From a virus, in the IMG/VR virus record IMGVR_UViG_3300023179_000006, positions 1 through 33,871 of that record: a stretch of DNA of 33,871 bases; one strand, given 5' to 3'. Of this stretch, positions 1-33,871 are shown piece by piece (positions within the stretch are counted from its first letter, which is position 1; each line of letters starts with the position of its first letter). The translations under genes and the position numbers were made by a program. The notes beneath the pieces were generated by a model. The model did no database searches, was not told the DNA's origin, and saw nothing but the letters and a program-made list of their open reading frames with translations.

Positions 1-127
1 AACTCAAAGTTTTCCTCTTCGCCCACCAGGTCAGTACCAATGAAGTAATTTGACCAGTAGCTGAAGTGGATTTTGTTGGTTCCGTTCAAGCCGGGCAGAC
101 CGTACACCTTCGTTCCGGTGATAGGTT
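1..127. repeat. 127-bp terminal direct repeat, left copy
   Basis: Bases 1-127 match 33745-33871 exactly. Both copies lie inside one continuous reading frame (the capsid gene), so this is the overlap expected when a circular or terminally redundant genome is assembled and cut open. It is not a pair of attachment sites. The exact length of 127 is also a common assembler k-mer size, which favours an assembly overlap over a true phage terminal repeat. Confidence 0.95.
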
Positions 128-866
128 CGATTACCATGAACTGCTCACCTGTTTCCGGGTTGTAGTGGTAGTTGTTGCTGGCAATCAGGTGTTGCTTGTA
201 CAGCAGGAAGGTATCAACACCCATCGCGAAGAAGCGGTCTTCTTTGCTCAAAATCGCTTTGCCGTCGGTGCTTGCCTGTGCTTGGTCAATCATCTTCAGG
301 ATAGCATCGTCAATGTTGGCAACGGTCAAAGAAGTGAGTTTAGTCCAGCCTCCGCCTGTGGTGGGGTTGCCTTCGATTGGGTCGCCTGCGCCGCCGAAAC
401 CAAGGGCGGTCAAAATGGTGTTGAAACCGTCAAACTGGTTAGCAGCAACGGTACCTGTCCAGATGGAAGTTTCCAACGCTTCAGCAATCTTCGCGATTTT
501 CTCGTTTCCGATTTGGTCAGCGAAAGGCAGTTCATTGTCTCCACCTGAACCAGCAGCCATTTGCGTCTGCATCCACTTGGTTTTCAGCGTCTTAGGACAC
601 AGGGTTTCATACACCCGAATATCGCCTACGGTCAAAGTGCGCTTGCTGAAGGTGGTGCTACCAGAGGTTGTAGGTTCGCAGCCGTTAGCTTGGAAGAAAA
701 CGGTGGAATCCAAAATGTTCAGGTTGTCGGAGGTCTTAATTCCGGGGATAACCTGCCCGGCTGCCTGAAGCATACCAGCGGTTTTGCCTCCGAAGAGGGC
801 TTTGTACAGGATAGGAAGTCTATCTTCTTTCCCGTAATTGTTGAGGTCTGATACAACAAATGCCAT
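1..866 (-). CDS. Major capsid protein, N-terminal and central part (continues across the contig end)
   Basis: ATG at 866 opens a frame that runs off base 1 and continues at 33744 down to a stop at 33645, giving 321 residues in the closed circle. The protein starts MAFVVSDLNNYGKEDRLP and is rich in short beta and turn segments. It lies directly behind a protease/scaffold gene (stop at 868, one base before the ATG), the classic protease-scaffold-capsid order of HK97-like phages. Length and position fit an HK97-fold major capsid protein that forms the head shell. No sequence motif of the fold can be proved by eye, so the call rests on gene order, size and resemblance to capsid proteins of Bacteroidota siphophages. 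A hairpin terminator follows its stop at 33599-33620. Confidence 0.8.
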   Translation of the reverse strand, partial: MAFVVSDLNNYGKEDRLPILYKALFGGKTAGMLQAAGQVIPGIKTSDNLNILDSTVFFQANGCEPTTSGSTTFSKRTLTVGDIRVYETLCPKTLKTKWMQTQMAAGSGGDNELPFADQIGNEKIAKIAEALETSIWTGTVAANQFDGFNTILTALGFGGAGDPIEGNPTTGGGWTKLTSLTVANIDDAILKMIDQAQASTDGKAILSKEDRFFAMGVDTFLLYKQHLIASNNYHYNPETGEQFMVIEPITGTKVYGLPGLNGTNKIHFSYWSNYFIGTDLVGEEENFE

Positions 867-867
867 A

Positions 868-2442
868 TTATTTTTGGTTTTTAATTTTGCGGATTGATTC
901 AGCGAAAGCCATAATACGCTCATCGCGTCGTGCAGCTTCGCCCGTTAATGCGTTCACTTTCTTAGCAGGTTCAGCAGCGGGAATCGCGCTGAACTGCTCG
1001 ATAACTTCCAGGGTCTTTGCCTGTGCGTTGGTCAGGTTTTCTACAAGTCCGGTCAGACGTGCGATAAGTGCTGATTGCTCGTTGAACTTCGCCTCAAATT
1101 CAGCCTTCACGCTTGCGAAGTCTTCACTCTGTGCCACCGGTGCAGCCTGCTTTTCCTGAATGTCGGTGATAACTCCACCTTCGGTAGTTACCAAGTAACC
1201 ATCTGCGGTTTCGTGCGTTCCATCCGGTGCAGGTGCGTATTGCCCGTCAGGGGTCTGCACTTCCAATACCGCCCCAACTTCCAAAGATTCGCCGGGGAAG
1301 CGAACAACTGTTCCATCTACGAGGGTAGCCTCGCCAAGTTTCACCACTGGTTCTTCCTCCACGGAAAAGCCCAGCAGCTTCTTGATTTCGTTAATTTTGT
1401 TTAATGCGCTCATTTCATCTAATGTTTGTTTTTCTAAATTGTCGTACTTTGTCAGGATAGCGGTGATTGCCGCCATAGTCTGTTCTTCACTTGTCGCGGG
1501 TTTGTCGGTAAAATAACCTTCAATCGAAAACCCTTTGAACTTGCCTTCCTTGATATTCTGCCAAACCGCGTCATCCTCTACATAATAGGACAGAAACCAA
1601 CTGCCCTCCGGTGCGTCTGCCCACATCTGCGGGGGATTGATTCCGCGTTCCTTGTCCACGATGAACGATTCCAACAAATGCATACCGCCCACGGGGTTAG
1701 CGTGTTCAGCGTTCACCGCATTGTACTTGTTCTGCAACGCCCACAACTTCACCGCCTTTTGGATGGTGGCCGCGCTGAACTTGACATAGTAGGTGCTGCC
1801 GTCTTCAGCCTTGCGCAGGATGGGTTTTTCAGCAATCATGGCCGGGCCTGTGATGATGCGCCGTTCCTCGGATTGAATAGCAAAGGATAGTTTTTCGCGC
1901 TCGATGGTATTGATTTTTGCCTCAGCCCAACGTAGCATCTCTTCACCGCCCCAAAGTAGGTAGGAAATAGTGCCGCAAGCTTCAGGGTCATCTGGATTGT
2001 AATACTCAGCCGCCCGGGAAAGGTAAGAGTAGGTGCGCCGGATGGTTGCCTCGCTCAAAGGTTCGCCGGATGCAATCTGCTGCGCCCTGACCTTGCCCAC
2101 CTGTGTCGCGCACTTGTTGTTGAGTTCTTCGTTCAGACGGATGCCTCGTTCTGCATTGGCCTTAGCTGCCTCAGGGTAATCGCTGAAGGAAGCCATCTGC
2201 GTTTTGTCTTCCCAATAGCTGTAACATATAGCAACCGCCTGTTCCTGTTCCTTGCCTTCGCCGATGAGGATGGGCACACACCGCCCGATAAAGTCTTCTT
2301 CGGTTTCGTTGGCTGTAGGCGTAACGAATTTATCCGCGCTGAAGAAATGGAAATCCTCTTCAATAGCGGGTGATTGCACGAGGCTTACTTGTGTCAGGCC
2401 GTCGCCGTCTTCAATTTCAAGATAGTAAATCGGGTCGTTCAT
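868..2442 (-). CDS. XkdF-type prohead serine protease fused to a scaffold-like tail
   Basis: This 524-residue protein appears modular. Residues 1-75 carry a cysteine-containing segment (FIGRCVPILI to AICYSYWE) often seen ahead of phage proteases. Residues about 88-175 are a helical module (NAERGIRLNEE to YLLWGGEEMLRWAE) found in phage head genes. Residues about 195-320 resemble the XkdF-like serine protease family, with a candidate catalytic histidine in NAEHANP and serine in GFSIEGYF. The last 90 residues (about 430-490) are charged and heptad-like, as in internal scaffolds. It should process the prohead and guide capsid assembly, and it lies just before the capsid gene. The upstream A-rich ATG context (AGATAAAATG) is shared with the portal gene. 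The catalytic assignment is by family resemblance. Confidence 0.75.
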   Translation of the reverse strand: MNDPIYYLEIEDGDGLTQVSLVQSPAIEEDFHFFSADKFVTPTANETEEDFIGRCVPILIGEGKEQEQAVAICYSYWEDKTQMASFSDYPEAAKANAERGIRLNEELNNKCATQVGKVRAQQIASGEPLSEATIRRTYSYLSRAAEYYNPDDPEACGTISYLLWGGEEMLRWAEAKINTIEREKLSFAIQSEERRIITGPAMIAEKPILRKAEDGSTYYVKFSAATIQKAVKLWALQNKYNAVNAEHANPVGGMHLLESFIVDKERGINPPQMWADAPEGSWFLSYYVEDDAVWQNIKEGKFKGFSIEGYFTDKPATSEEQTMAAITAILTKYDNLEKQTLDEMSALNKINEIKKLLGFSVEEEPVVKLGEATLVDGTVVRFPGESLEVGAVLEVQTPDGQYAPAPDGTHETADGYLVTTEGGVITDIQEKQAAPVAQSEDFASVKAEFEAKFNEQSALIARLTGLVENLTNAQAKTLEVIEQFSAIPAAEPAKKVNALTGEAARRDERIMAFAESIRKIKNQK

Positions 2443-2463
2443 TTTATCTAATGGTGAAAAATG

Positions 2464-3060
2464 TCATTTGTCTTGCTTTGCCATAACGGAAATGGAAAGG
2501 GCTATCTTCTGCCCCATTGCCCGTCCGAGGTATTCCGAGAACTCATCGAAGGTGGCATCGTTGATGATTTTACTGAAGAACTTGTTGCCTACCGTCCCCT
2601 TCTTGTTGATTTTCCGAGCCACGGCGTAGGCGAAATTATTGCGCCGCTGTGCATCGGTCTTGCCCCATTCGTTGCCGAGGATGATGCCCTTTTGGCGTAC
2701 CCAGCCCATGTCTCCACCAAGCGCACGGAATAAAGGCCCCACGGGTTGCCCGGGTTTTTGTCCTTGGTCAACAGCCGAGTAATAATCATTCGCGTTGATT
2801 GCACCGATAACATTATCCCCCCTCCTGCGCGTCTTTGCTGCATCAATGCTTTGATAAAGGCTGTAACTCGCACGACCTGATGTTGGGTTTCCGGGAAGTT
2901 TAGAATTCGCAAGGCTGTCTTTGAGTCTTGTTGTAGTGTACTTCGCCCACCCGTCCACCAAGTCAGAAAGCAAATCCCCTGTAAGGGTAGGCTGTTCTAC
3001 CTCAGCTTTGCCGAGGCGCGAAAGGTACTGCCGCTGAAGTGCTGTGAGTTTCCCGTTCAT
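2464..3060 (-). CDS. Probable tail-completion or neck protein
   Basis: This 198-residue basic, mixed alpha/beta protein overlaps the tape measure stop by four bases (ATGA at 3057-3060) and precedes the protease gene by 21 bases. Its central part (SGRASYSLYQSIDAAKTRRRGD, AVDQGQKPGQPVG) resembles the HK97 gp10-like and related head-tail joining proteins, in which a loop plugs the tail terminus. No catalytic motif is present. The place between tape measure and protease is unusual for such a protein in lambda-like order but is seen in Bacteroidota phages. It could also be another minor virion protein. The structural role is inferred from context. Confidence 0.5.
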   Translation of the reverse strand: MNGKLTALQRQYLSRLGKAEVEQPTLTGDLLSDLVDGWAKYTTTRLKDSLANSKLPGNPTSGRASYSLYQSIDAAKTRRRGDNVIGAINANDYYSAVDQGQKPGQPVGPLFRALGGDMGWVRQKGIILGNEWGKTDAQRRNNFAYAVARKINKKGTVGNKFFSKIINDATFDEFSEYLGRAMGQKIALSISVMAKQDK

Positions 3061-4967
3061 AACACGCTCGTTTTGCGAAGGTTGCGCGTGCGCCGCTGCG
3101 TTGCGCTGATGTCGCCTTCAGTTACGTAAACTTTGTTACTCCATTGCCCCGCCTGCTGCGTTCCGCCGCCTAGGCTGCTGCTGTTCATGGAAGGCATGGG
3201 GATGTTTCCACGGCTTGCGCTCATGCCTCCGCCGGCTGCACCGCCTTGCTGAACATTGCCACCTTTCACAATCTTCATGGCTCGTGCCGATGCGCTGAGG
3301 ATAGCTGCTGAAATTGCTGCGTATTTGGCAATACCTGCAAGGCCACCTGTTGCCACGTTGTCCGGGGAAGGTGAAGAAGTGGTATTTAACGCCTTCGCAA
3401 TCGCTACTCCCGTATCCGCTGCAATCTGAGCAAGTGCAATCGCTTTGCCTGCTGCTGTCTGCTGCCCTATAAGTTCAATAAGTGCGCTAGATGCGGTCAT
3501 AACATCTGCGTAGGCTTGCTTCTTGGTATCTGCTACCGTCTTATCAATTTCCTTTTGCTTATTAGCCGCGTCTTCAGCGTTCTTCAGGCGAAGTGCTTCG
3601 AGTTCCTTTTCCTGTTCGATAGTAGCCTGCCCATAATCGCGCCGCGCCTGTATTTCGTTTTGCAGTTCGCGCTTTCGGATTTCAGTTTGCGCCTTTTGCA
3701 AATCCTCCTGCGTTTTGGCTGCCTTCATCGCGGCAAGTTCTTCCTCATCGTACTTAGATTGGATGAATGAAAGCTCATCCTGTGCTGCCTTTTCGCGTTG
3801 CGCCTTCAGCGTGTCCTGCTGTTTCTTCTGCGCGTCTTCCTGTTCCTTGTAATAGGTTGCACGAACCTTGTTTAGTTCAGCGTTTAGAAGCATTTGAATC
3901 TGAACTTCAGAATATCCTTTTTCTTTTAGGGTGCGGATTTCCTTTTCAAAATTCAGTTGTGTAATGGCCAAACGGTTATCGAGCGTATCTTCGTGCAGTT
4001 TTAGCATTGCAACATTGCGCTCAATGCTATTCTGTTCTGCTTGCAATCGTTTTTGTTCCGCTTCAAGTGTCAGTTCTTCGCGCTTTTTTCTGCGTTCTTC
4101 TGCATCTGTTTCAGCTTTTTCAGTATCTTTAATAGTTTTCTCTTTGACCCTAAATTTTTCGCGCTCACGTTCAAGCCTTGCGAGGTGTCGCAACTCTTCC
4201 ATACGGGCCGTTTCTTCTTCAGTAAGTTGCCTTGAACTATCAATAGCAATAAGTTGCAACAATTCCTGCTGATAGCGTGCTAATTTTGCCCGATGTATTT
4301 CTTCTTCAGTCGCACCTTTTGCCTCTAATAGTTCAATTTCGCGCTCTAAAGTTTTAATGTTGTGTTCATTTTGCTTTTTAATCTTGCCCCAATCAGGTAA
4401 ATTAAAGAACCTTCTAACTGCGCCTGTAACTTTTTCCCAATTTGCAGCTAATAAACCAACAGCCACTACTATCGCACCAACTCCAGTAGCAATCAGCGCA
4501 CCGCGCAAAGTACCTAAAGCGGGTATGACTTGAGTAGTGATTGTCGTTTGCAATCCAGCAAACATAAACTGCATATCCTTCAATCCTGAAACACCCTGCG
4601 CCAATGCCATCGCACCCTGTACGCGCACCATTGCCTTTTGTAAATCTTCACTTTCGCCGCCAAGCAAAGCCGCTGCACCTTGGGCCGCCGCGAAGCCGTT
4701 TGCCAGCGTTCCGGTGATGTTGGCTATCATTTGGAACTTGTCAGGATGAAGACCTTTAATGGTGGCGTTTACATCCTCCATGCGGTCGCGTAGGTGTGCA
4801 ACTTTTTGCGCTGCTGCTATAGTTCGTTTATCTGTTTCGCCGAATGCCTCGGCGAGGCGCAATGCTTCTTCCTTCGCTTCGCGCAGTTGCGCTTTGAAGG
4901 ATTTTACCGATTGGTCGTTACTTACGGATGCCTGTACCTCAACTGGTTGTACTATCTTTTTTGCCAT
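3057..4967 (-). CDS. Tail tape measure protein
   Basis: This 636-residue protein has the tape measure layout. An N-terminal helical part contains AQLREAKEEALRLAEAFGETD (about 27-47, quoted in part). A hydrophobic stretch near 155-178 (LIATGVGAIVVAVGLLAAN) could cross a membrane. Residues about 200-490 form a long, highly charged coiled coil. A second small-residue hydrophobic region lies at about 500-565, followed by a Gly/Ser-rich tail. Tape measure proteins set tail length and are ejected on infection. At roughly 0.15 nm per residue this length implies a tail near 95 nm, i.e. a siphovirus. It starts directly after the preceding tail gene's stop (4968) and is followed by the neck-like gene with an ATGA overlap. 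Confidence 0.88.
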   Translation of the reverse strand: MAKKIVQPVEVQASVSNDQSVKSFKAQLREAKEEALRLAEAFGETDKRTIAAAQKVAHLRDRMEDVNATIKGLHPDKFQMIANITGTLANGFAAAQGAAALLGGESEDLQKAMVRVQGAMALAQGVSGLKDMQFMFAGLQTTITTQVIPALGTLRGALIATGVGAIVVAVGLLAANWEKVTGAVRRFFNLPDWGKIKKQNEHNIKTLEREIELLEAKGATEEEIHRAKLARYQQELLQLIAIDSSRQLTEEETARMEELRHLARLEREREKFRVKEKTIKDTEKAETDAEERRKKREELTLEAEQKRLQAEQNSIERNVAMLKLHEDTLDNRLAITQLNFEKEIRTLKEKGYSEVQIQMLLNAELNKVRATYYKEQEDAQKKQQDTLKAQREKAAQDELSFIQSKYDEEELAAMKAAKTQEDLQKAQTEIRKRELQNEIQARRDYGQATIEQEKELEALRLKNAEDAANKQKEIDKTVADTKKQAYADVMTASSALIELIGQQTAAGKAIALAQIAADTGVAIAKALNTTSSPSPDNVATGGLAGIAKYAAISAAILSASARAMKIVKGGNVQQGGAAGGGMSASRGNIPMPSMNSSSLGGGTQQAGQWSNKVYVTEGDISATQRRTRNLRKTSVL

Positions 4968-7364
4968 TTATACTGCTTCTGCTTTAAATACCCATTCTTG
5001 CCCGCTCCACTCGATGACGGGCCGGAACTGGTCACCCTCTGAAGGTGTGCCGATGTCCTTGGTTGTCACGCCCGTGAACATGGAAACCCAATCCGTAAGG
5101 ACGGGCCGCAACCCTCCATTGCTGCTCGTTTCGCCGTTCCATCCAAACTGCCTTGCTGGAACATCCAATCCCCCGCGCAAGTCTGGCCACCTGTCGTTAT
5201 TGTCATCCTTTGCATCATAGCCGCCCCCAGCTTTGCCCGTCTGAGGGGTGAACACATTGGCGGTTTTAATTTTTAAGAACTCGCACTCCGTTACCGTTGC
5301 GCTGCCAACTTGGTAGTCTTGAATTTTGTTCAGCCGGAAGTACTGGTTTTCAAAATAGTACAGGTCGCGGAATGAAAACTTCAACCAATCGGCAGGAGTG
5401 ATGTAAACGCGTGCCTTTACTATCTTGCTGTTCCGGTCGGTGATTTCCGTCAAGTACTTGCGCCACTCCCTGTTGAACAGGTTGTTGTTGGGATATGTGA
5501 TGCCATTTGGAAGGTTAACATAGTACGGCATTCCGAAGTTTAAGTCCTTAGTCGGCTGCCACGGGTTGTTCAGGTGCCCTGCGTGCGGATAACCACCTGT
5601 GATGATTTCCGGGTTGATCGGAGTGACGGTTGGAGTAGTTGCCACCGCATCCGCAAGCTTCCACGTCGCATTGGTTATTTTCCCGCTCCAATACAGAATG
5701 CGCAATTCCCCGTTTGCGTTGCCGTCCTTCGGCATGGAAGCAATAGTTAACTTCCCCCCGGCCTGATTGTATGGCGTGCTGGCGAATGTCGTTTCTATCT
5801 TCCGCTCATTCTTGATGAAGTCGTTGTCGATGATGATTCGCGCCTCTCCGTAACTCTTGCCCGTTGCGTTGTTGTATTCTTCGCTGTCAACGTCCTTGCC
5901 CACCGCCATTGAAAAGACATAGGGGTTTCCGTCTAACTCGCCCATAGGGATAATTTCCAATGGCTGCGAATAGTCAATCTTTGCCGTAAGGTCATGAACC
6001 ACAGAATCACGATAGAACGTGTCACGCGGTGCAATGTATAATTCACGGGTGCGCGTGGTGGGTTCGCAGTAAAGATTATCCATCACAAGCAGGTCTGATA
6101 AAAACTTATCCTGCTGCCAATCACCGCTTACGAACATTGAATTGAAGTCAACCAACTGCCCGACACCGTAGGATGATTGCAAGGCATCCACCTGAATAAA
6201 CGACCCGGGTTTCACGGTCAAAGTAAAACCGGATGTGAACACCGTAGGCGCACCGGATGAATTGAAGGCCGTCACGCTGTCAACTACTATTTTAAGTTCA
6301 TCCCCTGCGAAGGTAAACAGGTTGGAAATTGATATGTCTTGGTTTACGTCTGTCGAGGTTGGGCCAAGGCTGAACGGGCCGACGGTGAATTTATTCACAA
6401 TGCGTTTTCCGGCAAACAGGATTAAGTTGATTTGCGCATTGTCTTGGGTTGGCGAAGTAATCCCGGCTAAGTTCAGGTCAAGTGATGTATTGACCTCGTA
6501 AATTACTCCCTGATTCGGGGCTGTGTAGATGCCCGTGGATGTGTTGAAGTTCCCGCCTGTGTCATAGTAACCGCTGCTGCTGTCGTCATTAAAGACAATC
6601 GTTGTATTTCCGGTAGTGATGGATTGATTAGCGTTGCGCCTCGCCTTCGCCGCAAAGGTTGCGATTGTTGCCTCTGAAAGTTGGGGTAGTTTCGGGAAAG
6701 GGATCACCCGCGATTTAAATTCCTCCGTATTGAAGAAGCTATCATCCGAGTAACTGTACCCGGCAGCGGTGAAAATCTTATCAACGATGACCTTGGCAAA
6801 TACGGCAGGCGTGAAATCTTCGCAGCCCCATACGTCGTACGTTTTGTTCTCGCGCCCTCGGTCAATCATGGGGTAAACATACCCACCACTTGCCGCTGTG
6901 TATGCCCATGAGTTTTTAACCGCTGTCTTTGAAAGGGTGTGGTTTAATTCAGACAAATCAAGTTCGCTGAGCTTTTTGTTGCGGATTTTCGCAAACAGGT
7001 CTGCAACCTCGCCATGAACCGAAACTTCGTATTCAATCTGTCCCTTGCGCACAACGCTGATGTTCAGCAGCCGGACGAAGCCGCGCAACTGTTCCACCTC
7101 ATTGACGGTCACAAGGGCAACCGCTTTCTTGTTGGGGTTGAAGTCCGGTGCGAATTGCGTTCCGTTGTTCAGCTGCTCTTGGTTCACGTCGAAGATGTGC
7201 CCGAATAGCTTGTTGTTGGCTGAAGTCCCGGGAATGCGAAACGTCCTGCTCCAGTCGCTTGACCGCTGGGCAGGTTCGCGGATGTCGGCAATTTCGCGCG
7301 TTACTTGCAGAACCTCGTTTTCAGACAGGTCAACCTGCCTGCCTTCAATAAAAAGCCTCATCAT
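4968..7364 (-). CDS. Large distal tail / baseplate-like protein
   Basis: This 798-residue, beta-rich protein begins MMRLFIEGRQVDLSENE and contains an early conserved-looking segment (RSSDWSRTFRIPGTSANNK). Similar large proteins flank the tape measure gene in many Bacteroidota siphophages and are virion parts of the tail tip. The middle (about 270-400) is a string of beta strands with DSSSGYYDTGGN-like turns, fitting a jelly-roll insertion. The last 120 residues end in a small domain rich in Trp and Gly. It overlaps the upstream tail gene by four bases (ATGA at 7361-7364) and abuts the tape measure start. No enzyme motif is visible. Adsorption or baseplate function is inferred from position. 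Confidence 0.6.
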   Translation of the reverse strand: MMRLFIEGRQVDLSENEVLQVTREIADIREPAQRSSDWSRTFRIPGTSANNKLFGHIFDVNQEQLNNGTQFAPDFNPNKKAVALVTVNEVEQLRGFVRLLNISVVRKGQIEYEVSVHGEVADLFAKIRNKKLSELDLSELNHTLSKTAVKNSWAYTAASGGYVYPMIDRGRENKTYDVWGCEDFTPAVFAKVIVDKIFTAAGYSYSDDSFFNTEEFKSRVIPFPKLPQLSEATIATFAAKARRNANQSITTGNTTIVFNDDSSSGYYDTGGNFNTSTGIYTAPNQGVIYEVNTSLDLNLAGITSPTQDNAQINLILFAGKRIVNKFTVGPFSLGPTSTDVNQDISISNLFTFAGDELKIVVDSVTAFNSSGAPTVFTSGFTLTVKPGSFIQVDALQSSYGVGQLVDFNSMFVSGDWQQDKFLSDLLVMDNLYCEPTTRTRELYIAPRDTFYRDSVVHDLTAKIDYSQPLEIIPMGELDGNPYVFSMAVGKDVDSEEYNNATGKSYGEARIIIDNDFIKNERKIETTFASTPYNQAGGKLTIASMPKDGNANGELRILYWSGKITNATWKLADAVATTPTVTPINPEIITGGYPHAGHLNNPWQPTKDLNFGMPYYVNLPNGITYPNNNLFNREWRKYLTEITDRNSKIVKARVYITPADWLKFSFRDLYYFENQYFRLNKIQDYQVGSATVTECEFLKIKTANVFTPQTGKAGGGYDAKDDNNDRWPDLRGGLDVPARQFGWNGETSSNGGLRPVLTDWVSMFTGVTTKDIGTPSEGDQFRPVIEWSGQEWVFKAEAV

Positions 7365-8551
7365 AGTCGCTGCCTCCTGTTCATCAAGGCCCGTTGAATC
7401 GTGACGCTGTATTGAACCAATCCATCTCGGTTGTACTTGCGCTCAAACTCCGTGCTGTTTAAAGTAACTTTTTCAAGTGCACTAAACGCCCCCATGTAAA
7501 CGACAGGGCTAAACAATAGTTGTTCGATGTATTCCGCTTCAGTGTCTGTCAGGAAGTCCGTGTTCAGCGTCCATTGCTCGGTGAGCATCGTGTTGTAATT
7601 GGTGACACCGCCGCGTGCGTTGGAGTAGTTGTAACTGCCCGTGGAATACCTGAACGAATCCTGCTCGAATGTTTTCTTTTCGCCGGTCAGGTTGCGCACC
7701 GTGCGTTTTCGGAAGGTGTATGAATCGAACCCACCCAATGTGTTGAGGAAGTGAAGCGTCACGGGATCATACTTGCTGCACTCCGTCCACAGGTCGAACC
7801 GCATCACCTCGGAAGCCTTGCCGGAATAGCCGGAAGGATACGCCTGCACCGTGTAGTATGCCTCGTTTCCAGAGGTGAAGCCGATGCCGGAAAACGTGCA
7901 GTCAGCAGCGAGCAGCCGCGAAGTGTAGTCAACGTATGTGAATGTCTTTGAAACCGTCTGAAGCAGCGAACCTGCCGAGTTGTAACTCTTGAACTCGAAC
8001 ACCTTGTTTGCCGTGTCCGTGCCGAATAGCGCATGAACCGTGTGTTGCTCATCGGCCTGCACCTTGCGGCTGCGGACAGTGGTGAGGAACTGCGCACCGG
8101 CTGTTCCACCGTAGGCCGTGAGGTAGTCCGCTTGCGCGTAGGTTAGAAAATCCTGAACAGGTAAGCACGCATCCCAACTGAACTTGTCCGCTGAATTTAC
8201 TACTCCCGTTGCTTCAGTAACAACGCCGCTGCCGTACTCGTAGCCGAACTTTGCGCGCCATTGCGTTATGCGAGGCTGCGCGACAATGGAAGACGCTGAA
8301 GGTGCTGCAAAGTCATTGCCAACATAGGACGCGAGGATTTCCGTAACATCGAACACCGCCTCGTTCTGGCTGCTGCCGTATCGAATGGGTGCTTTGAGTT
8401 TCGCCTGAATTGTGCCGTTAATCTCCACTTCGCACAGGTAGCGGAAATTGGATGCGCTGGTTATTGCCGTGTCCGTTTCGCGCACAACGAAGGTAAGCGG
8501 ATTAAATGCGGGTGAGTAGTCTTGCGGCTGCTGCTGAATTGAGTAGGCCAT
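7361..8551 (-). CDS. Beta-rich tail protein, first gene of a late operon
   Basis: This 396-residue protein starts MAYSIQQQPQDYSPAFNPL, a beginning typical of tail proteins paired with the 798-residue type in Bacteroidota phages. It has no signal peptide, membrane segment or catalytic motif and looks all-beta, as expected for a tail tip or receptor-contacting component. It is the first gene after the strong terminator at 8583-8615, and only two bases separate its ATG from the late motif at 8554-8582. Its messenger would therefore be nearly leaderless if that motif is the promoter. The exact role is not known. Confidence 0.6.
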   Translation of the reverse strand: MAYSIQQQPQDYSPAFNPLTFVVRETDTAITSASNFRYLCEVEINGTIQAKLKAPIRYGSSQNEAVFDVTEILASYVGNDFAAPSASSIVAQPRITQWRAKFGYEYGSGVVTEATGVVNSADKFSWDACLPVQDFLTYAQADYLTAYGGTAGAQFLTTVRSRKVQADEQHTVHALFGTDTANKVFEFKSYNSAGSLLQTVSKTFTYVDYTSRLLAADCTFSGIGFTSGNEAYYTVQAYPSGYSGKASEVMRFDLWTECSKYDPVTLHFLNTLGGFDSYTFRKRTVRNLTGEKKTFEQDSFRYSTGSYNYSNARGGVTNYNTMLTEQWTLNTDFLTDTEAEYIEQLLFSPVVYMGAFSALEKVTLNSTEFERKYNRDGLVQYSVTIQRALMNRRQRL

Positions 8552-8553
8552 TT

Positions 8554-8582
8554 CCTATAATGTTTGGAACGGCATTTTGTCG
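8554..8582 (-). promoter_or_regulatory. Shared late motif, copy 1 (CGACAAAA-N9-AAACATTATAGG)
   Basis: Read on the minus strand, CGACAAAA (8582-8575), a 9-base spacer and AAACATTATAGG (8565-8554) lead to the ATG at 8551 after two bases. The same two blocks with the same spacing occur at 29863-29891 before the other late operon. The spacers differ, so the motif itself appears to be under selection. It abuts the upstream terminator, where a new transcription start is needed. A promoter for a phage or modified RNA polymerase is the best guess; an operator or translation signal is also possible. Confidence 0.65.
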
Positions 8583-8615
8583 CAAAAGAAAAGGGGCAGC
8601 TTTCGCCACCCCTTT
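8583..8615 (-). terminator. Rho-independent terminator ending the early block
   Basis: On the minus strand an 11-bp stem (8615-8605 with 8600-8590) closes a GAAA tetraloop and is followed by TTTTCTTTT. Two of the pairs are G-U, and these would be mismatches on the plus strand, so it acts leftward. It separates the tRNA-like element from the first late gene. Confidence 0.85.
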
Positions 8616-8650
8616 CCCACACTTATGAAAAAACCAAACCAAAGGTTTTG

Positions 8651-8784
8651 TAGTCAGGACAGGATTCGAACCTATAACGCAAGTTATTAGGAGTAGTAAT
8701 ACTCTACATTCAACTGACTGAGCAGTTCCTCTCATTACCTTGCAAACTTGTAGTAGTTGCGTCTACCAATTTCGCCACCTGACT
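8651..8784 (-). tRNA. Aberrant tRNA-Leu-like element, 134 nt, no clean anticodon arm
   Basis: The ends form a tRNA. A perfect 7-bp acceptor stem joins AGTCAGG (8784-8778) to CCTGACT (8658-8652) with discriminator A at 8651. The D arm is leucine-like (TGGCGAAATTGGTAGACGC), and the T arm has the loop TTCGAAT with a 5-bp stem including one G-U. Between the D arm and T arm lie about 80 bases, where a normal tRNA-Leu has about 31, and I could not fold a standard anticodon arm plus variable arm. A possible 5-bp arm with 7-base loop (TATTA-CTACTCC-TAATA) would give anticodon ACT, but it has C at position 37. CCA is not encoded. It may carry a roughly 49-base insertion, be a chimera of two tRNAs, or be a decayed gene. 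Confidence 0.5.
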
Positions 8785-8837
8785 ATTTGCCGCCATATCC
8801 CTGACGGCTGGGTAATCATTGCTCGTATAAGTCAAAA

Positions 8838-9068
8838 CTAATCATCGTCACCTACAACTTCAGCTAATTCGCCTACAAAGAAATCACCACAATACGTTTT
8901 AAAAGGAATGTTATTTGCCTTCAGTGTTTCTTCAATATCACATTGACAAAGACAATAATCCATTTCAATTTTATACAAACTATGAGGCAAAAAGCCAAAG
9001 TGTTGTTTAAATTGACGTGGTGTTGTCAATTCTTTGAACCCCCTATTTATCAATATGATTGTGCACAT
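8838..9068 (-). CDS. Small hypothetical protein
   Basis: This 76-residue, acidic protein has no recognised family. It contains four cysteines, two of them in CLCQC, and ends GELAEVVGDDD. The gene is AT-richer than its neighbours and overlaps the preceding small gene by 26 bases, so its true start may lie further downstream. It is the last protein gene before the tRNA-like element and the block terminator. It could be a cargo gene acquired separately. Its coding status is likely but not certain. Confidence 0.5.
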   Translation of the reverse strand: MCTIILINRGFKELTTPRQFKQHFGFLPHSLYKIEMDYCLCQCDIEETLKANNIPFKTYCGDFFVGELAEVVGDDD

Positions 9069-9228
9069 ATCGGCAATTTGACCCTCGCGGACATTTATAA
9101 AATCCTTTTAATTTTAGCTCTAAAATGTTAATTCCTTTCAGCGTAAAATACGATTGTGGAAATGGTTGCGAATCCATTTGTTTTTTCAGAAAAGCAATTT
9201 TTTCTGCGCAACTATCACATTTTTTCAT
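9043..9228 (-). CDS. Small cysteine-rich hypothetical protein, possible zinc ribbon
   Basis: This 61-residue basic protein starts MKKCDSCAEKIAFLKKQ and later has KCPRGSNCRY. Two pairs of cysteines (CxxC near the N-terminus and CxxxxxC near the C-terminus) could bind zinc. It sits in the AT-rich small-gene cluster and overlaps the next gene by 26 bases. No family is recognised. A small zinc-binding regulator or host-takeover peptide is possible but not shown. Confidence 0.5.
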   Translation of the reverse strand: MKKCDSCAEKIAFLKKQMDSQPFPQSYFTLKGINILELKLKGFYKCPRGSNCRYVHNHIDK

Positions 9229-9263
9229 TACTCATCCTCCTCCTTAAAGGAACGCCCGGGTAA

Positions 9264-9470
9264 TCACTCCTCTTGGTATAAATCCAAATCCGTCACCGCT
9301 TCGCCTTCCCGTTCAAGCAGCGTGAGTTCCTCTGGCCTCATGGCCATCTGGCCGTTGCCGAGGTGAACCCACACAATCTGATACTTTACATTGACCTTTG
9401 TTACCGTGCCGCGCATATTGAAACAGTCCTGCACGAGGTCGCCGGGTTGGTAGAATTCCGCGCCTTTCAT
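9264..9470 (-). CDS. Small SH3-like hypothetical protein
   Basis: This 68-residue acidic protein has the pattern FYQPGDLVQDCFNMRGTV followed by IVWVHLGNGQ. It resembles small SH3-like or YjhX/KOW-type barrels that are common as phage accessory proteins. It overlaps the upstream gene by four bases (ATGA at 9467-9470), so the two are probably translated together. There is no catalytic motif. The fold suggestion is from pattern only. Confidence 0.6.
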   Translation of the reverse strand: MKGAEFYQPGDLVQDCFNMRGTVTKVNVKYQIVWVHLGNGQMAMRPEELTLLEREGEAVTDLDLYQEE

Positions 9471-9913
9471 AGTCCCTTCAATGCAATTATATCCGAACCC
9501 GGTGTGTACTTCGCGCCATCCAACAATTCGCCATCCTCACTTACCATTGCCGCGCCGAACTTTGCCGCCGCCTGCGCTGCCGCCTTTGCCCGTTCCTCGA
9601 TGGATTGCAAGGTTGCCTTTGCCTCGTTCCACGCCTGCACGCCTTTGAAGTCCCATCGGCCTGCGGCTGCTTTCTTTTCGATTGTCGCGCCGAAGTAGCT
9701 AAATGTTTTTTCGTGCCATTGTCCTGACTGCTCGATGGCATAGGGCTTAACCTCGTCTTTGAGTTGGTCAAGCATTTTGCTGATGCGAGAAAGGGTGATG
9801 TACGTTGCCAGCGCGTCAATGCTGCCTTCGCGCCATGCGTTCGCCAGTTCTATGAGCCGCTCCATTACGGGCAGCCCTGCGGCGAAGTGTTCTAATTGTT
9901 CTGTGTTATTCAT
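9467..9913 (-). CDS. Hypothetical early phage protein, mostly helical
   Basis: I chose the ATG at 9913 (148 residues) over the in-frame ATG ten codons upstream. It is preceded by TTTAACACC, the same context seen before the 19163 gene. The protein is helical. Its middle (DQLKDEVKPYAIEQSGQWHEK, quoted in part) and a GRWDF motif recall phage proteins that accompany recombination and replication genes in many siphophages. The last third is alanine-rich. The specific function is unknown. It is followed by the SH3-like gene with an ATGA overlap. Confidence 0.6.
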   Translation of the reverse strand: MNNTEQLEHFAAGLPVMERLIELANAWREGSIDALATYITLSRISKMLDQLKDEVKPYAIEQSGQWHEKTFSYFGATIEKKAAAGRWDFKGVQAWNEAKATLQSIEERAKAAAQAAAKFGAAMVSEDGELLDGAKYTPGSDIIALKGL

Positions 9914-9917
9914 GGTG

Positions 9918-10130
9918 TTAAATGGTTTCGTAAAGTTCGTCAACTACAACAATTTTATCAAATACCTTTTTAATCTTCCGCAAATCTTTCATGTTGGTTT
10001 GATTTCTAATTTGGTGCTCAATGAAAACTATGTGACAATACAAATTTTTCATGTACAATCTGCGCTTACGTTCCTGCGCACGCTTTGGGGTCAATAATTG
10101 ACCATCAATTTTGATTAGTTTTTGTGTCAT
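9918..10130 (-). CDS. Small basic hypothetical protein, nearly leaderless
   Basis: The ATG at 10130 (70 residues, MTQKLIKIDGQLLTPKRAQ) lies seven bases after the minus-7 element of promoter P3. The expected transcript begins at or within a few bases of the start codon. The protein is strongly basic and mostly helical, with KRAQERKRRLYMKN, so nucleic-acid binding is plausible. No family is recognised. An in-frame ATG 13 codons upstream lies within the promoter and is unlikely to be used. Confidence 0.55.
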   Translation of the reverse strand: MTQKLIKIDGQLLTPKRAQERKRRLYMKNLYCHIVFIEHQIRNQTNMKDLRKIKKVFDKIVVVDELYETI

Positions 10131-10137
10131 GGTGCTG

Positions 10138-10170
10138 CAAATATAATCATTTCCCACAATACCGCGCAAC
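10138..10170 (-). promoter_or_regulatory. Bacteroidota-type promoter P3
   Basis: TATATTTG (10145-10138) fits the TAnnTTTG minus-7 consensus of Bacteroidota. Twenty-one bases upstream is GTTG, a weak match to the TTTG minus-33 element, and A/T tracts lie just beyond. It would re-initiate transcription for the small genes after the glycosyltransferase. The start codon at 10130 is so close that the messenger would be almost leaderless. Confidence 0.55.
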
Positions 10171-10179
10171 TATGCACAA

Positions 10180-11205
10180 TTATTTTTTTACAAGAACTTC
10201 AGTCAGCACCGCTATCCTGTCAAGGTTCACCTTATGCAGGTCACCTTCGTGTTCAAGATACGCCGCGTTGGGCCGTCCGTCTAACTTGCCCTTATACGCC
10301 TCATATAATCGTGCCTTCCATTCCTTAATGCCGGAGGCCGTGTAAACACCTTGCGAGGGGTGGTCATGATACGGGCCGAAGTTGGATGCAATGACAGGCA
10401 GCGAATAGCAGCCGGCCTCTTTTACCTTCAGGTCGGACTTGCAATTGTTGAACTGCGATGCAACAAGCGGGGCAAGTACCACGTCCAATCGGGAAAGGTA
10501 AATACCGTATTGCGATGGGTGAACGCCGGGGCGAAGTTTCAGCCAATCAGGATGCCCGACCGGAGCAACGTCATTCCCTACCGCCGTCCATTCAGGGTCT
10601 TTTTCATCATAGCCGCAAATGTTGTACTCGCTTCCCGTTTCTTCGCAGAACTCGCGGACCGCCTGTGAAATGGTGAATAGGTCATAGCGATGCGACCTGC
10701 TTCCCACAAACCCCACCCGAAATTTATCGCCCGGCTGCTTTTCTTGATTCCATTGCAGCTCCGTAAGGTTGAGCGCGTTCGGGATGGTGTATATATTTCG
10801 ATTCACCTTGTACGCCTGTTCGCGCAATCGGTCATTTTCAACAATCACGGCATCCGCGTGATACAACGCTTCCTGCACCTTGGCAGCAAGTCCGCGCCGC
10901 TTCCATTCATCCACGGCAGGGTTATAGCGGTTCAACATCCAGTAGTCGTCTATGTCAACTATAAAGGGGATGCCGCGTGTATTGAGGATGTCAATGATTT
11001 GCATCTGAGGCTCGGCAAGTGTACCGTTCCACATCACAAGGTCATATTTACTCAGGTCAGGCAATGGTCGGTACTTGCCTTGCTCATCCCGTGGTGTCCA
11101 AATGTCAATTTGCGCGAAGCCGCGTATCTGCAAGTCATGGAGGGGTGCGTATAAGCGATGGTAACTGATACCGCTCATGCCGTTGAGTATGCCTAAAATG
11201 TTCAT
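10180..11205 (-). CDS. GT-B fold glycosyltransferase (GT4-like)
   Basis: This 341-residue protein starts MNILGILNGMSGISYHRLYAPL, a Rossmann strand and loop typical of GT-B enzymes. VDIDDYWMLNRYNPAV resembles the conserved region after the first domain. FRVGFVGSRSHRYDLF begins the nucleotide-sugar domain, and KVKEAGCYSLPVIASNFGPYHDH corresponds to the acidic ExxxxxxxE region that holds the donor. It would transfer a sugar from an activated donor. The target could be host surface glycan, phage virion or modified DNA; nothing here decides. It lies at the end of a cluster that also holds a second glycosyltransferase and a methyltransferase. It starts by an ATGA overlap with its upstream neighbour. 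Confidence 0.8.
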   Translation of the reverse strand: MNILGILNGMSGISYHRLYAPLHDLQIRGFAQIDIWTPRDEQGKYRPLPDLSKYDLVMWNGTLAEPQMQIIDILNTRGIPFIVDIDDYWMLNRYNPAVDEWKRRGLAAKVQEALYHADAVIVENDRLREQAYKVNRNIYTIPNALNLTELQWNQEKQPGDKFRVGFVGSRSHRYDLFTISQAVREFCEETGSEYNICGYDEKDPEWTAVGNDVAPVGHPDWLKLRPGVHPSQYGIYLSRLDVVLAPLVASQFNNCKSDLKVKEAGCYSLPVIASNFGPYHDHPSQGVYTASGIKEWKARLYEAYKGKLDGRPNAAYLEHEGDLHKVNLDRIAVLTEVLVKK

Positions 11206-11558
11206 GTTAGTTTACTTTTAAAATGCTCAATAAGCCGTTCCATGTGGTGTTCGTAAAAGGACGCGAAAGACCCGAAGCTTTGTGCGTCCTGCTCATAATT
11301 CCGATACAACACACCGCGCAGCCGTGAACCCGGTGTTTTGCCGCCCGCCTCTGGGTCTGCCTTCAGTTGCTCCAGTAGCTGTTCTTCTTCGCCGCTGAAG
11401 TATTCCGGCTTGATTGCAACGTATGCAAGTTGGTGATTCAAAGTAAGTAGGGCCGCCGCTTTATCCACGGGCAACTCCTGCGTGCCTAATGTTATTTTCC
11501 ACGTCCTGTCTTTGCGCGTGGTAACGCCTTCAATAGTTGCCGGAAGTATTATCATCAA
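11202..11558 (-). CDS. Hypothetical early protein
   Basis: This 118-residue protein starts MMIILPATIEGVTTRKDRT. The first 50 residues look like a small beta barrel, with WKITLGTQELP and AYVAIKPEYFS, and the rest is helical (SRLRGVLYRNYEQD, FYEHHMERLIEHFKSKL). Similar proteins occur beside recombination or packaging genes in Bacteroidota phages, but I know of no assigned function. It overlaps the DUF3310 gene upstream by 29 bases and the glycosyltransferase by four. Confidence 0.65.
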   Translation of the reverse strand: MMIILPATIEGVTTRKDRTWKITLGTQELPVDKAAALLTLNHQLAYVAIKPEYFSGEEEQLLEQLKADPEAGGKTPGSRLRGVLYRNYEQDAQSFGSFASFYEHHMERLIEHFKSKLT

Positions 11559-11745
11559 TCAGCCAATTAAGGTAAACACGGGCTTTCTCCAAATCCTGCA
11601 CACCGCCTTTCTTCTCATACCGCCATAGATATTTCATGACATTGCCTTTCAAGTAACCGCGATATCCAACGGGCGACAGACTGGCTTTGATTGCCTCGAT
11701 GCACTCCACCGCGCCTTTGTAGTGATCAGGGTCGTGTGCGCTCAT
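11530..11745 (-). CDS. DUF3310 family protein
   Basis: This 71-residue protein carries the DUF3310 pattern: HY at the start of the domain (DPDHYKGAVECIEAIKA), then GYLKGNVMKYLWRYEKKGG, then DLEKARVYLNWLI. DUF3310 proteins are common in tailed phages, alone or fused to nucleotide-metabolism domains. A role in nucleotide metabolism has been suggested but is not proven. It lies directly behind the small terminase gene (ATGA overlap at 11742-11745), probably in one polycistronic messenger. Confidence 0.85.
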   Translation of the reverse strand: MSAHDPDHYKGAVECIEAIKASLSPVGYRGYLKGNVMKYLWRYEKKGGVQDLEKARVYLNWLIDDNTSGNY

Positions 11746-12140
11746 GAGGTCAGGTTCATTGTAACGGTGATTTCCCCTTCATGCTCGATGGTGGTTTTAT
11801 CTTTCCACCCGTGGTTGCACTTCAGGTCAAAGATTATTCCCGTGGTGTTGCCGTTGCCTTGCAGCAGGTGATACGCCTTGCGCTGTGCGATTGTTTCCTT
11901 AATGGTTTTTATAGTCGCAAAAAATTCTTCTTTCTCTTCCATCAGTCGCAGCGTTTCAGTAACAATTTTCAACTGATAGCAGAAATCACCCAGCGTTGGG
12001 ATGATGGGCCAAGGCACGGTGGTAAGGCCTCCTTTGTTGTTCAGCACTTCCTTAGTGGCATTGTCGCAGCTTTGTATGTATTCATCAAAAGCCGTTTGCA
12101 AATGCTCGGGAGTTTCAATTTTTATCGGTCTTCCTCTCAT
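11742..12140 (-). CDS. Terminase small subunit (gp3-like DNA-packaging protein)
   Basis: This 132-residue protein starts MRGRPIKIETPEHLQTAFDE, like small terminases that open with a GRP motif and helical DNA-binding domain. The end has IIFDLKCNHGWKDKTTIEH, the typical FxLKNxxGWKDK signature of the gp3-type family. It recognises phage DNA and loads the large subunit. Unusually it lies far from the large terminase (31320-32504), in the early minus-strand block, and on the other strand. It overlaps the HNH gene by 26 bases, in line with the frequent HNH-terminase association. Confidence 0.8.
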   Translation of the reverse strand: MRGRPIKIETPEHLQTAFDEYIQSCDNATKEVLNNKGGLTTVPWPIIPTLGDFCYQLKIVTETLRLMEEKEEFFATIKTIKETIAQRKAYHLLQGNGNTTGIIFDLKCNHGWKDKTTIEHEGEITVTMNLTS

Positions 12141-12387
12141 GTAGTTTGGTGTTTACGATTTGTCTAAGATATTCCTTTGATAATCCCGTGCCAAAGTCAG
12201 CTTCATGATGGCAGCCTCGACACAGGGCGATAAGGTTTTCGGGATTGTCCCGTAGTTTGCTCCCGCCCATCCCCCTTGCCTGTATGTGGTGGATGTCAAC
12301 CGCCGGGGCGTGGCAGACTTCGCAGGGGATAAAATCGGTTTGTGTGAGGTTGCGTGCTTCAAGGTAAATGCGCTTGTAAGGTTTCAC
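12115..12387 (-). CDS. HNH endonuclease
   Basis: This 90-residue protein has a complete HNH zinc finger. CEVC (22-25) and CRGC (56-59) supply the zinc ligands. DIHH (31-34) holds the catalytic histidine, N51 is the middle residue and HH (60-61) the last. HNH nucleases of this size act in DNA packaging with the terminase in several phages, or as homing nucleases. The position directly before the small terminase favours the packaging role. It begins with an ATGA overlap after the methyltransferase gene. Confidence 0.85.
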   Translation of the reverse strand: MKPYKRIYLEARNLTQTDFIPCEVCHAPAVDIHHIQARGMGGSKLRDNPENLIALCRGCHHEADFGTGLSKEYLRQIVNTKLHERKTDKN

Positions 12388-12938
12388 TTTTCAATTATCA
12401 CCTCGATTGAAAACTCCCCGTTGTTGTGTTCCTCCGGCAGGTGGGCATTCGTGGCCGTGTCAATTACTCGCAATTCGTAATCAAAGGGCCATTGGAAGGC
12501 AGCGTGCAATAATCCCACCACGCTGAACGTGTGTGGCGGTTCGCAGGCAAAGGGTAGGTAAAAATACTTGTGGTCAGCGTTCCACCGTGAAGGAAGCGTT
12601 TTCTTCCGCTCGTATAAATCGCGATGTGGCACGCTGATGATGATGTTACCGCCCTTCTTGCATATTCGATACCAATTGCGTAGGGCCGTCACGGGGTCGT
12701 TGAGGTGTTCAAGAACGTGCGAAGCATAGACATAGTCGAAAGTGTTGTCTGGATAAACCTCCATTGTGGTCGCGTCACAAATATCCTTGTCATGCTGCAC
12801 CGCGTCCGGGCTGATGGTGTCCTGCCCATCGTGGGTATCAATGCGCCCGCAGCCGATGTCAATGCCATACCCTTTGATGTACTTCTCAAAGAAGCCATCT
12901 TGGAAACGTCGTGTATATGCTTTGCGTGTTTCTGCCAT
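12384..12938 (-). CDS. Class I SAM-dependent methyltransferase
   Basis: I chose the ATG at 12938 (184 residues), because it forms a TAATG overlap with the upstream stop; an in-frame ATG 16 codons earlier lies inside that gene. Residues about 23-31 are GYGIDIGCG, the SAM-binding motif I. FDYVYASHVLEHLNDP is the motif IV region of the Methyltransf_11 type, and GGNIIISVPH follows. This group methylates small molecules or glycans more often than DNA. Lying between two glycosyltransferases, it may modify a sugar or its carrier. The substrate cannot be read from the sequence. Confidence 0.8.
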   Translation of the reverse strand: MAETRKAYTRRFQDGFFEKYIKGYGIDIGCGRIDTHDGQDTISPDAVQHDKDICDATTMEVYPDNTFDYVYASHVLEHLNDPVTALRNWYRICKKGGNIIISVPHRDLYERKKTLPSRWNADHKYFYLPFACEPPHTFSVVGLLHAAFQWPFDYELRVIDTATNAHLPEEHNNGEFSIEVIIEK

Positions 12939-13720
12939 TAACTCGGGTTTATTACAATGTCCTGTTCCTCTTTTTGCATCCTGCACAATCGGTCAACGTG
13001 CCACTTCATGTTTTCGTTGTTGTAAACGATACCCCAATTATCCCCGGTGCTTACCACGTTCGGGCAGTACGGCGAAAGTTCCAACACGCGCGGCAAGTCG
13101 AATATCTCAGCCACAGCAAAGGGTGAAGATTGGTTTCCGAAGTGCATGAGGCCGTTAGCCATTAATTGCGCCATTTCCAGAAAGTCATCGGTATTAACGT
13201 GATTTGATTTCGGGCAGAGTTTAGCGAACTTCTCAAACTCTTGATTCACACCAATAAAAAACACATCATACGGCTGATCCTCAAGCATTGCCCACTTAGC
13301 ATCCCCTCCCGCCGCGTTGTTTCGGTATCGTTCCGAAAGATTGACGGTGATGTATGGGCTATTCATCCGGCTCATACGAAATGCAGGCCCGGGTCGCAAT
13401 TCAGGGTAAACGGCCATAATCCAACGGCGAATATCGTAACCACTCAGGTTTATGCGTTCTTCCCGGAATAGATCTAAATTGTAGTCAACTTGCTGCCCTT
13501 GCCATACCTCACACTTGATGCCGCAGTATTCCACCAAGGGCGTGAGCATTTCGCAAATCTTTTCATTCAGCATCACACCTCCGCCCGGATGGGTCAGGCC
13601 CACTGCGTATTGTGCCGGGCGGTCGGGGTTCAGGTATAACGTGCCGCCGCCATTTGCTTTAATCGTTGGAAGGCTGTAAATCACATCTCCCGCGTTCCCG
13701 CTGTGTAGGTAGGTCTTCAT
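12938..13720 (-). CDS. Glycosyltransferase, GT9/heptosyltransferase-like
   Basis: This 260-residue protein starts MKTYLHSGNAGDVIYSLPT, the N-terminal loop of heptosyltransferase-like GT-B enzymes (H-S-G-x-x-G-D-x-I-x-S-L). The C-terminal half has a FGNQSSPFAVAEIFDLPRV segment that fits the site at which such enzymes hold the nucleotide, since GT9 members have a G-x-D/N-S-G/S-P-x-H/A-x-A pattern there. It lies between a small gene (ATGA) and the methyltransferase (TAATG), so co-translation is likely. The acceptor is unknown. Similar short versions are frequent in uncultured phages. Confidence 0.75.
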   Translation of the reverse strand: MKTYLHSGNAGDVIYSLPTIKANGGGTLYLNPDRPAQYAVGLTHPGGGVMLNEKICEMLTPLVEYCGIKCEVWQGQQVDYNLDLFREERINLSGYDIRRWIMAVYPELRPGPAFRMSRMNSPYITVNLSERYRNNAAGGDAKWAMLEDQPYDVFFIGVNQEFEKFAKLCPKSNHVNTDDFLEMAQLMANGLMHFGNQSSPFAVAEIFDLPRVLELSPYCPNVVSTGDNWGIVYNNENMKWHVDRLCRMQKEEQDIVINPS

Positions 13721-13920
13721 GCGTTGTACAGGTTTTCCAGTTGCCGCATCGCCTCAATCCTGCATGAAGGGCAGGTGCTCAGGGTGCGCCCAAGAAGAAC
13801 GTACGCCAGTTTTTCGATAACCGCGTTTTCCGCTCCATCAAATGTCCACACTAATGTACGTTTGTACTGTTTCCATTTTGGAAATAGTTGCGCAAATTGT
13901 GCCTTTTGTTCGGCGTTCAT
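13717..13920 (-). CDS. Small hypothetical protein with CPSC motif
   Basis: This 67-residue helical protein starts MNAEQKAQFAQLFPKWKQY and has CPSCRIEAMRQLENLY near its end. The CxxC could be a redox or zinc site. It overlaps neighbours on both sides by ATGA, so it is part of the same operon as the glycosyltransferase. No family is recognised. Small proteins ending in TCPSCR-type motifs occur in phages next to glycan genes, but no role is assigned. Confidence 0.6.
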   Translation of the reverse strand: MNAEQKAQFAQLFPKWKQYKRTLVWTFDGAENAVIEKLAYVLLGRTLSTCPSCRIEAMRQLENLYNA

Positions 13921-14141
13921 TCGTTGTCCTTTTTCAGGTGCTTACTTTCTTTGCGAAAATTATTAATCGCTGCTAAGTAATTAGGTGAAAAGTATTGGAA
14001 GTAGTCATTCTTCGTTGTCCAATGGATGTCGAACGGCGTTCGGGTTTCCGTCCTGTAGTAACGGGCAATGGTGATGCCGTCGCTGATTCTGTTCCCCCAA
14101 AAGGCGCAGATAGTGCCTTCTGGTACTTCGTTTCGGTACAT
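13917..14141 (-). CDS. Small hypothetical protein
   Basis: The ATG at 14141 (74 residues, MYRNEVPEGTICAFWGNRI) forms a TAATG overlap with the stop of the upstream membrane protein. This favours it over a longer in-frame version that would overlap that gene by 120 bases. The protein has many aromatic residues (Tyr, Phe, Trp) and a basic C-terminus (RKESKHLKKDNE). No family is recognised. It is co-transcribed with the small membrane protein and the glycosyltransferases. Confidence 0.55.
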   Translation of the reverse strand: MYRNEVPEGTICAFWGNRISDGITIARYYRTETRTPFDIHWTTKNDYFQYFSPNYLAAINNFRKESKHLKKDNE

Positions 14142-14374
14142 TAGTATAGGGTTTTGTGAATAAGTTGAGCAAAAATAGGGCCAAGGCCGGCGTACACCGG
14201 ATTGCCACCCATCATAGCAATTACAATCAGGGAAATCCAAAAGGAAAGGCACACAGGGCAACGGAATACCTTGTAGCCGCTGAACGGGCCGAGGCTATCC
14301 ATCTGGTTATTCAGGCCGAAAGGCACAGATGCGCCGGCGATGGATAGGATGGCGAGGAATATTGCTATGTTCAT
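14141..14374 (-). CDS. Small membrane protein with FRCPVCLSFW motif (DUF1360-like)
   Basis: This 77-residue protein has hydrophobic segments at about 2-20 and 45-65. Between them is VFRCPVCLSFWISL, the C-x-x-C-x-S-F-W pattern of DUF1360-like small membrane proteins found in phages and bacteria. The function of that family is not established. It overlaps the upstream gene by ATGA (14371-14374) and the downstream one by TAATG. Insertion in the inner membrane is expected. Confidence 0.65.
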   Translation of the reverse strand: MNIAIFLAILSIAGASVPFGLNNQMDSLGPFSGYKVFRCPVCLSFWISLIVIAMMGGNPVYAGLGPIFAQLIHKTLY

Positions 14375-14565
14375 TTTGCGTGGTTTTTAACGTAATAGGC
14401 AGCCGCTATTTTCTTTGCGCTCGTTGGGATGATTCCCACCTGTTCAAGTGCCGCCGCGTGGCTGCGCTCGATTAGCTGCCGTTCCAACTCATGCGCCTTC
14501 GCGATGTGCTTTTCGCCCGGGCCGCTGATGGGGTAAACTGAAAGTAGGTATTCTACTCCGGTCAT
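14371..14565 (-). CDS. Small helical hypothetical protein
   Basis: I chose the ATG at 14565 (64 residues, MTGVEYLLSVYPISGPGEK), because it overlaps the stop of the cytosine methyltransferase as ATGA. An ATG three codons upstream is less well placed. The protein is one long helical stretch (KAHELERQLIERSHAAALEQ) with a basic end. No family is recognised. TTATCTTTG just upstream resembles a minus-7 element, but no minus-33 partner is visible. Confidence 0.6.
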   Translation of the reverse strand: MTGVEYLLSVYPISGPGEKHIAKAHELERQLIERSHAAALEQVGIIPTSAKKIAAAYYVKNHAK

Positions 14566-15584
14566 CGCTTGCAAAGATAATCAATTTCTGCAATTGCACG
14601 AAATATCTGATACACCACTTGAGGCACTACTGCGTTTCCGTATGCCTTTATTGACTCGTTGCGCCACTTAGAAAAGGTAATTCCGTCCAGTTCGGTGGAA
14701 ATCCCATCATCTCCGCCACAAATCGGGGATTGAGTTGGGAAGTTTTGCCATTGGCTTCTGCTTTCGATACCACGCTGCAAAGGTCGCTGTTGCCCTCCCA
14801 TGTTTCCGTTGGCTGCCTTCCTTTCCAATCGTTGCTCATAGGTGTCGGCAGTAAGCCAGACTTCTCCATAGTTCCAAGGTTGCACGTTATCTTGCCCATG
14901 TTCTTTGGGTTGCCGCTTGCAATCATGCGCGCTTTCCATTCGTTGTAATTCTCCTCGATTTCCGTTGCCTTTGGCGTGGGCAGTAAGCCCCGTTGATAAA
15001 TGAACCCCGTCTGCAACTCCTGTGCTAATGTTCCGCTGTTCCCGAACACTTGTTCTTTCTTGCTCAGATTCTCTGTGTGTGCATCCGCAGCGCATGGTGT
15101 TTTTAGCAACAAACCAAACCCTGTCCCTTCCGTGCGGGGCATTGACCGCCGCCGCAGGTATAACCACGGCCTGGACTTCGTAACCCGCAGATTCCAGGTC
15201 AGAATGCACCTCGTCGAATACCAATCCCCCGTTCCAATTAGTGAGGCCAAGAACATTTTCCCCCACGACGTAGCGCGGGGCAATCTCTCGTATTGCTCTA
15301 AGCATCTCTGGCCATAGGTGGCGCTCATCTTCTTTTCCGAGCCTTTTTCCGGCCATGCTGTAGGGCTGGCAGGGAAATCCCCCCGTGAGGATGTCAATTG
15401 TTCCTCTGTGAATAGTGAAGTCTGTTTGTGTAATGTCATGGTATTGAATGGCGTTAGGCCAGTAATGATGTAAAACTTTTTGTCCGAATGGATTCCATTC
15501 GCAATGAAACACATTCTCCCAGCCCATCCATTCGGCTGCTAAATCGAAACCCCCGATTCCGGAAAATAAACTGCCATGCCTCAT
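14562..15584 (-). CDS. dcm: DNA cytosine-5 methyltransferase (Dcm type)
   Basis: This 340-residue protein has the C5-methylase motifs in order. LFSGIGGFD (motif I, about 6-14) binds SAM, and GGFPCQPYS holds the catalytic Cys72 (motif IV). GENV (108-111) is motif VI and RDRVWFVA (153-160) motif VIII. YGNAVVPQV near 315-325 is motif X. It methylates cytosine in a short DNA site, probably to shield phage DNA from host restriction or to block a host site. A partner nuclease is not visible. The region between motifs VIII and X, normally target recognition, is also read in another frame by the nested gene 14648-15439. It overlaps the helicase stop by ATGA (15581-15584). Confidence 0.9.
   Translation of the reverse strand: MRHGSLFSGIGGFDLAAEWMGWENVFHCEWNPFGQKVLHHYWPNAIQYHDITQTDFTIHRGTIDILTGGFPCQPYSMAGKRLGKEDERHLWPEMLRAIREIAPRYVVGENVLGLTNWNGGLVFDEVHSDLESAGYEVQAVVIPAAAVNAPHGRDRVWFVAKNTMRCGCTHRESEQERTSVREQRNISTGVADGVHLSTGLTAHAKGNGNRGELQRMESAHDCKRQPKEHGQDNVQPWNYGEVWLTADTYEQRLERKAANGNMGGQQRPLQRGIESRSQWQNFPTQSPICGGDDGISTELDGITFSKWRNESIKAYGNAVVPQVVYQIFRAIAEIDYLCKR
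14648..15439 (-). CDS. Nested alternate-frame gene inside dcm (LPTP-repeat, methylase-associated family)
   Basis: The ATG at 15439 opens a 263-residue frame, offset from dcm, that stays open for 792 bases. Its sequence looks like a real family, not a shadow. It starts MTLHKQTSLFTEEQLTSS, has GDWYSTRCILTWNL, repeats the LLPTP motif twice (GLLPTPKATE, GLLPTPMSND) and ends SQLNPRFVAEMMGFPPNWTELPF-like. From memory, proteins with LPTP repeats and a final LNPxFVExMMGFPxxWT are found beside or as part of phage cytosine methylases. Their function is unknown to me; a DNA-binding or methylase helper role is a guess. The start is in an AATACC context like other genes here. Whether both frames are translated needs an experiment. 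Confidence 0.6.
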   Translation of the reverse strand: MTLHKQTSLFTEEQLTSSRGDFPASPTAWPEKGSEKKMSATYGQRCLEQYERLPRATSWGKMFLASLIGTGDWYSTRCILTWNLRVTKSRPWLYLRRRSMPRTEGTGFGLLLKTPCAADAHTENLSKKEQVFGNSGTLAQELQTGFIYQRGLLPTPKATEIEENYNEWKARMIASGNPKNMGKITCNLGTMEKSGLLPTPMSNDWKGRQPTETWEGNSDLCSVVSKAEANGKTSQLNPRFVAEMMGFPPNWTELPFLSGATSQ

Positions 15585-16846
15585 AACAAATAATGCGAAA
15601 ATGCGCTAACGAATTGACAGGGAATGATTCCCGTCCTGCCGTTCCGGTTCTTACTGATAATCGTTTCCGCTTCCTCGACCGGTGGTTTTTCGGTTTCGTA
15701 ATACATAGGCCGAAAAGGAAACACAACAACGTCCGCATCCTGCTCAATCGCGCCCGATTCCCGTAGGTCAGCCAGCCCGGGTCGTTTATCTCCACGCTGC
15801 TCGCTCTGCCTGTTCAGCTGTGAAAGCGCAACAACTGTAAGTTTTGATTCGCCTGCGATTAGCTTGCATTGCCGGGAAATGTACGCCACCTGCTGTTCAC
15901 GTATTATTTTCGGTTCGGACGGGTTGATAAGGCCGAGATAGTCAATGATTGCCAAGGTAATCCCGTGCTTTGCCTTCATCATTTTCAGCTTACTTCTGAT
16001 TTGGTCAATGGTCTGCCTCCTGCTGTCATCAATCCAAATCGACATTCGGGCAATGTTCTTCAAACGTGCCATGTCTTCAATCTGTTCTTCACTTACGTTG
16101 GCCGTGCGGATATTTTCCGAGTTGATAGAATATTCCGAGGAAAGCACCCGGTCAACAAGTCCTTCCTTGGTCATTTCCAAACTGAAGAACGCCACCTTTC
16201 CACCTGCCTTAAGTGAGTGTGCTATGCTGATGGATTGCGCCCACGATGTTTTGCCCATTCCCGGACGGCCTGCCACCACCCAAAATTCCCCCGGAACAAA
16301 TCCACCAGTGAAGCGGTCGAGCGTTTCCCACCCAGAAGGAACACCCAAGGTTTTAACCCCTTCCCGTTTCCGCTGTGCAATGTCGTTCACCCTATCCACC
16401 GCCACCTTCGCAATATGCACCCCATCCGAAGTATCAATGACCGAAAGTTGGTCAAGACGTGCCTGAGCATTGCCGATGATGGCGAACGGGTCTGCGTTCC
16501 GGTCGGCTGCGTGGTGCTGCATCTCCGCGGCAAGTATTGACAGCTGTCGGGTAAGATACATTTGGTGAAGAATTTTAATCTTGAATTGCAGGTTCGCATC
16601 TCCAATGTAGCGTGCGGAAATCCCGACAGCCGTGTGCATCGGAAGGCCCATATTTTTGAGCTTCAGCCCGACGGTCATAACGTCTATCGGTTCGCCTTTG
16701 TCGGATAGTTGTTTGATACATTGAAACACTGCCTTCGTTTCAGGTTCGGTAAAAAAATGCTCGTTGCATTCGCTCACGTGCACCTGAGCCTGATATGAGT
16801 TTATGAACATCGCGAGCACGTCGCGTTCCAGTTCTGCGTCTTTCAT
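15581..16846 (-). CDS. dnaB: Replicative DNA helicase, DnaB family
   Basis: This 421-residue protein has the DnaB layout. Residues 1-110 are the N-terminal helical domain (ERDVLAMFINSYQAQ), followed by a linker and a RecA-like ATPase. GRPGMGKTS (193-201) is Walker A, and LAIIDYLGLIN near 295-305 is Walker B. The region with VVALSQLNRQSEQR and ADLRESGAIEQDADVV near 345-375 is the DnaB signature. It unwinds DNA at the phage fork as a hexamer. No phage polymerase or primase gene was found, so host replisome parts probably complete the fork. It overlaps the DUF6291-like gene upstream by ATGA and dcm downstream by ATGA. Confidence 0.92.
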   Translation of the reverse strand: MKDAELERDVLAMFINSYQAQVHVSECNEHFFTEPETKAVFQCIKQLSDKGEPIDVMTVGLKLKNMGLPMHTAVGISARYIGDANLQFKIKILHQMYLTRQLSILAAEMQHHAADRNADPFAIIGNAQARLDQLSVIDTSDGVHIAKVAVDRVNDIAQRKREGVKTLGVPSGWETLDRFTGGFVPGEFWVVAGRPGMGKTSWAQSISIAHSLKAGGKVAFFSLEMTKEGLVDRVLSSEYSINSENIRTANVSEEQIEDMARLKNIARMSIWIDDSRRQTIDQIRSKLKMMKAKHGITLAIIDYLGLINPSEPKIIREQQVAYISRQCKLIAGESKLTVVALSQLNRQSEQRGDKRPGLADLRESGAIEQDADVVVFPFRPMYYETEKPPVEEAETIISKNRNGRTGIIPCQFVSAFSHYLL

Positions 16847-17436
16847 TGTAGTGTTGCGTAGTTGGTTGATGGTTTATTGATTCGGTATTGTTGATTCCAT
16901 TCCTTGCGTTCCCAAGTTCTGAATGCTGCCTTCCAATCCTTACAGGCGTTCTTTCCTATTTTCCAACCTCCTGCCTGCATAGTGTCAAAAAATTGTTGTC
17001 CAAGTTGTTTTTGAAAACCTCGTTCCACTGCATATTCTTCAACTTCCGATAATGATGCTTTCCCCTTAATCTTTTTTTCATTTTCATTAACACTATCATT
17101 ATCACTTACACTATCATTATCACTATCAGCTTTTTTGGGTTTTTCAAAAAAGGCTTGGGTTTTTTGGGTTTCGTTGGCTTTCTTAGGTCGGCCACCGCTT
17201 TTCCCGTTAAGCCGCTGCTTTTCAATGTAGGTACGATATTTTTCTAAATCGCGTTTCAATGCTGTCTTGATACCTTCAAAAGCCATAGTCATAATCAAGT
17301 CATCCGTTTCCGGATTTTCTTCATTGACATACGCGAAGATGTGTTTAATTAGCCGTCCTGCATATTCATCCGGCAGCTTGTCGAAAATACCGCGTTGGTC
17401 GCAGTACAGAATAAATGATTTTTTTCCTTCAGCCAT
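16843..17436 (-). CDS. DUF6291-type replication protein, possible helicase loader or initiator
   Basis: The ATG at 17436 (197 residues, MAEGKKSFILYCDQRGIFDKL) is preferred to an upstream in-frame ATG that falls inside the leader hairpin. Residues 1-85 match the DUF6291 pattern (KKSFILYCDQ, LPDEYAGRLIKHIFAYVN, AFEGIKTALKRDLEKY). A basic linker follows, then an acidic repeat of the form DSDNDSVSDNDSVNENE near 117-133. The C-terminal domain (GWKIGKNACKDWKAAFRTWE) resembles the end of phage replication organisers. It is transcribed just ahead of the helicase (ATGA overlap), so it may recruit DnaB to the origin. The leader ORF ends over its start codon. The activity is inferred. Confidence 0.7.
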   Translation of the reverse strand: MAEGKKSFILYCDQRGIFDKLPDEYAGRLIKHIFAYVNEENPETDDLIMTMAFEGIKTALKRDLEKYRTYIEKQRLNGKSGGRPKKANETQKTQAFFEKPKKADSDNDSVSDNDSVNENEKKIKGKASLSEVEEYAVERGFQKQLGQQFFDTMQAGGWKIGKNACKDWKAAFRTWERKEWNQQYRINKPSTNYATLQ

Positions 17437-17545
17437 AAAAGCAAAACGCCCCCTCATTTCCCAGTGTGACACCGCCCCTGAAGTTAGGGCGCACTGGTAC
17501 TCCGAGGGAGCGTCTTTTAAATTCGTTTTTCATTACTTCAATCAT
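17429..17545 (-). CDS. 38-codon leader ORF ending over the start of the next gene
   Basis: From the ATG at 17545 the frame reads MIEVMKNEFKRRSLGVPVRP, then on through the hairpin to a TGA at 17429-17431. That stop overlaps the ATGGCTGAA start of the DUF6291-type gene, so ribosomes finishing the leader arrive on that start. A second in-frame ATG is at 17533. The peptide is basic and Gly-rich, with no known family. It fits a translation-coupled leader peptide or attenuator. It could equally be a chance ORF, as it is short. Confidence 0.4.
   Translation of the reverse strand: MIEVMKNEFKRRSLGVPVRPNFRGGVTLGNEGAFCFYG
17446..17513 (-). promoter_or_regulatory. Long leader hairpin before the replication genes
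   Basis: Three nested arms pair in the transcript. ACGCCCCCTC (17446-17455) pairs with GAGGGAGCGT (17504-17513) with one mismatch. CCAGTGTG (17461-17468) pairs with CGCACTGG (17490-17497) with one G-U. CGCCC with GGGCG closes the top. The base of the stem is ten bases from the ATG at 17436 and is followed on the minus strand by TTTTGCTTTT. It may block ribosomes, act as an attenuator, or bind a protein. Confidence 0.6.
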
Positions 17546-17582
17546 TAGGGCTGGGTGTCAATCAGCGTTTCCTAACTTGTTA

Positions 17583-17614
17583 CAAATATAGGTTATAAAA
17601 ATCCGTTTTGCAAA
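17583..17614 (-). promoter_or_regulatory. Bacteroidota-type promoter P2 (TTTG-N20-TATATTTG)
   Basis: TTTG (17614-17611), 20 bases, then TATATTTG (17590-17583) is a full match to the Bacteroidota minus-33/minus-7 promoter. The minus-33 box lies in the last codons of the DnaA-like gene. Transcription would begin near 17577, giving a leader of about 140 bases to the DUF6291-type gene. Confidence 0.8.
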
Positions 17615-17970
17615 TTTTTCTCCCGTCCAAAGGTTTCTTCGCCCTGCAACATTCGGCCCTCCAGAATTTTCTCAATTTCCTGTACTCGCTTCCTCACTGT
17701 CTTATCAAGGTCCAGGTAATTGCAGATTTCCCGATAGCCGTGCATTGCTGATGTGTGGTCGCGACCGCCAGCGTAAAGGCCCATCTGCACCCAAGTTACG
17801 TTCGTCGTAATCCTAGCGAAGTAGAAGAAGTAAAAACGGGCCATCTTCCATTCGTCAAACCGTCGAGGGCTAACAATGACATCAGACGGCACATTGCAAA
17901 CTCTGGAAACAGCTTCCCAGATGCAGTCCATCTGCGTGTTATAGTACCTTTGTTGATGCTTTCTGCTCAT
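17593..17970 (-). CDS. Stand-alone DnaA domain IV-like DNA-binding protein
   Basis: This 125-residue protein contains GRDHTSAMHG (69-78), the signature of DnaA domain IV, which binds DnaA boxes. Before it is a helix-turn-helix with VSRVCNVPSDVIVSPRR, similar to the basic loop region of domain IV. The AAA+ ATPase part of DnaA is missing, so it cannot melt an origin. It might mark the phage origin, compete with host DnaA, or act as a regulator. It overlaps the 35-residue membrane peptide upstream by ATGA, and promoter P2 lies over its last codons. Confidence 0.8.
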   Translation of the reverse strand: MSRKHQQRYYNTQMDCIWEAVSRVCNVPSDVIVSPRRFDEWKMARFYFFYFARITTNVTWVQMGLYAGGRDHTSAMHGYREICNYLDLDKTVRKRVQEIEKILEGRMLQGEETFGREKNLQNGFL

Positions 17971-18074
17971 TTCTTAATCCACCCTCGGATGGTGTCAATA
18001 ATAGACAACAGGGCCGCGATGGTGGCAAGATACGCAACGTATCTCACCACCTCTTCTATCGGCATTTCGTTCAT
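17967..18074 (-). CDS. 35-residue single-pass membrane peptide
   Basis: The frame reads MNEMPIEEVVRYVAYLATI and on to a TGA, with one hydrophobic helix at about 11-26 and a basic end (RGWIKK). It is shorter than normal gene-calling limits. It is supported by ATGA overlaps at both ends: with the ERF stop (18071-18074) and the DnaA-like start (17967-17970). The whole 96-base gap is thus used. The orientation (acidic N-terminus, basic C-terminus) suggests the inner membrane with the C-terminus in the cytoplasm. Function is unknown. Confidence 0.65.
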   Translation of the reverse strand: MNEMPIEEVVRYVAYLATIAALLSIIDTIRGWIKK

Positions 18075-18694
18075 GCTTTTATCCCTCCTTTGCTTATTGC
18101 CAAAAGTGCTGCCTTCATCACCCCGTTCAGACGGTAGGTCTGCTCAAGCCGTTCGGTCGTCATGCACAGTCCTTCTTCGCCTTGGCCTATTGCCGCCTTG
18201 CCTTCAAGCCATTTGCAAGCTTCCGTCCAAACCTTATCTGTTTTGTTCAACCAAGGCTTATCAAACGGTGTCGGGGTGCGTGGTTGGGCATCGTTTTGAC
18301 GTGGCGTGCTTGCCGCGTTTGCATCGTCGTCTTCATCAGCAACTATCCCGAGGATTGCAGCCATTGCGTACCGCCTGCCGTAAGTGATGGCTGAACCGTA
18401 GCCCTGTGGGTCGTTTTTCGTTGGCTTCAGGAACAACGAACCCGTGATGTATTCGCCTGATTCGTGAACGAGGGAAGTGATGATTGAAACCCCATCGAAA
18501 GCGGTTTCGAAGGTTTGGCAAATCGCAAGGCCGTGCTTCTTCAGGATTGGCTTTGCCGTTTCCGCGATGCTCTGCAGGGTTGCGTACTTGCTTCTAAAGT
18601 GTGGGTTGTTGCCGTCCTTCGCTGCGGTTGGCATTTCGGCCTGTGCTTTTACGAGGGCCGCGAAAATCTGTTTTGTTTCGGTGCTATGTTTCAT
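18071..18694 (-). CDS. erf: ERF-family single-strand annealing protein
   Basis: This 207-residue protein starts MKHSTETKQIFAALVKAQAEM. PHFRSKYATLQSIAETAKPILKKHGL, quoted in part as HFRSKYATLQ, is the ERF core, followed by ITYGRRYAMAAILGIVADEDDDAN, also typical of ERF (quoted key: GSAITYGRRYA, DEDDD). The family anneals complementary strands in phage recombination and genome circularisation. A low-complexity linker at about 125-150 leads to a small C-terminal part. No exonuclease partner was seen nearby. It overlaps both neighbours by ATGA. Confidence 0.9.
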   Translation of the reverse strand: MKHSTETKQIFAALVKAQAEMPTAAKDGNNPHFRSKYATLQSIAETAKPILKKHGLAICQTFETAFDGVSIITSLVHESGEYITGSLFLKPTKNDPQGYGSAITYGRRYAMAAILGIVADEDDDANAASTPRQNDAQPRTPTPFDKPWLNKTDKVWTEACKWLEGKAAIGQGEEGLCMTTERLEQTYRLNGVMKAALLAISKGGIKA

Positions 18695-18876
18695 TTTATT
18701 AAGTGTTGTTTAGTCCATCCTGTAAAGCCTTCTAAATGATATTCCCAGCAGCGCGCGTTTGCGTTCCATCGGGAAGCGGCAACGGTTGCCTTAATGCTTG
18801 AATCTCTAAAGGTGACCGTTTCGCCTACGTTGTGGCGCATCTGCCGTTTCCGGCAAAGGGTGCGGAGTAGGTTCAT
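18691..18876 (-). CDS. Small basic hypothetical protein
   Basis: I chose the ATG at 18876 (61 residues, MNLLRTLCRKRQMRHNVGE), as it overlaps the upstream stop as ATGA. The protein begins with a strongly basic helix and continues as a beta-like domain (ETVTFRDSSIKATVAASRW, WEYHLEGFTGWTKQHLIK). The second half suggests a small SH3-like barrel. No family is recognised. The stop overlaps the ERF start, so it is probably co-translated with it. Confidence 0.6.
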   Translation of the reverse strand: MNLLRTLCRKRQMRHNVGETVTFRDSSIKATVAASRWNANARCWEYHLEGFTGWTKQHLIK

Positions 18877-19163
18877 TGCTGGCCCTCCTGCGCTATGATA
18901 ATAGCTTCGTATTTCGCCCTCAGGTTGTGGTGCGCTTCCTCGAAAGCCGACGCAAATTCCGCGGGGCTGCATGGTTCGGCAACGCGCAAATCTGCCTCAG
19001 AAATGTAGCTGGAAATAGCACCTTGACTAATATATAGGCCTGTTACATAACCATACTTGTCGCGACCTGTGCAGCAGATGTATCTGCCGTCATCCTTGCC
19101 AAAGAAAGGAATTTTAATTTCCGTGAAGGCCTCGACCTTCTGCTTGATTGTGATTTTTGTCAT
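18873..19163 (-). CDS. Hypothetical early protein
   Basis: This 96-residue protein starts MTKITIKQKVEAFTEIKIP. It has a beta-rich first half (FFGKDDGRYICCTGRDKYG, quoted in part) and a helical second half (SPAEFASAFEEAHHNLRAKY). The start is in the AATAACACCATG context shared with other early genes here. Two adjacent cysteines (ICC) are present. No family is recognised. It sits seven bases after the pentapeptide gene and overlaps the next gene by ATGA. Confidence 0.6.
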   Translation of the reverse strand: MTKITIKQKVEAFTEIKIPFFGKDDGRYICCTGRDKYGYVTGLYISQGAISSYISEADLRVAEPCSPAEFASAFEEAHHNLRAKYEAIIIAQEGQQ

Positions 19164-19170
19164 GGTGTTA

Positions 19171-19785
19171 TTAAATAGTTGTTGTTCTTAAAGTTTGAAT
19201 AATTCCCAAGTACATCGGGCAGTTGTGCTTCGCTTTAACTGCTGCTTCCAGTTCATCGAGCGTTCCCCAAAAACAGCCGGCCTGAACCATCCATCCGCTG
19301 TCATGACGCACGGCGTAAATAATACGTCCGCTGGTGGGCATTGGCCCGAATTGCATTATCCCTTTGGCTCCGTACAGGTTCGCTCCGTACAGGTTCGCTC
19401 CGTACAGGTTAGCTCTGTGAATGTCGGCTCCGCGCAGGTTAGCTCTGTGAATTTCGGCTCCGCGCAGCTTCGCTCCGCTCAAGTCGGCATCGCGCAGGTC
19501 GGCTCCGCACAGCTTCGCTCCGCGCAGGTCGGCATCGCGCAGGTCGGCATCGCACAGCTTCGCTCCGCGCAGGTCGGCATCGCGCAGGTCGGCTCCGCAC
19601 AGCTTCGCTCCGCGCAGGTCGGCATCGCGCAGGTCGGCTCCGCGCAGGTCGGCTCCGTACAGGTTCGCTCCGCGCAGGTTCGCTCCGCGCAGGTCGGCAT
19701 CGCGCAGGTCGGCTTTTTCGCCACCTTCGCCAAGCAGCCATAGTTTGTGCTGCTCAAGGACGCGTTGCAGTTGTTCTGTGTTCAT
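19171..19785 (-). CDS. Pentapeptide-repeat protein
   Basis: This 204-residue protein has a short N-terminal helix (about 1-22) and then roughly 23 pentapeptide repeats of the A(D/N)LRG type from about 25 to 142 (ADLRDADLRGAKLCGADL and similar). A C-terminal beta domain follows at about 150-204 with YAVRHDSGWMVQAG and GTLDELEAAVKAKH, common at the end of phage pentapeptide proteins. Such right-handed helices can mimic DNA; some bacterial members block gyrase. Whether this one does is unknown. It overlaps the 51-residue gene upstream by ATGA and has near-identical DNA repeats that could recombine. Confidence 0.88.
   Translation of the reverse strand: MNTEQLQRVLEQHKLWLLGEGGEKADLRDADLRGANLRGANLYGADLRGADLRDADLRGAKLCGADLRDADLRGAKLCDADLRDADLRGAKLCGADLRDADLSGAKLRGAEIHRANLRGADIHRANLYGANLYGANLYGAKGIMQFGPMPTSGRIIYAVRHDSGWMVQAGCFWGTLDELEAAVKAKHNCPMYLGIIQTLRTTTI
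19374..19715. repeat. 15-base tandem repeat tract in the pentapeptide gene
   Basis: About 23 units of 15 bases, variants of TCCGCGCAGGTCGGC on the plus strand, encode the pentapeptides. Several 30- to 60-base blocks are identical (around 19485-19640), more alike than protein selection alone requires, so the array probably expanded or was corrected recently by recombination. Confidence 0.85.
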
Positions 19786-19937
19786 GGTTTTATAGTGTTA
19801 ATAGTTGCTCTTGTTTTTTCTTCAATGCGTTTCCGTTCCTGTGCGCTCACAATCGGCTTATCCCCGTATTGTGCCAGCTTCTCCTCGCACCTCCTCCGCT
19901 CGTTGCGGATGTGCTGAATCCATTCGTTGTAGTTCAT
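19782..19937 (-). CDS. 51-residue basic helical protein
   Basis: The frame reads MNYNEWIQHIRNERRRCEEK and ends in a TGA shared with the next gene's ATG. It is 51 residues, highly charged and probably one or two helices. It is supported by ATGA overlaps on both sides (19934-19937 and 19782-19785), which fill the 148-base gap exactly. No family is recognised. The basic helix (RNERRR) could contact nucleic acid. Confidence 0.65.
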   Translation of the reverse strand: MNYNEWIQHIRNERRRCEEKLAQYGDKPIVSAQERKRIEEKTRATINTIKP

Positions 19938-20158
19938 CTGCGCTCCCTCCATAATCTCATTGCTTCAGCCCTCAGTGCGCGATACCCTGAGGCAATGCGC
20001 CTGTCGCTGTCGTCGTCGTCGAAGTCGTCAATTGCGCTGCTGTTGGTGGTGGTGAATGTGAACGGCTTCCCGTACACTTCCATTGTCACCTGCCAATGGC
20101 CGTAACCTGTCTTGCGGATTTTCGTGTTTACCCGCCTGTTGTAGTTTGTCTGTGTCAT
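19934..20158 (-). CDS. Small hypothetical protein, first early gene
   Basis: I chose the ATG at 20158 (74 residues, MTQTNYNRRVNTKIRKTGY), as longer in-frame versions would begin within promoter P1. The protein has a beta-rich part (GHWQVTMEVYGKPFTFTTTN), an acidic stretch with DDFDDDDSD and a basic C-terminus (RALRAEAMRLWRERR). It is the first gene after P1, with a leader of roughly 15 bases, so it is expected to be made first after infection. Function is unknown. It overlaps the 51-residue gene by ATGA. Confidence 0.65.
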   Translation of the reverse strand: MTQTNYNRRVNTKIRKTGYGHWQVTMEVYGKPFTFTTTNSSAIDDFDDDDSDRRIASGYRALRAEAMRLWRERR

Positions 20159-20179
20159 TGTCTGTGCTAATTGGTGATA

Positions 20180-20210
20180 CAAATATACTACGCTTTTCCA
20201 CATTAGCAAA
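20180..20210 (-). promoter_or_regulatory. Bacteroidota-type promoter P1 (TTTG-N19-TATATTTG)
   Basis: TTTG (20210-20207), 19 bases and TATATTTG (20187-20180) fit the consensus fully. Transcription would begin near 20173. The A/T tracts at 20222-20243 lie just upstream of the minus-33 box, as an UP-like element would. It heads the whole early block. Confidence 0.82.
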
Positions 20211-20221
20211 CACTTACACAC

Positions 20222-20243
20222 AAAAAAAGTTAATTATTTTTTT
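20222..20243. promoter_or_regulatory. A-tract/T-tract inverted repeat upstream of P1
   Basis: Seven A (20222-20228) and seven T (20237-20243) flank GTTAATTA. Read either way it gives an AT-only hairpin or bent DNA. It lies 12 bases upstream of the P1 minus-33 box, so curvature or an UP-like role is more likely than termination, because there is no GC stem. Confidence 0.45.
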
Positions 20244-20291
20244 GCATCCGCGCTAACTTGTTGACTATCAGCGCATTACGGTAGAAAAAAA

Positions 20292-20753
20292 TTACAAAGG
20301 CACGCGATTCCGCAGCCAAAAGCCGAAGGCAAAGCAGCCGAACAGCAGCCAACCTAACCACTTAGGCACATATCTTTCCCGTTTTACCGCATTCACCACC
20401 TGCCGGACGTACCTTATTACCGTGTCCCGACATTCGCCCTCAACCCATATCGAGTCGCCGGGCAGCCGCACCACCTTAACGCGCACCCTGTCGCGCTCGA
20501 TGCTTATGGTGTCATGCAGTCGCAGCCAATCCCAGCGCAGTAGTGTATCGGTTATCACGCGCTCCAACCTTATAGAATCCCACACCTGGACCGTATCAGC
20601 CACAACCCCGCAGCGAATCAGGGCCTTATTGCATCTCTTGGGTGTCCAGCATGAAGCAAGCAACAGGGCAAGCATTGCCAGCCCTGCATAAGCGATGTGC
20701 GCGCCGCAGCCGTTCACCTTTTTGTTGATGCCACTGGAATGTTTATTTTTCAT
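20292..20753 (-). CDS. Probable unimolecular spanin (lipoprotein with C-terminal membrane anchor)
   Basis: I chose the ATG at 20753 (153 residues); an in-frame TTG two codons earlier is possible. Residues about 19-35 form a lipoprotein signal (AYAGLAMLALLLASC), with the lipobox LASC and Cys35 as the acylated residue. The middle is strand-rich (DTVQVWDSIRLERVITDTLL). The end, about 128-150, is a membrane helix (WLGWLLFGCFAFGFWLRNRV). An outer-membrane lipid anchor plus an inner-membrane helix in one chain is the layout of u-spanins, which fuse the two membranes in lysis. It is the last gene of the operon with holin and endolysin. Sequence identity with known u-spanins was not tested. Confidence 0.65.
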   Translation of the reverse strand: MKNKHSSGINKKVNGCGAHIAYAGLAMLALLLASCWTPKRCNKALIRCGVVADTVQVWDSIRLERVITDTLLRWDWLRLHDTISIERDRVRVKVVRLPGDSIWVEGECRDTVIRYVRQVVNAVKRERYVPKWLGWLLFGCFAFGFWLRNRVPL

Positions 20754-20755
20754 CG

Positions 20756-21538
20756 TCAATCAGTATTGCAAAAACATTCAAACGAGGGGTCGTTATCGAA
20801 TAATCCAGGGCTGATTTCCACAACTTCGCGGATTTGGCGGTAGGTGATACCATATTTAAAGCTGCCTTTTGTCCGCTCATATCCACCCGATACATTTTCC
20901 TCGAATTGTTCCCACCATTCAAATAGGTCGGGTCGTTCTTTTGCGATGGTCGCTAACTTGCCCTTGCCTTTGAGAAAGCATAAATCACAATTGCCGTAAG
21001 GTTCTTTTAAATTTAAGTCAAATTCCTGCCGCGCCCAAAATTCCAACACATCCTTTTTATTAACCCTCCAATGCACGAGCGGGTAAATCGGTGTCATGTA
21101 TTCGGGATGATTTGCCAATTTACTCCAGCGGCGCGGTTCATCGTATCTGATTCCAATATAAGCATCCCATTCTTTTAAACCGATGCTTTGCAAGTAACGC
21201 CGCGCCGTTTGGATTTTCATCTGATCAGTACAATATCGTGTCATCCGATTAGGCAAAAAGTGCTTTTTGTGCGCGATAAGTTCCGCAAAGGGCCGTCCGT
21301 CACGACTGGCGGTGTGGTAATTTACTACTTCAAAATTGTTGCCGTAGCGATATTCGAGCCACACTACATTCAATCCCCATCTTTTGTCGCACTCATTAAT
21401 GAAGTCAAGTGTTGCGGGCATTTCTTTTCCGGTGTTCTGAAACAACACAAGGTATTCGCCTGGCTGTTCTGTGATTAGCCTGTGCGTCATGTAGGCCGAT
21501 GTGCGACCTCCTGAAAATTGAATTACGTTTGCGTGCAT
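20756..21538 (-). CDS. PAPS reductase / PP-loop (adenine nucleotide alpha-hydrolase-like) protein
   Basis: I chose the ATG at 21538 (260 residues, MHANVIQFSGGRTSAYMTH), after an ACACC context. QFSGGRTSA (7-15) is the PP-loop that binds ATP pyrophosphate. CTDQMK and GNCDLC (a CxxC) and the final FECFC suggest a bound metal or Fe-S cluster. Phage and DndC-like members of this family are common, but most have no proven reaction; they may activate sulfur or modify nucleic acids. It lies in the late operon next to a metallophosphoesterase and the spanin, not beside DNA-modification genes, so a role is not evident. The stop is two bases before the spanin ATG. Confidence 0.82.
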   Translation of the reverse strand: MHANVIQFSGGRTSAYMTHRLITEQPGEYLVLFQNTGKEMPATLDFINECDKRWGLNVVWLEYRYGNNFEVVNYHTASRDGRPFAELIAHKKHFLPNRMTRYCTDQMKIQTARRYLQSIGLKEWDAYIGIRYDEPRRWSKLANHPEYMTPIYPLVHWRVNKKDVLEFWARQEFDLNLKEPYGNCDLCFLKGKGKLATIAKERPDLFEWWEQFEENVSGGYERTKGSFKYGITYRQIREVVEISPGLFDNDPSFECFCNTD

Positions 21539-21556
21539 GGTGTTCGGCAAAGATAA

Positions 21557-21784
21557 TTATTCATCATCGCCCTCCTCTATTAAAAACACATCGCCGCGAA
21601 ATTCCGTCAATAGTTTTTCCATCGCGTCAAGCAGATTGTCCGAATGAAACCCCACCGCGATTGCCTGAGCAAAGAACGCCCTTACCACTTCATCAGGAAA
21701 GGCAGGGGCCTTGAGTGAAGTGCTTGAGGCATGGCCACTGTGGGAAATGGTGATTATAGCCGATAGTTCAGAAAATGCGTCCAT
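21557..21784 (-). CDS. Small acidic hypothetical protein
   Basis: This 75-residue protein starts MDAFSELSAIITISHSGHA and ends DVFLIEEGDDE. The central SLKAPAFPDEVVRAFFAQAI could be a helix. It overlaps the metallophosphoesterase end by 17 bases, and the PP-loop gene follows 18 bases later. No family is recognised. The sequence has the composition of a real protein, but coding status rests on frame and spacing only. Confidence 0.5.
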   Translation of the reverse strand: MDAFSELSAIITISHSGHASSTSLKAPAFPDEVVRAFFAQAIAVGFHSDNLLDAMEKLLTEFRGDVFLIEEGDDE

Positions 21785-22778
21785 CTATAATTTCTTTGTT
21801 TTCTACCTGAAATGTTCCGTCCGCTTCTACCGTGACATAGGCAAACCCGTGTTTCCACTTAGTGTACGCAAAGGGCCTGTATTCCGGGGATAGCGAACAC
21901 AGGCAGCCTGTTGACCATACGCCCACCTTGTTCCCGTTCAAATCGCCTTCGCTGTGATGGCTACTCTGGTGGTAATGGCCAACAAGGGTGTTTGCCTTAG
22001 CCTTCAAGAAGTAGCCCCGCGCAGGGTTCACGGGAGAAAATACGCTTTCGCCCATCTCATGCCCGTGTAGAATGTTCAGCTTGCCCGCTTTGATGATTTC
22101 CCGGTTCACTCTTTCAATCCCCAGTCGCTCGAATTGCAGCAGCGATTCAAATTCCAACGCCTTCAGGTTGCCAAATTGCGGCGCGTTCTTCAGAATGTAG
22201 TGGCGCATCCGCTCTTCGTGGTTGCCGAGCTTGTAAATGATTCGCGCTTTCGGAAAAGCCTGTCGCAGCAGTTCTAAGAATTCGACACCCATCGCGATTT
22301 CATCTGTAATGGTCGGCCTGTCTTGTTCCTTCATGAAGCGGCTGATGTCATAGCAATCCAGGATGTCACCGTTCAGCAGAATAACATCAGGCTGTCGCGC
22401 TTCGCCGTATTCGATGGCAGCTGTGAGTGATTGTAAGTCATGAAATGGCAGGTGGATGTCCGACAGAACGAGTATTTCGCAATCATTCAAGACAATCGGT
22501 TGCGCTTTGCTTTCTTCGAAGGTGCGCAGCTTTGCCAGCCCTTCAGCGATGGTAGATTTTTTCTCTATGGTTTGCATTCCAAGATATTGTTTTTTCTCAC
22601 CCTTCGCGCCATTGATGATGCGCATAAAGTCGCGCCCTGCCTCAAGACTGCCAAATTCACGTGGGTAATTACTATGCAACCAACGCCCCGCCGTGCGCTT
22701 CGGCATGGCTTCTAATTCCTCGCGGTGTCGGTTATAGATGTCCATGCGTCGGTGCGCCTGTGGGGTGAATTGTTTCAT
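21768..22778 (-). CDS. Calcineurin-like metallophosphoesterase
   Basis: This 336-residue protein has the complete metallophosphoesterase series: DIHLPFHD (D107, H109), NGDILD (GD 137-138), GNHEER (GNHE 185-188), HGHEMG (238-240) and GHYH (267-270). These bind two metal ions and cleave phosphoesters. The first 95 residues are an added helical domain (MKQFTPQAHRRMDIYNRH, then WLHSNYPREFGS) that may bind DNA. Phage relatives are often annotated SbcD-like, though no SbcC partner is present here. It lies between the endolysin (ATGA overlap) and a small gene in the late operon. The substrate is unknown. Confidence 0.85.
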   Translation of the reverse strand: MKQFTPQAHRRMDIYNRHREELEAMPKRTAGRWLHSNYPREFGSLEAGRDFMRIINGAKGEKKQYLGMQTIEKKSTIAEGLAKLRTFEESKAQPIVLNDCEILVLSDIHLPFHDLQSLTAAIEYGEARQPDVILLNGDILDCYDISRFMKEQDRPTITDEIAMGVEFLELLRQAFPKARIIYKLGNHEERMRHYILKNAPQFGNLKALEFESLLQFERLGIERVNREIIKAGKLNILHGHEMGESVFSPVNPARGYFLKAKANTLVGHYHQSSHHSEGDLNGNKVGVWSTGCLCSLSPEYRPFAYTKWKHGFAYVTVEADGTFQVENKEIIDGRIF

Positions 22779-23212
22779 AGTTCAGGGTATTGTTTGCCGC
22801 TTGCCAGCAGTTGCTGAATGGTCTTGCCGAAGGTCTTTTGAACGTGCGGCGAATCTTTGAACTTCCAATGGTGGCCAGATTCCCAGCCGTAACTTTCGAA
22901 GATTGCAATTACCGCAAGCCAGTTCTTATCAACTGCCCATGACAGCTGCCCGTTCACCAAAAGCACAAAGTCAATAGCCAGTCCATAATTGTGATAAGAA
23001 TAACCCCCCTTCGCGTTAGTTACCACCTTGCCCGGCTTACTGCGCCCCAGCGCATAGAGTGCGTCCTGTTCTTCATTGGTGCGCAAGGTATGCGTGAACC
23101 TGCACACCACTCCAGCAGGCATGGCCGCGCAGATGTCCGCGTAAATCTTCGCCGCTTCTTCCCGCAGGGCCGGATGGAGTAGCTTAATTCTGTCGAGTGT
23201 TGTCTTGTCCAT
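22775..23212 (-). CDS. Endolysin, peptidase M15 (VanY / L-Ala-D-Glu type)
   Basis: This 145-residue protein has the M15 zinc-peptidase motifs. SYHNYGLAIDF (72-82) supplies H74 and D81, and SPHVQ (121-125) supplies H123. The glutamate or aspartate expected before it is in the ESGHHWKFKD region. It should cut the peptides of peptidoglycan at lysis. No signal peptide is present, so it depends on the adjacent holin. It overlaps the holin gene by 29 bases and the metallophosphoesterase by ATGA. Length is typical of single-domain phage M15 endolysins. Confidence 0.88.
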   Translation of the reverse strand: MDKTTLDRIKLLHPALREEAAKIYADICAAMPAGVVCRFTHTLRTNEEQDALYALGRSKPGKVVTNAKGGYSYHNYGLAIDFVLLVNGQLSWAVDKNWLAVIAIFESYGWESGHHWKFKDSPHVQKTFGKTIQQLLASGKQYPEL

Positions 23213-23666
23213 CGTCTACAAAGGTACGAATTAATTTTTGCAAGGTGTTAAATATCCGTTTCCGCGCTGCTGCCAGTACCGCGCTGACCGCGTCAAATTC
23301 CTCTTTGTGTTCGCGGGTGTAGGCGTTGTGCGCATTGCTTATTGCGCTGTAGCCCTCAGCGATTAACAGGATGGTCAGGTAGCCATTAACAAGGGCTGAA
23401 GCGTCTCGGTCAATCGCCAAAAGCACGATAAAACAAATTATCGCTGGAATCAGCGATGTAAATTTCTCGGTCAGCCCTTGCTTCAATACCCGGCTTTTTA
23501 TCTGCCCCGGGTCAACTCTAAGCCACATTAGCACAGCGGTGAATATGTCCAGCAGCATGACCAGCCCCAGCCCATTAATCAGCTTAAGTTCAATGCCGTG
23601 CGCGGTCAGGAACACGGCCACGGGTGGAAGGCCTATGTAGGCCATTACCTTGAGTTCGTTGGTCAT
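23184..23666 (-). CDS. Holin, phage_holin_4 (phi29/toxin-secretion) family-like
   Basis: This 160-residue protein has about four hydrophobic helices: near 5-22, 30-48 (INGLGLVMLLDIFTAVLMWL), 69-84 (LIPAIICFIVLLAI) and 92-108 (LVNGYLTILLIAEGYSAI). A charged C-terminal tail follows (REHKEEFDAVSAVLAAARKR). The LKQGLTEKF segment between helices is typical of the Phage_holin_4 family. It would form inner-membrane holes at the programmed time. The 29-base overlap with the endolysin gene supports a coupled lysis cassette. Note that the tail is longer than in simple members. Confidence 0.8.
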   Translation of the reverse strand: MTNELKVMAYIGLPPVAVFLTAHGIELKLINGLGLVMLLDIFTAVLMWLRVDPGQIKSRVLKQGLTEKFTSLIPAIICFIVLLAIDRDASALVNGYLTILLIAEGYSAISNAHNAYTREHKEEFDAVSAVLAAARKRIFNTLQKLIRTFVDDGQDNTRQN

Positions 23667-23920
23667 ACTGCCACAGCCCCTACTTTATCAAGACACCATT
23701 CCCGAATCTGCGTAAAATCGTATCCCCATGATGCCAGTACATCAGCAGGCACGGGCAATGATAGCGGGGAGGCGTTCAGCTTATCACCCGTTGGACTAAA
23801 ATAGTCCACAAGAAGAGTTACGTTCGTGCTGCCCAGCGTGTGATTCACGCGAATTTCCATGCCTTCGGCTGTTCCTAAGCCCAATCCAAGGTCTGTCTGA
23901 TTTATAAGTATTCTTTCCAT
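23663..23920 (-). CDS. Small tail-associated hypothetical protein
   Basis: This 85-residue protein starts MERILINQTDLGLGLGTAE. It has a strand-rich centre (EIRVNHTLGSTNVTLLVDYF) and a final region with VPADVLASWGYDF. It is joined to the tail fibre stop by a TAATG overlap at 23918-23922 and to the holin start by ATGA. The position suggests a tail fibre chaperone or minor tail part; the sequence itself shows no family. The role is inferred from its place only. Confidence 0.55.
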   Translation of the reverse strand: MERILINQTDLGLGLGTAEGMEIRVNHTLGSTNVTLLVDYFSPTGDKLNASPLSLPVPADVLASWGYDFTQIREWCLDKVGAVAV

Positions 23921-26691
23921 TATCGTGCTGAATTATAGATTGTGCCTATTGCCATGTAGTCAAGGTCAATGCTTCGCGCTGTTGTGCCTGTTGTGCCACC
24001 CTCTTTACGGATGATTGTCATCGGAGCGCAATCCTGACCGCTTCCGGGTAATCCGCTGGCCAGAGTCGCTACCAGTGTGCCATTCACATAAGCAGCCGCC
24101 GTGCCATCAGGGTAGGCAATCACCTTAACCCTGTACCATGTAGCCGCCGCAACTGCTGAGGTGCTGTTGCCTTCCGTAATGGTGGTGTTGTTCACCGCCC
24201 TTAGCACCCATTGCCCTGAGTTCAGGTTGTGTCGGTACATTAGGAATAATCCGTTTGTTTCCGCGCCAACAGAAGAAGCTGAATCGCTGTTCAGCCAGCC
24301 GCACTTAATGCTGAAAATATCTGCTGCGTCCGATAATGCGCTGATTCGTATAGATGATTCGTAATAATGGTAGTTAACGTAAGATGTTCCATCGTGGAAG
24401 ACATACATACGGAAGTTCTGCGCAGCAGGTGCTAGTAGCGCACGGCTGCTGCTGCTCGTCCCTGTGCCGAGGGTAACCACACCAATGCGTGGGCGGATAC
24501 CACCTGAACCTCCGTTGTTTTCTGCGAGCGTTCCAGAGGCTGTCAGATAGGCCAAGTGGTGTGCTCCAATGTTGGAAACGTTTCTGTGGTACAATTCTAC
24601 CCGGTCGAAGTTCACCCATTCGCCAACCTCTGACCAGATGTTTACCGATTCAGCCGCCCTCCAGCGGGAAGAAGTGCCATCGTATTCCAGTTCCATTGCC
24701 CTGCCCGGGAGCAGTACAAGGTCACGCCCACCGAACTCAAAGCGGTTCGCCGCTGTGCTGCTGGTGCTGGCATCGAGCATACCTATCGGATTGCTGCCAA
24801 CGTTCAGCAGCTTTACACGATGGCCGCCTGTTGTTGCGGTTAGGCCCGTGATGAAGTTGAACGCGCTGTTGCCGTCAAGGCGCAAGGTCTGCACCGTGCT
24901 GGCCCAGCTGGTAGGGTTATAGTTGTTCTGCCAACTGGTAATCTGCGAAGGGGAAATAACCGTTCCTGCGCTGCCTGTTGGCGGTGCTGCCCATGTGCCG
25001 TCTGCCCTGAGGAAGTTGGAAGTGCCGCCACCTGAAGCAGGCGCAAGGCCTTTCAGGCTACTGGTGAAGGTGTCCAGTAAGGTAGTAGCCTGTGTTCCTG
25101 TCAGTTCCTCCGTTACGCCCGTGCTGGCCGTTACTCGGCCCAGTATGCGAGCGGTTGTGATGTCCTGAATCTTTGCAAGTGATACGGCCTTATTGTCAAC
25201 CGTCCACACCGTGCCGCTGCTGCTCACGGTGATGTCGCCCTTGTCGCCGTCCGATACCCCGCCACCTCCGCCTGTGCTGGCTATGGTGATGCTGTCTGTG
25301 CTGGCATCGGTGGTGATGGTGATATTGCTACCAGCTACCAGCGTCAAGGTATCACCTGTGCTATCAGCTACCACATCGGATTGCCCTGCTACGGCAACCT
25401 TGCTGAATAAGTTCTGGTCGCCCGTGTTCGTGCCGCTTGTGTTGCCGATAACGGTTAGCTGTGCGTCGGTAACGTAGCGTTTGTTGCTGCTGTCTGCGAT
25501 GTCCGCTGTTGTGGCATCCGCGCCAGCTGTTACCAATCCTTTAGCATCGTATGTAATTTTGGTTTTTGTTGCTCCCGTTATGGCGGCGTTTTCATCAACC
25601 TTGCCGTCGAGGGCCGTCTGCAACCCTGTGATATCAGCAATAGCTGCATCCGCGCCAGCTGTTACCAAGCCCTTTACATCGTAACTAATCTTTGTTTTTG
25701 TCGCAGGTGTAATTGCGGCATTTTCATCTACCTTGCCATCGAGCTGCGTCTGAACCGCGCTTGTTACACCTTTAACGTATGCCAGTTCGGTAAGGTTCGG
25801 ATAAGTAGTAGTATCGAGGTATTGAACGTTCTTACTTGCGTCGGTTGCGAGGATGCGCGATGCTGTTCCGCCATTCAGTTTTATCCCGTCTTCAAAAGTA
25901 ATGTTCTGCCCGCCGCCCGCGCCCCATTCAGCTACCGCGCTGCCGCTGCTGCTTTTTATAATACCGCCCGCGCTGCTATTTGCCTGAATTGTTGCCGCTG
26001 TCAGGGTATTGCTGCCAAGGTTCAGGCTCCCGACGCTGGTATCGCCTGCTTTGTTCACGGGCGTAAATCCTAAAGCCGCCTGATATATCGTATCGAAATA
26101 CGTCTTTGCTGTTGCTTTCAGGTTCGCCCATGATAGTTTTTTTAATCCGCCCGCCGCTGCGCTGTCGCTCAAGGGTATCGTGTCTGCATCCACAGGGGTT
26201 GTTTTGCTCGTTGCCGCGTTTAGCACTGAACCTACATTGTCAGCATCTGTCACGTCTGCACCTGTTTCGATGCCTGAAAGCTTGGTATCTTTTGCGCTGG
26301 TAAAGGTGGCCGATGCGCCGTTGAGCGTTTGAAATTCAGCGTTTGATACAGAACCGTCCGCGATTTTCGTTGCGTCAATTGCTGAAGGCAGGTCACCCGC
26401 CGCGATGGTCAACGTGCCAAACTCAAGCCCGTCAGCCGTGGATTTTACTTTGACGTATTTCCCGCCTTGCCCTGAGTAGCTCGCAGGCACGTCACCCAAA
26501 TCAGTAAAATTAGCAGCCCCGCCGCCGCCGCCCCAGTATTGAAGCGAGTTCCATGCAGTTACACCGTTGCCAATTTTGAATTTTCGGGTGTCAGTTTCCG
26601 CGCCAAATTCGCCCTCCGCAAGTACAGGGTTAGTTGCCGTCCATTGCGCAGCCGTGCCGCGCCTTAGTTTTATCGTGATATAATTGCTCAT
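23920..26691 (-). CDS. Tail fibre / receptor-binding protein
   Basis: This 923-residue protein starts MSNYITIKLRRGTAAQWTA, the N-terminal module with LRRGTAAQW and FKIGNGVTAWNSL that anchors many phage fibres (Mtd-N-like, about 1-55). The shaft (about 100-600) is low-complexity, with two copies of a repeat around 320-385 (VDENAAIT-ATKTKI-YDAKGLVTAGADA). The C-terminal third ends in a concanavalin/LamG-like domain (about 770-920, with WYRVKVIAYPDGTAAAYVNG), a likely glycan binder. It would recognise the host surface. No diversity-generating retroelement or template repeat is present. It overlaps the upstream gene by ATGA and is followed by a TAATG-linked small gene. Confidence 0.85.
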   Translation of the reverse strand: MSNYITIKLRRGTAAQWTATNPVLAEGEFGAETDTRKFKIGNGVTAWNSLQYWGGGGGAANFTDLGDVPASYSGQGGKYVKVKSTADGLEFGTLTIAAGDLPSAIDATKIADGSVSNAEFQTLNGASATFTSAKDTKLSGIETGADVTDADNVGSVLNAATSKTTPVDADTIPLSDSAAAGGLKKLSWANLKATAKTYFDTIYQAALGFTPVNKAGDTSVGSLNLGSNTLTAATIQANSSAGGIIKSSSGSAVAEWGAGGGQNITFEDGIKLNGGTASRILATDASKNVQYLDTTTYPNLTELAYVKGVTSAVQTQLDGKVDENAAITPATKTKISYDVKGLVTAGADAAIADITGLQTALDGKVDENAAITGATKTKITYDAKGLVTAGADATTADIADSSNKRYVTDAQLTVIGNTSGTNTGDQNLFSKVAVAGQSDVVADSTGDTLTLVAGSNITITTDASTDSITIASTGGGGGVSDGDKGDITVSSSGTVWTVDNKAVSLAKIQDITTARILGRVTASTGVTEELTGTQATTLLDTFTSSLKGLAPASGGGTSNFLRADGTWAAPPTGSAGTVISPSQITSWQNNYNPTSWASTVQTLRLDGNSAFNFITGLTATTGGHRVKLLNVGSNPIGMLDASTSSTAANRFEFGGRDLVLLPGRAMELEYDGTSSRWRAAESVNIWSEVGEWVNFDRVELYHRNVSNIGAHHLAYLTASGTLAENNGGSGGIRPRIGVVTLGTGTSSSSRALLAPAAQNFRMYVFHDGTSYVNYHYYESSIRISALSDAADIFSIKCGWLNSDSASSVGAETNGLFLMYRHNLNSGQWVLRAVNNTTITEGNSTSAVAAATWYRVKVIAYPDGTAAAYVNGTLVATLASGLPGSGQDCAPMTIIRKEGGTTGTTARSIDLDYMAIGTIYNSAR

Positions 26692-27239
26692 GAAACGCCT
26701 CCATCAATAGTGAGTGAATAGGTGGAATTGTAATAGCCACCGTCGATTATTTGAATTTCCTGGTCAATGTTAGGGAATGCGTAGTTGTTTGAAGGGACGC
26801 TGCAAAAGTCCCGGTTAGCCGGAACGCCTACTTCCATCCTAATCGTGTACCCCGCCACAACGTCTCCGTGTGCATCGAAGAAAGGCAGCGCGTCATCGTT
26901 CACGAGGAAATTAACCCGGCTGTCGCGGTAAATGTATTGAAGTGAACTGATGATGTCTTCCAGAATTTGCAAGGTGTCCGATAGTACTTCCATTTGGTTC
27001 GTGGAATCCTCGAACTGCCTGTCCATGACCGACATCACAAAAGAGTAGGTTTTCTCTTTGTCTGCCGTGGACATATCGAAAAGCATAGTGGTCGTGTCGG
27101 GAATCACGAACAGCAGCGGGTAATTTTCTTTGCCGCCGTCAGCAACAAGATCATATTCCGGGCCGAACGCCACGGAACGAATCATCTTGTGATTTTCACC
27201 CGCCCTGCGAATTGCTGCTATTATCTGATTTAGCGTCAT
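26688..27239 (-). CDS. Neck or tail-terminator-like structural protein
   Basis: This 183-residue protein starts MTLNQIIAAIRRAGENHKM. Its size and the mixture of helix and strand (NYPLLFVIPDTTTMLFDM, TYSFVMSVMDRQFEDS) resemble tail terminator proteins in Bacteroidota phages, in which an early strand is followed by dimer helices. It lies between the DUF6712-like gene and the tail fibre (ATGA overlap with the fibre). The last 40 residues are beta-like. The structural role is likely; the exact place in the neck is inferred. Confidence 0.55.
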   Translation of the reverse strand: MTLNQIIAAIRRAGENHKMIRSVAFGPEYDLVADGGKENYPLLFVIPDTTTMLFDMSTADKEKTYSFVMSVMDRQFEDSTNQMEVLSDTLQILEDIISSLQYIYRDSRVNFLVNDDALPFFDAHGDVVAGYTIRMEVGVPANRDFCSVPSNNYAFPNIDQEIQIIDGGYYNSTYSLTIDGGVS

Positions 27240-27283
27240 TTAGGAATTTCCTTAGTTTCTCTTCGTTTTTCTTTCGCCATGTC

Positions 27284-27790
27284 CTACTTTTCAAAGTAGA
27301 AGCCGAGGTTTTGACCGAATTTATTGGGTTTGTCGATTGCATCTGGGTCGGGGTTTTGCCATTTCGGGTATAATTCAGGGAACGTGCAAAGGTATTTGTT
27401 CATGCGCTCAATGAAGTGGTCACGTTTCTGCGCGTAACGCTGTTCAATTTTCACCATTTCTTCCATGCTGATTGAAGTCATATTTTCCCCGTCGCGCTTC
27501 ATGATTGACTTGTTCATGAACTTGTAAGTCAGGGGAAGAACTGCCTCGTAAAGTACTGAATACTTGAGCACGGGTTTGATGTAGTCGTTTAAAAGGGTCG
27601 TGTTATTCGCGCTTAGGCTGTTCGGGAATTGGCTGTAAATCTCATTATATAGGTCGCTGCCTATCGTGTCACGCAAGGTCACTTCCTGCGCCTCCTGCAA
27701 GGACATTTGAATCAGTTTCGGGTCTAAATTGTCCTGTATCGGCGTGTTTTCCTTTATGTAAACGGTGTCAATAAAGTATTTAAAGCTCAT
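27284..27790 (-). CDS. Head-tail connector-like protein (DUF6712-like)
   Basis: This 168-residue helical protein starts MSFKYFIDTVYIKENTPIQ. LIQMSLQEAQEVTLRDTIG and LYNEIYSQ fit the helical head-completion proteins of Bacteroidota phages (gp6/gp15-like adaptor helices, now often DUF6712). It lies directly behind the portal gene (ATGA at 27787-27790), where the adaptor is usually coded. The end, FGQNLGFYFEK, overlaps a small inverted repeat around the stop. The adaptor function is inferred from position and helical pattern. Confidence 0.6.
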   Translation of the reverse strand: MSFKYFIDTVYIKENTPIQDNLDPKLIQMSLQEAQEVTLRDTIGSDLYNEIYSQFPNSLSANNTTLLNDYIKPVLKYSVLYEAVLPLTYKFMNKSIMKRDGENMTSISMEEMVKIEQRYAQKRDHFIERMNKYLCTFPELYPKWQNPDPDAIDKPNKFGQNLGFYFEK

Positions 27791-29547
27791 CGAATTGTCC
27801 TCCTGTATAGTTTACTTTCCCAAATGTGCCTGCATTGCGGAACGTGCGTGTTCGTTCCGGCAATAGTTCGCCAACCGCCGCGCCGCTGCCATACGTTGTA
27901 CCCTAACTCCCTGCTCATTGCGTCTATTTCTTCGCGTGAATACAACTTGTTTTCCTCAACCAAGAATCGGCAGAAGTCCCGTGAGGTATCGAGCAGCAAC
28001 GGCCCTCCAACATCGGGGTTTTTCCCGTACTTGTACAGTACAAATATCTCCGTATCAAGTCCGCCGCTGTCTGCGATGGAACGCGCCCCGCTGTCCGTGA
28101 TTTTGATTTCGTTTGTAGTCCACTCTATCAGCCTGTTAGCCTGCATCACCTTTAGGATATTCGCCGCTTCCGTGGTGGTTAGCCGTGCGCCCTTTGCCAT
28201 TTCTTCCAGGGTGGCTTTCGGGTTGTCACGAATGACCGCAACAAGCCGAAGTTCAGGGTTGGTTAGTTCGGCGAATGTTTCCGGAAGTTCCTCGAATTCC
28301 TCCGCGCTGCGTCCGTACTTGCGAAAAACCACCTTGTCGGCCTCGTCATCCCATCCGAAAGGGTTTTGAGCAGACATGGCCACGGGCTGTTCTGTCTTTA
28401 ATCCGAGGCTTTCGCGCACCTCATCACGGGTCATGATTCCGGATGTGAACAGCTGAACACCGTCTTCGCCTGCAGGTTCGGCAGCAATGGTGTAAAGTTC
28501 GCCTTCCTGCCCTGTTGCGTTGAACATGGTCGTTAGCACTTTGTCCATTTGCGTTCTTTTCGGCGCAACGTATGCACGGTCAAACACTTCATAGGCCTGT
28601 TTCAGTTCATTGCGTCCCCCAAGTTCCCCGGCCACGCGCACGCCGAACAGCATCGGCGATGTAACGCGGTGAGCATAAAAGATGTTATCCCGAACGGTTT
28701 CCGAAAGTTGAAGATATTGCTTATCGAAGTCCCCCGGCATTAAGTCCACGACCTGAAGCGGGTCTTCGCCCTTTTCCATCCAACTGATTAGAACACCGTT
28801 TGCGTTTTCCGTTCCGGTGGTGTTGGCTTTAAATTTTCGGTCGAACTCTGCTTTGATGTCTTCGGTCGGTTCACCTTTGAATATCTGGATGATTTTTCCG
28901 AGCGAAAAACCGTTTGAAATGTTGTTATAATGAAAATCAGAAATCTTGGTATCAATTTCAATATATGTCCGCGCCGGGTACCAATCCGGCAAGGGATAAA
29001 CGCCTTCGCCTGCCCGGTATTGTTTGAACCATAACACCTGAGTGCCTCCGGGTTTTTCTAAGTCAAACGCGGGAAATTCTAACCTGTCTTCGCGCTTGTC
29101 GTTCCAGTCATCGCTGTACCACACCTTCGAAGCATCTTTGTTTACCCTGCATTTATCAAAAGGTAGGTGGTACCAGTACAAAACCCGCGTTCCGGGCGCG
29201 TTCCAGATGGCCTGAAAAGCGAAGCCGCCGAAGTTTTCCAAATCCATCGCCGCCTTATACTTGATGTCCTGCCATGATTCGTAAGGGTTCGCGTAGTCGA
29301 GGGCTTTCTGTGCGCCTACTTTTTCGCCGACCGTGCCTTCCACCTTTACCGCCGTTTCCTTCCCGGCAATGAAGTGCGCCTTTTGTGTTACGATTGCATT
29401 GTGCAGGGAACTGCTGTTGTACAGGTCAAGTATAACCGCCGGGAAGTTATTACGCTGCCCGTATTCGTACCATTCCTGACCGCGTGCCTCTTTGAACTTA
29501 GGCGGGGGCTGAACTGCGAAGTTTATGCGCTGGAATTCTACTTTCAT
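27787..29547 (-). CDS. Portal protein with C-terminal winged-helix extension
   Basis: This 586-residue protein has a portal-like body (about 1-400). It holds FPAVILDLYNSSSLHNAIVT near the start, AMDLENFGGFAFQAIW in the clip/wing region and VTSPMLFGVRVAGELGGRN near 300, typical of Bacteroidota portal proteins. Residues about 425-500 look like a winged-helix domain (RLVAVIRDNPKATLEEMAKGARLTTTEAANILK, key residues only). The last 70 (FCRFLVEENKLYSREEIDAMS to CRHIWESKLYRR) match a short terminal module seen at the end of phage portal or minor head proteins. It forms the dodecameric DNA gate. It overlaps neighbours by ATGA on both sides. Confidence 0.85.
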   Translation of the reverse strand: MKVEFQRINFAVQPPPKFKEARGQEWYEYGQRNNFPAVILDLYNSSSLHNAIVTQKAHFIAGKETAVKVEGTVGEKVGAQKALDYANPYESWQDIKYKAAMDLENFGGFAFQAIWNAPGTRVLYWYHLPFDKCRVNKDASKVWYSDDWNDKREDRLEFPAFDLEKPGGTQVLWFKQYRAGEGVYPLPDWYPARTYIEIDTKISDFHYNNISNGFSLGKIIQIFKGEPTEDIKAEFDRKFKANTTGTENANGVLISWMEKGEDPLQVVDLMPGDFDKQYLQLSETVRDNIFYAHRVTSPMLFGVRVAGELGGRNELKQAYEVFDRAYVAPKRTQMDKVLTTMFNATGQEGELYTIAAEPAGEDGVQLFTSGIMTRDEVRESLGLKTEQPVAMSAQNPFGWDDEADKVVFRKYGRSAEEFEELPETFAELTNPELRLVAVIRDNPKATLEEMAKGARLTTTEAANILKVMQANRLIEWTTNEIKITDSGARSIADSGGLDTEIFVLYKYGKNPDVGGPLLLDTSRDFCRFLVEENKLYSREEIDAMSRELGYNVWQRRGGWRTIAGTNTHVPQCRHIWESKLYRRTIR

Positions 29548-29858
29548 TTTATCTTTAATACGCCCGTTTCCACGGACTGGTTAGCAAGTGTTGGGTCTGT
29601 GTTGCTGCTGCTTGACTGAGCGTAAATCGTGTATTCATACTCGCCTTTCGCCCATGCTCCGCTTTGTGCCGTGCTGATGTTGAATTGATTATAGCGAGTT
29701 GGGAAGCTGCTCAAATCCGTCACCAATAAGTTGTAAGTTATTGACCTGTCCTCACGGTTGTTCAGCGATAGCAGGAAGTAATAAGGCGGGTTTAACGTTA
29801 CCTTTTCAGTTGCCGTAACGTATATGCTGCTTAATTGCGATGTGTCAATGATGAGCAT
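29544..29858 (-). CDS. Small beta-rich structural protein, first gene of a late operon
   Basis: This 104-residue protein starts MLIIDTSQLSSIYVTATEK and is all-beta, with YYFLLSLNNREDRSITYNLL and GEYEYTIYAQSSSS. It has no signal peptide or metal site. It is the first gene of the portal-to-spanin operon, only four bases after the late motif at 29863-29891, and overlaps the portal start by ATGA. A small virion protein, perhaps a head decoration, connector or tail adaptor, is likely. The exact role is unknown. Confidence 0.6.
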   Translation of the reverse strand: MLIIDTSQLSSIYVTATEKVTLNPPYYFLLSLNNREDRSITYNLLVTDLSSFPTRYNQFNISTAQSGAWAKGEYEYTIYAQSSSSNTDPTLANQSVETGVLKIK

Positions 29859-29862
29859 TCTA

Positions 29863-29891
29863 CCTATAATGTTTTAAGTCCGTTTTTGTCG
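29863..29891 (-). promoter_or_regulatory. Shared late motif, copy 2 (CGACAAAA-N9-AAACATTATAGG)
   Basis: On the minus strand CGACAAAA (29891-29884), 9 bases and AAACATTATAGG (29874-29863) precede the ATG at 29858 by four bases. It is identical in both boxes and spacing to 8554-8582. It fills the 45-base gap between the divergent minus and plus blocks. On the plus strand a TAACTTTG at 29892-29899 could be a minus-7 element for the chaperone gene, but it is too close to the ATG and lacks a minus-33 box. Confidence 0.65.
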
Positions 29892-29903
29892 TAACTTTGA
29901 ACC

Positions 29904-30506
29904 ATGCTTTACCCGAAATCATGGAATGAAGTGAATTTAGCGCAACTTCATGAACTTGACCTGCTCCGGCAGCGCACCGACCTTGACCCCGAGGAAATCA
30001 TGAATCAGGTACTTGCGGTGCTTTCTAACGAACACATCGAAGAAATCGAAAAGCAGCCGCACACCGAGCGCATAGCGGCGTATCGAAAGTTGACCTTCCT
30101 TAATGAATATCCGGCGAAGAAGCCAAAGCGCAGGCGGTTCAAGTTGGGGGGAAAGTGGTATCGAATTGTCACCAACCCTGCCGAGGTTTCAGCAGGGGAA
30201 TACGCCACTTTGCAAGTGGTGGCAGCCGATGGTAAGTTTATTGAAAATATGCACCAAGTCATTGCCTGCCTGATGATTGAGCAGGAAAGAAAGTGGTTCA
30301 GGTGGAAAGACGTTCGGTATGATAAATCACGCAGTGCGCAGGAATTTCAGCGTAAAGCGCAATTAGTCAGTCAAAAGATGCCCGTTGGGCAGGCATATCC
30401 GTACGCGCTTTTTTTTTCGAATCTCTTGCCCGAATTGTTGAAAGTTTCCCTAACCTTTTTCCAGCAGCAGGAGAAGAGGTTGAGGAAAAAGGCGATGACT
30501 GGTTAG
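29904..30506 (+). CDS. Tail assembly chaperone-like protein, short form (0 frame)
   Basis: This 200-residue protein starts MLYPKSWNEVNLAQLHELD. It has a helical N-terminal half (DPEEIMNQVLAVLSNEHIEE), a basic strand region (KPKRRRFKLGGKWYRIV) and a helical C-terminal part. This is the pattern of tail assembly chaperones of Bacteroidota phages. These bind the tape measure protein while the tail tube grows. Unlike the usual order, it is not upstream of the tape measure gene but on the opposite strand, ahead of the methylase and terminase. Near its end is a run of nine T, and a longer form is made if ribosomes shift there. The family call is from pattern and the frameshift design. Confidence 0.6.
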   Translation: MLYPKSWNEVNLAQLHELDLLRQRTDLDPEEIMNQVLAVLSNEHIEEIEKQPHTERIAAYRKLTFLNEYPAKKPKRRRFKLGGKWYRIVTNPAEVSAGEYATLQVVAADGKFIENMHQVIACLMIEQERKWFRWKDVRYDKSRSAQEFQRKAQLVSQKMPVGQAYPYALFFSNLLPELLKVSLTFFQQQEKRLRKKAMTG

Positions 30507-30697
30507 CAATGTTCTACAGGATGGCAGGGAAAGACCTCACAAAAATGGATGCCGTCATGGAAATGCCGCTGATGGAGTTCTTCAACTACGCTGCCATGCT
30601 GAAGACGATGGACAAAGAACGCGCCGACAGGCTGAACAAGGCAAGCAAGTTGAGTTATGAGGCGTACATGAGTGCATTAATGGGGGAATTGATATGA
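29904..30697 (+). CDS. Tail assembly chaperone-like protein, long form by -1 frameshift
   Basis: At the T run (30409-30417) the 0 frame reads CTT TTT TTT TCG. A slip back by one base on T TTT TTT (30410-30416) continues with TTC GAA TCT, which stays open to the stop at 30695-30697. The product has 171 residues from the 0 frame and 93 from the -1 frame, 264 in total. The -1 part reads FESLARIVESFPNLFPAAG, has an acidic turn (EEVEEKGDDW) and then MFYRMAGKDLTKMDAVMEM, a helical protein with sensible composition. The classical G/GT design of siphophage chaperones is the same. The alternative is one extra or missing T in the assembly, in which case the 264-residue protein is simply the gene. Confidence 0.65.
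30409..30417 (+). promoter_or_regulatory. Poly-T slippery site for -1 frameshifting
   Basis: Nine consecutive T give a T TTT TTT heptamer in the 0 frame. A GC-containing region follows, but I see no strong hairpin within the first 10 bases. The site sits 30 codons before the 0-frame stop, and the -1 frame is open across it and beyond. Confidence 0.65.
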
Positions 30698-31320
30698 CAC
30701 AAAGCACCGTAACACACGAAGACTGCATGGAAGTCATGGCGCGATACCCTGACAAGTATTTCGATTTGGCCGTGGTAGACCCGCCGTATGGTATTGAAAC
30801 AAGGGGTAATGCTCAAGATAGATTCAGGGGAAATATGCAACTAAAAAGCGTAAACGATATGAAGCCAAACGAAAGATATTTTAAAGAACTTTTTAGGGTT
30901 AGTAAAAATCAAATAATTTGGGGATATAATTGGCTTAGTGATATGTTGCCAATGTGCAGAGAATTTATTTTTTGGTATAAAGAACAACCTGTGATTACTT
31001 TTGCTGATGGAGAACTTGCGTGGACTTCTTTTCAAAAGACAGCAAAATGTTTTTATTATCCATATTACAAGGCAACCATAAGTAATAAGGGACAAAAAAT
31101 ACACCCCACTCAAAAGCCCGTTGCGCTTTACGACTGGATTTTCAAGAACTACGCAAAGGAAGGTGATAAGATACTCGACACGCACCTCGGCAGTGGGTCA
31201 AGCCGCATAAGCGCGTGGAAGGCGGGGCTGGATTTCACCGCCTGCGAACTTGACGCGGATTATTTCGCCGCACAGGAAAAGCGATTTAAAGAATTTACGG
31301 CGCAAATAAGGATGTTCTAA
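30694..31320 (+). CDS. DNA amino-methyltransferase (N6-adenine or N4-cytosine, DPPY type)
   Basis: This 208-residue protein has DPPYGIE (29-35), the catalytic D/N-P-P-Y motif, ahead of ILDTHLGSGSS near 166-176, the SAM-binding motif I. That order marks the beta class. IHPTQKPVALYDW before it is typical for the class. It would methylate adenine N6 or cytosine N4 and may shield phage DNA. The centre (30841-31080) has about 31 percent G+C by my count, against 52 and 63 percent in flanking lines, so the target-recognition part was probably swapped in. It overlaps the chaperone by ATGA and the terminase by TAATG. Confidence 0.85.
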   Translation: MTQSTVTHEDCMEVMARYPDKYFDLAVVDPPYGIETRGNAQDRFRGNMQLKSVNDMKPNERYFKELFRVSKNQIIWGYNWLSDMLPMCREFIFWYKEQPVITFADGELAWTSFQKTAKCFYYPYYKATISNKGQKIHPTQKPVALYDWIFKNYAKEGDKILDTHLGSGSSRISAWKAGLDFTACELDADYFAAQEKRFKEFTAQIRMF

Positions 31321-32504
31321 TGAAAATCAAGTATAACCGCCCACCCCTTGCACCGTATCAAATCGCTATCCTCGACAGCACGGCCCGTTACACCGTCACC
31401 GCTGCCAGCACCAAGGCCGGGAAGACCGCTTCGCATATTGTCTGGCTGTTTGAAAAGGCCTTGCAGGGCAAAAAGGGGCAGTCTTTCTGGTGGGTTGCGC
31501 CTGTTTACGGGCAGGGAGAAATAGCCTTCCGAAGGTTTAAACAGCAATGTTCCGAAAGGTTGTTCGATGCGAACGAAAGTAAACTCCGATTGACCTTGCC
31601 CACAGGCGCAATGATTGAATTTAAGTCTGCCGAAAAGCCAGACAATCTTTACGGCGACGACGTTTACGCAGCCGTGTTTGATGAGTTTACCCGCGCCCGT
31701 GAGGAGGCATGGTTTGCTTTGCGTTCCACCCTCACCAAAACCCGAGGGCAATGCAAACTTATCGGAAACGTGAAGGGCAAAAAGAACTGGGGCTATCGTT
31801 TAGCAGAACGCGCACGACAGGGTGAGGAGAATTATGAGTTTCACAAAATCACCGCGTGGGACGCGGTGGCAGCAGGTATTCTGGAACGCGAGGAAGTCGA
31901 ACAGGCGGAACGCGACCTTCCCGCGCACGTCTTCAAGGAGTTGTACCTTGCCGAACCTGCCGATGATGATTCAAACCCCTTTGGATTAGATCATATCCGC
32001 GCCTGCATCGAACCTCTGGCAGCCGGCCCGGTAGAGTGGTTCGGCATCGACCTTGCAAAAAGCCGTGACTGGACGGTTATCATTGGACTGAATCAGTCCA
32101 AAAAGGTAGCCTTCTTTGAGCGTTTCCGGTTAGACTGGAAGGCAACACGCGACACCGTGCAGCGGATTGTCGGGCGCACCCCTGCCGTCATTGACAGCAC
32201 CGGAGTAGGCGACCCGATAGTTGAAGACTTGCAGCGGGTCTGCCCTCGGATTCAGGGCTTCAAATACACATCGATTTCTAAGCAGCAAATCATGGAAGAC
32301 TTGGCCGGGGCAATACATGGCCGGGAAATTGTGTTCCCTGACGGGCCGATAGTGGATGAGCTGATGAACTTTGAATGGACACACACGCGCACGGGCATAA
32401 GTTACAACGCGCCTGAAGGGCTGCACGATGACTGCGTTAACGGGTTGGCTTTGGCCCTGCATTGCTCACGGGTAAATAAAAAAGGGCTATTTCTACTCAC
32501 ATGA
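31320..32504 (+). CDS. terL: Terminase large subunit
   Basis: This 394-residue protein has an ATPase domain with Walker A at about 28-37 (AASTKAGKTA) and Walker B ending in DE (VYAAVFDEF, 121-122). The RNase H-like nuclease domain has GIDLAKSRDW (D244), VIDSTGVGD (D292, and D298) and LHDDCVNGLALAL near 370, the three acidic clusters. It pumps and cuts DNA during packaging. The small partner is on the other strand at 11742-12140. It overlaps the methylase by TAATG and is followed by the sigma-like gene with a four-base overlap. Length is at the short end for the family but motifs are complete. Confidence 0.93.
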   Translation: MKIKYNRPPLAPYQIAILDSTARYTVTAASTKAGKTASHIVWLFEKALQGKKGQSFWWVAPVYGQGEIAFRRFKQQCSERLFDANESKLRLTLPTGAMIEFKSAEKPDNLYGDDVYAAVFDEFTRAREEAWFALRSTLTKTRGQCKLIGNVKGKKNWGYRLAERARQGEENYEFHKITAWDAVAAGILEREEVEQAERDLPAHVFKELYLAEPADDDSNPFGLDHIRACIEPLAAGPVEWFGIDLAKSRDWTVIIGLNQSKKVAFFERFRLDWKATRDTVQRIVGRTPAVIDSTGVGDPIVEDLQRVCPRIQGFKYTSISKQQIMEDLAGAIHGREIVFPDGPIVDELMNFEWTHTRTGISYNAPEGLHDDCVNGLALALHCSRVNKKGLFLLT

Positions 32505-32992
32505 AAACACCAACTGAAATACTCGCCTCCGAAGCATGGCCGGAAATGGTTTGCAAGAAATACTCCCCCGCGCATTGGAAGGATTTGCAGCAGGAATTAT
32601 TTCTGATGATAGCCACGGAACTGAGCGAAAAGGCAGGCAGGGCATTGCAGGCAGGGTATTTCGAGTTTTTTTATATCCGGTGCGCTGCGAACCTTGCCGC
32701 GCCCGGTGGCAGGATTGGCAAAATCAACATCGGCACGGATAGTTTGGATGAGTGGGATATTGCGGAGGAAGACGACGAATGGAGGGAAAGGAAGGAAGCA
32801 GACGTTCAGGAAAAGTTAGACGCGATTGCAGCGGTGGAACGGTCTGAGGGGTGGTACGAAAACAAGATGATGGAGTTGTACCTATCCGGCATGAGCCGGC
32901 GAAAGATTCACCGATTGACGGGCATTGCACTGAATGAGGTCAGCAGGGTGATTCGGGAATTTAAAGCAAAGTGCAGGGCCGAGTACCTGTAA
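32501..32992 (+). CDS. Sigma-factor-like regulatory protein
   Basis: This 163-residue acidic protein starts MKTPTEILASEAWPEMVCK. KDLQQELFLMIATELSEKA and EFFYIRCAANLA (about 26-62) resemble sigma-70 region 2 as degenerated in Bacteroidota phages. The end has MELYLSGMSRRKIHRLTGIALNEVSRVIREF (key: SGMSRRKIHRLTG), a region 4-like helix-turn-helix. It might bind host RNA polymerase and direct it to the late motif shared by 8554-8582 and 29863-29891. This link is a guess. It could also be a packaging accessory protein, because related genes often sit by the terminase. It overlaps the terminase stop by four bases. Confidence 0.6.
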   Translation: MKTPTEILASEAWPEMVCKKYSPAHWKDLQQELFLMIATELSEKAGRALQAGYFEFFYIRCAANLAAPGGRIGKINIGTDSLDEWDIAEEDDEWRERKEADVQEKLDAIAAVERSEGWYENKMMELYLSGMSRRKIHRLTGIALNEVSRVIREFKAKCRAEYL

Positions 32993-32994
32993 AG

Positions 32995-33023
32995 CAAAAA
33001 GGCCACCCCGAAGGGCAGCCTTT
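32995..33023 (-). terminator. Rho-independent terminator between convergent blocks
   Basis: On the minus strand AAAGGC (33023-33018) pairs with GCCTTT (33003-32998). A two-base mismatch and CCC-TTCG-GGG form the top, a stable UUCG loop. TTTTT follows. It stops leftward transcripts from the tail tube gene, and the hairpin also faces the plus block. It lies in the 62-base gap between the two. Confidence 0.8.
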
Positions 33024-33054
33024 CCACACCATAACAACACAAAACGATTCAAAT

Positions 33055-33570
33055 TTACGATATTCCGAGCGAACTTAAAACACCGCTTTGAACAATTTGT
33101 GGTGGTTCTTTTTCGGAATGCGTAAAGGTCAGGTCGTAGCCTGTCATGTCACCCAAGACAACACCAGTCATGAACGAACCTGCCGTCATGTCCATTCCAC
33201 GCGCAAGTCCCATTGCCCAGTACTGGTCGGCATTTGTTTTCACAATGGAAACCAGACGAGCAACGCTCAGCAACTTCACTTCGTTACGCTTCGCGGTGGA
33301 CAACTTGCGAAGTTTGATGTTTAATTCTGCGCTGTTGAACACAGTGCCATTTTCCACGCTGGGCGTGATGGTGTTGGTGAAACTTGCGCTGTCTTTCGGC
33401 AATTCGTACTTGAAGAACGACTTACCCCCGGTGAGGGTTAGTGCGCTCACTTCGCCAGAGGCTGAAGTGTAGGATGAAACGGCTTCGTATTCCAGAAGCC
33501 ATATTTTGTCTACGCCACCTACGCTGTCTTTGCAGTCGTGGCTGAATCCGGTTGTTAAAATGCAACTCAT
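33055..33570 (-). CDS. Major tail tube protein (probable)
   Basis: This 171-residue protein starts MSCILTTGFSHDCKDSVGG. It is beta-rich, with VDKIWLLEYEAVSSYTSASG and TNTITPSVENGTVFNSAE. The DCKDSVGGVDKIW start is typical of tail tube or major tail proteins of Bacteroidota siphophages, in which many copies stack around the tape measure. It is the last gene of the capsid operon, behind the 33599-33620 hairpin, and is followed by a terminator. The assignment is by resemblance and position, not by a proven motif. Confidence 0.65.
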   Translation of the reverse strand: MSCILTTGFSHDCKDSVGGVDKIWLLEYEAVSSYTSASGEVSALTLTGGKSFFKYELPKDSASFTNTITPSVENGTVFNSAELNIKLRKLSTAKRNEVKLLSVARLVSIVKTNADQYWAMGLARGMDMTAGSFMTGVVLGDMTGYDLTFTHSEKEPPQIVQSGVLSSLGIS

Positions 33571-33585
33571 GTCTTTTTCTTTAGG

Positions 33586-33620
33586 GTTTAAAAAGAAAGG
33601 GCGGGCAATTTCACCCGCCC
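33586..33620 (-). terminator. Terminator-like hairpin between capsid and tail tube genes
   Basis: On the minus strand GGGCGGG (33620-33614) pairs with CCCGCCC (33605-33599), loop 8 bases, followed by TTTCTTTTT. A partial block would leave capsid messenger most abundant. The downstream tail tube gene has no promoter that I can see in the remaining gap, so read-through must occur. Confidence 0.75.
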
Positions 33621-33644
33621 CTTCGGTTAATGTTTACCTGTCTG

Positions 33645-33871
33645 TTACAGGCTGAAGTAAACGATTTGAGTGGGGAAAGCAACCTGAACGCCGTATTTGA
33701 ACTCGGCGTTGAAGATTACGTTTTTCTTCACAGGGTCGCTGATGAACTCAAAGTTTTCCTCTTCGCCCACCAGGTCAGTACCAATGAAGTAATTTGACCA
33801 GTAGCTGAAGTGGATTTTGTTGGTTCCGTTCAAGCCGGGCAGACCGTACACCTTCGTTCCGGTGATAGGTT
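33645..33871 (-). CDS. Major capsid protein, C-terminal part (same gene as 1-866)
   Basis: This is the 3' end of the capsid gene that begins at 866. Bases 33745-33871 duplicate 1-127, and the frame agrees across the junction (866 minus 107 is a multiple of three). The last residues are QVAFPTQIVYFSL, then a stop at 33645. Any methionine inside this segment is internal and should not be taken as a start. The terminator-like hairpin 25 bases downstream may lower read-through into the tail tube gene, so that capsid transcripts are most abundant. Confidence 0.8.
   Translation of the reverse strand, partial: PITGTKVYGLPGLNGTNKIHFSYWSNYFIGTDLVGEEENFEFISDPVKKNVIFNAEFKYGVQVAFPTQIVYFSL
33745..33871. 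repeat. 127-bp terminal direct repeat, right copy
   Basis: Identical to bases 1-127. Removing one copy gives a 33744-bp circle in which the capsid gene is intact. The true physical ends of the packaged DNA cannot be read from this. Confidence 0.95.

Follow-up and report, generated by a model that had tools for sequence, protein, structure and literature searches.

The window analysed here, which is the whole 33,871-nt stretch of viral DNA, contains four sites of 27 bp, each located a few nucleotides before a start codon at the portal, tail, capsid protease and scaffold genes. These sites are most probably late promoters composed of a GACAAA box and a CATTAT(AG) box, which would be read through the host RNA polymerase by an ECF-like sigma factor of the phage and would give rise to leaderless or nearly leaderless mRNAs. 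A leaderless late promoter class, perhaps served by the protein coded at 32501-32992, had been proposed from the letters of this DNA (the sequence-only reading), and the proposal is now supported by conservation of the sites, by their fixed spacing and register, by nucleotide constraint on the internal site, and by the predicted two-domain sigma fold of that protein. In the proposed mechanism, the host sigma factor would read the operon of terL and the sigma gene together with other early promoters. The phage sigma factor, produced from this probably early operon, would then steer the host core RNA polymerase to the four late promoters, where transcription would begin at the ATG or a few nucleotides from it, yielding portal, tail, protease and scaffold mRNAs that are leaderless or nearly so.

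An exact 127-bp repeat at the two ends of the window (1-127 = 33745-33871) indicates that it represents a complete, circularly permuted phage genome of 33,744 bp, in which the tail and capsid gene block starting at 8551 crosses the genome junction. Viral contigs include many relatives whose portal proteins are 72-98% identical, and no isolate of the phage group was found in the phage collection. A terminase search of bacterial and archaeal genomes revealed neither a host nor a provirus. The host is probably a member of the Bacteroidota, a placement drawn from two lines of evidence, namely host-type promoters and distant relatives of the portal protein in Nonlabens and Bacteroides phages.

The sequence-only reading had described CGACAAAA-N9-AAACATTATAGG as opening both late operons in identical form. 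Both copies are exact (8582-8554 and 29891-29863, minus strand), and even with up to three mismatches allowed, they are the only two matches in the window, far beyond the 0.01 expected from shuffled sequences. The distance of 2-4 bases to the ATG was also correct, the gaps after ...TATAGG being 2 nt (ATG 8551) and 4 nt (ATG 29858), as was the misfit to the host box TAnnTTTG, which is absent from the late strand at all four sites and, at the portal site, occurs on the other strand. A terminator had been placed right before the tail copy, in agreement with a 14-bp hairpin at that position (z = -3.9 for the folded stretch) that a simple consensus terminator scan did not list. The view that the motif occurs nowhere else applies to its strict form, but there are two diverged copies, 2472-2446 and 1443-1417, both followed by an ATG after 3 nt, with family profile scores of 24.9 and 19.4 against 11 for the next-best match in this genome. 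Likewise, of the 20 bases regarded as fixed, the two boxes are kept, whereas the AAA before CATTAT is specific to the window. Considering that relatives carry another triplet there at the portal site (CCC, TCC, ATA or GTA), AAA falls outside the signal, whose true core is GACAAA-N13-CATTATAG. The same specificity explains why the strict 20-base pattern had zero matches in the viral contig collection (viral_contigs), while the relaxed form GACAAAA-N12-CATTATAG recovered the family. The two boxes start 19 bp apart. The coordinates of the sites and of the genes discussed below are listed in Table 1; the site of the protease gene overlaps the end of the upstream gene.

Table 1. Candidate promoters and associated features in the window
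Feature	Position	Strand	Description
Candidate late promoter 1, portal operon	29864..29890	-	GACAAAA, N12, CATTATAG; 5 nt before ATG 29858
Candidate late promoter 2, tail operon	8555..8581	-	-35-like GACAAAA, N12, -10-like CATTATAG; 3 nt before ATG 8551
Candidate late promoter 3, capsid protease	2446..2472	-	GACAAAT, N12, CATTAGAT; 3 nt before ATG 2442
Candidate late promoter 4, internal, scaffold	1417..1443	-	GACAATT, N12, CATTAGAT; 3 nt before in-frame ATG 1413
Host-type -7 box	29892..29899	+	TAACTTTG; 4 nt before ATG 29904, operon with terL and sigma gene
Terminator-like hairpin	about 8618-8587	-	14 bp; upstream of the tail site, ending about 6 nt from its -35-like box
First gene of portal operon	29544..29858	-	
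Portal	27787-29547	-	Portal operon
First gene of tail operon	7361..8551	-	
Protease-scaffold fusion ORF	868..2442	-	Matches head maturation protease families
Nested in-frame ORF, predicted scaffold	868..1413	-	181 aa; C-terminal part of the protease-scaffold ORF
terL, terminase large subunit	31320..32504	+	Upstream neighbour of the sigma gene
Predicted phage sigma factor, ECF-like	32501..32992	+	sigma2-linker-sigma4, 163 residues; directly after terL

The same arrangement is found across the phage group. A family profile built from the sites in the family contigs yielded four strong sites each for the window and two relatives (G001 and G002), and a start codon follows every one of them after 3-5 nt. 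Strong sites scored 19-30, compared with 11 (window) and 14 (a relative) for the next match and a maximum of 12.7 in shuffled sequences; because the profile was made from the same sites, these scores are descriptive and do not constitute an independent test. In the partial contig of another relative, G011, three of the four sites are strong; the start codon after its protease site is GTG, with the distance unchanged, and its tail site has kept CATTATAG but lost a clear GACAAA. Independently of the profile, all 16 consensus matches with no more than two mismatches in six family contigs are followed 2-5 nt downstream by ATG or GTG, 15 of them at the expected genes and one antisense. When spacers from 6 to 18 were tried, a spacer of 12 gave 16 matches, 11 and 13 gave none, and any other length gave at most 6.

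At the portal operon, relatives carry GACAAAA-N12-CATTATAG(G/A) or a near variant, the spacer differing from that of the window. When 2.9 million viral contigs were scanned, every core match preceding a portal or tail gene of this group stood 3-4 nt from the start codon, and among 72 stretches of the viral collection the portal and tail matches of the group were all in register, whereas matches in other contigs were not. The search of portal and tail operons of relatives that the sequence-only reading had suggested thus revealed conserved boxes, spacing and start-codon distance, together with a drifting spacer. Two conserved boxes at a fixed spacing, separated by a drifting spacer and lying upstream of genes, are the properties of a bipartite sigma-dependent promoter.

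Several other matches were set aside. A fifth, weak profile match, AACAAAA...CATTGTAA (12978 in the window, 21630 in G001, 25578 in G002 and 133 in G003), is conserved and was excluded as probable coding conservation because no ATG lies in register. A diverged antisense site before MSRSSRLF, opposite the first portal-operon gene, and a plus-strand match with two mismatches at 3471 of G001, opposite the portal operon, were also rejected. In addition, a CAAAG/CAAAA element occurs a few bp before the -35-like box at the portal, protease and scaffold sites; CAAAG is missing from the tail site.

With regard to geometry, the end of CATTAT and the A of the start codon are 5-7 nt apart in the window, and the distance is similar in other lineages. 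To judge from the sequence, this position fits that of a -10 box for transcription starting at the ATG, and the late mRNAs would accordingly lack a leader or nearly so, with their exact 5' ends at or close to the start codon. At the tail operon, a further promoter would find little space, since only about 35 nt separate the end of the terminator-like hairpin from the ATG. Leaderless mRNAs are rare in such hosts: about 3.7% of 5' UTRs in B. thetaiotaomicron are shorter than 10 nt (PMC7366714), and 5.5% are leaderless in F. psychrophilum (PMC9723704). How such hosts would translate leaderless late messages is a question raised by these sites.

A separate observation concerns the region directly upstream of the hairpin, where 8650-8784 (minus strand) form a tRNA-Tyr(gta)-like element whose anticodon loop carries a 43-nt insert. 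Differing tRNA-like elements lie upstream of the tail gene in L158 (2711-2830), L161, L162, L165, L166 and L168; that of L158 is tRNA-Pro-like with a 46-nt insert, and that of L162 has acceptor, D and T arms and apparently no anticodon arm. These elements at the tail locus are possibly hypervariable tRNA decoys.

On the opposite strand, the operon containing terL and the sigma gene is preceded by a box of the host type. TAnnTTTG is the primary promoter box of the Bacteroidota (PMC7366714), and it is kept at this divergent operon, with differing nn, in 18 of 32 compared sequences, distant ones included. In probable promoters of F. johnsoniae, the distance from the box to the start is 4-5 nt (PMC6847099); the 4 nt between TAACTTTG and the ATG suggest that the terL/sigma operon may be leaderless too. 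This operon is probably early. Its promoter and the first late site share a single 45-bp gap on opposite strands, and it may be speculated that late activation could also shut the early promoter. Elsewhere, host-type TTG/TTTG-N19-21-TATATTTG sequences at 20187, 17590 and 10145 (minus strand), in or near the region of replication genes, represent candidate early promoters.

The fourth site lies inside the protease ORF, immediately before the nested scaffold ORF. Among 519 windows of 11 codons along the protease-scaffold ORF, the one containing this site is the most synonymously constrained (0.09 versus 0.62 overall). In 29 distinct sequences, synonymous variation is lowest from about 13 codons before to 2 codons after the Met at 1413, and this in-frame Met is conserved in all 29. 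The amino acids encoded by the spacer of the site vary despite the nucleotide constraint, and selection seems to act here on the DNA as such, over a stretch that runs from the upstream CAAAG by way of GACAAT and CATTA to the ATG at 1413. The window has a diverged form of this site (CATTAGAT), and no matching box precedes the internal scaffold start in L237-type phages. A conserved in-frame internal start within a capsid protease ORF is the arrangement of a lambda-type nested scaffold, the scaffold product being predicted here. Given a promoter at this position, the scaffold could be made in excess of the protease from a messenger of its own.

The putative reader of these sites is encoded directly downstream of terL. 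Homologues of this protein occur across the phage group and in far more distant relatives, and the gene is present in those relatives that carry late sites and span the locus. An AlphaFold 2 (AF2) model based on 54 homologues, down to about 26% identity, reached a mean pLDDT of 85 and comprises two helical domains (residues 4-66 and 92-162) joined by a low-confidence linker (79-89); a first run with mostly close homologues had been poor (pLDDT 64.5). The model thus contains the sigma2 and sigma4 domains only, with a flexible linker, as is typical of ECF factors of about 160-200 aa. In a Foldseek search of the PDB, the best 26 rows consisted entirely of sigma-factor chains or models, with ECF factors at the top. 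Aligned separately with a second aligner, both domains resembled known sigma factors at 1.3-2.9 A, with 1.3-1.8 A over 57-61 residues for domain 4 and 2.8 A over 71 residues for domain 2. The structural Z score of 8.8 is weak when taken alone, since helical folds easily give middling scores. In the viral library, some of the matched proteins bear the annotation sigma-70 region 2 or sigma24 homologue.

At the level of sequence, the protein had no match at the Pfam sigma cut-offs (Sigma70_r2 and Sigma70_r4), no match in the annotated phage collection, and no sigma match in the PDB. A homologue from a distant relative matched PHROG 1740, RNA polymerase sigma factor (E 9e-5), and Sigma70_r2 below threshold (E 0.0095), and another homologue showed a sub-threshold match to Sigma70_r4_2 (E 0.026). 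The sigma family that includes this protein escapes standard profiles. The structural model and these distant homologues lead to its prediction as a divergent ECF-like sigma factor, it co-occurs with the sites, and we infer that it reads the late boxes.

Related arrangements with other boxes were detected in more distant lineages. In G034, G036 and G037, whose sigma proteins are about 42% identical to that of the window, the tail and protease genes start with TTCCGCA...CATTGTAR-gta-ATG, as does the first portal-operon gene in G034. In phages that are more distant still (portal about 40%), CTATTT-type boxes end 6-8 nt before the ATG or GTG of the same genes, and a by-eye reading placed additional boxes, short and conserved in part, about 18 nt upstream of these. 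The sequence of the boxes changes and their register to the start codon stays nearly constant, as expected of promoters fused to start codons. Considering that the lineages may also differ in host, lineage-specific boxes alone are no proof of co-evolution between sigma factors and promoters. With moderate confidence, it can be suggested that these are widespread phages, most likely of Bacteroidota, with a private sigma/promoter code in which the boxes of each lineage fit its own divergent sigma factor. Every block of virion genes, the nested scaffold gene among them, would then be opened by a promoter fused to the start codon and be leaderless, in hosts where such mRNAs are rare, and the early, host-read promoter of the sigma operon would overlap the first late promoter on the opposite strand.

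The evidence that the sites are promoters is independent of the reader, and the same late promoters might be served by host RNA polymerase carrying an alternative host sigma factor, or by the host sigma factor together with a phage activator. Bacteroidota hosts do possess many ECF sigma factors (PMC9723704, PMC7366714). However, the phage group has its own predicted sigma factor, which occurs in relatives with the sites; the boxes differ both from TAnnTTTG and from the CGT -10 box reported for host ECF promoters (PMC9723704); and their variation between phage lineages at the same genes suggests a phage-borne reader, although hosts may differ between these lineages too. A reader supplied by the host is therefore regarded as unlikely.

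Two further explanations dispense with a promoter function. The nearly fixed 3-5 nt to the start codon would also suit a translation-initiation or mRNA-leader element in transcripts that start upstream, to which ribosomes or a regulator are recruited at the start codon, and A-rich sequence before the start is known to aid initiation in Bacteroidota (PMC6847099). Yet the far box, about 24-32 nt from the ATG, is outside the region usually contacted by ribosomes, the fixed 12-nt unconserved spacer is better suited to two DNA contacts than to an RNA structure, and the -10-like box is placed correctly for a start at the ATG; with the hairpin ending just about 35 nt before the tail ATG, this explanation is highly improbable. 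A conserved bipartite site at the start of four gene blocks might alternatively be an operator over the late operons, overlapping other promoters and bound by a phage repressor or another HTH protein, of which the phage does encode HTH-like examples (a DnaA-C-like protein at 17593-17970). Such a role can hardly be credited, since the sites are non-palindromic and constant in orientation and in register to the start codon, carry no TAnnTTTG on the late strand, and, at the tail operon, leave scarcely any room for a second promoter between the hairpin and the ATG. Promoters read by the phage sigma factor are accordingly the preferred reading.

Phage late sigma factors are known from T4 (gp55) and SPO1 (gp28 and gp33/34), and the T4 late promoters consist of a -10 element only, TATAAATA, and require gp33 and gp45. 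The system proposed here would be similar in that a phage protein of the sigma family redirects the host RNA polymerase to a class of late promoters absent from the host. It differs in that the protein is ECF-like, with sigma2 and sigma4 domains and no detected sequence relation to the T4 and SPO1 factors, and in that the promoters are bipartite and lie directly on the start codon. Unlike the gp55-type promoters, the sites have a -35-like box, conserved and at a fixed distance from the -10-like box, whose sequence also differs from the T4 element. In lambda, the nested scaffold start of C/Nu3 is used on the same messenger; in both cases the scaffold corresponds in frame to the C-terminal portion of the capsid protease ORF, whereas the nested start of the present phages is preceded by a promoter-like site under strong nucleotide constraint.

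Leaderless genes with the -10 box adjacent to the ORF are common in the Thermus phylum (PMC12340547), and most middle and late messages of the Thermus phage phiYS40 are described as lacking a leader (PMC3594737, citing Sevostyanova 2007). The likeness to the late messages predicted here is clear, but phiYS40 infects Thermus, whereas leaderless messages are rare in Bacteroidota, and no phage sigma factor is named in the phiYS40 account (PMC3594737). Compared with primary sigma promoters of the Bacteroidota, the divergent terL/sigma operon has TAnnTTTG at about the right spacing for a start at the ATG, whereas the four late sites do not match this box. In the open-licence literature, no report was found that combines a phage sigma factor with leaderless late messages for this phage group, and a search on Flavobacterium phages gave no paper dealing with sigma factors and late promoters.

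Most genes of Bacteroidota phages lack annotation, and little is known of how transcription is programmed in these phages. In this context, one 163-residue protein and four 27-bp sites offer a concrete candidate for an early-to-late switch, as well as a natural system for studying the joint evolution of sigma factors and promoters. Scaffold dosage may furthermore be set by an internal promoter, not by translation alone.

Outside the late region, a phosphoadenosine phosphosulfate reductase-like gene and a metallophosphoesterase gene (20756-21550 and 21768-22778, minus strand) lie between the lysis and replication genes. The small DnaA-C-like protein, encoded on the minus strand close to the DnaB and Erf genes, has a C-terminal HTH domain of DnaA (Pfam E 2.6e-11), and in distant relatives such as L079 a similarly placed gene immediately precedes the sigma gene.
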